Positions 1 to 64,000 of a DNA stretch of 64,000 bases are shown here, piece by piece. The stretch lies in assembly GCF_019635465.1 (NCBI RefSeq), contig NZ_JAHBZK010000019.1, positions 1-64,000 on the forward strand, in the 5' to 3' direction. The notes under the pieces are model-generated. The model did not search any database. It saw nothing but the letters and a program-made list of their open reading frames with translations, and was not told where the DNA came from. Source of the DNA: Hydrogenophaga sp. Lineage in GTDB: Bacteria > Pseudomonadota > Gammaproteobacteria > Burkholderiales > Burkholderiaceae_C. Both the position numbers and the translations under genes were made by a program. Every line of letters begins with the position of its first letter. The stretch's first letter is position 1.

Positions 1-303
1 AACAGGTGCCGGAGCGGGTGCCGGAGCAGGTGCCGGAGCAGGTGCCGGAGCAGGTGCCGGAGCAGGTGCGGTCGTGCTCGAGGTCCACCAAGCTGGCGGC
101 TTCCAGTTGGGGAACAGACGCTTGCGCTCGGCCTCGTCCATCTCAAGTATGTTGGCCGGGTATTCGGTCGTGCTGTCCAGCATGGCCGTATCGCCACCGC
201 CACCACCGCCGCCACAGGCGGTCAGGGAAACGCACGCAAACGCAGCCAGGAGCAAGGCCCTGGCGCTGGGTGTGCTGAAATCTGTAATCAATTCGGTTTG
301 CAT
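1..303 (-). CDS. Putative lipoprotein with Ala-Pro repeat tail (truncated by window edge)
   Basis: Reading leftwards from an ATG at 303-301, the frame stays open for 101 codons to the window edge, so the C-terminus is missing. Residues 1-30 form a signal peptide with a hydrophobic core (ALLLAAFACVSL) and a lipobox ending LTAC. Six glycines follow the Cys, a typical spacer after a lipidated Cys, so I infer an outer- or inner-membrane lipoprotein. A charged stretch with EMDEAERKR and WKPPAWW leads into a run of Ala-Pro dipeptides encoded by a 12-bp tandem repeat. The function is unknown because the main domain lies outside the window. The head-to-tail beta-helix gene at 810-2210 is about 500 bp upstream on the same strand. 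Confidence is good that this is coding (signal peptide, lipobox, regular repeat) but not about its role. Confidence 0.72.
   Translation of the reverse strand, partial: MQTELITDFSTPSARALLLAAFACVSLTACGGGGGGGDTAMLDSTTEYPANILEMDEAERKRLFPNWKPPAWWTSSTTAPAPAPAPAPAPAPAPAPAPAPV
5..64. repeat. Five tandem 12-bp repeats (GGTGCCGGAGCA)
   Basis: Five consecutive near-identical copies of GGTGCCGGAGCA; the first differs only in its last base, and a partial sixth follows. On the minus strand each unit encodes Pro-Ala-Pro-Ala of the lipoprotein. Such in-frame 12-bp repeats can change copy number by slippage without breaking the frame. The array may continue past the left edge only slightly, since position 1-4 already diverges. 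Confidence 0.85.
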
Positions 304-809
304 GGCGGGGCGGGTGACAACTTAAATTAAATGGCCTTGTCGGATAAATTCGGTGAAATCCGAAAAAGGTACTATTTCTGATGCGGGGGAGGCCTTTTCG
401 GCGTGATGCAATTCACGGGTGTTTGGCCTTCCTTTGCGATCTCGGCAGGACTGTGGCGGAATTTAAGGGCCGCAAAAGCGTGAAAAGCGGCACGGATGAC
501 AGGCAGTTTGAAAACCAGGATGTGCGGAATTCCACGGTCGCGAGCGGTGGATTCCCACCGATCGACGGCAAATTGATTACGAATTGACACAAAACGCCCC
601 GACCCCCATCCTGGAAATGGGTGTGCAATGGCTGTGGAGACAGGCGGTCGCCTGGGCGGCGTCAGCGGAAGAAATTCGCTGAATGCACTGCGAAAGGATT
701 ATTGACCAGGCATTTCCATTTCCCGGTGGCGGCGCGGTAAGGAAATGAAAGTTTCATTCCGGAGGAATTGGTCATTTGTCGCTGATCGTATTGAAGGGGT
801 GTCTAATTG
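304..809. other. 506-bp non-coding gap upstream of the lipoprotein gene
   Basis: No convincing gene: the short open frames here overlap on both strands and lack recognisable features. The stretch is visibly more A/T-rich than the flanking genes, especially 320-380 and 690-830. It contains the 5' region of the lipoprotein gene (minus) and the 3' side of the beta-helix gene (minus). Regulatory function is likely, but I cannot assign a promoter with confidence. Confidence 0.5.
741..759. other. Imperfect palindrome GGAA(A)TGAAA-G-TTTCATTCC
   Basis: The arms pair over nine bases with one bulged A and a one-base centre. It lies about 50 bp beyond the stop codon of the minus-strand beta-helix gene, so it could be a weak terminator for that gene, although no T-tract follows. 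It could equally be an operator for the lipoprotein gene. The short loop argues for a protein-binding site rather than an RNA hairpin. Confidence 0.3.
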
Positions 810-2210
810 TTAATCCCGGAAATCAATTGCGCCCGGCGACGAGGCGGCAGGGCGCTGGCGTCCCTTGAAATCGGTCGCCACTTGGCTGGGCACGGCGGTG
901 CTTGAGGTCGGCCGCCAGCGCAGCCGGTCCGCATCGACCGTGGCCAAAACAGCGGCCAGTGGAACGTCGTGCTCGCTTTGCACGTTGCTTGCGTCGCGCA
1001 GATATGGGCCGTTCTCGATCAGGTTGGCGGCCGACCTCGCGCTGGAGCCGTCGCGCGCGCTGATGCCCCCGGTGTTGATCAGCGTGTTGTGCACGAGGTT
1101 GATGTCGAGGGCGTGGTTCAGGTCGAGCCCGCTGTCGTTGCAATGCGCAACGATGTTGTTGGCGGCGAGGCCGAGGCGATGCTCGTGCTCGCGACAGCCG
1201 TCACGACGGCATGCGGCGGCGCCGGTGCGGCCACCTCCGAACGAGATGCCCACGCGCACGCCGGGTTGCGAGATGTCCCTTGGCGTGCAGACGACGAGGT
1301 TGCGCTCGATGCGCGCGCCCTCGCTGCCTCCCTTGACAAACAGGCCGTAGGAGACGCCATTGCCGGCTTGCTTGACGAAGTTGCCAACGAGGTTGTCCTC
1401 GATCACCCAGGCGTCAGCGCCGACCAGATCGAACATGACCACCGGGTTGGCTGTGACGCGGGGGCGGTCGTTGACCAGGGTGTTGTGCGCCAGCAGACCG
1501 TGATCGGGCCACACGCCTTGGTGGCCGTTGACCTTCACGGCAGCATTGAAATTGCGCAGTGCGTTGTTGCGAATCACCGTGTGATGCGCATCGCCCACCA
1601 CATGAAAGGCGTGCTCGCAGTCGTCGTCGCGTGCGCATGTGCCTTCGATTTGCAGGTTCTCGAACACCCAGTGGGGTTTGTCCACCAATACGCCCTCGAC
1701 CTGCTTGAAGGCCAGCCACGCAGTGCCTGGCTGCTGCGCGCGAAGGGTGATGGGCTCGCGAGCTGTCCCACCATGGCCGAGGCGCAGCGTGGTGTCAAAG
1801 GCGTAGCGCCCGGGCGCTATCTCGATCGTCGCGCCCGCCTGGGCTTCCCGCAAAGCCTGCGCCAAGGCGATCTCGGAGACGACCAGTCGATGCTCGCCTG
1901 TGGCATGGATCGGGGGCAGGGCCTGGGGTTGTTGACCCTTGCCCAATGCCGGCAGGCTCTCGGCCGGCGGGTCTCGTTCAATCTGGCGCTGCCACCAATG
2001 AAGGACGGGTACCGCTGCCAATTCCAGCGAGGGATGGCCCTGCAGGCGCCTGAGCGCGTGGCGGACCAGATCGCGTTGACCGTGCCCCGTCGCAGTTTGC
2101 ACAAGATGCTGTCCCCTTTCGCTTGAGAACAGCCAAATTCCGACGCCCAGGCCCAACATCAGAAGCCCCACCAGCGTGTACTTCAACCAACGCAACAGGA
2201 AATACTTCAT
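810..2210 (-). CDS. Membrane-anchored right-handed parallel beta-helix protein
   Basis: 466 aa. Residues about 9-29 form one hydrophobic segment after a short basic N-terminus, so the protein is probably tethered to the inner membrane with its bulk in the periplasm. From about residue 110 the sequence resembles chondroitinase-B/PL6-like beta-helix proteins: a GATIEIAPGRY-type opening is followed by repeated N-N/N-T turns (RNNALRNF, HNTLVND, EDNLVGNF, ERNLVVC, ANNIVAHC, HNTLINT) typical of PbH1 coils. Several Cys residues (CARDDDCEH, CRRDGC) suggest disulfides. Members of this fold bind or cleave acidic polysaccharides; the substrate is not predictable here. A GAGGTG Shine-Dalgarno at 2221-2216 supports the start. 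It is divergent from UDP-glucose dehydrogenase, which makes the uronic acid precursor of such polymers, so an exopolysaccharide link is plausible but inferred. Confidence 0.75.
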   Translation of the reverse strand: MKYFLLRWLKYTLVGLLMLGLGVGIWLFSSERGQHLVQTATGHGQRDLVRHALRRLQGHPSLELAAVPVLHWWQRQIERDPPAESLPALGKGQQPQALPPIHATGEHRLVVSEIALAQALREAQAGATIEIAPGRYAFDTTLRLGHGGTAREPITLRAQQPGTAWLAFKQVEGVLVDKPHWVFENLQIEGTCARDDDCEHAFHVVGDAHHTVIRNNALRNFNAAVKVNGHQGVWPDHGLLAHNTLVNDRPRVTANPVVMFDLVGADAWVIEDNLVGNFVKQAGNGVSYGLFVKGGSEGARIERNLVVCTPRDISQPGVRVGISFGGGRTGAAACRRDGCREHEHRLGLAANNIVAHCNDSGLDLNHALDINLVHNTLINTGGISARDGSSARSAANLIENGPYLRDASNVQSEHDVPLAAVLATVDADRLRWRPTSSTAVPSQVATDFKGRQRPAASSPGAIDFRD

Positions 2211-2304
2211 ACCCGCACCTCGTTTCTAGGCCGAAAGTGTCACAACGCGCCGCTATCATGCGTCGTCCCCGCGGGAGAGGGATGACACACAGGAAACACG
2301 GCAC
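2211..2304. promoter_or_regulatory. Divergent intergenic region between beta-helix gene and ugd
   Basis: This 94-bp spacer must hold the promoter for the minus-strand beta-helix gene and probably one for ugd. A TATCAT hexamer at 2254-2259 is a possible -10 element for ugd, without a clear -35. An AGGAAA ribosome-binding site at 2291-2296 sits 8 bases before the ugd ATG. For the other direction, GAGGTG at 2221-2216 is the ribosome-binding site. Confidence 0.4.
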
Positions 2305-3627
2305 ATGAAAGTCACGGTGGTGGGAACGGGGTACGTGGGGCTGGTGAGCGGCGCTTGCCTGGCTGAGGTTGGCAACGATGTGCTCTGCCTCGACGTCAAT
2401 CCGGAGAAGATCCGCATTCTGGAATCGGGCGGCATTCCGATCTACGAGCCCGGATTGAAGGAGATGGTGGCCCGCAACGTGGCCGCGGGCCGTTTGCACT
2501 TCACCACCGATGTGTCCCGAGCGGTCAACCACGGCACCATCCAGTTCATCGCGGTGGGCACCCCTCCCGATGAAGACGGATCGGCAGACATGCAGTACGT
2601 CCTCGCGGCCGCGCGCAGCATTGGACGTCTGATGACCGACTACAAGGTGGTGGTCGACAAGAGCACCGTGCCTGTGGGCACGGCGGACAAGGTGCAGGCG
2701 GCCATTGCCGAGGAGTTGGCCAAGCGCGGTGTGAACACGCCTTTCGGGGTGGTGTCAAACCCCGAGTTCCTGAAGGAAGGCGCCGCCGTCGACGACTTCA
2801 TGAAGCCCGATCGCATCATTGTGGGCGGCAGCGACGAGCAAGCCATTTTCCTGATGCGTGCGCTCTATGCACCGTTCCAGCGAAACCACGAGCGCCTGCT
2901 CGTGACCGACGTGCGCAGCGCCGAGCTCATCAAGTACGCGGCCAACGCCATGCTGGCGACTCGCATCAGCTTCATGAACGAGCTGGCCAATCTGGCTGAA
3001 AAGCTGGGTGCCGACATTGAAATGGTTCGCCAAGGCATCGGTTCGGACCCGCGGATCGGCTATCACTTTCTGTACCCGGGCGCGGGCTACGGTGGATCTT
3101 GCTTCCCCAAGGACGTCAAGGCGCTCATCCACACCGCCGCCACCGATGGTGGCCTGGATCTTCAGGTTCTCAAGGCGGTGGAAGCCGCCAATGACGCGCA
3201 GAAGCAAGTGCTGGTTCGCAAGGTCAAAACCCGGTTTGGCAACGATCTGAAGGGTCGGCATTTCGCGCTTTGGGGTTTGGCCTTCAAGCCGAACACCGAC
3301 GACATGCGCGAGGCCCCGAGCTTGACCTTCATCGACGAGGTGCTGGCTGCAGGCGCCACGGTCAGCGCCTATGACCCCGCCGCCATGGAAGAAGCACGGC
3401 GCGTGATCGGCGATGAGCCTCGCGTGCGCTATGCGGGCAGCCCCGCCGAAGCGCTTGAGGGCGCAGATGCGTTGATCGTGGTGACCGAGTGGAAGGAGTT
3501 CCGCAGTCCCGACTTCGAGCTCATCAAGCAAAAGCTCAAACAGCCGCTGATCATCGACGGGCGCAATCTGTACGACCCCATGTTCGTGCGCCGCATGGGA
3601 TTTGACTACCTGCCCATCGGTCGCTGA
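2305..3627 (+). CDS. ugd: UDP-glucose 6-dehydrogenase
   Basis: 440 aa, a normal length for the family. It oxidises UDP-glucose to UDP-glucuronate with two NAD+ in the cytoplasm. The N-terminal NAD-binding motif GTGYVGL is at residues 7-13. The catalytic Cys is Cys266 in [10 protein letters not shown], and the central helix region contains the conserved [17 protein letters not shown]. The C-terminal UDP-binding domain includes [21 protein letters not shown] 8 bases upstream supports the ATG. It is followed after 30 bp by the cupin-like gene with its own strong ribosome-binding site, so the two may be co-transcribed. The enzyme normally serves capsule, exopolysaccharide or lipid A modification. 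It could supply glucuronate for a glycosylated metabolite, but no glycosyltransferase is in the window, so it is more likely flanking polysaccharide metabolism. Confidence 0.96.
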
Positions 3628-3644
3628 CCGACTGACCTTGCCCC

Positions 3645-3650
3645 AAGGAG
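3645..3650 (+). promoter_or_regulatory. Shine-Dalgarno AAGGAG for the cupin-like gene
   Basis: AAGGAG lies 7 bases before the ATG at 3658 and fixes that start. It is stronger than the ribosome-binding sites of most neighbouring genes. Confidence 0.75.
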
Positions 3651-3657
3651 ATCGGAA

Positions 3658-4521
3658 ATGTTGTCCTGCTTTGGTGAAGGCGTCGACGCCCAACTGCTTG
3701 ACCGAAAACCGTTTCGGTTCGACCACCGGCTCATGGGACACCCCTCGCTCTCCATCGAGAACCTGGCCCGTGTGATTCCCCGCCTGCCGGCATCGCAGGT
3801 GATGTACTCGACCCGGATGCTCTCGACCTCGGACAACTTCGAGAAGACCTTCCGTCAGCGGCCGCTGGACCGCAGCATCGAAGAGACCATCGAGACGCTG
3901 CGCACGTCCGACTCGTACATCATGGTCAGCTCGCCCCAGACCGATGAGTCATTGCGCGATCTCTATGAATCGCTGATTGGCGACGTCGAGGCGCTGATGC
4001 ATGAACGTGGCATCGCAGGCAAGGCGGTCACGCCCAAGCTGTACCTGTTCCTTGCGTCCCCCAACAGCGTCACGCCGTTTCACATCGATCGCTACTCGAC
4101 CTTCCTCTTGCAGTTTCGCGGCAGCAAGCAGGTCACGGTGTCCATGCCCTTTGACGATCGCGTGGTCACTCAGGAGAACTGCGAGAACTACGTCGCGTAT
4201 GTGAACACCCAGTTGCCCTGGCGCCCTGAGCTCGATGCCTATTCGACGTGCTTTGACTTCGCACCCGGGCAGGCGCTGCACATTCCGTTTGTGGCCGGGC
4301 ATCACGTGCGCAATGGCGCCGAAGACGTGTCGATTTCGATGTCGATCATCTTCAACACGCCCGAAACCATGATGTGGCGCGAGGCGCTCAACTTCAATCA
4401 GCGTGCGCGCAAGTGGTTTGGGCGCATGGGCTACCGGCCGGCACCGGTGGGTGAGGGCGGTGTTCGCGATGGTTTGAAAGCGGGTGCCTGGCGCGCATAC
4501 GCCCGCGTGCGCTCCTATTGA
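3658..4521 (+). CDS. Cupin/JmjC-like putative Fe(II)/2-oxoglutarate oxygenase
   Basis: 287 aa. The core looks like a JmjC/cupin_8-type jelly roll: TPFHIDRYSTFLLQFRG carries the H-x-D pair (His142, Asp144), and PGQALHIPFVAGHHV downstream supplies the distal His (His208, His215 or His216). FHID followed by a FRGSK-type strand is typical of cupin-like hydroxylases that coordinate Fe(II). The substrate is unknown; relatives hydroxylate amino-acid side chains in proteins or act on small molecules. It lies between ugd and the PPTase gene, which is convergent with it at a distance of 39 bp. It may hydroxylate the PKS/NRPS product, but nothing in the sequence proves this, and it could equally belong with ugd. 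The only odd feature is a basic, aromatic C-terminal tail (residues about 250-287). Confidence 0.68.
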   Translation: MLSCFGEGVDAQLLDRKPFRFDHRLMGHPSLSIENLARVIPRLPASQVMYSTRMLSTSDNFEKTFRQRPLDRSIEETIETLRTSDSYIMVSSPQTDESLRDLYESLIGDVEALMHERGIAGKAVTPKLYLFLASPNSVTPFHIDRYSTFLLQFRGSKQVTVSMPFDDRVVTQENCENYVAYVNTQLPWRPELDAYSTCFDFAPGQALHIPFVAGHHVRNGAEDVSISMSIIFNTPETMMWREALNFNQRARKWFGRMGYRPAPVGEGGVRDGLKAGAWRAYARVRSY

Positions 4522-4560
4522 CCGCACTGGATCGCGCCCACCAGCGCAGCCGCATTGGCA

Positions 4561-5259
4561 CTACATCGCCAGGTGGGTACTGACCGGATCGAGCCAGGCC
4601 ACAGCCGCCTGGGCCTGCACGTGATTCGGTAGCGACAGGCTGCGCACAAGCACCTGGCACTCCTCGTCAGCGACGGCTATGCGTGTGCGGACCTCGGCCG
4701 TGTTGGTGCCGGCTTCGAAGACATGGGGTTCGATGGACAAGCCGCTGCCGAGGGCTTTCAGACAGGCTTCCTTGCGGCTCCAGCATCGATAGAAGGTGAC
4801 CATGCGCGCGTCGGCCGGGGTGGCCAGGAGCGAGTTGAACTCCGTCTGCGAGAAGTTTTGCCGCGCCAAAGTCAGCAAGTCATCCAGAGGGCGCTCGACC
4901 TCTATGTCCACCCCGACGGGCGTCTCTGCGCCGATGCCCAGCAGGGCCCATCGGCCGCTGTGGCTCAGGTTGAATGGCGGCGCTCCCGGGCTCGTCAGCA
5001 CAGGCTTTCCGTGCGCGCCTTCTGCAAACTGCAATGACTCGGGTGGGCATTCCAGGTGGCGCCCGAGCAGCTCGCGCAAAGCCTGGTGACTTCGGCGATA
5101 GCGGTGCGCATCTCTCGGGAAATGAAACCTGGCCGCCCGGGCGCGCTCTTGCGGGGACAGCCACCTGTCATCAGCACCTTCTGCCGGAGGGTCGCCCAGA
5201 TCGATCAGCCACAGGTCGACGTTGCCAGGGCAATCGACCTTCAAGGCGCCACTGGTCAA
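4561..5259 (-). CDS. Sfp-type 4'-phosphopantetheinyl transferase
   Basis: 232 aa. It transfers phosphopantetheine from CoA to the Ser of carrier domains, converting apo-ACP/PCP to the holo form. The family motifs are all present: GKP (84-86), NLSHS (97-101), GVDIE (116-120, metal-binding Asp118 and Glu120) and the WSRKEACLKALG helix (160-171). The length and motif spacing fit the broad-specificity Sfp/HetI class rather than AcpS. The only conventional initiation codon in range is TTG at 5259-5257; a TAG closes the frame 13 codons upstream, so the start is reasonably bounded, although ATT starts cannot be excluded. It is transcribed away from the assembly-line operon and shares the 410-bp intergenic region with it. 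The eleven carrier domains visible in this window are the obvious clients. Confidence 0.93.
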   Translation of the reverse strand: MTSGALKVDCPGNVDLWLIDLGDPPAEGADDRWLSPQERARAARFHFPRDAHRYRRSHQALRELLGRHLECPPESLQFAEGAHGKPVLTSPGAPPFNLSHSGRWALLGIGAETPVGVDIEVERPLDDLLTLARQNFSQTEFNSLLATPADARMVTFYRCWSRKEACLKALGSGLSIEPHVFEAGTNTAEVRTRIAVADEECQVLVRSLSLPNHVQAQAAVAWLDPVSTHLAM

Positions 5260-5669
5260 CCTGTCAATGGGGTCGGGGGTATCGGTAATATTTCCTACCT
5301 ATTGCCTGGTTTCGCGTGTCCAATGCCAGCGGTCATCGGCTTTCTCTGGTGGATTGGCTCTTCGCAGGGTGCCGAAACGCGGTAGATGCGGGAGACATTG
5401 TGAGGGATCCGCACGCTATCGGTGCCTCAGCGCTGTTTCGCTTGCGACCCCGTGATGAATGGCACTCGGGAAGGCCCGGGCGGAGCGGGATCGGATGATA
5501 CGTTCGGTAACATGTCGTCCTGAAAAGCCATACCTTCACGCTACACGCGTTGGGAGTGGTTGGCCGGGGCCGATAGTGCAATTGTGGAGTTCAGGGACGC
5601 GCCAATGGAGGGTGACATGGTGGTTTGTGGCACTGGCGCGGTGGTCGCAGTGTGTGGGAGGCTGGCGCC
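5260..5669. promoter_or_regulatory. Divergent control region between PPTase gene and the PKS/NRPS operon
   Basis: This 410-bp gap is the only sizeable non-coding stretch before the 53-kb plus-strand operon, so the main biosynthetic promoter should lie here. A weak sigma-70-like pair is TTGGGA (5550-5555) with GATAGT (5572-5577), spacer 16 bp. I regard it as a candidate only. Overlapping short open frames here show no recognisable protein. No regulator gene is encoded next to the operon within the window. Confidence 0.45.
5656..5661 (+). promoter_or_regulatory. Shine-Dalgarno GGGAGG for the type II thioesterase
   Basis: GGGAGG sits 8 bases before the ATG at 5670. It favours that start over the in-frame ATG at 5625, which would add 15 residues unlike thioesterase N-termini. 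Confidence 0.7.
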
Positions 5670-6446
5670 ATGAGCAACAGCTGGTTGCTGCGTTTCGTTC
5701 CGCGTCATTCACCTCGGATGAGGCTGTTTTGCTTCACGCATGCGGGCGCCAGCGCCGGGGTGTTTCGTCCCTGGTGTCAGGATCTGCCAGAGTCCATCGA
5801 ACTGGTGGCCATTCAGTTGCCTGGGCGCGCCAATCGCCTCAATGAAGCGCCGCTCAGGCGCATGGCCGATCTGGTGGCAGGGGTGGTGCAGTCGCTCGGT
5901 GGGCAGTTGGGTCTGCCCTATGCGTTCTTTGGCCACAGCATGGGCGCCGTGCTGGCCAGCGAAGTGGCGCGGCGACTGCGCGACATGGGCGAACGCGCGC
6001 CGGTGCACCTGTTCGTCTCGGGCCGACGTCCACCACATTGGCCCAACCCCGATCCGCTGTTGCACGTGCTCGACGACGCAGGGTTTGTCAGCGAGGTTCA
6101 ACGCCGCTACGGCGGCATTCCGCCCGAGGTCGCAGTGCACGAGGACCTGATGGCCCTGTTGCTGCCTGCTTTACGTGCCGACATCGAGGCGCTGGAGACG
6201 CATCTGCCGCCGTTGGGCCGCGAGCCGCTGGCGTGCCCTGTCACCGTATACGGCGGCGCGGACGACCCGCTCACTCCCCTTGATCACTTGCACGCCTGGC
6301 GTGAAGACGCGGGCGGCAGCTTCCGTGTGCGGGTGTGGCCCGGTGACCACTTCTACCTGCAGGCGCAACGCAGCCCGTTGCTGGCCGACCTGGCCGACAG
6401 TCTGTTGCCCACTCTGGTCGGCACGGCTCGCGAGGCCGTGGGATGA
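5670..6446 (+). CDS. Type II thioesterase (external editing thioesterase)
   Basis: 258 aa alpha/beta-hydrolase of the GrsT/RifR class. It hydrolyses aberrant acyl groups from stalled carrier domains and usually does not release the product. Ser90 is in the elbow GHSMGA, Asp198 in the GGADDPLTP loop and His227 in GDHFYL: a complete catalytic triad. The N-terminal FTHAGASAGVFRPW and LPGRANR motifs are diagnostic for this class. It is the first gene of the plus-strand operon. Its TGA overlaps the ATG of the first PKS gene (ATGA at 6443-6446), implying translational coupling. Because no integrated thioesterase exists in the assembly line, a role in release cannot be excluded, but editing is the family norm. 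Confidence 0.93.
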   Translation: MSNSWLLRFVPRHSPRMRLFCFTHAGASAGVFRPWCQDLPESIELVAIQLPGRANRLNEAPLRRMADLVAGVVQSLGGQLGLPYAFFGHSMGAVLASEVARRLRDMGERAPVHLFVSGRRPPHWPNPDPLLHVLDDAGFVSEVQRRYGGIPPEVAVHEDLMALLLPALRADIEALETHLPPLGREPLACPVTVYGGADDPLTPLDHLHAWREDAGGSFRVRVWPGDHFYLQAQRSPLLADLADSLLPTLVGTAREAVG

Positions 6447-9400
6447 GCGGGATGCCGGACAACGCAGTGGCCATTGTGGGCATCGGCTGCCGATGGCCCG
6501 GCGCGGCGCACGGTCCGGCGGATTTTTGGCAAATGCTGTGCGACGGCAAGGACGCCATCGCCGAGATTCCCCCGGATCGCATCGACCTGGGGCGCTACTT
6601 CGATCCGAGGCCTGCCACGCCCGGGCGCATGATGACGCGCTGGGGTGGCTTTCTCGACGCGATCCAGACGTTCGATGCCGACTTCTTCGGCATTTCGCCG
6701 CGTGAGGCTGAGCGCATGGACCCGCAGCAGCGACTGCTGCTGGAGACCGCCTGGGAGGCCCTGGAGGACGCGGGCTTCGATGCCTCTTCGCTCGAGGGAT
6801 CGCAGACCGGCGTCTTCGTGGGCCAATGGTTGAGCGATTTTGAGGCCAGGTTGTTCGCCGACCCCGAGGCGGTCGATTTCCTCATGACCACTGGCAGCGG
6901 TCGCTATGCAAGTTCGGGTCGCCTGTCTTACCTGCTTGGGCTGCGAGGTCCCAGTCTCACGCTGGATACGGCCTGTTCGTCCTCGCTGGCGGCGGTGCAT
7001 CTGGCTGCGCGCAGCGTGCGCAGCGGCGAGAGCGATCTGGCCATCGCCGGTGGCGTGAACATCATCCTGCAGCCCCACATCAGCGTTGCGTACTCACAGA
7101 GCCGCATGATGGCGCCCGATGGCCGCTGCAAGTTTGGCGATGCACGCGGCGACGGCTATGTGCGCAGCGAAGGCGCCGGTGTGGTGGTGCTCAAGCCACT
7201 GGCGCGTGCGCTTGCCGACGGTGACCGTATCTATGCGCTCGTGCGCGGTAGCGCGCTCAACAACGATGGCCGCAGCAGCGGGTCCATGGGGACACCCAGC
7301 CAGGCCGGACAGGAAGCATTGCTGCGCAGCGCCTGTGCCGATGCCGGCGTGGCGCCTGCGGCGATCGACTACGTGGAAGCGCATGGCACAGGCACGCGCG
7401 CGGGCGACCCGGTGGAACTGGGCGCGATCGGCACCGTGCTGGGTGAAGCGCGCGAACGCGGGCGACCGGTGCACGTGGGCTCGGTCAAGACCAACATCGG
7501 CCACACCGAAGGTGCGGCGGGGGTCGCCGGGCTGATCAAGGCGGCGTTGGCACTGCACCATGAGCGCATACCGCAGAGCCTTCATTGCCAACAACCGAAC
7601 CCCGCCATCGACTGGGATGGCCTGGGCGTGGCGATCGCCCGCGAGGCCATGACGTGGCCACGCGGGGATCATCCGCGCCGCGCCGGCGTGAGCGCCTTCG
7701 GCATCGCCGGCACGAACGCCCATGTGGTGCTGGAAGAAGCGCCTGAGCCTCAGCCGAGAGCCTCAGAGGTGCCCAATCAACGGCCGTCGCTCCTGGTGTT
7801 GTCCGCGCGTGATGCGGCCGCGTTGCGTGAGCTGGCCGGACGCTTTGCCCTGTTGCTGGAGCGTGGCGCGCACCTGACCGACGTCTGCCACAGTGCGGCG
7901 CGTCGCCGCACGCACCATGAACATCGGGCAGCGTTTGTAGCCCACGACGCCATGGGCATGGCTGAGGCCTTGCGTCAGTACGCCGACGGTGGTCCGGCAG
8001 CAGCGCAAGGCCGGGCAGTGCCGGGCCAGGCCCCGCGGCTGGCCTTTGTATGCCCGGGGCAAGGTGCGCAATGGCCAGGCATGGCACGCGGCCTGATGGC
8101 CAGCGAGCCGGTTTTCATGGATGAGCTGCTGCGCTGTGATGAAGCGGCGCGTCCGTGGATGGAGGCCTCTATCGTTGCGCAATTGGGCCTCGAGCCAGGT
8201 GATCCTGATTCTCTGCTCGACCGGATCGATGTGGTCCAGCCTGTGCTGGTGGCGTTGGCACTGGCCTATGCAGCGTTGTTGCGGGCTTGTGGCGTTCGCC
8301 CCGATGCGGTGGTTGGCCACAGCATGGGCGAAGTGGCGGCTGCGGCCATCGCTGGCGTGCTCTCGCGCGACGACGCCATGCGCATCATTTGTCGGCGCAG
8401 TGCGCTGATGAGCCGTACCAGCGGCCAGGGCGCCATGGCGCTGGTCGATTTGCCGATGTCGCAAGTCCAGCAACGCCTGGCAGGCCATGAGGCCGAGGTG
8501 TCGGTGGCCGTAAGCAACAGCCCGAGGTCTTGTGTGATTTCGGGGCAGGCCGAGGTGGTGAAGAGCCTGATTGCCGGCTGGTCGAGCGACAACGTGTTCT
8601 GTCGCCTGATCAACGTCGACGTAGCGTCGCACAGCCCTCAGATGGATCCGCTGGCACAGGCGTTGCGAGCTGAACTCGGCGACCTGAACGCGCGTGCGGT
8701 CGATGTGCCCTTGTTCTCGACCGTGCTCGCCCGGCAGGCGGAGCCGCATGAACTGGGGGCCGCCTATTGGGGCGACAACCTGCGGCAGCCGGTGCGCTTC
8801 GGGGCGACGGTCGAAGGCATGCTGGCCGAGGGCATTGCCGGCTTCATCGAGCTGGGCCCCCACCCCGTGTTGCTGCCCTCGATCGAACAGACCGCGCAAG
8901 CGGCCGACGTTGAGGTGATGGTGGCGGCGCCTGCGCGCCGCGGCGAACCCGATTTGACCGCCTGGCTCTCGACTGTGGGTGCTCTTCACTGCGCCGGTCA
9001 TCAGGTCAACTGGGCCCAGGTAGTGGCCCCTGGCGGGCGACTGACCGACCTGCCTGCCTATCCCTGGCAGCGCGAAAGACATTGGGTCGACGCTGCCGAA
9101 CTGGCGGCCTCTGGTGCGCCCGCCCATGGCCTGGCGGTGCCTGGTCATCACCCGGTTCTCGGCGCCGGCGTCGCGCTGGGTGGGACGCCCGCCGGAGCGC
9201 TGTGGGCGCTGTCCATCGATCCGGGCCGTGTACCCGCGTGGTTTGAGCACAGACTGCACGGCAGCCCGGTGCTGCCGGCATCGGCCTACCTTGAGCTGGC
9301 CTTTGCAGCGGCCGCCGCCTTGATACCGGGCGCCTCATTCGAGCTGGTCCGCCTGTCCTTTGATCGTGCATTGCACCTGCAGACCGATGCGGCCTGCAGC

Positions 9401-11836
9401 TTGCAGCTGTTGGCCACTCCCGATGGCAATGGTGGGCTTCGCCTGGGCTTTCAATCCCACACGGGCACGACCTGGCAGGTGCATGCGGTGGCCGAGTTGC
9501 GCGCCGGGAGCGGGTTTGAGGTGGAGCGCCCATCCGCCAACGCCATCCAGGCCCTGCAGCAAAAGACGGCGGATGCAGCCGATGCCGTGTATGGGCAACT
9601 GGCGAGCGTTGGTGCCGGCATCGGCGAACGTCTGCGTGGCATCGCCTCTGCCTGGATCGGGCCCGAAGAGGTCTTGTCCCGCCTGACTGACTCCCCCGTC
9701 GACGAGCCAGCTGCGATCGGTTTTGGTTTCGTGCCAGCCGCGCTGGACGCCTGCATGCAGACCGCCGTGTTGCTGGCGCTGTCGTCGGGACTGTGCGTCC
9801 CCGTGTCGGTTGAGCGCGTGATTTGGCACCGCCAATCGCAGGGTGCAAGGTGGGTCCATGCGCGTCGCCGGGTGAGCGGCGAACCCGCATCGCCCATCGA
9901 TCTCACGTTGTTCGACGAGCAAGGTCCTGTGCTTTCAGTCGTCGGCGTACAGCTGCAAGCGGTGGGTGAACTTGGTGCCGTGCAGTCCGGCGATCCCTGC
10001 TACGAATTGCGTTGGATCACCCAGGAAGGCGATGCGAACGCAGCCGCAGCCAATGCGCGCCGCTGGCTGGCGTTGGCCGATCGGTCAGGGCAGGGCAGGT
10101 TGCTCGTCGATGCGCTGACACGGCTGGGTGAGGTCGCTGAAGTGGTCGATGCCCATCGTGCGGTGGACGCGCCCGCGGTCGGCTCACCTGCGATCGAATG
10201 GGTCGACTTGCGCGCACTGGACCTGGCCTCGCCGCAGGCGGTGGTGCCTGGCCTGGGTCTGCTCGTGCGTACTGCGCAGGCACTTGAGCGTTGGTCCCCT
10301 GCCGTGTCGGCCAGGCTGCACTGGGTTACCCGCGGTTCGCAGGTGACCGACGACCAGGATGTATCGCAGCTGGCCATGTCGCAAACGCCGGTGAACGGCC
10401 TGGCGGCAGTGATGGCGGTTGAACTGGGGAGTCGATGGGGGGGCGTGATCGATCTCGACCCTGGGGCGGATCCGGTGTCCGGTGCTGAGGCATTGGCTCT
10501 GGCGTTGGTGCAGAGCGCAGGTACCTGCGCGTTGCGGTCGGGGCGCCGCCTGAGGCCGTCACTGCAAAACGTCGATGCGCCGACCGCTATGGCGCCTGTC
10601 AACTTCCGACCCGATGCGAGTTACGTCGTGACCGGCGGCCTTGGTGGTGTGGGGGGGGCTCTGGCGCGTTGGCTTGTTGCGCAAGGTGTGCGCCACTTGG
10701 TGGTGTTGTCGCGCACCCCCGTGCCGGCACGTTTGCAATGGGCGGGGCTGACGGCTGACTCGCCCGCAGCGCCCGCTGTGCGGGCGCTGCGGGACATCGA
10801 GGCGCTCGGCGCCAGCGTGCAGCATGTCGCGCTGGATGTGGCCGATGAAGCGGCTTTGCAGACTTGGCTGGCCAGCCACCAGGCACAGGCGAGGCCGCCT
10901 GTGCGTGGCTTGTTCCATCTCGCCGGTATCACCGAAGACCGCTTGGTGCGCGATCTGGATGAGTCTTCGCTGGCGGCTGTGCTGCGTCCCAAGCTGACGG
11001 GCGCCTGGAATCTGCATCGCCTGTTGCCCGAGCTGGATCACTTCGTGATGTTCTCTTCCATGGCAGGTGTTATGCCGCAGGCGGGGCAAGGCAGCTATGC
11101 CGCAGCCAACGCTTTCCTCGATTCGCTGGCTCGGCAGCGCCGTGCCACTGGACAAGCTGCGCTGAGCATCGGTTGGGGTGTATGGGCGGGCACGGGCGTG
11201 ATGCAGGGCGAAGGCGGCCGGCGGCAACAGGACGAACTGCTTCGCCAGGGCATCGGCAGCTTCACCGTGCAACAGGCCACGTCGCTGCTGCCGGTGCTGC
11301 TGCAATGGCCGCAGGCCCATGTGCTGGCCATGCCAATCGATTGGCAGCGCATGCGGGCGCAACCTGCCTGGCGCGATGCACCGCTGCTGATGGACCTGCT
11401 AGCGCAGGTGCAGACGGTACAAGCCGATGGCAGCAGCGCGGACATTCCGACCACCTCCGATCCGCTTGAGCGCCGTCGCGCCGTTGAACAGGCCGTGCGC
11501 GATGTCGTAGGCCGCGTGCTCAAGGTGCAGCCTTCGCGCATCGATCCGCGCAAACCGTTGGGCAACATGGGTATGACATCGCTCATGGCGCTCGAGCTTC
11601 GCAACCGCTTGGAGCCGCTGCACGGCAAGCCGCTGTCGGCCACCCTGGCCTGGAACTACCCCACTGTCGAAGCGCTCGTGACCTTCCTCGCAGGGGCGGA
11701 TGCCGCGCCTGCGGTGCCGCCAGCCAGCCCGACGGCTGCGGCTGGTGACACCCCACCCGCCTTGGCGGACGTGCTCGATGACGTCAACGCCCTCTCCGAC
11801 GACGACGCGGCCCTGCTGCTTCGCAAGCGCCGCTGA
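6443..11836 (+). CDS. Type I PKS, module 1: KS-AT-DH-KR-ACP
   Basis: 1797 aa. The KS (about 8-430) has Cys178 in DTACSSS plus EAHGTGT and NIGHTEGAAG, so it is an elongating KS and not a KSQ. The AT (about 530-850) has Ser627 in GHSMGE and VASH (727-730) at the specificity motif, where every other AT here has HAFH, YAFH or HAAH; methylmalonyl or an atypical unit is possible. The DH has H936 in HxxxGxxxxP and D1102 in DACMQ. The KR starts near 1392 with GGLGGVGG and Tyr1552. The ACP Ser1713 is in GMTSL, with Thr replacing the usual Asp. The predicted output is an alpha,beta-unsaturated thioester. The KS begins only about 8 residues from the N-terminus with no docking coil, whereas the C-terminus ends in an acidic LSDDDAALLL tail. 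That fits the first protein of the line, but there is no loading domain. Confidence 0.95.
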   Translation: MSGMPDNAVAIVGIGCRWPGAAHGPADFWQMLCDGKDAIAEIPPDRIDLGRYFDPRPATPGRMMTRWGGFLDAIQTFDADFFGISPREAERMDPQQRLLLETAWEALEDAGFDASSLEGSQTGVFVGQWLSDFEARLFADPEAVDFLMTTGSGRYASSGRLSYLLGLRGPSLTLDTACSSSLAAVHLAARSVRSGESDLAIAGGVNIILQPHISVAYSQSRMMAPDGRCKFGDARGDGYVRSEGAGVVVLKPLARALADGDRIYALVRGSALNNDGRSSGSMGTPSQAGQEALLRSACADAGVAPAAIDYVEAHGTGTRAGDPVELGAIGTVLGEARERGRPVHVGSVKTNIGHTEGAAGVAGLIKAALALHHERIPQSLHCQQPNPAIDWDGLGVAIAREAMTWPRGDHPRRAGVSAFGIAGTNAHVVLEEAPEPQPRASEVPNQRPSLLVLSARDAAALRELAGRFALLLERGAHLTDVCHSAARRRTHHEHRAAFVAHDAMGMAEALRQYADGGPAAAQGRAVPGQAPRLAFVCPGQGAQWPGMARGLMASEPVFMDELLRCDEAARPWMEASIVAQLGLEPGDPDSLLDRIDVVQPVLVALALAYAALLRACGVRPDAVVGHSMGEVAAAAIAGVLSRDDAMRIICRRSALMSRTSGQGAMALVDLPMSQVQQRLAGHEAEVSVAVSNSPRSCVISGQAEVVKSLIAGWSSDNVFCRLINVDVASHSPQMDPLAQALRAELGDLNARAVDVPLFSTVLARQAEPHELGAAYWGDNLRQPVRFGATVEGMLAEGIAGFIELGPHPVLLPSIEQTAQAADVEVMVAAPARRGEPDLTAWLSTVGALHCAGHQVNWAQVVAPGGRLTDLPAYPWQRERHWVDAAELAASGAPAHGLAVPGHHPVLGAGVALGGTPAGALWALSIDPGRVPAWFEHRLHGSPVLPASAYLELAFAAAAALIPGASFELVRLSFDRALHLQTDAACSLQLLATPDGNGGLRLGFQSHTGTTWQVHAVAELRAGSGFEVERPSANAIQALQQKTADAADAVYGQLASVGAGIGERLRGIASAWIGPEEVLSRLTDSPVDEPAAIGFGFVPAALDACMQTAVLLALSSGLCVPVSVERVIWHRQSQGARWVHARRRVSGEPASPIDLTLFDEQGPVLSVVGVQLQAVGELGAVQSGDPCYELRWITQEGDANAAAANARRWLALADRSGQGRLLVDALTRLGEVAEVVDAHRAVDAPAVGSPAIEWVDLRALDLASPQAVVPGLGLLVRTAQALERWSPAVSARLHWVTRGSQVTDDQDVSQLAMSQTPVNGLAAVMAVELGSRWGGVIDLDPGADPVSGAEALALALVQSAGTCALRSGRRLRPSLQNVDAPTAMAPVNFRPDASYVVTGGLGGVGGALARWLVAQGVRHLVVLSRTPVPARLQWAGLTADSPAAPAVRALRDIEALGASVQHVALDVADEAALQTWLASHQAQARPPVRGLFHLAGITEDRLVRDLDESSLAAVLRPKLTGAWNLHRLLPELDHFVMFSSMAGVMPQAGQGSYAAANAFLDSLARQRRATGQAALSIGWGVWAGTGVMQGEGGRRQQDELLRQGIGSFTVQQATSLLPVLLQWPQAHVLAMPIDWQRMRAQPAWRDAPLLMDLLAQVQTVQADGSSADIPTTSDPLERRRAVEQAVRDVVGRVLKVQPSRIDPRKPLGNMGMTSLMALELRNRLEPLHGKPLSATLAWNYPTVEALVTFLAGADAAPAVPPASPTAAAGDTPPALADVLDDVNALSDDDAALLLRKRR

Positions 11837-11840
11837 CGCC

Positions 11841-14800
11841 ATGAGTGACAAACCTTCTTCCCCGTCGCTTGGCGGACTGTCCGCGGTAAAGCTGGCGCTC
11901 ATGGCCCAGCAGGTGCGCGCGCAAAGCGAGGCCGTGCTTAAAGCCGATCCGGTGGCGATCGTCGGGATGGGCTGCCGCTTCCCTGGTGGCGCCGATACAC
12001 CCGAGGCCTTCTGGGACCTGCTTGCCAATGGTGTTGACGCGGTGCGTGCCGTCCCACCCGATCGCTGGGACGCGAAATCGCTGTACGACCCTGATCCCTC
12101 TGCGCCGGCCAAGGCGGTGACGCAATGGGGTGGATTTCTTGATCGCATCGATGGCTTCGATGCCGCGTACTTTAACATCCTGCCGCGCGAAGCCGAGCGC
12201 ATGGACCCGCAGCACCGCCTGTTTCTGGAAGTCGCCATGGAGGCGCTCGACGACGCCGGCCTCACGCGAGCGCGCCTTCGCGGAAGTCGAACGGGCGCCT
12301 TTGTTGCCAGCTACCACAACGACTACCAGTTGCTCGAGTACCGGGACCACGAGGCCATTGACGCCCGCACGCTCACGGGCACCGTGCACAGCGTGCTCGT
12401 CAATCGCCTGTCCTACCTGCTGGATCTGCGCGGCCCCAGCATCTCCGTGGATACCGCCTGCTCGTCATCACTGGTGGCCATTCATCTCGCCTGCCAAAGC
12501 CTGCGCCATGGCGAGAGCGACATCGCACTGGCCGGCGGCGTATCGCTCATGGTGACGCCCGACCTGATGGTGTCTCTGTCCAAAGTCGGGTTCATGGCGC
12601 CCGATGGTCGCTGCAAGACCTTCGACGATCGCGCCGACGGTTTCGGCAGGGGCGAGGGCTGCGGCGTGATCGTGCTCAAGCGGCTGAGCGATGCCATCGC
12701 AGACGGCGACCGGGTGCTCGGCGTGGTGCGGGGCTCGGCGGTCAACCAGGATGGTCACTCAACACTGCTGGCCGCGCCGAACGGATTGGCGCAACAGGAT
12801 CTGATCCGTGAGGCACTGGCCTCTGCCCAGCTTGAGCCCGGTCGGATCGGCTTCGTGGAAGCACACGGTACAGGGACACCACTCGGTGATCCGATCGAGG
12901 TCGAGGCGCTGGCCGCCACGGTGGGACGCGCTGACGCTGGTGGCGGTACCTGTTGGCTGGGCGCCGCCAAGGCCAATCTGGCCCACATGGAGGCCGCTGC
13001 TGGTGTGGCCGGTGTGATCAAGACCGTGCTGGCCATGCAGCATGAGGCCATTCCGCCGCAAATCCATTTCACCTCGCTGAACCGCCATCTCTCGCTTGAG
13101 GGCACGCGACTGGCCGTGCCGACCTCGCTGACACCATGGCCGAGAGGCGGCAAGCCTCGCTGTGCCGGCACCAGCTCGTTTGGCGTCGGCGGCACCAACG
13201 CGCACGTCATCATCGAAGAGCCGCCGCGGCTGGGATCGGCCGGCGACGCCGGCGGCGCGGCCTCACCCTATCTGTTGTGCCTGTCGGCTCAAAGCGAGTC
13301 CGCGCTGCGGGACCTGGCCGTCCGCTGGATCGACTTCCTCGGCCGCAGCCGTGATTCCCTGCGCGACATTTGCTACACCGCTGGCGCTCGCCGCAGCGCG
13401 CTCGACCACCGCCTGGCGCTGGTCGGAGATGACCGCGAGGCCCTGCGGTCGCGGCTCGAGGCTTTTCTGCGCGAGGAGTCGCCGCCCGGTTTGAGCGCAG
13501 GGCGGGTGCCCACAGACGTCCTTCCGCGGCTCGCCTTTGTGTTCAGCGGACAGGGGCCGCAGTGGTTCGCGATGGGTCGAGAGCTGATGGCCAGTGAACC
13601 CGTGTTTCGGGACACCATGGCTCGCTGCGACGCACTGGTGAAGGCCGAGACCGGCTGGTCGCTGCTGGCAGAGTTGGCTGCCGATGAAGCTGCCTCGCGT
13701 CTGGACCAGACCGCCATCGCGCAACCGGCGCTGTTCGCAATCCAGGTTGCACTGGCGGCTTTGTGGGCTTCCTGGGGCATACGCCCCGACGGCGTGGTTG
13801 GGCACAGCGTGGGCGAACTGGCTGCCTTGCATGTGGCCGGCGTGCTTGGCCTGGACGAGGCCGTGCGCGTGGTATGCCTGCGCGGTCGCGTGATGCAGCG
13901 GGCGACCGGCAGCGGCCGCATGGCGGCTGTGGACCTGGACGAAGCCGACGCACTGGCCCTGCTGGGGCCCTTGGGCGATCGTTTGTCGTTGGCGGCGGTC
14001 AATGCGCCGCGAAGCGTGGTGCTCTCGGGCGAGCCAGCGGCGCTGGAGGAAGCGCTGGCGGCGTTGACCGCGCGTGGCGTGAACCACCGCATGCTGCCGG
14101 TGCAATACGCCTTTCACAGCGCGCAGATGGCGCCGCTGCAGCGAGAACTGGTGGCCGCACTTGGCGCGGTAGCTACCGGCCCGGCCGCGATACCCGTGTA
14201 CTCAACTGTGACCGGAGCGGGCGCAACGCGCGAGCGCTTTGATGCCACCTACTTCGGCCGAAACGTGCGCGAGCCGGTTCGCCTGCAGGGCGCCATCGCT
14301 GCGATGGTCGAAGATGGCCACACGGCCTTTCTGGAGATTGGCCCACATCCGGTTTTGGGTGGTGCGGTTGCCGCCACCCTGGAAGCGCTCGGCTGCGACG
14401 CGACGGTCGCAGCATCCTTGCGCCGTGGCAGGCCAGAGCGCGAATCCTTGATGGCCTCGGCCGCAGCATTGCACTCAGCAGGGCATACGCCCGACGTTCA
14501 GGCCCTGCTGGGTGGGCCTGGCGACGTGGTTTCGCTGCCTCGCTATCCCTGGCAACGCAAACGATTCTGGTTGCGGCCCACACCTCAGCCAGGGCCGACG
14601 ATGCCCGCAACTGCGCATGTGCACCCCTTGCTGGGGGTGCGTGTGCCCCTGGCCGACCCCCGTCTGCAGGTGTTCGAGTGCCACTGGACGGCGCACAGCG
14701 CCGGTTCCCTGGACGACCACCGCATCGGCGGTCGCTTGCTGATGCCGGCCGCCGCGATGGCTGAGGTTTTGCTGGCTGCCAGCCAGATGAGCAGTGGCCA

Positions 14801-17800
14801 CGTTGCGCGGGCCATTGATGGCTTGGTACTTGATCGGTCAATGGTCTTGCCCGACGCCGGCGAGCGGTGCTGGCAAGTCCATGTGCGCGAAGAGGGCGAC
14901 ATGACGCAGGTCGAGTTGTTCCAGGCGATCGAGACCGGTTGGCAGCGGATCTGCGGCGCCTCAGTCTTGCGCGAGGCGCCCGAGCCTGCTCTCTCGATCG
15001 GCGAAGCCAATGAACAGGGTCTTGCCGTTGATCACGACACCTTCTACCAGCGCTTTGAAGCGCTGGGCGTGGCTTTCGGGCCCGGCTTTCGCACAGTGCA
15101 GGGCCTCACGGGCGGGGCTGGCTGGGCCCGGGGCAGGCTGGTGCTGCCCGATGCCTGTGCTGAGCAGGCGGTCAGGTTCGGACTGCACCCAGGCCTGCTC
15201 GATGGAGCCTTGCAGGTCTGCGCAGCGGCGTCGGCTGAGGCGGCCGATGGCCTGCCGGACCGGCTTTGGGCACCCATGGGCGTGGGCCGGATGATCGTCT
15301 GGCGTGCCGGTGCCTCGCGCCTGCGCGCCCATGCCCGTGTGCACCTGGAGGCTGGTGGCCAGACCTTGGTGGCCGATGTCCATATCGAAGACGAAGAGGG
15401 CCACCCGGTGGCTTCGTTGAGCCAGGCGCGGTTCACAAGAACCGATGCCCGGCGGCTGGAGGGTGGGGGTCGCGACGACTGGCTCCATCGCTTGCACTGG
15501 TACGAGCGAGCGCCGTCGGCGCAGGCGGCCGATGTTCGTGCAGAGGGCACCTGGCTCTTGCTGGCCGACGATTCGCCGTTGCTCGACAGCCTGCGCTCGG
15601 CAATTCAGTCACTGGGGGGGCGCTGCGTTCAAGTGCGCGCCGGCTTGGCGCGCGAACGCGATCTCGAAGATCGCTGGAGCGTGAATCCCGCCAGCCCGGA
15701 AGATCTGGCTGCGGTATTGCAGGCGGTAGGCCCGGTGCGGGCGGCGATTCATCTCTGGGGCCTTGATGCCGACGCAGTGGAGCCGCAGGACCCCGCGCGC
15801 GCCGAGTTGCTTTGCAGCGGTGGCCTGTTGCATCTGGCGCAAGCGCTCGTGGCGCAGGGACAGCCGGCTGCCCTGACCTTGGTCACCCGAGCGGCGCAGG
15901 CCACCAACGAGGCCGAAGTGCCCTCCACGCTGGCGGCAGCAGGTGCCTGGGCTTTTCTGGGCGTGGTCCGGGTTGAACACCCGGAGCTGTCGGCGCGCGC
16001 TATCGATCTGAGTGCCACCGACGAAGACGGCGCTGCGCTTGCCCGGTTGCTGCTCGCGCCAGGCTCGCAGCCAGATCTGGCGGTACGCCACGGCCGCCAG
16101 CTCCAGCGGCGCCTCGAGGTCGTTGGCGAGCCCGGTGCCGCTGTTGCGGTACCTCAGCGTCGCCTGGAAGTCGTGCGGGCAGGCACGCTGGATGGGCTTG
16201 CGCTTCGGCCGCTCGTTGCGCGCGCGCTGAAGACCGGGGAGGTGCGCATTGCCGTGGCCGCCGCCGCCCTGAATTTCCGCGACGTGCTGCTGGCGCTGGG
16301 GGTCTATCCTGGTGAAGGCATCGCGCTCGGGGCCGAGTGCGCCGGAACCGTGATTGAAGTTGGCCCCGGTGTTGACCAACCGCGCGTGGGCGAGCGCGTA
16401 TTTGGCTTTGCCCATGACAGCATGGGCAGCGAGGCGGTGGTGCCCGCTGCCTTTGTGTACCCCATGCCACCGGACCTGTCGTTCGACCAGGCAGCGGCGC
16501 TGCCGGTGGCCTACCTCACGGCACACCATGGACTGCACGCGATCGCGGGCCTCCAGCGTGGCCAGCGGGTGTTGATCCATGCCGGCGCCGGCGGTGTCGG
16601 AATGGCCGCGGTGCAGCTGGCGCTGCGTGCGGGAGCAGAGGTCTACGCCACGGCGGGCTCCCCCGGCAAGCGGGCGTTCCTGCAAGCGCTGGGCGTGTCT
16701 CACGTCTTCGACTCGCGCAGTACCTCGTTCGCCACGGAGCTGCTGACCCTGACTGCGGGAGAGGGGGTACAGCTTGTGCTCAACTCTCTGGCCGGCGAGT
16801 TCATTCCGGCCGGTTTGTCCGTGGTGGCGCCGCAAGGCTGGTTCCTGGAGCTGGGCAAGCGAGACATCTGGACTGCCGAGGAGGTGGCGCAAAGCCACCC
16901 GAAGGTGCGCTATCGCGCCTTTGATTTCGGCGATGAAGCGTATGCCAACCCTGCCATCGTGCGTCCCATGCTGGCTGACGTGCTGGCGGGCATCGCGCGT
17001 GGCGAGCTGCGCACCTTGCCCGTCACGGCATTTGGCATCGAGCACGCTGCCGAGGCCTTTCGCTACATGGCGCAGGCACGCCACATTGGCAAGCTGGTGT
17101 TGCGACTGCCGGCAATGCCAATCGGCGTCGACCTGCAAGTGCGTGCCGATGCGAGCTACCTGATCACCGGTGGCCTGGGCGCGCTGGGGCTGCACACCGC
17201 GCGCTGGTTGCATGATGCCGGCGCGCGCCACCTGGTACTGGTGGGGCGGCGCGACCCGGGACCCGAAGCGCAAACTGCGATCGATGCATTGCGAGCGGCG
17301 GGCGCTCAGGTGCACGTGGTGGCAGCTGACGCCGCCAACGAGACCGCCATGCAGGCCTTGCTGAGTGAGCTTGCCCGCGACATGCCGCCGCTGCGCGGAG
17401 TGGTTCATGCGGCCGGCGTGATCGACGACGGCGCACTGATCCGCCAGACCTGGCCGCGTTGTGCTGCGGTGCTGCGCCAAAAGGTGCGCGGCGCGCAGGT
17501 GCTGGACCGTCTCACGCGACCGCTGGCACTGGATTTCTTTGTCCTGTATTCCGCAGCCGGCCAATGGCTGGGTGCTCCCGGGCAATGCGCTTATGCGGCC
17601 GCCAACGCGCAACTTGATGCGCTGACCGGCATGCGCCGTGCCCATGGCCAGGCGGCCCTGAGCGTGGCCTGGGGCATGTGGGGCGATGGTGGAATGGCCT
17701 CCCGATTGGCTGACCGTGGTCAAGATCCGTGGGGCGAACGCGGCCTCGGGCGCATCGATGCCGAAGGTGGTATGGCCCGTCTGGAGCGGCTGCTGCGAGA

Positions 17801-18347
17801 AGGCGTTACCCAGGCCATCGTGCTGCCGATCGACTGGGCACGATTTCTGGCGACCTTGCCTCCTGGGCTGGATCCGAACTTCTTTCCTGGCGCGGCGACA
17901 CAGGCGGCGCGCCCCGCCGACGTGCCTGCACAGGTGTCGCTGGCCGATAGCATGCGCCGCCTGCCGGCGAGCCAACGCCGAGCGGCGCTCATGGCCCATT
18001 TGCGCGAGCGGGCCTTGCAGGTGCTTGGTCTGGAGGCCGCGACACAGGTCGACCCCACTCGTGCGCTCAAGGAACTCGGCCTGGACTCGCTGATGGCGGT
18101 CGAATTGCGCAACGCGCTGACCCGCTCGGTCGGCAAGCCGCTGCCGGCCACGCTGTTGTTCGATTACCCCAACCTCAACGCCCTGACGGACCATCTGGCG
18201 CGAGTGCTCGGCCTTGACGAAGCGCGCGCCCCAAGTACCGTGCCTGCCGCAGCGACGCCTGTGGCCGCCGACCTGGCTTCCCTCAGCGAAGAGGAGGCCG
18301 AAGCGCAGCTGCTGCAGGAGCTCTCCGGCGGCGGTATCCAATCATGA
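11841..18347 (+). CDS. Type I PKS, module 2: KS-AT-DH-ER-KR-ACP (fully reducing)
   Basis: 2168 aa from the ATG at 11841, four bases after the previous stop; an in-frame upstream ATG at 11700 lies inside the preceding gene and is rejected. A short N-terminal helix ([17 protein letters not shown]) serves as docking element. The KS has Cys207; its DPQHR and [10 protein letters not shown] motifs are slightly divergent from DPQQR and [10 protein letters not shown], but the His residues remain. AT Ser656 with YAFH (756-759) suggests malonyl-CoA. The DH has H960 and D1121. The ER (about 1440-1755) has the NADPH motif [12 protein letters not shown]. The KR starts near 1771 with Tyr1918 and the B-type-like VIDD. 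The ACP Ser is 2083 in GLDSL. There is no methyltransferase. The predicted output is a saturated two-carbon extension. The C-terminal [14 protein letters not shown] is the acidic docking tail, and the TGA overlaps the next ATG. Confidence 0.96.
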
Positions 18348-21300
18348 CCATGAACGACCCTCTGAACGCCGAAGCCCTGTCGCCCGTCAAGCGTGCCTTG
18401 CTCGAGATTCGCGAGCTCAAGGCCCAGTTGGCGCGCGCGCAGGGCGCGGCGCACGAACCGCTGGCGATCGTGGGAATGGCCATGCGCTTGCCCGGTGGCG
18501 TGAAGGATGCGGCCGGGCTGGCCGAGCTGCTCTGGCAGGGGCGCGATGCGATCGATGTCGTTCCGCCCGATCGATGGTCGCTCGATGAACTGTTGTCCGA
18601 CGACCCGGATGCGCCCGGACGCATGACCACCCGCCACGGCGGCTTTATCGACAACGTTGATCGATTTGACGCCGAGTTCTTCGGCATTTCGCCGCGTGAG
18701 GCCGCGAGCATGGACCCGCAGCAGCGCCTGCTGCTCGAAGTGGCCTGGGAGGCCCTTGAGGACGCTGGTCAGGCGCCCTCGTCGCTGGCTGGATCGCGCA
18801 CCGGCGTCTACCTGGGCATCAGCAACAACGACTATGGCCGCGCGCTGTTTGGCCATCGCGAACTCATCGACGCCTACTTCAGCACTGGCAATGCCTTCAG
18901 CGTGGCTTCCGGGCGCATGTCCTACGTGCTGGGCCTTCAGGGCCCCAGCGTGGCCGTCGACACGGCCTGCTCGTCCTCCCTGGTTGCGCTGCACCTGGCT
19001 TGCCAGGGCCTGCGCCTGGGAGAGTGCGACAGTGCGCTGGTGGGTGCGGTGAACCTCATCCTCACGCCCGAGATGAACATCAACTTCTCGCGGGCCCGGA
19101 TGATGGCCGCCGACGGTCGTTGCAAGACCTTCGACGCGGCCGCCGACGGCTATGTGCGGGGCGAAGGCTGCGTGGTGCTGGTGGTCAGGCGCCTGCGGGA
19201 CGCGCAAGCCCGCGGCGACCGGGTGCTGGCGGTGATCCGCGGCAGCGCCATCAACCAGGATGGCCGAAGCGGCGGACTGACCGCACCCAATGGTCCCGCA
19301 CAAGAGGATGTGATTCGTGCTGCGCTGGCGTCGGCCCGGGTCTCGCCCGGGGACATCGGCTATGTGGAAGCGCATGGCACTGGCACGCCACTGGGCGATC
19401 CGATCGAGGTCGGCGCATTGGGTGCTGTGCTGGGCAGCGCCCGCGACGCCAACCATCGGTTGCTCATCGGCTCGGTCAAGACCAACATTGGTCACCTCGA
19501 AGCCGCTGCGGGGCTGGCCGGCGTGGCCAAGGTCGTGCTCGCATTGCAGCGTGGGCAGATTCCGCCGCACCTGCACTTCCACCAAGGCAACCCCCACATC
19601 GACTGGTCGGCGTGGCCGCTGGCGGTACCTACCGTCACGACGCCCTGGGAGCCGATCAATGGGCGCCGTCTGGCCGGGGTGAGTGCCTTTGGTTTCAGTG
19701 GCACCAATGCCCATGTGGTGCTAGAACAGGCGCCCGCTGATGCATCGCCGATGAAATGCGAAGCGCCGCAGCCAGACACCTGCGTTCTGGCGTTGTCGGC
19801 ACGTTACGAAGGCGCGTTGCAGGAGCTGGCCCGCCGCCATCGGCAGGCACTGGCCGCTCCGGGTGTGAGCCTGGCAGACCTATGTTTCACCGCCAACGCC
19901 GGGCGCACGCATTTCGCCCATCGACTGGCGGTGCGCGCCAACAACCCGGCCCGCATGATCGAAGGTTTGCAGGCCTACCTCGACGGGCGCGATGACGAAG
20001 CCGTCCTGTATGGCCATGCCGATGGACCGTCGTCGCCTTCGGTGGCCTTTCTGTTCACGGGTCAGGGTGCCCAGTACGCCGGTATGGGGCGCGCCCTGTA
20101 CGAGCGCTTTCCGGTGTTCCGTGCGTCGATGGATGCCTGCAATGCCGCGCTGGTGCAACACCTCGATCGAGGCCTGCTCGAGCTGCTGTACGCAGCCGAC
20201 GCGCAGGAAGCACCCATTGACGACACCGCTTATGCCCAGCCAGTCACCTTTGCGATCGAAGTGTCGCTGGCGGCGCTGTGGCGCTCATGGGGCATCGAGC
20301 CTGTGGCCCTGCTTGGGCACAGTCTGGGTGAATACGCTGCGGCCTGCGTGGCCGGTGCCATGTCGCTGGAAGACGGGTTACGGGCAGTGGCAGCGCGTGG
20401 AAGGCTCACCCAGGCGCTGCCCGCCGACGGCGCGATGGCGGCGGTGTTCGCTTCCCAGGCCATCGTTGAGGAAGCAGTGGTCGCGGAAGGCGATGCGCTG
20501 ACCATTGCCGCCTACAACGGGCCGGCGCACTTTGTCATCAGCGGCGCACGCGAGGCGGTGTTCGCCGCGCAGGAGCGGCTGGAGAAGCAGGGTGTGCGTG
20601 TGAAGCCGCTGCGGGTGCCGCATGCGGCGCATTCGTCGTTGATCGAGCCCGCGCTGCCAGGTCTTCGGGAGGTCATGGGCACAGTGCACTGGTCGCCACC
20701 CGCCGTTGCCCTGGTGTCCAACCTCACCGGCGACTGGGTGGGGCCTGAGCAGTTGGCAGATCCCGACTATTGGGTGCAACACATGCGCCAGCCAGTGCGC
20801 TTTGCTCAGGCCATGCAGGTACTGCTGCGTCAAGGCATTACCCACTTCGTCGAGGTGGGTCCGCATCCCGTGCTGCTGGGCATGGGCGCGGAGTGTGCGG
20901 CAGGAACCACCGCGCAATGGTTGCCATCGCTGCACCGTGAACGTGGCGGCGGCGAGGACATGCTGGAGGGCCTGCAACGCCTGTACGCGTCCGGCGCCGT
21001 GGTCGACTGGGCTGGCTTTGACAGTGGCCAGATGCGCCAGCGCGTGGCCGCACCGGTTTACCCCTTCCGCGCCGTGCGCCACTGGATGGATGTCGTCGGC
21101 GAACCGCCTGCGGCCACAACGGGGCGCTCCTGGTCCGAAATCAGTCAGTTGCTCGATCGCGTTGCCAACAGCGGTCCGCTGGACCTGGACGTGCGCAGCT
21201 ACCCTGCCAAATGGGACCGCCTGCGGACAATCACGCGCGCGCATGCGGTCCACACGTTGCGCGCGGCGGGTTTGTTCCTGCGCCCGGGCGAGTCCCATGA

Positions 21301-22771
21301 TCTCGACGATGTGCTGCGATGCGCTGGCATTGATGCCGGCTACCGCCACCTTGTCTCGCGCTGGCTGCAAGGGTTGGCCGGGGAGGGCATGTTGCAACGC
21401 AAGGGCGACCAATTCGTCGCCGACGCACCCTTGCCTCAGCCTGACCTTGAGCAGTTGTGGGCCGATGCGGCGCCCATGTTTGCCGACAATCAGCCCTTGT
21501 TTGACTATGTGCGCCATTGCGGCGGACTGGTGGAGCCGGTGCTGCGCGGGCGCGAAAGTCCTTTGGAGACCCTGTTCCCGGGCGGCTCGTTCGAACTCGC
21601 GGAAAACCTCTATCAGCGCTCGGCCACCATGCGCTATATCAACGGCTTGGCGGCGGCTGCCTTCGATGCCATGGCCGCCACCGTGCCGTCTGGTCGACGC
21701 ATTCGCGTGCTCGAAATCGGGGGTGGTACGGGCGGCACGAGTGCTGCGGTTCTGGACGCTCTGCCGCCAGAGCGCACGCAGTACCACTTCACCGACGTGT
21801 CCGATGTGTTCCTGGACCGTGCGCGCGAGCGCTTTGCCGCTCACGGATGTTTGAGCTTTGGCCGCTTCGACATGGACGCCGATGCCGGCGCCCAGGGGTA
21901 CGCGCCCCACAGCTTCGATGCCATCGTTGCCGCCAACGCCGTGCATGCCAGCAAGGACCTGCGGGCGGCGCTGCAAACCCTGCGTGGCCTGTTGGCGCCT
22001 GGGGGCACCGTGGTGCTGGTGGAGTCAACCACGCACCTGGACTGGTTCGACATGACCACGGGTTTGATCGAAGGTTGGCAGCATTTCGCTGACGACCTGC
22101 GTGGCGACAACCCCTTGCTGGCTCCGGCGACCTGGTTGCAGGCGCTGCGCGAGGCTGGCTTCGAGCATGCCGGCGCCTGGCCGCCTGCCGGCTCACCAGC
22201 CGAGGTGCTGGGCCAGCACCTCATCGTGGCACGCGTGCCGGGCGAGGGCGGCAGCGGGCTCGCGCCAGCAGAGGCGCCAAGTGCTCAGGCGGCTGATGTG
22301 CCGGCGGCGCGCGCCAGTGCACAGGAACTCGCGGCGGGCTTCGTGCAGCGTCTGCGCGACGCACTACCTGCGGAGCAGGAGGATCTGCTGCGTGAATTCG
22401 TGCGCGAAAGGGTGGTCCGGGTGCTGCGCCTCGGTTCGGATAACCCACCGGGCAGGCACGATAGGCTGATGGACTTGGGTTTTGATTCCCTCATGGCGGT
22501 GCAATTGCGCAATCAGCTCGGTACTGGCCTGGGGCTGGACAAGCCGTTGCCAGCGACCGTGATGTTCGATCACCCGACCATCGAAGCTTTGGCCCGGTAC
22601 CTGAGGGCTCGGGTCGTGCCCGAAGGCACCGCTACGCCCGCCACGGCGGTTGAGCCGATCGCGGCCACGACGCTCCCGGCGTCGCCTGTGCTGGGTGAGG
22701 CCACCGTGGCTGCCATGAGTGATGCCGACATCGAGGCGCTGTTGCTGGCGCGGCTGGATCCGAAGACATGA
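18344..22771 (+). CDS. Type I PKS, module 3: KS-AT-cMT-ACP (no reductive domains)
   Basis: 1475 aa. The N-terminal docking coil LSPVKRALLEIRELKAQL precedes a KS with Cys209. AT Ser660 is in GHSLGE with HAAH (760-763), closest to malonyl-type HAFH but altered at the third position. After the AT comes a roughly 450-residue C-methyltransferase with a helical N-terminal subdomain (about 930-1100) and the SAM-binding motif VLEIGGGTGG at about 1122. The ACP Ser is 1382 in GFDSL. There is no KR, DH or ER and no room for one, so this module should leave a beta-ketone flanked by a new alpha-methyl. The C-terminal tail MSDADIEALLLARL is the acidic docking element. The gene overlaps both neighbours by 4 bases (ATGA). 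It is the only non-reducing module of the seven. Confidence 0.95.
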   Translation: MTMNDPLNAEALSPVKRALLEIRELKAQLARAQGAAHEPLAIVGMAMRLPGGVKDAAGLAELLWQGRDAIDVVPPDRWSLDELLSDDPDAPGRMTTRHGGFIDNVDRFDAEFFGISPREAASMDPQQRLLLEVAWEALEDAGQAPSSLAGSRTGVYLGISNNDYGRALFGHRELIDAYFSTGNAFSVASGRMSYVLGLQGPSVAVDTACSSSLVALHLACQGLRLGECDSALVGAVNLILTPEMNINFSRARMMAADGRCKTFDAAADGYVRGEGCVVLVVRRLRDAQARGDRVLAVIRGSAINQDGRSGGLTAPNGPAQEDVIRAALASARVSPGDIGYVEAHGTGTPLGDPIEVGALGAVLGSARDANHRLLIGSVKTNIGHLEAAAGLAGVAKVVLALQRGQIPPHLHFHQGNPHIDWSAWPLAVPTVTTPWEPINGRRLAGVSAFGFSGTNAHVVLEQAPADASPMKCEAPQPDTCVLALSARYEGALQELARRHRQALAAPGVSLADLCFTANAGRTHFAHRLAVRANNPARMIEGLQAYLDGRDDEAVLYGHADGPSSPSVAFLFTGQGAQYAGMGRALYERFPVFRASMDACNAALVQHLDRGLLELLYAADAQEAPIDDTAYAQPVTFAIEVSLAALWRSWGIEPVALLGHSLGEYAAACVAGAMSLEDGLRAVAARGRLTQALPADGAMAAVFASQAIVEEAVVAEGDALTIAAYNGPAHFVISGAREAVFAAQERLEKQGVRVKPLRVPHAAHSSLIEPALPGLREVMGTVHWSPPAVALVSNLTGDWVGPEQLADPDYWVQHMRQPVRFAQAMQVLLRQGITHFVEVGPHPVLLGMGAECAAGTTAQWLPSLHRERGGGEDMLEGLQRLYASGAVVDWAGFDSGQMRQRVAAPVYPFRAVRHWMDVVGEPPAATTGRSWSEISQLLDRVANSGPLDLDVRSYPAKWDRLRTITRAHAVHTLRAAGLFLRPGESHDLDDVLRCAGIDAGYRHLVSRWLQGLAGEGMLQRKGDQFVADAPLPQPDLEQLWADAAPMFADNQPLFDYVRHCGGLVEPVLRGRESPLETLFPGGSFELAENLYQRSATMRYINGLAAAAFDAMAATVPSGRRIRVLEIGGGTGGTSAAVLDALPPERTQYHFTDVSDVFLDRARERFAAHGCLSFGRFDMDADAGAQGYAPHSFDAIVAANAVHASKDLRAALQTLRGLLAPGGTVVLVESTTHLDWFDMTTGLIEGWQHFADDLRGDNPLLAPATWLQALREAGFEHAGAWPPAGSPAEVLGQHLIVARVPGEGGSGLAPAEAPSAQAADVPAARASAQELAAGFVQRLRDALPAEQEDLLREFVRERVVRVLRLGSDNPPGRHDRLMDLGFDSLMAVQLRNQLGTGLGLDKPLPATVMFDHPTIEALARYLRARVVPEGTATPATAVEPIAATTLPASPVLGEATVAAMSDADIEALLLARLDPKT

Positions 22772-25700
22772 CGGACAAGCACCCGCCGCCACCTGCAACG
22801 ACCGAGCCAGGGTTGTCCCCGCTCAAACGCGCCTTTCTTGCACTGGAGGCGGCGCAGGCGCGCGTGGCCACGCTGGAAGCCGCCGCCAGCGAGCCCATCG
22901 CCGTCATTGGCCTGGGCTGCCGTGTGCCTGGCGGAGGCAACGACGCCGAGAGCTTCTGGCGGCTGATGCGAGACGGGGTGGACGCCATAGGCCCTCTGCC
23001 CGCTGACCGGTGGGACACCGACGCCCTGTACGACCCCGATCCCGATGCGCCAGGACGCATCGCCACCCGCAATGGCGGGTTCATCGGACCGGTCGACGGC
23101 TTTGATGCCGGTCTTTTCGGCATCGTGCCGCGCGAAGCCCAGGGCATGGACCCGCAGCAGCGCTTGCTGCTCGAAGTCGCCTGGGAGGCCCTGGAGCACG
23201 CAGGCATGGCGCCCGACAGACTCGAAGGCACGCCCACAGGTGTGTATGTGGGCGTGACCGCCAGCGACTACGCCTACATGCAGCTCATGAGCGGCGATCG
23301 CAAGTTGCTTGACGCGCACTTCACCTCGGGCATTGCACACAGCATCCACTCGGGTCGGCTGTCTTACCTGCTCGGGCTGCAAGGGCCCAGCCTCACGGTG
23401 GACACGGCCTGCTCGTCTTCACTGGTGGCGATTCACCTTGCCTGCCAGGCTTTGCGCGCGCGTGATTGCCGCATGGCGCTGGCCGGTGGTGTCAATCTCA
23501 TCCTTTCTCCCGATATCTTCATTGCCTTGTCGCATGCGCGCATGCTCGCGCCCGATGGCCGCTGCAAGACCTTCGATGCTGCCGCCGACGGCTTCGCGCG
23601 GGGTGAAGGTTGTGGCGTGGTGGTGCTCAAGCGGCTGAGCGACGCGCAGGCCGATGGCGATCGGGTGCTGGCGGTGATCCGCGGGAGTGCGGTCAACCAG
23701 GATGGCCCCAGCAGCGGCCTCACGGCACCGAATGGCCCGGCGCAGGAGGCCGTGGTGCGCGAGGCACTGGCCCGCGCAGGCTTGACGCCGGATGCTGTGA
23801 GCTACATCGAAGCCCACGGCACGGGTACCCAACTCGGTGACCCGCTGGAGGTACAGGCGTTGGGACAGGTGTTCGGTGCCAACCGCCAGCAGCCTTTGTG
23901 GTTGGGTTCGGTGAAAACCAACCTGGGCCACCTGGAGGCTGCCGCTGGCGTCACCGGCCTGATCAAGCTGGTGCTGTCGCTTCGGAATCAGCAGATTCCA
24001 GCGCACCTGCATTTCCGGCAACCCAGCCCGCATATCCCTTGGGACGAATTCGCACTGCGCGTGCCCACCGCGCTGACACCCTGGGAGCCCATCAATGGGC
24101 GCCGCATCGCTGGTGTGAGCTCCTTTGGTTTCAGTGGCACCAATGCACATATCGTTGTCGAAGAGGCCCCGCCGCCTGCAGTGCCAGTTCCCCGCGACGG
24201 CGTCGGGCGGCAGCACCTGTTCGTGCTGTCGGCGCGCGACGAAGTGGCGTTGGCGGCCCACGCGGGCCGATTGGCAAAGGCTCTCGAAGGTCAGCCCGAC
24301 GCCTTGCTTGCAGACGCCTGCTTCACCGCGGCGATCGGGCGGGCGGCGCTGCCGCAGCGGGCGATCGTTTTGTCGCGCAGCATGGGCGAACTGGTCGTGG
24401 GTCTGCGGGCATTGGCTGCCGGAGAAGAAGCGCCCGGCCTGCGCACTGCACGCATAAGCAGGCGCGATCCGGCGCGCATCGCCTGGCTGTTCACTGGGCA
24501 AGGCGCGCAATACGCGGGCATGGGGCGCGCGCTGTATGAGCGCGAGCCGGTCTTTCGCGAGGCGATGGATGCCTGCGCGGCCGTGCTCGATGAACTCTTG
24601 CCACAGCCGCTGCTTGATGTGGTCTTCGGCTCGTCCGGTACACCGATCGACGAAACCGCTTTCACCCAACCGGCGCTGTTTTCGCTCGAGTACGCGCTCG
24701 CGCAGCTGTGGCAGCACTGGGGCATCGTACCCGATGCACTCATCGGCCATTCGGTTGGTGAGCTGGTGGCCGCCTGTGTTGCGGGGGTCATGTCTTTGCC
24801 GCAGGCACTGGCGCTGGTCGCCGAGCGCGGCAGGTTGATGCAGTCCCTGCCTGCGGGTGGCGGGATGGCAGCGGTGTTTGCGCCCGAATCCCTGGTGGCG
24901 CAGGCCATCGCGGCATGCTCGACGCGCGTATCCGTTGCCGCAGTCAACGGACCGGCGCAGACCGTGATAGCCGGACCGATCGACGATTTGCGAGCGGTGT
25001 GCGAGACCTTCGCCGCGCAGTCTGTACGCACCCAGTTGCTGCCCGTCTCGCATGCGTTTCACTCGCCTCTGGTCGAGCCGGTACTGGATGCGTTCGAGCG
25101 GGCCGCCAGTTCGATGGTCCTTTCCAGGCCGCGCGTGCGACTGGTGTCCAACCTCACCGGGGCTTGGGCCGAGTCGCAGGAGGTGTCTCGGGCGGGCTAT
25201 TGGCGTCGACATGTGCGGGAAGCCGTGCGTTTTGCCGACGGTCTCCAAACGCTGGTCAGCGCCTCGCCTCAGGTATGCATTGAGCTGGGCCCGCAGCCGA
25301 CACTGCTGGGATTTGCCGAAGCCACGCTGGGAGAAGCTGCGCCGACGCTGGTTCCGTCTCTGCGCAAGGGCCGCGACGATCATGACCAGCTCGCGGAGTC
25401 CCTGGGGGCCTTGTTCCTTGCGGGCGCCACGCCGGACTGGCGCGCGGTGTGGTCGTCATCCGGGGCGTCGCTGATCGATCTTCCGTCCTACCCATTCCAG
25501 CGTGAGCGGCATTGGTTCCGCGCCCGTGCAACGCAGCCGGCGGCCGCGGGGCGAGAGACCAATCACCCACTGCTCGGCAAGCGCCTGCGTTCTGCCGCTC
25601 GCGACCTGGTGTGTTTTGAGCAAGTCATGAGCGCCGACGCGGTGCGCTGGCTCGCCGATCACCAGGTCAACGGGCGAGCCATCCTGCCGGCCACCGGCTT

Positions 25701-28700
25701 TCTCGATCTGGCGCTGGCCGCCAGCCGCGAGCTGTGTGGTCGGCCACGTGCGCTGCTCGACGTGGTCATTCTCGAGCCGCTGGCGTTCGCCGACGGCGAG
25801 GTGCGCACGGTGCAGCTGGTGCTGCGACGCGGCCAGGCCCAGGTTGAAGAATTCAGCGTTCTGTCCCAGGCGACCGATGCCGCAGAGGACGACTGGCAAC
25901 TGCACGTGCAGGGGCACTATGGCGAATCCGAAGCCCTGGCCGGGCCGCCATCTGCGCCAGATGACGCCTTGCGAGCGCGTTGCAGCGAGCGAATCGAGCA
26001 GCAGGAACACTTGAGGCGACTGCATGAGCGAGGTCTGGTGTTCGGGCCCAGCCTGCATGGCCTGTCCGTCGTCTACCGCGGTGAAGCCGAGGCGCTGGGG
26101 GAGGTTGAGTTGCCCGCCGCAGCCGATGCCGCCAGCTATGTGATTCACCCGGCCCTGCTCGATGCCTGTCTGCAGGTGATGGCTGCGGCGCTGCCCCAGG
26201 GTACCGCTGCAGGTCGTGCCTACTTGCCCATGGCCATCGAACACATGCAATGGGTGCGCACGCCAGGCCTCAGGGTGACCAGCCAAGTGCGCGTGAGTAC
26301 CACAGATGCAGTGGCTGGCACGCTCAAGGCCGACGTGGAGGTGTTCGACGAGGCAGGCCTTGTGGCAAGGCTGAAAGGCATCGCGTTGCGACCCGTCAGC
26401 GCCAGCACCGCTCCGGTCTACAGCGTCGAATGGCCGCGCGCGCCCGACGCGTCCTGGATCCCCGCGCCCGCAGAGCTGGCCGCGCAGGCCGGACCCGCAC
26501 TCGATGCGCTGGCGCATGAGCATGGCCTCGACGACTACCACGAGGCTTTCCTCGCGTTGGAGCAACTGAGCGCGCACTGGATCCAGCGTGCACTGTGCGA
26601 ACTCGGCTGGCAGCCCGCGGTGGGCGATTCGGTGCAGGCCGACCTCCTTGCCCTCGAGCTCGGCATTGCGGCGCGTTTTCACCGATTGTTGCCCCAGCTC
26701 CTGGGCATCCTGTCAGAAGATGGCCTGTTGCGCGCCGATGGCACTGGCTGGCGGGTGTTGCGCTGGCCCGCCCCGCAAGATCCGATGCGGGCCGTGCCCG
26801 CGCTGTTGGAGCGCCACCCGGCTTCGCGGCCGCGTATCCAGTTGACGGCCCGGTGTGGCGAGGTCCTGTCCGGCATCCTGCGCGGCGAGGTCGACCCGCT
26901 GCACCGACTGTTCCCCGACGGATCGGCCGAGCTTGCTGAAGCGTTGTACCGCGACGCACCCGAGGCGCGGGCCTACAACCAACTGGTGCGCGAGACGGTC
27001 AGCGTGGCCCTGCGTCGCTTGCCCGTCGGGCAACGGTTGCGCGTGCTTGAAGTGGGCGGTGGCACAGGCGGCACCACGGCATGGTTGGCGCCCGCGTTGC
27101 CGGCTGAGCGCTGTGACTACCTGTTTACTGATGTCGGCCCGTCGATGGTGCTGCGCGCCAAGGAGAAGTTCGCGGCTCACGCATTCATGGAGTTCCAGGT
27201 GCTCGATCTCGAGCAGGACTTCAATGCGCAGGGCCTGGGTGAGCGGTGTTTCGACCTTGTGATTGCCTCCAATGTGGTTCACGCCACTGCCGACTTGCGG
27301 CGAACGCTGGGAAGAATCCAGTCCGTGCTCGCGCCCGGTGGCACGCTCTTGATGCTCGAGGTCGCTGGCCACGAACGCTGGATCGACATCACCTTTGGAC
27401 TGACCGAAGGTTGGTGGCTGTTCACCGACACGGATCTGCGACCCGACCAGCCGCTGCTCACGCGCCAGACCTGGTTGTCCTTGCTCGACTCGATGGGCTT
27501 CGAAGCGGCGGCTGTGGATACCCCGCATGCGCGTTCCCGCGAGGTCCTTCTGGCCGCTCGTCAGCCAGTGCAGCAAGCCGCGGCCTTCTCCGGAACGGGC
27601 GACTGGCTGTTGCTGGTCGACGACACGGGTGTCGGTCAAGTGCTGGCACAGCGGTTGCGTGAGGCTGGGCAGCGGGTGCAAGTGGCCCCGGCCAACGGGG
27701 ACACGGCCAGCCTGCAGCGGGCACTGACGGATGCAACCGGATCGTGGCGAGGCATCGTCCACCTGGGGATGCTCGATGTCCCCGAGCAGGTTGGCGTCGG
27801 TGCAGCCGTCGCGGCTGTGCGTCCCTCACTTGCCTCACTGCTTGCGCTCGTGCAGTCGCTGGGTGCGTCGTCATTCGTCACTGCCCCGAGGTTGTGGATG
27901 GTGACCTGCGGCGCTCAGGCCGTGGCCACTCTGGACGATGTGGCACCTGGGCAGGCCGCGGGCTGGGGATTGGGGAGGGTGATCGCGCTGGAACACCCCG
28001 AGTGGGGCACGCGGTGCGTGGATATTGACCCAGGGGACACGTTGGAGGACCAAGTGAGCTCGCTGTTGCGTGAACTGGCGCGTCCCGATCTTGAGGATCA
28101 GATCGCGCTGCGCGGAGCCACGCGTCACGTAGCGCGCCTCATGCCACACGACGAAGGTGGAGACGAACAGCCAGTGCGGCTGGACAAGTCACCCAGCGGT
28201 GTGCTCGACGATATCGCTCTGGTTCCCGCCGTGCGGCGCACACCTGCTGCGGGTGAGGTCGAGATTGCCGTGCTGGCAGCGGGCTTGAATTTTCGCGACA
28301 TCATGAACGCTGTCGCCATGCGCGACGACCCGGAGCCGCTGGGTGGGGAGTGTGCCGGGCGCATCGTGCGGGTGGGCGAAGGCGTGCGAGGGATGGCAGT
28401 GGGTGATGCGGTCGTCGCCACGGGCGAGGCCTGCTTTGCCAGTCACATGATCACCGACGCGCGCCATGTGGCCGCGCTGCCGCAGGGCATGGACTATGTC
28501 CAGGCGGCGACGTTGCCGTTTGCCTTCATGACGGCATGGCACGCGCTGCATGTACTGGGCGGCATGTCCAAGGGGACGCGCGTGTTGATCCATGCGGCTG
28601 CCGGCGGGGTGGGCATGGCTGCCGTTCAGTTGGCCCTGCGTGCCGGTGCCGAGATATTCGCCACGGCGGGTAGCGAGGCCAAGCGCACCGCATTGCGTGC

Positions 28701-30369
28701 GCTGGGCGTGCCCCACGTCATGGATTCGCGCTCCCTTGACTTCGCCGAGCAAGTGCAACTCGCCACGCAGGGGCGTGGGGTCGACCTCGTGCTCAACTCA
28801 CTCGCGGGTGATTTCATCGAGACCAGCGTACGTTGCCTGGCGAGCGATGGGGCGTTTCTGGAGATCGGCAAACGCGACATCTGGACTGCCGAGCGTTTCA
28901 TTCAGGAGCGTCCGCAGGCGCGGTACCACGCGATCGATCTCAATGCACAGCGCTATGAGAATCCGGTGGCTGCTCAAGCCTTGTTCAGGCAAGTGATTGC
29001 CTTGGCCAATGCTGGCGAGATTTCGGCGTTGCCGCACCACACCTTTGACCTGAGTCGTGGTGCCCAGGCGTTTCGTTTCATGGCTCAGGCCCGCCACATC
29101 GGCAAGGTCGTGCTCACGCGCCACGACTCGCTGTCGGCCTCGATGGAAATGCTGGCGGCGGACGCCAGCTATCTGGTCACCGGTGGCCTGTCCGGCCTGG
29201 GGCTGATCACTGCTGCCAGGCTGGCCGAGCGGGGTGCTCGCCATCTGGTGCTGGTCGGCCGGCGGGCGCCCGGCGATGCGGCACTCTCGCAGCTCGACCG
29301 GCTGCGAGCGCTGGGCGTTCAGGTCACTGTGGTGCAGGCCGACATGTCGCGCGCTGACGAGGTCGCACGCGTGCTGGCCAGCATCGAGCCGGCGCACCCA
29401 TTGCGCGGCGTGATTCATTCGGCGGGTGTGCTCGACGACGGTGCGCTGCAGCAGCAGACCTGGTCGCGCTTTCAGGTACCGCTGGGACCGAAAGTGGAGG
29501 GCGCCTGGGCGTTGCATCGGTTGACCCAGGCCATGCCACTGGACTTCTTCGTGCTCTATTCGTCGATTGCCGGCACGCTGGGGTCCTCCGGACAGGGCAA
29601 TCACGCGGCGGCAAATGCCTTCATGGATGCCTTGGCGGCGCATCGGCGCGCGCTGGGCCTGCCGGGGATGAGCATCGCCTGGGGCGCATGGAGCGAAGTG
29701 GGCGCTGCTGCCGATCGCTCGGTTGGGCAACGCGTCGGCGATCGAGGGATTCACTCAATCGCGCCAAGCCAGGGACTGGACTGGCTGCAGGATCTGATGC
29801 GTGGCGGCGGCGTGCAGGTTGCGGTGTTTCCGGTCGACTGGGAGCGCTTCCTGGAAAACGGCGCTTCCCCGATGCTGGCGCACCTGCGCTCTGCCCGGCG
29901 CAGCCTCGCGCCGCGGACCAGCGTTTCTTCTGCGCCCGCAGGCGGGGCCGTGTTGGCCGATGACCTGCGACTGGCGTCGCCCGAGCAGCGCGGCGAACGT
30001 TTGCTGGCCTTTGTGGGGGAGCATGTGGCGCGCGTGGTCGACGTCGCAGATCCCCGCCGCATCGACCCCCGCCAGCCGCTGAACGAAATGGGGCTGGATT
30101 CGCTGATGGCGGTTGACCTGCGCAACCGTCTGTCCAAAGACCTCGGACTGGCGCGCAGCCTGCCGGCCACACTGGTTTTTGACTACCCAACGCTGGAGGC
30201 CCTGGCGGCCTACATCGACCAGCTTTTGATACCGCAGGAACCGGTGCAACCGAGTGCGGCCGCCAGCGCATCGACCCAATCTGTGGCCGTCGATGCGGTC
30301 GAAGCCATCGATGACCTCAGCGATGACGAGATCGAGGCCATGTTCGCCAAGAAGTTGCAGAGAAAGTAA
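22768..30369 (+). CDS. Type I PKS, module 4: KS-AT-DH-cMT-ER-KR-ACP
   Basis: 2533 aa, the largest protein in the window. It opens with the docking coil [20 protein letters not shown] Cys215; AT Ser662 with a HAFH motif, so malonyl-CoA is expected. The DH has H965 in HxxxGxxxxP and D1132 in DACLQ. The cMT has the SAM motif [12 protein letters not shown] at about 1426. The ER has [12 protein letters not shown] near 1940. The KR starts near 2133 ([12 protein letters not shown]), with VLDD. At the position of the catalytic Tyr there is His2279 ([11 protein letters not shown]), although Ser, Lys and Asn of the site remain. ACP Ser2445 is in GLDSL. The predicted output is an alpha-methyl, fully reduced extension. 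The C-terminal [14 protein letters not shown] is a docking tail. The stop is followed after 4 bases by the next ATG. Confidence 0.96.
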
Positions 30370-30373
30370 AGGC

Positions 30374-33300
30374 ATGTCGGATTTCCTCGAACGCATCAGC
30401 CACTTTTCGCCCAAGCGCCTGGCGCTGTTGGCCGATCAGTTGCAGAGTCGCGTGCTGGCACTGGAGGGCGAACTTGCCAAGGGAAGTTCACGCGATCCGA
30501 TCGCCATCGTCGGTATCGGTTGCCGCTTCCCGGGTGGCGCCGACACGCCGGAAGGTTTCTGGGAACAGTTGCGCGACGGCGTGGATGCCATCACCGAAGT
30601 GCCGGCCCAACGGTGGGCGATCAACGACTACTTTGATCCCGATCCCGACGCCGCAGGCCGCATGAACACCCGCTGGGGCGGCTTTGTGGGCGATGTCGAC
30701 GGCTTCGACCCGCACTTCTTTGGCATTTCACCGCGTGAGGCACGCAGCATGGATCCACAGCAACGCTTGTTGCTGGAGGTCACCTGGCGCGCGCTGGAAC
30801 ACGCCGGAATTGCGGCTGATCGGATTGAGGGCAGTCGCACCGGCGTCTTTGTTGGCATGTCCGCTGGCGACTACTTTCAGATGCTGCGCGACGGCGGCGC
30901 CGAGCATTTCGATGCCTACACAGCCTCCGGGATTGCGCACAGCATTGCGTCCGGTCGGCTGTCCTATGTGTTGGGTGCGCGTGGCCCAAGCCTGTCGATA
31001 GACACCGCATGTTCTTCATCGTTGGTTGCCATCCATGAAGCGGTGCAGAGCCTGCGCCGCGGCGAGTGCGACGCTGCGCTGGCTGGAGGCGTCAACCTGA
31101 TCCTGACACCTGATGTGAGCGTGGCACTGTCGCGCGCTCACATGATGGCGCCCGACGGGCGTTGCAAGGCCTTCGATGCCCGCGCCGACGGCTTCGTGCG
31201 CAGCGAGGGATGCGCTGTGCTGGTGCTCAAGCGCCTTGCCGACGCGAAGGCCGATGGCGATCGGATCGTGGCTCTGATCCGAGGCTCAGCTATCAATCAG
31301 GATGGCCGCAGCAACGGTCTGACCGCACCCAACGGTCCTTCACAGGAGGCAGTACTTCGCGACGCGCTGGCCGATGCGGGGGTTCAGCCTGCGCAAGTGG
31401 GCTTTGTCGAGGCCCATGGCACGGGCACCTCGTTGGGTGATCCGATCGAGGTGCAAGCGCTGGCCCGAGTGCTGGGCGAAGGGCGCGCTGCACAACATCC
31501 GCTGCTCATCGGTTCGGTCAAGGCCAATGTCGGTCACATGGAGGCTGCGGCCGGTGTGGGCGGCGTGGTCAAGTTGGCCATGGCATTGCGTCATGGACAG
31601 GTTCCCGGCCAGTTGCACCTGAGCTCGCTCAACCCTTACATCCCATGGGATGAGCTGGCGGTTCGTGTGCCGACTGCACTGTCCCCTTGGCCAGAGGTCA
31701 GCACAGGCCCACGCATTGGCGGCGTGAGCTCCTTTGGTTTCAGCGGAACGAACGTGCACCTGGTGCTTGAAGAGGCACCCGAACCCGCACCATTCGAGCC
31801 GGCGGACGGCGCAGATCGCACGCAGCACCTTCTGGCCTTGTCGGCGCGCAGCGACGTCGCTCTGCGCGCCCTGGCCAGCGTCCATGCCGATGCGCTGGAC
31901 GGCACGTCGTTGGCCGACCTCGCATTCAGCGCGCACACCGGGCGCGCCCATTTTCCGCATCGTTTGACGGTGGTGGCCGCGTCGGCACATGACGCGGCGC
32001 AAGCGCTGCGTGCCCATGCGGCGGGCACCGATGCCCCCGGGGCGGTGGCCGCCGTGGCGGGTCCTCGCGCACCCCGGGTGGCTTTTCTGTTCACCGGTCA
32101 GGGCGCGCAGTATGTGGGCATGTCGCGCGGGCTGTACGAAACCGAACCCGTGTTCCGCCGTGAGCTCGATCGATGCGCCGCCTGGCTTGACACCCGGCTG
32201 TCGCGGCCGCTGTTGCCTGTGCTGTTCGGCCTGCAGCCTGATGCCGCGGCCGATGCACTCGATGACACGGCCTTCACGCAGCCGGCACTGTTCGCGCTCG
32301 AATATGCACTGGCCCGCCTTTGGATGTCCTGGGGTGTGAGGCCATCCATGGTGATGGGGCACAGCGTCGGTGAGTACGTCGCGGCATGTATTGCCGATGT
32401 GCTGACGCTCGAAGAGGCGTTGCTGCTGATCAGCGAGCGTGGACGCCTCATGGGGCAGCTGCCGCGCAATGGCGCGATGCTCTCGATCGCTGCTGACGAG
32501 GCACGCGTGCAGGGTTTGATTGCGGGGCTTTCTGATGCGCTGTCCATTGCGGCGGTCAACGGGCCGCACAGCGTTGTCATTTCGGGCCTGGCAAGCGCTG
32601 TCGAGGCGGTGGAGTTGCAGTGCCGCGCCGATGGCCTGGAGACCACCCGGCTCAAGGTCTCGCACGCTTTTCACTCGCCACTGATGGAGCCCATGCTGGC
32701 CGAGTTTGCGCAGGTGGTGTCGACGGTGCAATTGCGCTCACCTCGGATTGCGCTGATTTCAAACCTCAACGGGCGCCCGGCAGCGGCAGAGATCACGCAA
32801 CCCGCCTACTGGTGCGAGCACGTTCGCGCCGCGGTGCGTTTCGCCCCGGCGGTGCAGGCCATGGTGGAGGCTGGCGTCGGGGCCTTCCTGGAGATTGGCC
32901 CGCATCCCGTGCTCGTTGGCATGGGGCAGGACTGCGTGCCGCAAGGCGAAGGGACCTGGCTCGCCTCGCTGCGGCGCGGCCGGGACGACACGGAGCAGAT
33001 GCTGGGTTCACTGGCTTGCCTCTACGGCCTCGGCGTAGCCATCGACTGGGTGGCTTTTGACTCGGGCCGCGCGCGCCAGCGCGTACCGGTGCCTCACTAC
33101 CCCTTCCAGCGAGAGCGTTTCTGGGCACCCGACGATCACACGAACTCGCGGATTCGTGGTGCAGATCGAGTGGCGCAGGCACCGGGCCTGCCTGGTCGAG
33201 AAATCGCCCAGTCCCTGACCCCCGATCGTCTGGTCGAGGCCCACCTGGGACCTTCGCTGCAACCCTGGCTGAGCGATCACCGCATTCTGGGCACTGTGCT

Positions 33301-36300
33301 GCTGCCATCGCCGGTCTACATGGAAATGGCTCGGGCGGCCATCGCTGCACATAGCAACGCTCAGGCCGTGGAACTGCGCGACTTCGTCGTGCGTCGTGCA
33401 CAGTCGGTCGAAGGTGACCAGCCGGTGCAGGTACAGCTCGCGGTCGGCGAGGCGGTTGATGGGGTGTCCTCATTGCGTATCGCTGTGCGCGACGCCGAGG
33501 GTGCGCCATGGCAGACCAGCGCGACGGCGCAGGCTTGCGCCTGTGGTGTTCCGGCGCGCGCTGCGCCCTCGCTCTCGTTGCTGACCGGGCGTGTCACCGA
33601 GCAGGTGCCTGTCGAGACCTACTACCAATGGCTGCAAGGGCTGGGACTGGAGTTCGGCCCGCTGTTTCGCGGCGTGGGCGAAATACGCCGCGCCGATGGT
33701 GAGGTGCTGGCCCGCATGCAATGGCCCGAGGCACTGCAAGCCGAGCCTGACCTGCAGTGGCACCCGGCCAGGCTGGATGCCTGCTTTCACGTGATCGGTG
33801 CAGCTCTGCCCGATCGGGGCAACGGTCTGGAGCAGGCATTCTTGCTGCTCCAGATCGAGCGCGTCCGCTGGTACCGTGCACCCGGGCGTGCCTGCTGGAA
33901 CCACGTGCGACTGCGCACGCTGACGGACACGGGGCTCGCTGAAAGGGAAACCTTTGGCGCCGACATGGTCCTGTTCGACGACGACGGTACGGTGCTTGCC
34001 GAGTTCGATGGCATGCACTTCAAGCGGGCACATCCGCAGGCTCTGATGTCGCAGACTCAGGTGCCGGTGGCGGTGCAGCGCATGCTGCATCGAATCGCCT
34101 GGCGAGAAGTGCCCGCGCCGGGGGCGGTCGCCGTGTCGGTGGCCTCGATTGCCGAGGCCGTGATGCCGCGTTTGCACACGCTCGCCGCCGAGCACGACCT
34201 CGACAGCTACGCAGATTTCCTGCCTCGCCTGGACACACTTGCCGCCGAGCATGTGTTGCAGGCCTTGCAAAGGCTTGGAGCGTCGACCGATGAAGGGGAG
34301 GACCTGGGCGACGTTGCCACACTGGCCGCTCGCCTGGGCGTGCTGGCGCGCCACCACCGTCTGCTTGAGCGCATGCTGGCCATGCTGGTGGAGGATGGTG
34401 TCCTTGTGCGTCAGGCGGACTCGTATGTGGTGGCCCACTGGCGGACGCCTGCGCCGCAGGCCATGCACGCGGAATTGAGCGAACGCTTCCCGCAGGGCAG
34501 CGCCGAGATCGACCTCACCATGCGCTGCGCAGGTGAGCTCGCGGCCGTGTTGCGCGGCCAGACCGATCCGCTGGGCCTGCTGTTCCCGGGCGGCTCGCTG
34601 GCCGACACCGAGCGCCTGTACCAGTACTCGCCGCCAGCGCAGGTATACAACGGTGTGATCGCCGATGTGCTCGCCGCCATTGCCAGGAGCTGGGCAGCGG
34701 GGCGGCCGCTGCGCGTGCTTGAAATCGGTGCCGGGACTGGCAGCACGACCCACCATGTGTTGTCGCGACTGCCGCAGGTGATGCTCGAGTACACCTTTAC
34801 CGATGTGTCGCCGCTGTTTCTGCACCGAGCGCGCGAGAAGTTCGGCGAGGCCGCCTTCATGCGGTACGCGGTACTCGACATTGGTCGCCCACCGGCCGAC
34901 CAGGGTTTTGTCGAGCGTGGCTACGACGTGGTCATCGGCGCGAATGTCTTGCATGCCACGCCCGACCTGGACGTGACCTTGGGCCATGTCAACCGGTTGT
35001 TGGCACCGGGCGGCACTTTGGTGCTGCTGGAAGGGACGACCCCCCAACGCTTTGGCGACCTGACGGTGGGTTTGCTCGATGGCTGGTGGGCCTACACCGA
35101 CACCCATCGGCGCAGCTATGCCCTCATGGAGCGCGAGGGCTGGCTGGAGTTGTTGCGCCAGCACGGACTCGCGGACGCCACTGCGCTGCCTGGCAACACG
35201 CAGCACCCTGTGCTGCAACAGCAGGCCGTGTTCGTTGCCCGCATGCCGCAAGTGCCGGTCGAGCGTACGGCACGGCGCTGGCTGATCGTGCCCGACACAA
35301 GCGGCCATGCACTACCACTGGCCGTCGCATTGCAGGCGAGGGGCGATCAGGCCAAGGTGCTGGCCGATGGCGGTCCCTCCCTGGCGCTGGCGCTGGCCGA
35401 GCCCGACACCTGGGATGGCGTGGTTCAACTGCAGGCGCTGGACGCGAAGCTGCACGACGATATGTCGGTGTCTGCTTTGGAGCAAGCGCAGCAGACGCTC
35501 ATTGGCGGGGTGCTTGCCACCGTTCAGACGCTGAGCGCGCGATCGGCCGCCCATGCGCCACGCTTGTGGATCATTACCCGTGGCGCGCAGGCCACGTGCG
35601 CCGACGAGCCCGCTGATCCATCGCAGGCCACGGCATGGGGACTGAGCCATGTCGTTTCCGTTGAGCACCCCGAATTGCGCTGTGCCCGCCTGGATCTGGA
35701 CCCCGGTGCAAGCGGCGAGGATTCGCTGGCCAGGGTAGTGGAGGAGTTGCAGGCCGACGCGGCTCAGGATCAGATCGCTTGGCGCGGTGCCTCCCGTTTT
35801 GTGCGACGCCTGGTGCACCATGAAGGCATTCCATCGACAGCGGGTCAGGTGAGGATCGATGCCGGGTCGAGCTACCTGATCACCGGTGGCCTGCGTGGCC
35901 TGGGTCTGCGGGTAGCCGAGTGGATGGTTGAGCAAGGCGCGCGTCATCTGATCCTGATGGGCCGTCAGGTGCCGGACCAGCGGGCCAGCACCGTGCTGGA
36001 CCGCTTGCAGGCCCGTGGCGTCAAGGTGCTGGCTGTTCAGGGAGACGTGTCGGTACGCGCTGATCTGCAGCGCGTACTGGCTGAAGCTGCCGCAGTGATG
36101 CCATCGCTGGTGGGTGCGGTGCACGCAGCAGGGGTGCTTGACGATGGGGTGATCGCATCCCTCTCCTGGTCCCGGTTTGCGACGGTCATGGGGCCCAAGG
36201 TGCTGGGTAGCTGGAACTTGCATACGCTCTGCCCGCAACTGCAGTTTCTCGTGCTGTTTTCCTCCGGCGCTTCGGTGGCTGGGTCGCCCGGCCAGGCCAA

Positions 36301-37126
36301 CCACGCTGCTGCCAACGCCTTTGAGGACGCGCTGGCCTGGTACCGCCAGTCGCAAGGGCTGCCTACAGTGAGCATCAATTGGGGCCCTTGGGCCGACATC
36401 GGCGCAGCCGCCGATCGGCACCTGGAGCGCCCAGGGTCCTTGCGCGCCATCACGCCTGTTGAGGGTTTGGCGGCGCTGGCCTATGCCATGCGCCAGACGA
36501 CCGCGGGCGCGCTCTTTGCTCACGCGCAGCTTGCAGCGCTCGACAGCGACTGGCGCCACCTGGCGGCACAGCGAGCCGAAGGCGCCGCCGTGGCGCCGCT
36601 CTTCGACGAGCTGCTTCGCGATCTGGCACCGTCGAACAAGACACAAGCCCGGCCGCAAAGCGCAGAAGCGGCGGTGACTTCGCTGCGCGATCGATTGGCC
36701 GCAGCGGCGCCCAACCGGCGACGCACGCTGTTGCGCGACCATGTGCGTCAGCTCACGGTCAAGGTTCTGGGTGTTCAGCGCGGTGAAGAGCTTGACGTCA
36801 CGGAACCCCTGCGCCAGCTGGGCCTGGACTCGCTGATGGCGGTCGAGTTGCGTAACTTGCTCGGTCAGTCGGTCGGACGCACGCTGCCAGCTACATTGAC
36901 TTTCGATCACCCGTCGGTGGCGGCGCTCACCGAATGCCTGGCGTGTGAGGTGTTTGCCGATCTCATGAATGCACCGGACTCGCCGGCTGCGCGTCCGACA
37001 GCGTCGCCAGCCCCGGTACCCGAGGCTGCCACCGTCGCCGAATCGTTTGACGACTTGTCTGAAGATGAACTTGCCCAGCAGTTGCTGCGTCGCCTCGACG
37101 GACTGGGCCCGGAGGAAGTACTGTGA
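30374..37126 (+). CDS. Type I PKS, module 5: KS-AT-DH-cMT-KR-ACP
   Basis: 2250 aa from the ATG at 30374; an upstream in-frame ATG at 30254 lies within the previous gene. The N-terminal coil FSPKRLALLADQLQSRVLAL is the docking element. KS Cys213; AT Ser664 with HAFH (malonyl). The DH has H969 in HxxxGxxxxP and D1135 in DACFH, the DxxxH variant. The cMT has VLEIGAGTGSTT at about 1448. The KR begins near 1832, has VLDD, and carries His1977 in place of the catalytic Tyr ([11 protein letters not shown]). No ER lies between cMT and KR. ACP Ser2153 is in GLDSL. The predicted product is a 2-methyl-2-enoyl thioester if the KR works. The C-terminal LSEDELAQQLLRRL is the docking tail. The TGA overlaps the following GTG start (GTGA). 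Confidence 0.96.
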   Translation: MSDFLERISHFSPKRLALLADQLQSRVLALEGELAKGSSRDPIAIVGIGCRFPGGADTPEGFWEQLRDGVDAITEVPAQRWAINDYFDPDPDAAGRMNTRWGGFVGDVDGFDPHFFGISPREARSMDPQQRLLLEVTWRALEHAGIAADRIEGSRTGVFVGMSAGDYFQMLRDGGAEHFDAYTASGIAHSIASGRLSYVLGARGPSLSIDTACSSSLVAIHEAVQSLRRGECDAALAGGVNLILTPDVSVALSRAHMMAPDGRCKAFDARADGFVRSEGCAVLVLKRLADAKADGDRIVALIRGSAINQDGRSNGLTAPNGPSQEAVLRDALADAGVQPAQVGFVEAHGTGTSLGDPIEVQALARVLGEGRAAQHPLLIGSVKANVGHMEAAAGVGGVVKLAMALRHGQVPGQLHLSSLNPYIPWDELAVRVPTALSPWPEVSTGPRIGGVSSFGFSGTNVHLVLEEAPEPAPFEPADGADRTQHLLALSARSDVALRALASVHADALDGTSLADLAFSAHTGRAHFPHRLTVVAASAHDAAQALRAHAAGTDAPGAVAAVAGPRAPRVAFLFTGQGAQYVGMSRGLYETEPVFRRELDRCAAWLDTRLSRPLLPVLFGLQPDAAADALDDTAFTQPALFALEYALARLWMSWGVRPSMVMGHSVGEYVAACIADVLTLEEALLLISERGRLMGQLPRNGAMLSIAADEARVQGLIAGLSDALSIAAVNGPHSVVISGLASAVEAVELQCRADGLETTRLKVSHAFHSPLMEPMLAEFAQVVSTVQLRSPRIALISNLNGRPAAAEITQPAYWCEHVRAAVRFAPAVQAMVEAGVGAFLEIGPHPVLVGMGQDCVPQGEGTWLASLRRGRDDTEQMLGSLACLYGLGVAIDWVAFDSGRARQRVPVPHYPFQRERFWAPDDHTNSRIRGADRVAQAPGLPGREIAQSLTPDRLVEAHLGPSLQPWLSDHRILGTVLLPSPVYMEMARAAIAAHSNAQAVELRDFVVRRAQSVEGDQPVQVQLAVGEAVDGVSSLRIAVRDAEGAPWQTSATAQACACGVPARAAPSLSLLTGRVTEQVPVETYYQWLQGLGLEFGPLFRGVGEIRRADGEVLARMQWPEALQAEPDLQWHPARLDACFHVIGAALPDRGNGLEQAFLLLQIERVRWYRAPGRACWNHVRLRTLTDTGLAERETFGADMVLFDDDGTVLAEFDGMHFKRAHPQALMSQTQVPVAVQRMLHRIAWREVPAPGAVAVSVASIAEAVMPRLHTLAAEHDLDSYADFLPRLDTLAAEHVLQALQRLGASTDEGEDLGDVATLAARLGVLARHHRLLERMLAMLVEDGVLVRQADSYVVAHWRTPAPQAMHAELSERFPQGSAEIDLTMRCAGELAAVLRGQTDPLGLLFPGGSLADTERLYQYSPPAQVYNGVIADVLAAIARSWAAGRPLRVLEIGAGTGSTTHHVLSRLPQVMLEYTFTDVSPLFLHRAREKFGEAAFMRYAVLDIGRPPADQGFVERGYDVVIGANVLHATPDLDVTLGHVNRLLAPGGTLVLLEGTTPQRFGDLTVGLLDGWWAYTDTHRRSYALMEREGWLELLRQHGLADATALPGNTQHPVLQQQAVFVARMPQVPVERTARRWLIVPDTSGHALPLAVALQARGDQAKVLADGGPSLALALAEPDTWDGVVQLQALDAKLHDDMSVSALEQAQQTLIGGVLATVQTLSARSAAHAPRLWIITRGAQATCADEPADPSQATAWGLSHVVSVEHPELRCARLDLDPGASGEDSLARVVEELQADAAQDQIAWRGASRFVRRLVHHEGIPSTAGQVRIDAGSSYLITGGLRGLGLRVAEWMVEQGARHLILMGRQVPDQRASTVLDRLQARGVKVLAVQGDVSVRADLQRVLAEAAAVMPSLVGAVHAAGVLDDGVIASLSWSRFATVMGPKVLGSWNLHTLCPQLQFLVLFSSGASVAGSPGQANHAAANAFEDALAWYRQSQGLPTVSINWGPWADIGAAADRHLERPGSLRAITPVEGLAALAYAMRQTTAGALFAHAQLAALDSDWRHLAAQRAEGAAVAPLFDELLRDLAPSNKTQARPQSAEAAVTSLRDRLAAAAPNRRRTLLRDHVRQLTVKVLGVQRGEELDVTEPLRQLGLDSLMAVELRNLLGQSVGRTLPATLTFDHPSVAALTECLACEVFADLMNAPDSPAARPTASPAPVPEAATVAESFDDLSEDELAQQLLRRLDGLGPEEVL

Positions 37127-40100
37127 GTGAACAACGGCCTGGCGTCGACCATGCGGCGCTGCTCAAGCGCTCCCTGGTCGCCATCGACCAACTCAAGGCC
37201 CGCTTGGCGGCCGTCGAGGCGTCACGCAGCGAGCCCATCGCGATCATCGGCATCGGCTGCCGCTTTCCTGGAGGTGTGGACTCACCCGAGGCGTTCTGGA
37301 CCTTGCTCCACAGTGGCCGAGATGCAGTGACCGAAGTGCCCCCGCATCGCTGGGATGTCGAGCGCTACTACGACGCCAACCCGGACGTTGTTGGCAAGAG
37401 CTACACGCGCTGGGGTTCGTTTGTCGATGACGTCGATCGCTTCGATGCGCCTTTCTTCGGCATATCGCCACGCGAGGCAGTCAGCCTGGATCCTCAGCAG
37501 CGCTTGCTGCTGGAGGTGACCTGGGAGTCGCTGGAGCGCGCTGGTATTGCACCCTCGTCGCTTGCGGGCTCACGCACCGCTGTGTACATGGGCATCACCA
37601 CTGGCGACTACGCAGGGCTCATGAACGAGGAGCGTGGTCTGGGCAACGGTGACGCCTACACACCATCCGGCACGGCACACAGCGTGGCCGCAGGGCGGTT
37701 GTCCTATTTCCTCGGTCTGCATGGTCCCAACGTTGCGATCGATACGGCCTGTTCATCATCTCTCGTGGCGATCCACTGGGGCATCCAGTCGTTGCGCAAC
37801 GGCGAGACCGATCTCGCACTTGCCGGCGGGGTGAACCTGACCTTGTCACCCGATGGGTCCATCCTGACCTCGCGCGCGCGCATGATGTCTTTCGACGGCC
37901 ACTGCAAGACCTTCGACGCCAAGGCCGATGGCTATGTCCGCGGTGAAGGTTGCGGCGTGCTCGTGCTCAAGCGTTTGTCTGACGCACGTCGGGATGGCGA
38001 CCGCGTTCTGGCTGTCCTGCGTGGCTCTGCGCTCAATCAGGATGGACGCAGCAGCGGCCTGACGGCACCCAACGGTGCGGCACAGGAGGCCGTGATCCGC
38101 GATGCGCTGGCCAATGCGCGGCTGCAGCCCGCAGATATTGGCTACGTCGAGGCCCATGGCACCGGCACGCCGCTGGGCGATCCCATTGAAGTAAAGGCCC
38201 TGCATCAGGTTTATGGGCGAGAGCGAACCGGGGGCAAGCTCTTGCTGGGGTCGGTCAAGACCAATATTGGTCACCTGGAAGCCGCTGCCGGCGTGGCCGG
38301 TGTCATCAAAGTGGTGATGGCGTTGCAGCACGCGACCATCCCCCCGCACCTTCACCTGAAGAACCCCAATCCGCTGATTGCCTGGGATCAGTATCCGATC
38401 CAGGTGCCGACTGTTCCAACGCCCTGGCCGCGCGAAGGCGCCGCGCCGCGCCGTGCGGCCGTGAGTTCGTTCGGCTTCAGCGGTACCAATGCCCACATGG
38501 TGATCGAGGAAGCGCCGACGCACGATGTGACCAGCGAGACGGGTGTGCGCGCCGAGCATCTGTTTGTACTGTCGGCGCAGACGCCGTCGGCACTGACCGA
38601 ACAGGCTCGCCGCCTGGCCGATGCGCTGGCGGCCGACCCTTCTCTGGCGCCAGGTCCGGTAGCCGCCACCTTGGCACTGGGGCGCTCGCATTTTGTCGAG
38701 CGCCTGGCGACTGTGGCTGGCAGCACCGAGGAGCTGCGTTCGCAATTGCGCAGCTTTGTTGATGCAACCGACGCCGACGATGCGGTCCTGCCGGGGGGTC
38801 TGGTGCGGTCGCGCGCTTCGCTTGGCGCCGCACCCGAGGTGGTGTTCATGTTCACTGGACAGGGCGCGCAGTACCTGGACATGGGGCGTCAGTTGTACGA
38901 GCAGGAACCCGTGTTTCGCGCCGCGATGGACGAATGCGACCGGCTCGCGTCGCCGCACCTGCCTCAGGGTCTGCTGCAGACCATGTTTGGGCAGGAAGCA
39001 GACCGTCTGGACGACACGGCGTTCACCCAGCCGTCGCTGTTTGCCATCGAATACTCGCTGGCCCAGTTGTGGCGCTCCTGGGGCGTTGAGCCAACCGGTG
39101 TGATGGGGCACAGCGTCGGCGAATACGTCGCGGCCTGCGTCGCAGGCGTGTTCAGCCTCGAAGACGGCCTGCGCCTGATTGCCGAGCGGGGCCGGCTCAT
39201 GAGTGCGCTGCCACGCGACGGCGGCATGGCTGCGGTTTTTGCCGATGAGGCCACCGTGCGCGAGGCCATCGCTGGCGCCGGCAGTGCGCTGTCCATTGCC
39301 GCCGTCAACGGCCCGCAGAACACCGTGATCTCAGGTCGCATGGATGCTTTGCAGGCCGCACTGGCCTGGCTCCAGAACAAAGGCATCGAGGCGCAGGCGT
39401 TGAGCGTGTCCCATGCCTTTCACTCGCCTCTGATGGAACCCATGCTCGAGGCCTTCCGCTCGGTGGTGGCCGGGGTCGAACTACGTCCGCCCGGCATCGA
39501 CCTGGCGTCCAACCTCAGTGGCTCGCTGGCGGGCGAGGAGCTCTGCCAGCCCGACTACTGGTGTCGCCACATCCGCGATGCGGTGCGGTTCGACGATGGC
39601 ATCGTGGCCATGCAGCAAGCTGGCTATCGGGTCTTTCTGGAAGTGGGGCCATCGCCCACGCTTGTGAACATGGCGCAGCGTGGCAGCGGCGCGGCCGACG
39701 CGACCTGGATCGCTTCCCTGCGCAAGGGGCGTGTTGACACGCGTTGTCTGCTTGACGGCCTGGGCCGTTTGCACGCGCGCGGCGTGCCGGTGCGTTGGCC
39801 CGCTGTGCTGGGTGAGGCAATGGCGCGCCGACGTGTCAACCTGCCAACGTATGCGTTCCAGCGCGAGCGGTACTGGTTCGAGCCGACGGGGCGCCCTGGC
39901 GGCGCCTCCCTGGCCGCCACTCGCAGCGGGCATCCGCTGCTCGGTGGACAGGTGCCAAGCCCGCTGTCCATCTTTCAGAACGACATCGACCTGTCCACCC
40001 AGCCCTGGCTCAAGGACCACCGCATTTTCGAATTCACACTGTTCCCCGGCACAGGGTTCCTGGAGCTGGCGCAGATTGCAGCACGTGAAGTATCTGGTGT

Positions 40101-43100
40101 GCAGAACATCGGCTTGGTGGACGTGGTGATCCGCGAAGGGCTGCCGTTGCCCGACGAAGGTCACCGCACCGTGCAGGTGATCGTGCAGCCGCCCGAGGGC
40201 GGTCTGCAGCAGGTGCGCGTGTACAGCATGGTCAAACCGGCACATACCGGCGCTGCGGAGGTGGAGTGGAAGCTGCACGTGAGCGCAGCCTTCGCCGTGA
40301 CCCCTTTGGCCGCGCCAGCCATGGTTCAGCGCGCGTCGCTGCTGGGCGAAGCGGCGACAAGGCACGACGTTCAGGACTACTACGAGCGTCTGGCTATGCA
40401 AGGCGCGCACTATGGACCGGCATTTCGCTGCATCACCGCCGTCGAGTCTGAAGGTCCGTCGGTGCTGGGTCGTGTCGCGTTGCCTGCGGAGTTGGCCGCG
40501 TCGGCCACGTCGTATCTGGTGCATCCGGCATTGCTCGATGCCTGCCTGCAACTGGTGGGGATTGGACTGCCCTGGGGAACCGGATCGGGGCAGGACACTT
40601 CCGGGGATGACTTGTGCGTACCGGTAGGAATGGGCAGCTATGCGGTGCACCGTGCGGGCCAGGCGATGGCCTGGTGTCACGTCCAGGTGGAACCCGCGCC
40701 GGCCGATGCCGATGTGGTTCGTGGTGACGTGACGCTCTTCAATGACGACGGTTCGGTAGTGGCCGAGTTGCGCGGTCTCGAACTGCGCCGCGTCACTCGC
40801 GCGGCACTGCAGCGGGCCATGTCGGGCTCTGCACCGCCAGCGGAATGGGCCTTTGAGTCGGTCTGGCAGAGCGTTCCGTTGGCGCAGACGCCAGCAACTC
40901 ATGCGACCGGGCGTTGGTTGGTGCTGGCCGACGAAAGCGGCGTCGGTCAGGCTCTTGCGGCCCGTCTGCAAGGTGACGGCGCCACTGTGGCGCTGATCGG
41001 GCGTGGCGAGTCGGTCGGCGCGCCAGGTCCGGGAGTCTGGCGCGTGGATGCCGACGATGCTGCTCAGCTGCGACGGGCCGTGGAAGAGGCTTTGCGTGCC
41101 GAAGGTCCCGCGCTGCAGGGCATCGTCCTCGCCTGGAGCCTTGCCGCGCCCGAGGGCGAGGACACGCTGCAGGCCCGGCACCTGCGCTTGCTCGATGACA
41201 TGCTGCGTGTGGTGCGCTCGCTTGGCGACGTGCCCGGAGCCCGACTGTGGTGGCTCACGCGTGGAGCGCAAGCAGTGGCGGGGTCGCAGGTCGACCTGCT
41301 GCAAGCTCCGCTGTGGGGCCTTGGTGGGGTGTTCGCGTCGGAGTACCCGGCATTGCGCTGTGCCCGTGTCGATCTCGACCCGGTGCGCCGTGAGGATGAA
41401 CCAGTCCTGCTGATGGCCACCATCGTGGGCGGCGATGTCGAGGACCGCGTGGCTCTGCGCGGTGGAGAACGCTATGTCGCGCGATTGCAGCCCGGCGAGT
41501 TTGTGCCCGAGCCCCGACCATTGTTGCTGGACATCACGGAGCGTGGCTCGCTTGATCGCCTGGCGCTGGTCGAGGTGCCTCGCCCCGCACCTGGCCCGGG
41601 GCAGGTCGAAATCCGCGTTCATGCCACGGGCTTGAACTTTCGCGACGTTCTCAATGCCCTGGGCATGTACCCGGGCGACCCTGGACCACTGGGCAATGAA
41701 TGTGCGGGGGTCATCAGCGCCGTTGGCGAGGGCGTCACCGATCTCGCTGTTGGCGATGAGGTGGTCGCCATGGTGGATCGCAGTTTTGCCACCTGGGTCA
41801 TTGCACCGGCCGTGATGGCCGTTCTCAAGCCGCCGGGCATGACCTTTGCCGAAGCGGCAACCATCCCCGTCACGTTTCTCACTGCCGAATACGCCTTGCG
41901 TCACCTGGCGGGCATGAAGAAGGGCGACCGAGTGCTGGTGCACGCGGTCACCGGCGGTGTGGGCATGGCCGCGCTGCAACTGGCTCGGCGCGCCGGTGCG
42001 GAGGTGTTTGGTACGGCAGGGTCGCCAGCCAAGCGGGCACTGGCACGCGAACTGGGGGCGCACCATCTGGCGGACTCTCGATCGTTGAGCTTCGCAGAGG
42101 ATGTCATGCGCGACACCAACGGTGAGGGCGTGGACATCGTGCTGAACTCGCTGGCCGGCGACTTCATCCCCGAGAGTTTGCGCATGCTGCGTCGTGGCGG
42201 CCATTTCATCGAGATCGGCAAGACCGGTATCTGGGATGCGGCCACGGTCGCGGAATCATTCCCGGGCGTTCACTATCACCCGCTCTACCTTGGCGAGGTT
42301 GCGGCTGCGCGCCCTGAGTTTGTGCGCGACATGCTCAGGGATCTGTTGGCCGACTTCGAGCGCGGCGTGCTCAAGCCGCTGCCGCACAAGCTGTACCCCA
42401 TCGAGCGCGCCGAGCAGGCCTTCCGCTTCATGGGGCAGGGACATCACGTCGGAAAGCTGGTGATCACCCAACACGAGGCGCCTGTCATTCGTGGGGATGC
42501 AAGCTACCTCGTCACTGGTGGCCTGAGTGGCCTGGGTCTTGTCACTGCACGTTGGCTCGCCAGCGAGGGAGCGCGCCACCTGGTATTGGTCGGGCGTCGC
42601 GATCCCACGCCTGAGGCTCAGGCCGGCATCGACGCGCTGGTCAGTGAGGGTGTGCAGGTGCGTGTGGCCCGTTGTGATGTCGCAGATGCCGCCCAGGTGC
42701 AGGCGCTGGTTCACAGCCTTGCCTCAGGGGGGCCCCGGCTTCGCGGCGTGATGCACGCCGCCGGGGTGATCGACGATGGCATGCTGGCTGAACTCGATAT
42801 CGGGCGCTTTGCACCCGTGATGGCTCCCAAGGTTCAAGGTACCTGGAACCTGCATCAGGCCACGCTCCCTCTCGCCCTGGACTTCTTTGTCTGTTTCTCC
42901 TCGGGAGCCGCGCTGATGGGTTCACCCGGGCAGGGCAACTACGCAGCGGCCAACGCGTTCATGGACGCGCTGGCCAGCGTGCGCCGCGAGCAAGGTCAAC
43001 ACGCACTGAGCATCAACTGGGGCAGTTGGTCCGAGGTCGGCATGGCGGCTGGTCTGGGCGAGTTGCATCACCGCCGCTGGGCATCCATGGGGCTGGGCAT

Positions 43101-43629
43101 GATTGCACCTGAAGAAGGCATGCACATGCTCGCTCGCATGCTGCGCAGTGCGCGAGCCCCGCAAATGGCCGCGATGCCTTTGGTGCGGTCGCGTCTGCCA
43201 GTCAATCTGGGGCCGTTTTTCTCAGCTCTGGTGAAGGCGGCACCCGACAGGGCGACGGCCAAAGCGCCGGCGCCCGCGCCAGACATACTGCCGCGTCTGG
43301 CCGTGACGCCGGCTGGCGAGCGCCATGCCGTGCTGTCGGAGTTCCTCAGCGCGCAAATCGTCAGCGTGCTCGCACTGGGCAGTGCGCACCGCCTTGACCC
43401 GCAGAGCTCCTTGATTGACCTCGGCATGGATTCCCTCATGGCCATGGAACTGCGCAACCGCATGCTGGCCTCGCTCAAGGCCAGCGTGGCGGTGGCCGAT
43501 CTGCTGCAGGGCCCGAGCGTGTCCACGCTGGCTGCCACGCTCTTGGCAGAAATCGCTTTGCCCGCGTTCGCAGCATCGGAGACGATGGGCGATGCGCCGG
43601 TGGGCGAATGGGAGGAGGGCACACTTTGA
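37123..43629 (+). CDS. Type I PKS, module 6: KS-AT-DH-ER-KR-ACP
   Basis: 2168 aa with a GTG start overlapping the previous stop. The N-terminal coil LLKRSLVAIDQLKARLAAVEA is the docking element. KS Cys210; AT Ser664 with HAFH (malonyl). The DH keeps His966 and Asp1139 (DACLQ), but the Gly of HxxxGxxxxP is Glu970 (HRIFEFTLFP), an unusual change next to the active site. The ER has HAVTGGVGMAAL near 1606. The KR starts near 1793 with Tyr1940 and VIDD. ACP Ser2104 is in GMDSL. If the DH works, a saturated extension results. The C-terminus (VGEWEEGTL) lacks the LSDDE-type tail of modules 1-5, consistent with a change of docking class before the NRPS. The stop overlaps the first transporter start (TGATG). 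Confidence 0.96.
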   Translation: MSEQRPGVDHAALLKRSLVAIDQLKARLAAVEASRSEPIAIIGIGCRFPGGVDSPEAFWTLLHSGRDAVTEVPPHRWDVERYYDANPDVVGKSYTRWGSFVDDVDRFDAPFFGISPREAVSLDPQQRLLLEVTWESLERAGIAPSSLAGSRTAVYMGITTGDYAGLMNEERGLGNGDAYTPSGTAHSVAAGRLSYFLGLHGPNVAIDTACSSSLVAIHWGIQSLRNGETDLALAGGVNLTLSPDGSILTSRARMMSFDGHCKTFDAKADGYVRGEGCGVLVLKRLSDARRDGDRVLAVLRGSALNQDGRSSGLTAPNGAAQEAVIRDALANARLQPADIGYVEAHGTGTPLGDPIEVKALHQVYGRERTGGKLLLGSVKTNIGHLEAAAGVAGVIKVVMALQHATIPPHLHLKNPNPLIAWDQYPIQVPTVPTPWPREGAAPRRAAVSSFGFSGTNAHMVIEEAPTHDVTSETGVRAEHLFVLSAQTPSALTEQARRLADALAADPSLAPGPVAATLALGRSHFVERLATVAGSTEELRSQLRSFVDATDADDAVLPGGLVRSRASLGAAPEVVFMFTGQGAQYLDMGRQLYEQEPVFRAAMDECDRLASPHLPQGLLQTMFGQEADRLDDTAFTQPSLFAIEYSLAQLWRSWGVEPTGVMGHSVGEYVAACVAGVFSLEDGLRLIAERGRLMSALPRDGGMAAVFADEATVREAIAGAGSALSIAAVNGPQNTVISGRMDALQAALAWLQNKGIEAQALSVSHAFHSPLMEPMLEAFRSVVAGVELRPPGIDLASNLSGSLAGEELCQPDYWCRHIRDAVRFDDGIVAMQQAGYRVFLEVGPSPTLVNMAQRGSGAADATWIASLRKGRVDTRCLLDGLGRLHARGVPVRWPAVLGEAMARRRVNLPTYAFQRERYWFEPTGRPGGASLAATRSGHPLLGGQVPSPLSIFQNDIDLSTQPWLKDHRIFEFTLFPGTGFLELAQIAAREVSGVQNIGLVDVVIREGLPLPDEGHRTVQVIVQPPEGGLQQVRVYSMVKPAHTGAAEVEWKLHVSAAFAVTPLAAPAMVQRASLLGEAATRHDVQDYYERLAMQGAHYGPAFRCITAVESEGPSVLGRVALPAELAASATSYLVHPALLDACLQLVGIGLPWGTGSGQDTSGDDLCVPVGMGSYAVHRAGQAMAWCHVQVEPAPADADVVRGDVTLFNDDGSVVAELRGLELRRVTRAALQRAMSGSAPPAEWAFESVWQSVPLAQTPATHATGRWLVLADESGVGQALAARLQGDGATVALIGRGESVGAPGPGVWRVDADDAAQLRRAVEEALRAEGPALQGIVLAWSLAAPEGEDTLQARHLRLLDDMLRVVRSLGDVPGARLWWLTRGAQAVAGSQVDLLQAPLWGLGGVFASEYPALRCARVDLDPVRREDEPVLLMATIVGGDVEDRVALRGGERYVARLQPGEFVPEPRPLLLDITERGSLDRLALVEVPRPAPGPGQVEIRVHATGLNFRDVLNALGMYPGDPGPLGNECAGVISAVGEGVTDLAVGDEVVAMVDRSFATWVIAPAVMAVLKPPGMTFAEAATIPVTFLTAEYALRHLAGMKKGDRVLVHAVTGGVGMAALQLARRAGAEVFGTAGSPAKRALARELGAHHLADSRSLSFAEDVMRDTNGEGVDIVLNSLAGDFIPESLRMLRRGGHFIEIGKTGIWDAATVAESFPGVHYHPLYLGEVAAARPEFVRDMLRDLLADFERGVLKPLPHKLYPIERAEQAFRFMGQGHHVGKLVITQHEAPVIRGDASYLVTGGLSGLGLVTARWLASEGARHLVLVGRRDPTPEAQAGIDALVSEGVQVRVARCDVADAAQVQALVHSLASGGPRLRGVMHAAGVIDDGMLAELDIGRFAPVMAPKVQGTWNLHQATLPLALDFFVCFSSGAALMGSPGQGNYAAANAFMDALASVRREQGQHALSINWGSWSEVGMAAGLGELHHRRWASMGLGMIAPEEGMHMLARMLRSARAPQMAAMPLVRSRLPVNLGPFFSALVKAAPDRATAKAPAPAPDILPRLAVTPAGERHAVLSEFLSAQIVSVLALGSAHRLDPQSSLIDLGMDSLMAMELRNRMLASLKASVAVADLLQGPSVSTLAATLLAEIALPAFAASETMGDAPVGEWEEGTL

Positions 43630-44546
43630 TGGTCGATCGCGCGCAGGCTGCAATGACGAGGTCGTGGATGAACCCACGGCGCGTGGCAATTTTGTTAACC
43701 CTGGGCTTCACCATGGTGTGGGCGCTGGCGGAGCTGTTGGTCGTGCAGCTGCATCACCGCTACAGCTTGGTGCAGGTCGAATCGATTCGCTTTGCGACGC
43801 AGTTCGTGCTGTTGCTGCTGGTGGCTCGTCCACGTACAACCGGCCAGGTTGCCCGGTTGTGGCACAGCCGTCGTCCGGCACTGCAGGTCTTGCGTGGCCT
43901 GGCGCTGCTGGGGCTGCCCTTCGGTTTCGCCAGCGCCGTGTACTCGGGCGTCTCAATCCCAGTGGCGCTGGTGGGGCTCTGGTGCGCACCCTTGTTCACC
44001 GTGGCCCTGGCGGCGTTGGTACTGCGCGAACAAGTTCAGGTGCGGATGTGGCTGGCGGCCCTGGCGGGAATGGTGGCTGCGCTGCTGCTGATTGCGCCGC
44101 CAGGCCCGATAGAGCCAGCGGACCTGATCATGCCCATGCTATCGGGCCTGTCCCTGGCGCTCTTTCTGGTTCTCTCGCGCACCCTTGGCGACGAATCCGT
44201 TCAGACCGGGCTTCTGTTTGTGGCCACGGTCGGTCTGTTGGTGCTGCTGCCTTTCGTGGCGGGCAAGTGGGTGCAGCCCGGCATTCGGGATGGATTGGTG
44301 CTGCTGGTCGTCGCCCTGTTGGGTACTCTGGCGCTTTGGTTGATCGATCTTGCCTTGCGCTACGGGAAGGCATCCGAAGTGGCGTCGCTGCTTTACGTGC
44401 ATGTGCTCGTCATGCACTGGATGCCGCCGCTGTGGCATGGCCAGACGCCGTCCTGGCGTCTGCTGTTGGCCACCAGCCTGATGGGCATGCTGGTGCTGGC
44501 CTTGTGGTGGTCCAAAGAGCGGCAGCTTAGAGAGGCCATGGCATGA
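43629..44546 (+). CDS. EamA/DMT-family transporter 1
   Basis: 305 aa from the ATG at 43629, overlapping the PKS stop; the in-frame ATG at 43608 lies inside the PKS gene. The sequence is almost entirely hydrophobic with about ten predicted membrane helices arranged as two EamA-type halves. The loop PFGFASAVYSGVSIPVALVG and the LVLREQV helix end are typical of drug/metabolite transporters. It is placed in the inner membrane and is probably an exporter. Its position inside the biosynthetic operon suggests export of the product or handling of a precursor; the EamA family also contains importers, so direction is inferred. It is paralogous to the next gene, with which it overlaps by ATGA. Confidence 0.88.
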   Translation: MVDRAQAAMTRSWMNPRRVAILLTLGFTMVWALAELLVVQLHHRYSLVQVESIRFATQFVLLLLVARPRTTGQVARLWHSRRPALQVLRGLALLGLPFGFASAVYSGVSIPVALVGLWCAPLFTVALAALVLREQVQVRMWLAALAGMVAALLLIAPPGPIEPADLIMPMLSGLSLALFLVLSRTLGDESVQTGLLFVATVGLLVLLPFVAGKWVQPGIRDGLVLLVVALLGTLALWLIDLALRYGKASEVASLLYVHVLVMHWMPPLWHGQTPSWRLLLATSLMGMLVLALWWSKERQLREAMA

Positions 44547-45463
44547 GCCTGTGGTCGGCTGTCGGTGACCCTGTCCGCCTGGAGGGTGGTCGCCGGGCTT
44601 GGCTGTTGCTGGCTGTGTTCGCGCTGTCGTGGACCCTGCTCGAAGGCGTTGTGGGCGCCCAGTTCCAGCACCCGTACCACCTGCTGCAGATTGTCTGGTG
44701 CCGCTATGCGGTGCACCTGCTGGCCGTGTGGGTAATCTGGGGGCGGCGCCATCCTGCGCAACTGTGGCGCACGCAGCGACCGGTGTTCCATGTAATGCGC
44801 TCTCTGTGCATGCTGGTGATGCCGCTGGGATTCGCCATGGCGCTGTATGGCGGCATGCAAATGCACACCGTATGGGCGTTGTTCTGGATGGCGCCCTTGC
44901 TGATCCTGGTGCTGGCCCGGCTATGGCTGCGCGAACTCGTGCCGGCGTCGGCCTGGGTGGCTGCGGTGTTGGGCAGCGCCTCGGCTGTGTTGTTGCTGGG
45001 CCTGCACTGGCCAGCCCATGCGTTCACAGTGTTGTGGCCCCTGGCCATGGCGGCGTCGTTTGCGGTCTACATGGCCATGACGCGCCAGTTGCGCTCAGAG
45101 CCTGTACAGACCAACCTGTTTCATACCGCAGCGGCCGTGTTCCTGCTGCTGACGCCGATCATGCCCTGGGTGTGGACGATGCCCACACTGCACGATGTCG
45201 CGGTGCTGATCGCGATTGGCCTGGTGGGCCTGCTGGGCCTGTGGGTGCTGGATCGTGCCTGCGAAGCCGCGCCCGTGTCCGCAACCGCCCCGGTACTCTA
45301 TCTGCATCTGGCCGGTATGTTCGCCATTGAAGCCTGGGGTGGTAGCGTGGCGCTGCTGGCCCGCCAGGGCCTGTCCCTGGTACTGGTAGCGATCGTGTTG
45401 GTCATCGCATGGCGGATGTCGGCCCAAGGTGCGCCGAACCCCACCAGACTGGAAAGGCATTGA
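44543..45463 (+). CDS. EamA/DMT-family transporter 2
   Basis: 306 aa, about ten transmembrane helices, a paralogue of the preceding gene. The shared landmarks include R-x-L at the start of helix 3, PLGFAMALYGG against PFGFASAVYSG, and LWLREL against LVLREQ. The tandem pair may form a heterodimer or handle different ligands. The start overlaps the previous stop (ATGA), and its own TGA is 4 bases before the GTG start of the NRPS gene. The genes split the assembly line exactly at the PKS-to-NRPS transition, which suggests the transporters are integral to the cluster rather than passengers. Confidence 0.88.
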   Translation: MSLWSAVGDPVRLEGGRRAWLLLAVFALSWTLLEGVVGAQFQHPYHLLQIVWCRYAVHLLAVWVIWGRRHPAQLWRTQRPVFHVMRSLCMLVMPLGFAMALYGGMQMHTVWALFWMAPLLILVLARLWLRELVPASAWVAAVLGSASAVLLLGLHWPAHAFTVLWPLAMAASFAVYMAMTRQLRSEPVQTNLFHTAAAVFLLLTPIMPWVWTMPTLHDVAVLIAIGLVGLLGLWVLDRACEAAPVSATAPVLYLHLAGMFAIEAWGGSVALLARQGLSLVLVAIVLVIAWRMSAQGAPNPTRLERH

Positions 45464-45467
45464 GCTC

Positions 45468-45830
45468 GTGTCCGAAGAACTGACGCAATGGATCGCCGAC
45501 TTGCGCGCACAGGGGGTGCAGCTGTGGGAGGAGGGTGGGCAGCTCCGTTTCCGCGCGCCCTCAGGTGCGCTGTCGGCCCAGGCCCGCGAGCGGCTGGCCG
45601 CCCACCGGGACGCCCTCATCGCCTTGCTGGCCGATCGCGGTCGCCACGAGGCCGTTGCGGCGGATGCGGGTGAACTGGTTGAGCGCCTGGCGCGACTGGA
45701 TGTACGGTTGTCGGTTGAAGGCGAAAAGCTCAACGTGAGTGCACCCAAGGGCGTACTGACCCCGACGCTTCGCGACGAGCTGGGCCGGCGCAAGGAAGAG
45801 GTCGTAACCTATCTGATCGCGCAACGCCCC
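45468..45830 (+). other. Tandem TubC-type docking domains
   Basis: Residues 1-58 (helix, then LWEEGGQLRFRAPSGAL, then helix) and 66-121 (LSVEGEKLNVSAPKGVL flanked by helices) both match the alpha-beta-beta-alpha TubC_N pattern that receives the C-terminus of an upstream protein. One copy is the norm; the module 9 NRPS has only one. Confidence 0.8.
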
Positions 45831-48800
45831 GCCGTGCGCGCGCCAGCGGGACCCGCGCTGGTGGTTGTGCCGCGTCACGCAGAGATGCCGGTTTCGCACA
45901 CGCAGCAGCGGCTTTGGTTTCTGCGCCAGGTAGACCCATCCAGCAACGCGTACAACATCCCCGCTGTCTTGCGACTTGTCGGCCCACTTGACCAGACGGC
46001 ACTGGAGCGGGCCTTTGATCTGCTGCTGATGCGGCACGAAGGCCTGCGTACGCGGTTTGTCACGGTCAACGGTGAGCCACGTTGTGTCGTTGAGCCGCAA
46101 GTGTCGCTGCAGATTGAGCGCATCGACGTCTCGCACCTGGACGGCTCTGTCCAGGTCGCGGCGTCCGATGCAGCCATGGCGGCGATCGTGCAACGTCCGT
46201 TCGACCTGAGCCGTGCACCATTGCTGCATGTGGGGCTGATCACGGAGGCGCCTGACCGTTTCGTGCTGGCTCTGGCGCTTGATCACATCGTCTCGGATGG
46301 CCTTTCCATGGGCATCTTCATGGCCGAGTTTCAGGCCATCTACAACAGCCTCGTACAGGGGCGCGAGCCGACGCTCGCGCCCTTGCCAGTGCAGTACCTT
46401 GACTACGCCGAGTGGGAGCGCGAAACCTTTGCGCGAGGCGCGCTGCAGTCGCATGCCGACTTCTGGAAATCCGAGCTCGAAGGGTTGCCCACGCTGCTGC
46501 AGTTGCCCACTGACCGACCGCGTCCGCCGGTTCAAACCAGTCGAGGCGACCGATGCTTGCTGCTGCTGCCGCCAGCGCTGTCGCAGCGGCTCAAGGCGTT
46601 TGCGCGCGCCGAGGGTGCCACCCTTTACATGGTGCTGATGACCGCCTTCCAGACGCTGCTACATCGCTATAGCGGCGAGACGGACTTTGCGATCGGCACC
46701 GCGATTGCCAACCGCAACCGCAGTGAAGTCGAACAGGTGATCGGCTTCTTTGCCAACAACCTCGTGATGCGCGCCGATCTGCACGGTAGCCCGTCGGTTC
46801 GTGGGCTGATGGCGCGGGTGCGTGAGCGTGCGCTCAAGGCCTACCAGCACCAGGCCATGCCTTTCGACATGCTGGTCGAGCAGCTTGGCGTCAAGCGCGA
46901 GCTCGACCATCCGCCGCTGTTTCAGGTGTTGTTTGTGCTGCAGCATCTGTCGATCTCGACGATCGAGCTCCATGGACTGCGTACGGAGGCCATCAACCCA
47001 CACGTGCGATCTTCGCGCTTCGACTTGGCGGTTGATGTTTTCGACGCGCCCGCAGGCCTGCATTGCTACTTTGAGTTCAACACCGATTTGTTCGACCGGG
47101 CAACGATCGAGCGCATGATGGCCCACTACGAACGCCTGCTGCAGGCGCTCATGGACACGCCTGACGCGCGCATCGGCGATCTGCCGCTGCTCACGCCGGC
47201 CGAAGAATCGCAGCTGTTGGTGGGATGGAACGCCACGGACGTGGCGTATCCGCGCGAACAGACTTTGCACGGGCTGTTCGAAGCGCAGGTGGCGCGCACG
47301 CCTGAGGCGACGGCACTCTGCTTTGGCGAAGGCACGCTGAGCTATGCCGAGCTCAACGCACGCGCCAATCGGCTGGCCCATCACCTGCGCGCGCAGGGCG
47401 CTGGCCCAGGCGCGCTGGTGGGGGTGTGGATCGAACGTGGGCCGGACATGGTGGTGGCGCTGTTGGGGGTGCTCAAAGCCGGTGCCGCCTACGTGCCGCT
47501 GGACCCGGCATTCCCGCGTGACCGGCTCGACTACATGATGGAAGACGCCGAACTGCGGTTGGTGGTCTCCCAGGCCTCGCTGGCGGTGGGGCTGCCGGCG
47601 GGGGTTCAGGGCGTCTGTCTGGACACGGACGCGGCGATGCTGGCAGGGCTCTCACCACTGGATCCGCCGGCCTCGGCACAGGCGGGCGATCTGGCCTACG
47701 TGATCTACACCTCGGGTTCAACCGGCCGGCCCAAGGGTGTGATGCTTGAGCACCGTTCGGTGGTGAACTTTCTGTTGTCCATGCAGCGCCAGCCGGGCAT
47801 CTCGGCCGGCGACCGTTTCGTGGCGGTGACCACACTGTCCTTCGATATTGCGGGGCTTGAGCTGCACGGGCCGCTGACGGTGGGGGGAACGGTGGTGCTG
47901 GCCGCGCGCGCCGACGCGCTGGACGGGGTGCAACTGGCGCGGCTGCTGCAGCGCCATGAGGCCACGTTGCTGCAAGCAACGCCCGCCACCTGGCGGCTGC
48001 TTCTCGACAGCGGCTGGACCGGTCGGCCCGGCCTCAAGATGCTGTGCGGCGGTGAAGGCCTGCCTCGCGAGCTCGCCGACAAGTTGGTCGCCACCGGGGG
48101 CCAGCTGTGGAATATGTACGGGCCGACGGAGACCACGATCTGGTCGACGTTGCAACACATTGCGTCGACTCGAGAGGGGATCTCGATCGGCCGCCCGATT
48201 GCCAATACCCAGGTCTATGTCCTGGAACCATCGGGTTTGCCGGCGCCGATCGGTGTGGGTGGTGAGTTGTGCATCGGTGGCGACGGTCTGGCGCGTGGCT
48301 ACCGCAAGCGCGAGGAACTGACGGCCGAGAAGTTCGTGACGCTGGAGCTGCCCGGGGTGGGGCCCACGCGGGTGTACCGCACCGGAGACATCGTGCGTTG
48401 GCGGGCCGATGGGCGCCTGGAGTTCGTGGGTCGACGCGACCACCAGGTCAAGGTGCGCGGCTTTCGCATCGAGCTGGGGGAAATCGAGACCGTGCTGTCG
48501 CGCCACGAAGGCATCAAAGGCAACGTGGTGCACGTGCGCGAGGACACGCCGGGTGACCAGCGCCTGGTGGCCTATGTCGTGCCCGAGCCCGGTGTCACCC
48601 CGCAGGCCGACGCCATGCGGGCAACACTGCGAGCCCAGTTGCCCGAGTACATGGTGCCCAACCAGTTCGTGGTGCTGCCCACATTTCCGCTCACCCCCAA
48701 CGGCAAGGTCGACCGCAAGGCACTGCCTGCGCCACAAGCGCCCGAGCCGGACGTGGCCGACGACGTGGCCGAGGCATTGATGACGCCGGTGCAACGGCAG

Positions 48801-49061
48801 GTGGCTGCACTGTGGCGCAGCGTGCTCAAGCAGGACCGCGTTGGGCTGCACGCGAACTTCTTCGACATCGGTGGCCATTCCTTGCTGCTGGTGCGGCTGC
48901 AGGCAGCCATCAAGCGGGAGTTCGGGCAGGAAATCGCTCTGGTCGAGCTGTTTCAGCGCACCACCGTGGCGTCACAGGCCGAGCGTCTATCGGCACCGGT
49001 GGCGTCCAATGCGGCGCTTGAGCGCGCGCGCGCCCGCGCCGCCAGACAGATACAAGGTTGA
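45468..49061 (+). CDS. NRPS module 7: TubC-TubC-C-A(Gly)-PCP
   Basis: 1197 aa from the GTG at 45468, 4 bases after the previous stop; this start places a TubC-type docking domain exactly at the N-terminus, while the ATG at 45429 overlaps the transporter. Two TubC-like domains (1-58 and 66-121) precede the C domain, whose motif is DHIVSDG with catalytic His273 and Asp in place of the first His. The A domain has YTSGSTGRPKG at about 746, YGPTETTIW, and the A10 Lys1082 in PNGKVDRKAL. The binding-pocket residues I read by alignment to GrsA are D-I-L-Q-L-G-M-I-W-K, very close to the established glycine code. PCP Ser1138 is in GGHSLL. No E or TE domain is present. It should condense glycine onto the polyketide from module 6. 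Confidence 0.94.
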   Translation: MSEELTQWIADLRAQGVQLWEEGGQLRFRAPSGALSAQARERLAAHRDALIALLADRGRHEAVAADAGELVERLARLDVRLSVEGEKLNVSAPKGVLTPTLRDELGRRKEEVVTYLIAQRPAVRAPAGPALVVVPRHAEMPVSHTQQRLWFLRQVDPSSNAYNIPAVLRLVGPLDQTALERAFDLLLMRHEGLRTRFVTVNGEPRCVVEPQVSLQIERIDVSHLDGSVQVAASDAAMAAIVQRPFDLSRAPLLHVGLITEAPDRFVLALALDHIVSDGLSMGIFMAEFQAIYNSLVQGREPTLAPLPVQYLDYAEWERETFARGALQSHADFWKSELEGLPTLLQLPTDRPRPPVQTSRGDRCLLLLPPALSQRLKAFARAEGATLYMVLMTAFQTLLHRYSGETDFAIGTAIANRNRSEVEQVIGFFANNLVMRADLHGSPSVRGLMARVRERALKAYQHQAMPFDMLVEQLGVKRELDHPPLFQVLFVLQHLSISTIELHGLRTEAINPHVRSSRFDLAVDVFDAPAGLHCYFEFNTDLFDRATIERMMAHYERLLQALMDTPDARIGDLPLLTPAEESQLLVGWNATDVAYPREQTLHGLFEAQVARTPEATALCFGEGTLSYAELNARANRLAHHLRAQGAGPGALVGVWIERGPDMVVALLGVLKAGAAYVPLDPAFPRDRLDYMMEDAELRLVVSQASLAVGLPAGVQGVCLDTDAAMLAGLSPLDPPASAQAGDLAYVIYTSGSTGRPKGVMLEHRSVVNFLLSMQRQPGISAGDRFVAVTTLSFDIAGLELHGPLTVGGTVVLAARADALDGVQLARLLQRHEATLLQATPATWRLLLDSGWTGRPGLKMLCGGEGLPRELADKLVATGGQLWNMYGPTETTIWSTLQHIASTREGISIGRPIANTQVYVLEPSGLPAPIGVGGELCIGGDGLARGYRKREELTAEKFVTLELPGVGPTRVYRTGDIVRWRADGRLEFVGRRDHQVKVRGFRIELGEIETVLSRHEGIKGNVVHVREDTPGDQRLVAYVVPEPGVTPQADAMRATLRAQLPEYMVPNQFVVLPTFPLTPNGKVDRKALPAPQAPEPDVADDVAEALMTPVQRQVAALWRSVLKQDRVGLHANFFDIGGHSLLLVRLQAAIKREFGQEIALVELFQRTTVASQAERLSAPVASNAALERARARAARQIQG

Positions 49062-49077
49062 CAGTCAGGGTTGTTGA

Positions 49078-52000
49078 ATGGATTCCAAGGACACGTTTCC
49101 CCCGCACGCCATCGCCATTGTTGGCATGGCGGGCCGCTTTCCCGATGCACAGGACCTCGACGGGTTCTGGCGCAACATCCGCGAAGGTGTCGAGTCGCTG
49201 GAGACGTTCAGCGACGAGGACCTGCGCGAGGCCGGGGTCGATCCGGCTCTGAGTGCCCAGCCACACTATGTGCGGCGTGGCACCGTGCTGCAGGATGCCG
49301 AGCACTTCGATGCGGCGTTCTTCGGGATGTCGCCGCGCGAGGCGCAGGTGATCGATCCGCAGCAGCGCATCTTCCTGGAGTGCGCCTGGGAGGCGCTCGA
49401 GCATGCGGGCTATGCGCCAGGCGCTATCGATGCGCCGGTCGGCGTGTATGCGGGCGCGAGCATGAACTCCTATTTGCTTGCACAGATTCTTCGCAACCCC
49501 AAGGTCGCTGCGACGGTGGGGGGCTACCAGCTGATGCTGGGCAACGACAAGGACTTTCTCTGCACCCGGGTGTCCTACAAGCTGGACCTGCACGGACCGA
49601 GCATGACGCTGCAGACCGCTTGTTCCACCTCGTTGGTGGCGGTGCAGGTGGCTTGCCGCGCACTGGAGCGCCACGAGTGCGACATCGCCCTGGCGGGTGG
49701 CGTGTCGGTGAGTTATCCGCAGCGTGGCGGCTACCTGTACCAGGAAGGCATGATCCTGTCGCCCGATGGGCACTGCCGCCCCTTCGACGCTGACGCCAAG
49801 GGCACTCGCCCCGGCGCTGGCGCCGGCATCGTGGTGCTCAAGCGCCTGGCCGATGCGCTGGCCGACGGTGACACGGTGCACGCCGTCATTCGAGGTGCGG
49901 CCATCAACAACGATGGATCGGGCAAGGCCGGGTACACCGCCCCCAGCGTCGATGGCCAGGTCGAGGTCATTGCCACCGCGCAGATCCTGGCCGGTGTGCA
50001 GCCGCACAGCATTGGCTACATCGAGGCGCACGGCACGGCCACACCTTTGGGCGACCCGATCGAGATCGCGGCCTTGAAGCAGGTGTTCGCGTCGGATACC
50101 GATGCAGCTGGACATTGCCGCCTGGGATCGCTCAAGGCCAACCTGGGGCACCTGGATGCGGCAGCCGGCGTGGCCGGCCTCATCAAGACCGTGCTGGTGC
50201 TCAAACACCGCGAGTTGCCGCCGCTCGTGAATTTCCAGCGCGCAAACCCGCAATTGGACCTGGCCAACTCGCCCTTCACCGCCAGTGCCGAGGTCGCGCC
50301 ATGGCCTGCTGGCGAGACACCGCGTCGCGCAGGGGTCAGCTCGTTCGGCATTGGCGGCACCAATGCGCACGTCGTGCTCGAAGAGGCACCAGAGCCTGCC
50401 GCACGGGATCGCCACGCAGCGCCGCATCTGGTAGTGCTGTCGGCGCGCAGCGAGGCCGCGCTCGCCTCGGCGTCGCAGCGACTGGCTGCGCACCTGCACA
50501 AGCACCCGGGTGAAGCACTGGCTGACGTCGCCTGGACGCTGCAAGTCGGGCGGCGCGCGTTTGCCCACCGGCGCGCAGTCGTGGCTGGCTCGACCGCCGA
50601 GCTGGCGCAGGCCCTGGAAGCCGGGTCGCGCCCCCCGGTCCACAGCAGCCTCCACGAAGGTGGCGAACGCCCGGTCGCCTTCCTTTTCAGTGGGCAGGGC
50701 AGCCAGTTCGCTGGCATGGGTGCCGGCTTGTACGAGACGTATCCGGTCTATCGCGACGCCGTCGATCGCTGCGCCGTGCAGTTGCAGGCCACGCTGGGGC
50801 GGGATCTGCGCGATCTGCTGTTTGCGACCCAGGGCGACACCACCATCAACGAAACGCGCTACGCGCAGCCGGCCCTGTTCGTCACCGAATACGCGCTGGC
50901 CATGCTGTGGCAAAGCTGGGGCGTTCGCCCCGCGGCCATGCTCGGTCACAGCATCGGCGAGTACGTGGCCGCGCACCTCGCAGGGGTCATGACGCTGGCC
51001 GACGCGCTGACGCTGGTGGCCGCACGCGGGAGACTCATGCAGTCCATGGCGCCGGGTGCCATGGCGGCGGTACACATGGACAAGGCCGAGCTCAAGGCCT
51101 GGCTGGGTGCGCATGCCCCGAACCTCGAAATCGCGGCCGTGAACGCGCCCGGCCTGTGTGCCATCGCGGGCCCGCGCCAGGTCATGGACGCAGCGCTAGT
51201 CGCTCTGGCCGCACAGGGGGTCGAGGCCCAGCTGCTGCACACCTCGCACGCCTTTCACTCGTCCATGATGGACGCCGTGCTGACCCCGTTCACCGACCTG
51301 GTGGCACAACGGGTGCTGAGTGCGCCTGTCGTGCCCTATGTGTCCAACGTCACCGGCCAATGGATCACGGCAGAGCAGGCGACCTCGCCAGCGTACTACG
51401 CCGAACACCTGCGCAGCGCCGTGCTGTTCGAAGCCGGCGTGCGCACGCTGGGGGCCGACGCGTCGCTGCATTTGCTGGAGGTGGGTCCGGGGCGCTCGCT
51501 CAGCACCCTGGCGGGTCTGTCCCTGGGTCCCAAAGGTGTTCGCCGTGTGGTGGCCTCGCTGGGGGGCGCGCGCGAGCCCCAGCAGGAAGCACGTGCGCTG
51601 CTGGAGGCCGCCGGGCGACTGTGGCTGGCCGGTGCCGCCCTGGACGCGTCGGGGATGCATGCGGGTCATCACCCGCGCCGCATTCCCTTGCCAACCTACG
51701 CCTTCGAGCGGCAGCGCCATGTGATCGAGGCGGCGCCTGGTGATTCGTCGGTGGGCGTCGAGACACCCGCTTCGCCTTCGACCAGCAGGGCCTCCCGCGA
51801 TTCCGCCGAGGTGACCTATCGCGCCGACGTCGGCGATTGGCTCTACGCGCCGACCTGGGTGCGTGCGCCCGACAACCGCGCCCCCGGGCTCAAGGACACC
51901 TGGCTCATTGCCGGCGGCGAAGATGCGCTGGCCACAGCCTTGGCCCAAGGCCTGCAGGCCATGGGCGCCGACGTGGTGCGCGCGAGCACGGTGCAGGAGG

Positions 52001-53628
52001 CAGCCAGCGCTGTCAGCGAAGCGCGGGCCAATGCCCAGCGGATCGAGGGGGCGTTCTCGCTGTGGGGCTTGCGCGCTGACGCAGGGCGCGACGCGCTGTA
52101 CCACCTGCCGGTGGCACTGGCCAATGCGCTGGCACCCCGTTCGTCAGAGCCGGTGCGGCTGGTGGTGGCAACCATGGGCGCGCACAGCGTGTTGGGTGAG
52201 CCGGTTCGTTGCAGCGAGGCGGCCTTGGCCATGGGGCCGGTGCTGGCGATGCCGCTGGAGTTGCCCGGCCTTCGCATGCGCCAGCTGGATCTCCCGGTGG
52301 AGGAGGTCGACAAGCAGCCGATGCTCGTGCAGGCCTTGATCGATGAGGCAACCACGCGCGACCACGAAGACGTCGTGGCACGTCGCATGGGCCAGCGCTG
52401 GCTGCGACGGATGGAGTCCTGTCCGCTGCCCAGGGTTTCGCCTGACCAGCCGTTGTTGAGCACGGGCGCCGTCGTGGTGATGACCGGCGGACTGGGTGGT
52501 ATGGGGCTGGCCATTGCGCAGCGACTTGCGCAGCGACACCAGGCGCGATTGCTGTTAACCGCGCGCACCGCACTGCCAGCCCGCGCCGAATGGGCGGCGT
52601 GGCGGGCTTCGCACGACGCAGGCGATCGCACCGCGCAGGTGATCGCCGCGCTGCAGTCCATCGAAGCGGCTGGCGGCGAAGTGGAGGTGGCCTGCGCCGA
52701 TGCGGCGGACGCCTCGGCGATGGCCGAGGCCATTGAAACCGCCCGACGACGCTGGGGGCGTATCGACGCGCTGATACACGCGGCCGGTGTGGCGGGCGAG
52801 GGGACTCTGGCAACCCTGAAATCGACCCAGGCGGTCGACGCCGTGCTGGCCCCCAAGGTGGATGGCCTGGGCGTGTTACGCGATTTGCTGGCCAATGACG
52901 CGCTGGAGTGCGTCGTGCTCATGGGGTCCATCAACGCCGTGCTGGGTGCACCCGGGGTGAGCGACTACGCCTCGGCCAACGCGGTGCTGGATGCCTTTGC
53001 CGAGTCGAATGAGGTGCCGCCGAACTGGCGCCGTGTGCTTGCCTTTGACTGGGGTGCCTGGCGTGAGGTCGGCATGGCGGCCAGGCTGGAGGTGCCTGCC
53101 TGGCGTCGGGCAGCCTGGGATGCCTACCTGGCCAAAGGCATTGGCACCGAGCAGGGGTTGGACGCATTCGAGCGGGTGATGGCCAGCGCGCTTCGCCGTG
53201 CGGTCGTGGTGCCCTACGACCTGCCTGCGGCCTTGGCGCTGACGCGTGCGGCCGTGTTGAACCCCGCACACGCTCAGCCCGACCCTGCGCAACCACAGGA
53301 TGCCGCCACCGCGACATCTGATCGTGCGGCCGCGGGCAAGCCCGTCGCGCCGGTGCGAACCGATGATGTGCAGGGGCAGGTGGCTGCCATCTGGATGGAG
53401 TTGCTCGGTCTGGAGCAGGTGGTTCCCGAAGACGATTTCTTCCAGCTGGGCGGTCATTCGCTGCTGGCCACCCGGGTGCTGGCGAGGGTGCGCGATTCCA
53501 TGGGGGTTCAGCTCGCGCTGCGTGACATGTTCGATGCTTCGACATTGCAAGCGTTCGCAGCACGGGTGCAGGCAGGCCTGAGTGGGACAGAATCGGCCGA
53601 TGATGACCGGGAGGAGATCGAGTTTTGA
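49078..53628 (+). CDS. Hybrid PKS, module 8: KS-AT-KR-T
   Basis: 1516 aa. The KS has Cys182 in TACSTSL; the STS variant and divergent opening are typical of ketosynthases that accept peptidyl chains from NRPS carriers. AT Ser625 is in GHSIGE with SHAFHS (malonyl). The region from about 920 to 1120 is the non-catalytic KR half, and the KR catalytic half has TGGLGGMG near 1135, Ser1284 and Tyr1297. The LDD of B-type KRs is absent (VAGEG), so the hydroxyl configuration may differ from the other modules. The carrier Ser1461 is in LGGHSLLATR, which is PCP-like rather than ACP-like. The predicted result is glycine extended by two carbons and reduced: a 4-amino-3-hydroxybutyryl unit. The start is 16 bp after the previous stop, the largest gap in the operon. 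Confidence 0.94.
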   Translation: MDSKDTFPPHAIAIVGMAGRFPDAQDLDGFWRNIREGVESLETFSDEDLREAGVDPALSAQPHYVRRGTVLQDAEHFDAAFFGMSPREAQVIDPQQRIFLECAWEALEHAGYAPGAIDAPVGVYAGASMNSYLLAQILRNPKVAATVGGYQLMLGNDKDFLCTRVSYKLDLHGPSMTLQTACSTSLVAVQVACRALERHECDIALAGGVSVSYPQRGGYLYQEGMILSPDGHCRPFDADAKGTRPGAGAGIVVLKRLADALADGDTVHAVIRGAAINNDGSGKAGYTAPSVDGQVEVIATAQILAGVQPHSIGYIEAHGTATPLGDPIEIAALKQVFASDTDAAGHCRLGSLKANLGHLDAAAGVAGLIKTVLVLKHRELPPLVNFQRANPQLDLANSPFTASAEVAPWPAGETPRRAGVSSFGIGGTNAHVVLEEAPEPAARDRHAAPHLVVLSARSEAALASASQRLAAHLHKHPGEALADVAWTLQVGRRAFAHRRAVVAGSTAELAQALEAGSRPPVHSSLHEGGERPVAFLFSGQGSQFAGMGAGLYETYPVYRDAVDRCAVQLQATLGRDLRDLLFATQGDTTINETRYAQPALFVTEYALAMLWQSWGVRPAAMLGHSIGEYVAAHLAGVMTLADALTLVAARGRLMQSMAPGAMAAVHMDKAELKAWLGAHAPNLEIAAVNAPGLCAIAGPRQVMDAALVALAAQGVEAQLLHTSHAFHSSMMDAVLTPFTDLVAQRVLSAPVVPYVSNVTGQWITAEQATSPAYYAEHLRSAVLFEAGVRTLGADASLHLLEVGPGRSLSTLAGLSLGPKGVRRVVASLGGAREPQQEARALLEAAGRLWLAGAALDASGMHAGHHPRRIPLPTYAFERQRHVIEAAPGDSSVGVETPASPSTSRASRDSAEVTYRADVGDWLYAPTWVRAPDNRAPGLKDTWLIAGGEDALATALAQGLQAMGADVVRASTVQEAASAVSEARANAQRIEGAFSLWGLRADAGRDALYHLPVALANALAPRSSEPVRLVVATMGAHSVLGEPVRCSEAALAMGPVLAMPLELPGLRMRQLDLPVEEVDKQPMLVQALIDEATTRDHEDVVARRMGQRWLRRMESCPLPRVSPDQPLLSTGAVVVMTGGLGGMGLAIAQRLAQRHQARLLLTARTALPARAEWAAWRASHDAGDRTAQVIAALQSIEAAGGEVEVACADAADASAMAEAIETARRRWGRIDALIHAAGVAGEGTLATLKSTQAVDAVLAPKVDGLGVLRDLLANDALECVVLMGSINAVLGAPGVSDYASANAVLDAFAESNEVPPNWRRVLAFDWGAWREVGMAARLEVPAWRRAAWDAYLAKGIGTEQGLDAFERVMASALRRAVVVPYDLPAALALTRAAVLNPAHAQPDPAQPQDAATATSDRAAAGKPVAPVRTDDVQGQVAAIWMELLGLEQVVPEDDFFQLGGHSLLATRVLARVRDSMGVQLALRDMFDASTLQAFAARVQAGLSGTESADDDREEIEF

Positions 53629-56600
53629 ACGCGCATGAGCTGCTGCACCGGCTGCAAGAGCTCGGTGTGGAACTGGCGGTGTCCGAAGGCCGGCTGCGCG
53701 CAAGCGCCAGCCGCGGTCGGCTCGACGACGAGCTCAAGGCGGCCATCGCGGCCAACAAGCTCGAGCTGATCGCTCTGCTCGATGCGCGACATGGGGCAAT
53801 TGAGTCGTCGACGCTGCCTCGGGTGAATCGCGAGGGCCTGTTGCCCTTGTCCATGTTTCAGGAGCGCCTGTGGATCCTGCAGCGGCTCGATCCACAAAGC
53901 ACCACCTACCTGTTGGCGCTTGCCTGGCCGGTATCGGGCGAGGTTCCCCGTGATCGCCTGGTGAGCGCGGTCCGGCGCGTGCATGCCCGCCACCTTGGCC
54001 TGCGGGTGCACTTTGTGCAGGAAGGTGACGCGCTGGGCGCCCGGGTGGTCGACGTGCCCGAGGTGCTGGTGCGTGACATGCGCGAGATTGCGCCTGAGGC
54101 GCGCCGGGATGCGGTGCAGTCGGCCATCGACGCCGCCGTGCACACCCCGATCGATCTGGCTGCGCAGACACCCTTGCGCTTCGAGGTGCTGGACTTCGGC
54201 CCTGATGGGCAGGTGCTGCTCGCCGTGGCACACCACATTGCGGTGGATGCCTGGTCACTGAACATCCTGCTGCGCGAACTGGGTGAAGAGCTTGTGCAGC
54301 CGCAACCGGAGCTGTCAGCTGCCGATGGCTTGCAGTACGCCGATTTCGCGGCCTGGCAGCGCACGCACCAGCAACCGCAGACGCTGGCCAGCGAGCTCGA
54401 CTGGTGGAGCCAGGCACTGCAGGGCGCGCCCCAGACCTCCATGTTTGTGCCCGACCTGGTTGATACCGACGTGCCGGCCCGAGGTGCAACCGTCGACTTC
54501 ACGCTGGACGCGGAACTCACTCGCGGCCTCAAGCAATGGGTGCAGCCTCGTCACGTCACGGTCTACATGGCATTTCTGGCCGCGATCGCCACGCTGCTTC
54601 GCGTTCACACCGGCCAGCAAGACGTCTTGCTCGGTAGCCCGATGGGGGTTCGCGAGCGGCCGGAATTCGAGTCGCTGATCGGGCCATTTGTGAACCTGTT
54701 GGTGCTTCGCCTGCAGATGCAGGACGACCCCTCGTTTGCCGATCTGGTGCAACGGGCGCGTGGGGCCTTGCTTGACGCCCACGAACACCGCGCGACGCCC
54801 TTCGAGAGCGTGGTCGAGCGTGTGCGACCAACACGTTCATTCCAGCATTCGCCGCTGTTTCAGGTGGCGGTGGTGTATCACCAGGCGGGCGCGCAGAGCG
54901 ACGTGGTGGTTCACAGTGGGGGTGCGCTCAACGAGATAACCTGGTTCGCTCGTGAAGTCGATGCCTGCATTGTCTGCAGCCTGGAATACCGCAGCGACCT
55001 CTACAGCGCGGCGAGCATGCAACGCCTGGCGGCCCAGTTGCAAGCCCTGCTGACTGCGGTGGTGGCACAGGGCGATGCGCCGCTGAGCCAGCTGCCCTGC
55101 ATGGATGCCGCCGCGCAGCGACAGGTGTTGATCGAGTTCAATGACACCGATCAGACGCTGGATGACAGGCCCTTCGTTCGCCAATTCGAGCAACAGGCGG
55201 CCAGGGCGCCGGAGCGAATCGCCGCTGCATTCGAAGGCGCGACGCTGAGCTACGAGGCACTCAACCGGCGCGCCAACCAGTGGGCGCGACAGTTGCGCGC
55301 TCTGGGCGTGACTTCCGGCGTGCGCGTGGGTGTGTGCGTCGAGCGCTCGCTGGACATGCTGGTGGCGCTGATCGCAGTTCAAAAGGCCGGCGGCGCCTAT
55401 GTGCCGCTTGACCCGGGCTTCCCGGCTGATCGGTTGGCTTACATGCTCGAAGACAGTGGCGCACCGGTGCTCATCAGTACCGGCGAGGCTCTGGACATGG
55501 TGGATCCGCCGCCAGGGGTTCAGCTGTTCGATCCTGCACAACAGGCCACTGCGCTTGCTGGTCTGGATGCGCGCGACCTGGACGTTCACCTGAACCCCGG
55601 CGAGGCGGTGTATGTGATCTACACCTCGGGCTCCACCGGTCGGCCCAAGGGCGTGGCGATCTCCCATGGGGCATTGAGCAACTTCCTCGGCAGCATGCGG
55701 CAGGCGCCCGGCCTGTCGAGCGACGACGTGGTGGCGGCGGTCACCACGATCTCTTTTGACATTGCCGGGCTGGAGCTCTACCTGCCGTTGCTGGTGGGTG
55801 CTCGCGTGGAGCTCGTCTCGCGCGAGGTCGCCACCGACGGGCAGGCGCTGGAGGCACAACTGCGTGCGGCCGGTGCCACCGTGCTGCAGGCCACGCCTGC
55901 GACGTGGCGCCTGTTGCTGGAGTCGGGCTGGCGGGGCGACCGCACGGTGCGCGCCTTCTGCGGTGGCGAGGCCCTGCCCAGAGAGCTGGCCGATGCCTTG
56001 CTCGAGCGTGTGGGCGAGCTGTGGAACCTGTACGGACCGACCGAAACGACCATCTGGTCGACCATCGAATGTGTGCCACGCGCCAGCTCGCCAGTGAGCA
56101 TCGGCAGGCCGATCGCCAACACCCGCGTTTACGTGCTGGACGCTCACCGTCGTCCCTTGCCGATTGGCGTTGCGGGGGAGCTTTGGATCGGTGGGCAGGG
56201 TGTCGCGATGGGTTACCACCAGCGTCCTGAGCTCACGGCCGAGCGTTTTGCCCCCGACCCCTTTGCACCGAGCGCGTCTGGCGGCGTCGAGCCACGGATG
56301 TATCGCACCGGCGACCTGGCCCGTTGGGATGCGGACGGGCGCCTGTACCACCTGGGGCGGTTGGATCACCAGGTCAAGATCCGCGGCTTTCGCATCGAGC
56401 TGGGCGAAATCGAGGCGCGATTGGCCACCCATCCGTCGGTGCAGCAAACCGTGGTGATGGGCAGAGAGGCAGCGCCTGGGGATCTGAGGCTGGTGGCGTA
56501 TGTCGTCCCTGCACCCGGCGCCGACCTGACCGCCAGCGATGTGCGTCGCCACCTGCGTCGTGACTTGCCCGACTACATGATTCCAGCGGTGGTGGCTTCG

Positions 56601-56939
56601 GTTGACGCCATACCACTGACCCCCAATGGCAAGGTGGACCGCGCGGCCTTGCCCGATCCGTTCCGCAACGCCGTGCAGGCCTCACGTCACTATGTGGCAC
56701 CCGCATCCGGAGCGGAAGAGACCATGGCGGCGATCTGGTGCGACATTCTGCGCGTGGAGCGTGTGAGCGCCGAAGACAACTTCTTCGAACTCGGAGGGCA
56801 CTCCTTGCTGTCGCTGAGGGTGGTGCTGGCGGTCGAGCAGCGTCTGGGCTGGCGCATGGACGCGCGCACCTTGTTTTTCCAGAACCTGCGCCAGGTGGTG
56901 GCCTCCGCTGCAGCGGGCAAAGGAGTCGTCAAGGCATGA
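53625..56939 (+). CDS. NRPS module 9: TubC-C-A(Gly-like)-PCP
   Basis: 1104 aa. The start is TTG at 53625, overlapping the previous TGA (TTGA); the nearby ATG at 53635 is out of frame. A single TubC-type domain occupies residues 1-52. The C domain has HHIAVDA (His203, His204, Asp208), with Ala in place of the usual Gly. The A domain has YTSGSTGRPKG near 666, YGPTETTIW and A10 Lys1003. The pocket read by alignment is D-I-L-Q-F-G-L-I-W-K, the glycine code with Phe for Leu at position 299; glycine is the best guess. PCP Ser1060 is in LGGHSLL. The protein ends about 45 residues later with no TE, reductase or terminal C domain, so release of the plus-strand product must use a separate protein. The stop overlaps the first hydrolase start (ATGA). 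Confidence 0.93.
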   Translation: MNAHELLHRLQELGVELAVSEGRLRASASRGRLDDELKAAIAANKLELIALLDARHGAIESSTLPRVNREGLLPLSMFQERLWILQRLDPQSTTYLLALAWPVSGEVPRDRLVSAVRRVHARHLGLRVHFVQEGDALGARVVDVPEVLVRDMREIAPEARRDAVQSAIDAAVHTPIDLAAQTPLRFEVLDFGPDGQVLLAVAHHIAVDAWSLNILLRELGEELVQPQPELSAADGLQYADFAAWQRTHQQPQTLASELDWWSQALQGAPQTSMFVPDLVDTDVPARGATVDFTLDAELTRGLKQWVQPRHVTVYMAFLAAIATLLRVHTGQQDVLLGSPMGVRERPEFESLIGPFVNLLVLRLQMQDDPSFADLVQRARGALLDAHEHRATPFESVVERVRPTRSFQHSPLFQVAVVYHQAGAQSDVVVHSGGALNEITWFAREVDACIVCSLEYRSDLYSAASMQRLAAQLQALLTAVVAQGDAPLSQLPCMDAAAQRQVLIEFNDTDQTLDDRPFVRQFEQQAARAPERIAAAFEGATLSYEALNRRANQWARQLRALGVTSGVRVGVCVERSLDMLVALIAVQKAGGAYVPLDPGFPADRLAYMLEDSGAPVLISTGEALDMVDPPPGVQLFDPAQQATALAGLDARDLDVHLNPGEAVYVIYTSGSTGRPKGVAISHGALSNFLGSMRQAPGLSSDDVVAAVTTISFDIAGLELYLPLLVGARVELVSREVATDGQALEAQLRAAGATVLQATPATWRLLLESGWRGDRTVRAFCGGEALPRELADALLERVGELWNLYGPTETTIWSTIECVPRASSPVSIGRPIANTRVYVLDAHRRPLPIGVAGELWIGGQGVAMGYHQRPELTAERFAPDPFAPSASGGVEPRMYRTGDLARWDADGRLYHLGRLDHQVKIRGFRIELGEIEARLATHPSVQQTVVMGREAAPGDLRLVAYVVPAPGADLTASDVRRHLRRDLPDYMIPAVVASVDAIPLTPNGKVDRAALPDPFRNAVQASRHYVAPASGAEETMAAIWCDILRVERVSAEDNFFELGGHSLLSLRVVLAVEQRLGWRMDARTLFFQNLRQVVASAAAGKGVVKA

Positions 56940-57706
56940 CGCCGCTGTATTTTGGTGACCGCTCGCGGCGCCTCTTCGGGCTGTATACCCCGGCGCATGC
57001 CAGTGGCACGCGTGCGCGCGGTGCTGTGATTTGCGCGCCCTGGGGCGTCGAGCACTTGCGCGCGCACCGCAGCATGGCGCAGTTGGGCAAGTGGCTTGGC
57101 GAGGCCGGCGTGCATGTCTTGCGCTTTGACTACCACGGCACCGGGGACTCGGCGGGCGACATGGGCGATGCGCGACTGGACGGATGGCGCGACGACGTGA
57201 TGACCGCTGTCGAAGAGCTCAAGGACACCGCAGGTGTGCAGCGCGTGACGCTCGTGGGTCTGCGGCTCGGGGCGGTGCTCGCCGCGCAGGCGGCGGCCGC
57301 GCGACGCCGCGACATCGATGGCCTGGTGCTCTGGGACCCGGTCGTTCATGGCGCTACCTATCTGCGCGAATTGCAAGCGCTGCACGCCCAGACCTTGCAT
57401 GCCCGTGCGTTGTCTGGCCAGGAGGGCGAGTTGCTGGGGTTCCCGGTCAGCGAAGGGCTGCTGCAGGACATGGCTGGCATGGACCTGCTTGAGCAGGTGG
57501 CGAAGTGGCCGAGCCGCATGCTGGTCTTGAGCAGCGGTCCGATGGAGGAGGGCCCGGCGCTTACCGAGGCGCTTCGCTCGGCCGGTCGCGAAGACGCGGT
57601 GGAATGCCTGGACGTGCAGGCCGCCTGGTTGGAGGACCGGCATTCGGGTGCCGGGGCGGTGCCGGTGAAGTTGCTCCGGCGAGTCGTCGATTGGACGATC
57701 GCATGA
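56936..57706 (+). CDS. Alpha/beta-hydrolase-fold protein without nucleophile (pair A, member 1)
   Basis: 256 aa from the ATG overlapping the NRPS stop; a longer in-frame start at 56738 is inside the NRPS. The fold signatures are clear: a CAPWGVEHLRAHRSM loop, RFDYHGTGDSAGD, and the strand-turn-helix VGLRLGAV. At the nucleophile elbow (G-x-S-x-G) the Ser is replaced by Arg110 (GLRLG). GLRLGA is the form I associate with the exosortase A system-associated hydrolase 2 family, usually next to a hydrolase 1. The next gene is that kind of partner. Without Ser, Cys or Asp at the elbow it is unlikely to be an ordinary esterase, so a structural or acyl-binding role in a heterodimer is possible. Same-strand coupling to the NRPS suggests a role in chain release or acyl transfer, which is inferred. 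Confidence 0.82.
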   Translation: MTPLYFGDRSRRLFGLYTPAHASGTRARGAVICAPWGVEHLRAHRSMAQLGKWLGEAGVHVLRFDYHGTGDSAGDMGDARLDGWRDDVMTAVEELKDTAGVQRVTLVGLRLGAVLAAQAAAARRRDIDGLVLWDPVVHGATYLRELQALHAQTLHARALSGQEGELLGFPVSEGLLQDMAGMDLLEQVAKWPSRMLVLSSGPMEEGPALTEALRSAGREDAVECLDVQAAWLEDRHSGAGAVPVKLLRRVVDWTIA

Positions 57707-58578
57707 ATGCCGTGGCCGAACAGACGCTGTTATTGGGGCCCGCCAATGGCCTGGTGGGCGTCATCACCCCTGCGCAGCCGCCGGCCGACGGTATTGGCGT
57801 ACCCGATGACAAACCCTTCGTGGTCATCCTCAACGCCGGCATCATTCATCGTGTGGGTCCCAATCGCCTGCACGTGTCCCTGGCGCGTGCGCTGTCCGCC
57901 GATGGCTTTCCGGTGTTGCGGGTGGACCTGTCGGGGTTGGGGGACAGCGCGGCTCGCGAGGACGGCGCGGCCCCGCTCGAAGCCGCCATGGCCGACATCA
58001 AGGACGTCATCGACACCTTGCAGGCCACACGCAAGGTGCAGCGCGTGGTGTTGATGGGGCTGTGTTCGGGGGCCGACCATTCGGTCATCTACGCAGCCTC
58101 AGACCCCAGAGTGGTGGGCGTAGCCTTGCTCGATCCATCGATCCCGCGCACGACCGGTTACTACCTCAAGCACTATGCGGGCCGATTTTTCCGCGCGCGC
58201 ACCTGGATGAATGTGGCCTCAGGGCGGCATCCCCTGTGGAAGGTCGTTACCCGGCGTCAATCGGTCGCCAGCGCAGACATGGCCGATGCACGCCCTGCGG
58301 TCACCCTGGAGCATCCCGAGGTTCGGGCATTCCTTGAAAAGGCCTATGGCGGCGCGCTGGCCAACGACACACAGATGCTGGCCGTGCTGACGTCCGATCG
58401 CGAGCGTCAACACAACTACCGGCGTCAACTGCTCGATGCCTTTCCCGCGCTGAATTTCAAGGGGCGCCTGTTGATCGAATACTTTGATCACTGCGATCAC
58501 ACCTTCACGACGCTGGCGAACCAGCAGCGCCTGGTGGCCCTGGTGCGGCGGTGGATGCAGGGCACCCGGTTTCGTTGA
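57703..58578 (+). CDS. Cys-nucleophile alpha/beta-hydrolase (pair A, member 2)
   Basis: 291 aa from the ATG at 57703 (ATGA overlap); the longer in-frame start at 57505 lies in the previous gene. The elbow is MGLCSGAD, placing Cys121 at the nucleophile position. His266 in CDHTF is a suitable catalytic His, and RVDLSGLGDSA is the conserved strand-4 region. The N-terminal ILNAGIIHRVGPNRLHV resembles exosortase-associated hydrolase 1 and the minus-strand homologue ending at 58621 (ALLSNSGVIPRSGPHRI). It ends the plus-strand operon. A Cys nucleophile is found in some chain-releasing thioesterases and cyclases, so with its partner this is the best candidate for off-loading the module 9 product. That assignment is inferred from position and the active site. 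Confidence 0.85.
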   Translation: MNAVAEQTLLLGPANGLVGVITPAQPPADGIGVPDDKPFVVILNAGIIHRVGPNRLHVSLARALSADGFPVLRVDLSGLGDSAAREDGAAPLEAAMADIKDVIDTLQATRKVQRVVLMGLCSGADHSVIYAASDPRVVGVALLDPSIPRTTGYYLKHYAGRFFRARTWMNVASGRHPLWKVVTRRQSVASADMADARPAVTLEHPEVRAFLEKAYGGALANDTQMLAVLTSDRERQHNYRRQLLDAFPALNFKGRLLIEYFDHCDHTFTTLANQQRLVALVRRWMQGTRFR

Positions 58579-58620
58579 CGGTGCTCGCACCCCTGGCGGG
58601 GGAGGCCGTGGCGGGTGTTG

Positions 58621-59478
58621 TCAGCCTTTGCGGTTGGCTGGCAACACGCGATGTTCGACCCAGCGCGTGGTCATGTCGATGAACGCCTGCTTGGCGGGGC
58701 CGCTGGTGATCAGGTGATCGGTGGTTTCGAGCAACTCGAACGCAACACGCGGCAACCAGGGTTGGCCGCGAAACATCGCCGCAAACTGTCCGCGGTGGTT
58801 GAACCACTCCGGCTGGCCACCGCAGTAGGCAAACAGCAGCTCGACCCCCTGTGCAGTGAGTGTGTCAACACGCGCCATGAACTCATCCTTGGGCGGCGAC
58901 ACCGACATTTCGCCCTTGGGCTTTTCGGGCGTGTCGTCAGGCGGCACCAGACGCAGTGCGCGCAGTGCCATCACCGCGGCCTTGCGCGTGGAACCGGCCA
59001 ATCCCGCGCGCCCGATCTTGAAGGCGAGTTTGCGCAGGCGCGATTGCAGCGTGGGGTAGGCATACATGTCCCACAGCAGAACCGCTCGCATGCGCGGGTC
59101 CTCCAGGGCGACCAGGTGACCAATGATGGCGCCCGAACACAGGCCCACCATGAAAAAGCGGTCACACCCGAACTGTGCCTGTGCAGCGTTCATGACATCG
59201 CGGGTATCCGCAACCCATTGCTCGGTAACAGAGCGCGTGTGGTTGCTGCGTTGGCTGTCGCCCAGCCCGCTCATGTCGAAGCGCACCGAAGCGATTCCCA
59301 TGTCGGCGAGCGCGCGGGCCAGCAGGACGTTGATGCGATGGGGACCGCTGCGGGGAATCACACCGGAGTTGCTCAGCAGAGCGACCACCGGTACAGGGTT
59401 GCCGGGGATGGTGGCTGCTGGGGTGAAAGTGGCCACCAGATGGCCTTCCGACCCCACGATGCGGGTTTGCTCCTGCAT
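58621..59478 (-). CDS. Cys-nucleophile alpha/beta-hydrolase (pair B, member 2)
   Basis: 285 aa from the ATG at 59478-59476, two bases after the stop of its upstream partner; a longer in-frame start at 59802 lies within that partner. The elbow is VGLCSGAI with Cys114 and the likely catalytic His is 255 in TTDHLITS. RFDMSGLGDS and SNSGVIPRSGPHRI align with the plus-strand homologue at 57703. A polar insert (about 190-215, PPDDTPEKPKGEMS) distinguishes it. It is convergent with the plus-strand operon, 42 bp apart. It probably acts with the minus-strand NRPS, as its homologue does with the plus-strand NRPS. Confidence 0.85.
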   Translation of the reverse strand: MQEQTRIVGSEGHLVATFTPAATIPGNPVPVVALLSNSGVIPRSGPHRINVLLARALADMGIASVRFDMSGLGDSQRSNHTRSVTEQWVADTRDVMNAAQAQFGCDRFFMVGLCSGAIIGHLVALEDPRMRAVLLWDMYAYPTLQSRLRKLAFKIGRAGLAGSTRKAAVMALRALRLVPPDDTPEKPKGEMSVSPPKDEFMARVDTLTAQGVELLFAYCGGQPEWFNHRGQFAAMFRGQPWLPRVAFELLETTDHLITSGPAKQAFIDMTTRWVEHRVLPANRKG

Positions 59479-59480
59479 GG

Positions 59481-60284
59481 TCAGTTCAAAGAAGACAAGA
59501 GCACCCTGGGAATGTCGGGTGGCGCGATGGCGGTTCCCATGGCCTGACTGGACATCCAGTCGGTGGGGTGTTCGACGGTGTGCAGACGAAGGGCGGCCAG
59601 TCCTGTGTGGGCGGCGAGCGGGTTGGGCCGATCGCCTCGCGTGGCACAGGTGACCTGAAGCCCGCGCCGCAGGGCGGGGAGCACGTTGAAATCGGGCAGG
59701 GCTCGCAACTCGTCCACCAATCGGGCACCGAAGGTGAAACCCAGGACGTCGCCGGGCAAGGTGGGCTCGGCCACTTTCGCTTGGCGTACCAGCTGGTCCC
59801 AAGGTTGGGCAAACATCATGGCCAGCTCGGTTCGATGGCCTTCCAGCAAGGCATCAAGGTACTGGGCGCCATTGAGCACCGGCTCCCAGAGCACCAGGTG
59901 CCTCGGCGGTCGCCTGGCCAGCAAAGCCGCACGCAAGGCGATGACCGCGCCCAGCCCCATGCCGAACCAATGCACCGGCACGTCGTCGGTGGCCACCAGT
60001 TCGTGTGCGATCAATGTGTCGTGTACCCAGTCGTCGAGTGACTGGTCTGCCTCGTCACCGAGCGAATCGCCGGTGCCGTGGTAGTCAAAGCGCAGCGATT
60101 CGATGCCTTCGCGCGACAGCCGCTCGCCAGCGACCCGGAAGACGGCCGCACTGCGCACTGCCTCCTGCCCCAGTGGGCGACAAAGCAGGAACCTGGCGCG
60201 CGGGGGCGTTGCTCCCTCGGCGAGCGCGTGAACACCCACCATCGGCCGGTTCCATGGGCCGAAATGTCGGATGGAAATGGTCAT
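59481..60284 (-). CDS. Alpha/beta-hydrolase-fold protein without nucleophile (pair B, member 1)
   Basis: 267 aa. CRPLGQEAVRSAAVFR and RFDYHGTGDSLGD are conserved with the plus-strand homologue at 56936. The elbow reads WFGMGLGAV: the nucleophile position is Gly110, at the same residue number as Arg110 of its counterpart, so both copies have lost the nucleophile in different ways. VLWEPVLNGAQYL matches VLWDPVVHGATYL. It starts 37 bp after the minus-strand NRPS stop and is followed by the Cys hydrolase 2 bp after its own stop. The order NRPS, no-nucleophile partner, Cys partner is therefore identical on both strands. It is probably non-catalytic on its own. Confidence 0.82.
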   Translation of the reverse strand: MTISIRHFGPWNRPMVGVHALAEGATPPRARFLLCRPLGQEAVRSAAVFRVAGERLSREGIESLRFDYHGTGDSLGDEADQSLDDWVHDTLIAHELVATDDVPVHWFGMGLGAVIALRAALLARRPPRHLVLWEPVLNGAQYLDALLEGHRTELAMMFAQPWDQLVRQAKVAEPTLPGDVLGFTFGARLVDELRALPDFNVLPALRRGLQVTCATRGDRPNPLAAHTGLAALRLHTVEHPTDWMSSQAMGTAIAPPDIPRVLLSSLN

Positions 60285-60321
60285 GGACCCCGACGGTAAC
60301 AGGCCTGGCCGGTCATCGCAG

Positions 60322-64000
<3,679 letters not shown>

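Follow-up and report, generated by a model that had tools for sequence, protein, structure and literature searches.

The window, a stretch of 64,000 nucleotides of Hydrogenophaga sp. DNA, carries two pairs of hydrolase-like genes, both flanked by NRPS and PKS genes (Table 1). On each strand, a carrier-ending synthetase without a thioesterase is followed by a homologue that lacks the nucleophile (the dead partner) and then by a homologue with a Cys in its place (the Cys partner). The plus-strand genes overlap by 4 bases, and 42 bp (58579-58620) separate the convergent cys_a and cys_b. The mirrored, tail-to-tail order given in the original prediction agrees with these coordinates, and the residues that it named (Arg110 and Cys121 on the plus strand, Gly110 and Cys114 on the minus strand) were found as claimed when the numbering was rechecked.

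Table 1. Features of the window bearing on the two hydrolase pairs
Feature	Coordinates	Strand	Remarks
dead_a, pseudo-hydrolase	56936..57706	+	elbow GLRLG, Arg110 in nucleophile position
cys_a, putative Cys hydrolase/transferase	57703..58578	+	elbow GLCSG, Cys121, His266, Asp144
cys_b, putative Cys hydrolase/transferase	58621..59478	-	elbow GLCSG, Cys114, His255
dead_b, pseudo-hydrolase	59481..60284	-	elbow GMGLG, Gly110
Plus-line terminal NRPS, docking domain-C-A-PCP, without TE	53625..56939	+	Pfam
Minus-line megasynthase 3' part, ..A-PCP-C-A*-PCP, without TE	60322..63999	-	gene continues upstream to L004:8999
A*, degenerate adenylation domain of the minus-line terminal module	60700..61863	-	
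Free type II thioesterase	5625..6446	+	PF00975, 150.8 bits; may compete as release or editing enzyme
Phosphopantetheinyl transferase	4561..5259	-	PF01648

Hydrolases and synthetase ends in the window

Pairwise identity is 35% between dead_a and dead_b, 30% between cys_a and cys_b, and 24-32% between dead and Cys types. All four proteins score above the gathering cut-off of 27 for PF12146 (Hydrolase_4/S33-type alpha/beta hydrolases), with 52.3, 36.4, 32.7 and 34.3 bits. The best NCBIfam match was TIGR03101 (exosortase hydrolase 2) for the dead partners (dead_a 114.8 and dead_b 76.3 bits, equivalog cut-off 202.75) and TIGR03100 (exosortase hydrolase 1) for the Cys partners (cys_a 97.4 and cys_b 48.8 bits, equivalog cut-off 168.45). 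The kinship with exosortase-associated hydrolases proposed earlier is borne out by these best matches, although every score lies below its equivalog cut-off; in the genome searched, no protein exceeded that of TIGR03101. None of the four hydrolases matched PF00975 (NRPS thioesterase) at E 0.01, and the nucleophile in GLCSG is a Cys. The AF2 model of cys_a reached a pLDDT of 91 and a pTM of 0.88. Most of the nearest solved structures are esterases or lipases, with the thioesterase DcsB lower in rank among the solved-structure matches, and the putative acyltransferase 4nvr matches weakly by sequence.

In the plus-line NRPS, the PCP match stops at residue 1093 of 1104 (Pfam), and Pfam detected no thioesterase domain (E 0.01 or 0.001), either in the window's megasynthases or in the portion of the minus-strand gene that lies upstream. 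The minus line ends in a C-A*-PCP module, which refines an earlier description of this line, its last adenylation domain being degenerate yet conserved: the A* region gave no adenylation match in Pfam, is related to live A domains by hhalign (probability 98.3%) and is 36-57% identical across three relatives.

Recurrence of the pair and loss of the nucleophile

Homologous loci were scanned for the best 80 of the 117 relatives of the window's Cys alignment, and this sample therefore favours NRPS-type loci. The dead partner adjoins the Cys partner in 78 of the 80 (69 on the same strand, 9 divergent). At least 38 of the 80 have a PCP no more than 1.5 kb upstream of the dead gene, a lower bound because loci with touching domain borders were missed, and in 4 loci the PCP and the dead partner form one ORF, i.e. 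the dead partner sits where a thioesterase would. One locus, L120, lacks a dead partner although its stretch extends 3 kb upstream. In a phylum-wide sample, dead and Cys partners occurred together in all 29 further loci, as one ORF in 17 of them. The arrangement is more than chance, as the mirrored quartet and its flanking domains are conserved in two other Hydrogenophaga genomes (G011 and G028), and in H. borbori the two convergent pairs are both present at a distance of approximately 3 kb. In a further genome, G022, the cys_b homologue directly follows dead_b.

The two partners also share their history. A mirror-tree comparison of dead and Cys proteins gave a Spearman coefficient of 0.72 over 86 pairs, the largest value among 500 permutations being 0.25; in Hydrogenophaga genomes with two pairs, the values were 0.67 and 0.82 for a protein's own partner and about 0 after swapping. 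The active-site Cys is present in 101 of 101 rows and the His in 100 of 101 (column conservation), although the pattern used to scan for loci was another motif, and fused dead-Cys forms keep the Cys in 26 of 26 cases. The tree was built without L043, L046 and L116 (duplicate contigs) and L067, L088, L092 and L122 (partial or misaligned), and the mirror-tree additionally without L078, L103 and L121; residue-conservation counts of 97 and 101 rows include the rows dropped from the tree. An adjacent or fused partner was accompanied by Cys and His in one protein and Arg or Gly in the other, as in a two-component unit. The pair of dead and Cys partners is a recurring unit, not a local oddity. We found no description of it in NRPS release in the open-licence literature searched.

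A natural dead-Cys fusion was folded by AF2 as a single chain, in place of a heterodimer model, from an alignment (A4) of the fusion, three two-gene rows and 41 dead rows. The pTM of 0.82, obtained although the linker is disordered, suggests that the two domains pack together in the fusion model, pTM being the sole measure and the alignment shallow for the Cys half. Among the 50 matches listed per Foldseek search, all were single-domain hydrolases.

The original prediction held that the nucleophile had been lost in two different ways, which, read as independent events, the tree does not support. All dead rows examined lack a nucleophile and split from the five Cys outgroup rows with a support of 100/98, and for these reasons the loss is a shared, family-wide trait. 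Within the tree, dead_b lies in a Gly clade. Of 89 separate dead proteins, 78 have Arg and 11 have Gly at the dead site, all 7 exosortase hydrolases 2 have Arg, and the Arg/Gly label requires four changes (a separate count, the tree's 'G' table row being compared with the outgroup only); Arg-to-Gly swaps therefore look secondary. Arg as the ancestral state is one reading, whose direction is not fully settled, and it is weakened by the fused forms, absent from the tree, with 14 Arg and 12 Gly among 26.

Proposed carrier unloading and alternative roles

From these sequence comparisons, we consider it rather likely that the two proteins of each pair are subunits of one Cys acyltransferase/thioesterase, which depends on carrier proteins and unloads the last carrier of its assembly line where a cis thioesterase would otherwise act. 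The dead subunit would dock on or beside the terminal PCP and pack against the Cys subunit; Cys121 (or Cys114), aided by His266 (or His255) and probably Asp144, would take over the acyl chain from the phosphopantetheine thiol, and the chain would then pass to an acceptor, which may be water, an internal amine, a small molecule, a glycan or another carrier. Since many bacteria have comparable pairs, frequently next to carrier proteins, the putative off-loading device is probably a shared one. The idea of a two-component device at the end of NRPS lines without a thioesterase is upheld by the pairing and by the carrier-dead and dead-Cys fusions, its role being a predicted one. Pairing, co-inheritance, fusions, Cys/His conservation, the absence of a thioesterase domain and frequent carrier proximity speak for unloading; speaking against it are the loci with no carrier described below, L120 with its lone Cys partner, the free type II thioesterase in the window, and the esterases and lipases that dominate the nearest structures. 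Computation cannot distinguish between release, hydrolysis and transfer.

The hydrolase family is not NRPS-specific, as it also occurs with exosortase-A ACPs, with amino acid:[carrier protein] ligases and in polysaccharide-type loci. In all 7 exosortase-A loci an Arg-site partner precedes a Cys partner and a motif scan found an ACP-like ORF, which adjoins the dead gene on the same strand in 6; against PF00550, 4 of the 5 such ORFs scanned were above the cut-off and one was just below. Of 23 loci with fused dead-Cys forms, 11 have both an ACP and an amino acid:[carrier protein] ligase nearby. In 24 of the 80 loci, no recognised carrier, adenylation, condensation or ketosynthase domain is in reach (5 of these stretches are under 10 kb, 11 under 12 kb, and the rest not short). 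Three carrier models at E 0.05 revealed no hidden carriers in these 24 or in 20 controls, the sensitivity of such models for divergent carriers being unproven, as the first missed the exosortase ACPs even at E 10. The expectation that the pair would not be common away from carrier genes thus held only in part.

These carrier-less loci raise the possibility of a surface-polymer or self-protection hydrolase that acts on an exported glycan or a finished product, with an incidental carrier linkage. At least two families of polysaccharide markers occur in 8 of the 24, in 1 of 7 loci with only carrier, A or KS domains, and in none of 20 control stretches taken from the same order as the window. Among fused loci, 17 of 23 had one marker or more, in some cases weak, at a looser E of 1e-6 and without a control. 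A Variovorax megaplasmid also has a run of NRPS, PPTase, dead partner, Cys partner and polysaccharide export. Set against this, none of the 49 NRPS loci has two or more such markers (NRPS class being assigned from domains anywhere in the stretch, which for L079 are at the far end only), the carrier-dead-Cys order recurs and PCP fusions exist, and we regard this role as quite improbable for the pair. Glycan acylation was likewise rejected as a general role on these marker counts and kept for part of the family only. Free-standing, carrier-linked alpha/beta hydrolases are commonly editors, and the pair might be an analogue of type II thioesterases that clears wrong or stalled acyl groups. The cluster already contains a type II thioesterase, however, and a site after the last PCP, fusion to a PCP and Cys in place of Ser are all unusual for an editor, which makes editing improbable.

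An in-trans loader or shuttle of the CmaE/SyrC kind, for which PMC8748450 provides precedents, would move aminoacyl or peptidyl groups, e.g. onto the minus-line terminal PCP, whose own adenylation domain is degenerate. In 6 of 36 loci (L078, L085, L106, L110, L111 and L123), the A domain of the pair-adjacent module is weak or missing, and in G022 the b pair lies between an A-deficient module and a new NRPS that seemingly starts with an A domain. In 21 of the 36, as in the plus line, the module does have its A domain, so that loading in trans is unneeded there (9 of 36 were undeterminable), and a dead partner fused behind the last PCP fits release better. We therefore judge a shuttle rather unlikely and prefer unloading of the terminal carrier.

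Relation to known systems and significance

The closest counterparts are exosortase A hydrolases 2 and 1 (TIGR03101/TIGR03100), which share the order of Arg-site and Cys partners; the window proteins differ in scoring far under both equivalog cut-offs, and the donor would be a free ACP there and an NRPS PCP here. The fused hydrolase of amino acid:[carrier protein] ligase operons likewise combines dead and Cys parts near an ACP and a ligase, but is a single polypeptide with no NRPS seen. Cis and type II NRPS thioesterases (PF00975) have in common with the pair the position after the last PCP and the alpha/beta fold, whereas the pair lacks a PF00975 match and has Cys rather than Ser and an extra dead subunit. 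The CmaE/SyrC shuttles and CouN7 have an alpha/beta fold and a Cys nucleophile, and we know of no dead partner for them. By their description in PMC8748450, they also move aminoacyl or acyl groups off a carrier: CmaE and LgnA shift aminoacyl groups between carrier domains and CouN7 takes a group off a carrier, which are precedents for the proposed unloading. Trans-acting thioesterases of the PBP type (SurE) are free-standing NRPS release enzymes, with a Ser/His/Asn/Lys tetrad and a lipocalin-like domain, according to PMC11735501, unlike the window pair.

More tentatively, one pan-bacterial class of Cys acyltransferase with a pseudo-hydrolase subunit may serve NRPS release without a thioesterase, the exosortase-A branch with its ACP and AMP-ligase, and the amino acid:[carrier protein] ligase operons, a possibility to which we give somewhat less than even weight. 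In all three, the enzyme would take an aminoacyl, peptidyl or acyl moiety off its carrier and pass it to an acceptor, which in some lineages would be a surface glycan. This reading would join three chemistries so far viewed apart. A partner without a nucleophile (Arg or Gly instead), kept across phyla and joined in one ORF now with the carrier, now with the active partner, depending on the genome, would be an unusual design for chain release. For NRPS/PKS lines that end without a thioesterase, no release step is apparent; the two-gene signature after the last carrier would account for part of them, give a new off-loading part and suggest a testable function for the exosortase-associated hydrolases and the fused hydrolase of the ligase operons.

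The dead and Cys partners behind the two assembly lines

Each assembly line is followed by a dead partner (a pseudo-hydrolase without a nucleophile) and a Cys partner (its homologue with GLCSG). The four genes lie where the original prediction placed them and carry the residues it named: the plus-strand pair has Arg110 and Cys121, the minus-strand pair Gly110 and Cys114, and 42 bp separate the convergent ends of the two pairs. The lines were rightly called TE-less: by Pfam, no thioesterase domain was found in the megasynthases, but a free type II enzyme is encoded elsewhere in the window. The plus-line NRPS ends 11 residues past its PCP match (Pfam). The minus-line gene, whose start lies outside the window (L004:8999), reads A-PCP-KS-AT-PCP-aminotransferase-C-A-PCP-C-A*-PCP, where A* is a degenerate adenylation domain and the aminotransferase is of class III; we take its start to be an iturin-type beta-amino acyl start.

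Coordinates of the hydrolase genes and associated features
Feature	Position	Strand	Remarks
Plus-line NRPS	53625-56939	+	docking domain-C-A-PCP (Pfam)
dead_a	56936-57706	+	
cys_a	57703-58578	+	
cys_b	59478-58621	-	
dead_b	60284-59481	-	
Minus-line megasynthase	L004:3-8999 + window 60322-63999	-	single gene, ~12.7 kb
A*, last adenylation region of minus line	60700-61863	-	no Pfam adenylation match; hhalign
Free type II thioesterase	5625-6446		

Beside the PKS-NRPS cluster, window positions 810-4521 hold a chondroitinase-B-like protein (just under the cut-off) with UDP-glucose/GDP-mannose dehydrogenase and cupin-like genes; two EamA-like transporter genes stand in tandem within the PKS-NRPS gene run at 43608-45463 (+), the second weak and below the cut-off.

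According to family models, the four proteins are S33-type alpha/beta hydrolases and not PF00975 thioesterases. The predicted likeness to exosortase hydrolases 1 and 2 (TIGR03100/TIGR03101) also stood, the window proteins being related to these families yet outside them.

Conservation of the pair and its carrier-protein neighbours

Both convergent pairs, with the same kinds of flanking domain, were found in Hydrogenophaga genomes G011 and G028, and H. borbori has both with ~3 kb between them. In G022, the b pair ends the same kind of line and another pair ends a second NRPS. The Cys-partner profile matches 15 of 67 genomes of the genus (E 1e-15 or better), a count that includes lower-scoring exosortase-type matches.

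Using the Cys alignment as query, we scanned a single genome from each species and took the best 80 of 117 relatives as loci, which span Pseudomonadota, Planctomycetota, Gemmatimonadota, Acidobacteriota, Myxococcota, Bdellovibrionota, Bacteroidota, Chloroflexota and others. A dead partner adjoins the Cys gene in 78 of these 80 (69 on the same strand, 9 divergent); of the exceptions, L107 has its match starting at base 88 of its stretch, and L120 showed no separate dead ORF even by lax search, despite 3 kb of upstream sequence. In eight of the nine divergent loci (L056, L057, L058, L062, L066, L077, L080, L082 and L100) the dead gene precedes a same-strand NRPS and does not come after it; at L077 no NRPS was seen. 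In a phylum-wide sample, 40 of 397 genomes gave a match.

The proposed association with NRPSs was upheld in part: among the best 80 of 117 loci, 49 contain NRPS domains and 7 carrier, A or KS domains only, whereas 24 contain none and have no carrier in reach. In 38 of the 80, the dead gene has a PCP at most 1.5 kb upstream, and in four (L083, L090, L094, L097) PCP and dead partner form one ORF, as they do in the other cluster of G028 (L033). One line recurs in several phyla, adenylate-forming domain-ACP-KS-AT-ACP-aminotransferase-C-A-PCP, and has the two hydrolase genes alongside. With the window's type II enzyme as query, a TE-family ORF was found in 5 of 90 loci (L050, L060, L069, L098, L099) and in none of the five does that ORF contain synthetase domains; a diverged cis thioesterase could escape a single query sequence.

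An ACP-like ORF bearing an LDS motif is present in all seven exosortase-A loci and adjoins the hydrolase 2 gene on the same strand in six; four of the five such ORFs scanned exceed the 20.8-bit PF00550 cut-off, while that of L034 reaches 20.1. The AMP-forming ligase TIGR03098 is above cut-off in both loci scanned (L034 and L036). Where dead and Cys partners are fused, 11 of 23 loci have an ACP, an acyl-CoA dehydrogenase, an amino acid:[carrier protein] ligase, DUF1839 and GH2 nearby, with some loci having them on the opposite strand; two Azospirillum plasmids are annotated with this same set. Ligase neighbourhoods with the fused hydrolase and the accompanying ACP, dehydrogenase, DUF1839 and GH2 genes occur at L125, L127-L130, L188, L191-L194, L196, L199 and L200; the Cupriavidus plasmids L127 and L128 carry a polysaccharide cluster besides.

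At least two polysaccharide marker families were found in 8 of the 24 carrier-less loci versus 0 of 20 control stretches. On the Variovorax paradoxus VAI-C megaplasmid (L123:1096-29274), an NRPS, a PPTase and the dead and Cys genes run into a polysaccharide export/glycosyltransferase cluster. Judged by gene content, carriers would be the common factor across NRPS, exosortase-A and fused-form loci, against which stand the 24 carrier-less loci among the best 80 of 117.

Active-site residues and pairing of the partners

The nucleophile is Cys in 101 of 101 Cys rows; because the scan used the N-[ASV]-G...R-x-G-P loop as its pattern, this did not favour rows with Cys. His is kept in 100, the remaining row being cut short. 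Of the same 101 rows, 81 conserve Asp144, which follows strand 137-143 in the cys_a model and presumably corresponds to the acid position in NRPS thioesterases.

At the dead site, Arg occurs in 78 and Gly in 11 of 89 rows with duplicates and misaligned rows dropped (84 and 13 of 97 with all retained). The Arg/Gly label requires four changes on the tree, and all 7 exosortase hydrolase 2 rows have Arg. Instead of the two separate losses originally proposed, we read nucleophile loss as a trait probably common to dead partners, with Gly secondary in most cases. Support for the tree's deep root is weak, and the 26 fused forms, which were added to the comparison afterwards and do not figure on the tree, divide almost evenly at the dead site (14 Arg, 12 Gly; Cys at the other site in 26/26), which makes the direction of change tentative.

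Distances among dead partners follow those among Cys partners (86 pairs, Spearman 0.72, against at most 0.25 in 500 permutations). Within Hydrogenophaga, own-partner correlations are 0.67 and 0.82 versus ~0 when swapped, the four genomes tested sharing ranks and thus giving one observation per pair type. With dead_a and dead_b in well separated clades, the window's two pairs look like old separate units rather than a recent duplication.

Dead and Cys partners form one ORF at L064, in 9 of 10 plasmid loci and in 17 of the 29 foreign loci from the phylum-wide sample, the other 12 being adjacent pairs. An AlphaFold2 model of the L064 fusion (mean pLDDT 80.9, pTM 0.82; low confidence at the linker, 291-332) was built on an alignment in which just four rows span both domains, three being adjacent gene pairs read through a stop. 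These scores, coordinates aside, are a sign that the predicted halves pack together.

Probable off-loading, with loading in trans as a rival

On balance, we think it somewhat probable that carrier-bound chains are off-loaded by a putative two-subunit Cys acyltransferase/thioesterase. The dead subunit, which is encoded beside the carrier or fused to it, would be a docking or structural part, and the Cys subunit would perform the chemistry; the acceptor could be water, an internal amine, another carrier or a polymer, and may differ from line to line.

A real rival for the minus line is CmaE- or SyrC-like loading of the A*-PCP module in trans by the pair. CmaE and LgnA move aminoacyl groups from one carrier domain to another, and the acyltransferase CouN7 takes its group off a carrier (PMC8748450). 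A*, which the original prediction did not mention, aligns full-length with the window's live A domains (hhalign probability 98.3%), lacks the stretch with the YTSGSTG loop and is conserved in three relatives at 36-57% identity; the PCP after it retains its GGTSL serine motif, so this terminal PCP may be a candidate for trans-loading. Across 36 loci drawn, the module adjoining the pair is without a good A domain in 6, as trans-loading would have it, but has one in 21, and in 9 this cannot be told.

The open-licence papers searched gave no account of a dead/Cys pair in NRPS release. PBP-type thioesterases have a free-standing release role as their sole feature in common with the pair (PMC11735501). 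Returning to off-loading, we rate the pair as a probable case of chain release by alpha/beta hydrolases, distinguished by a conserved pseudoenzyme subunit.
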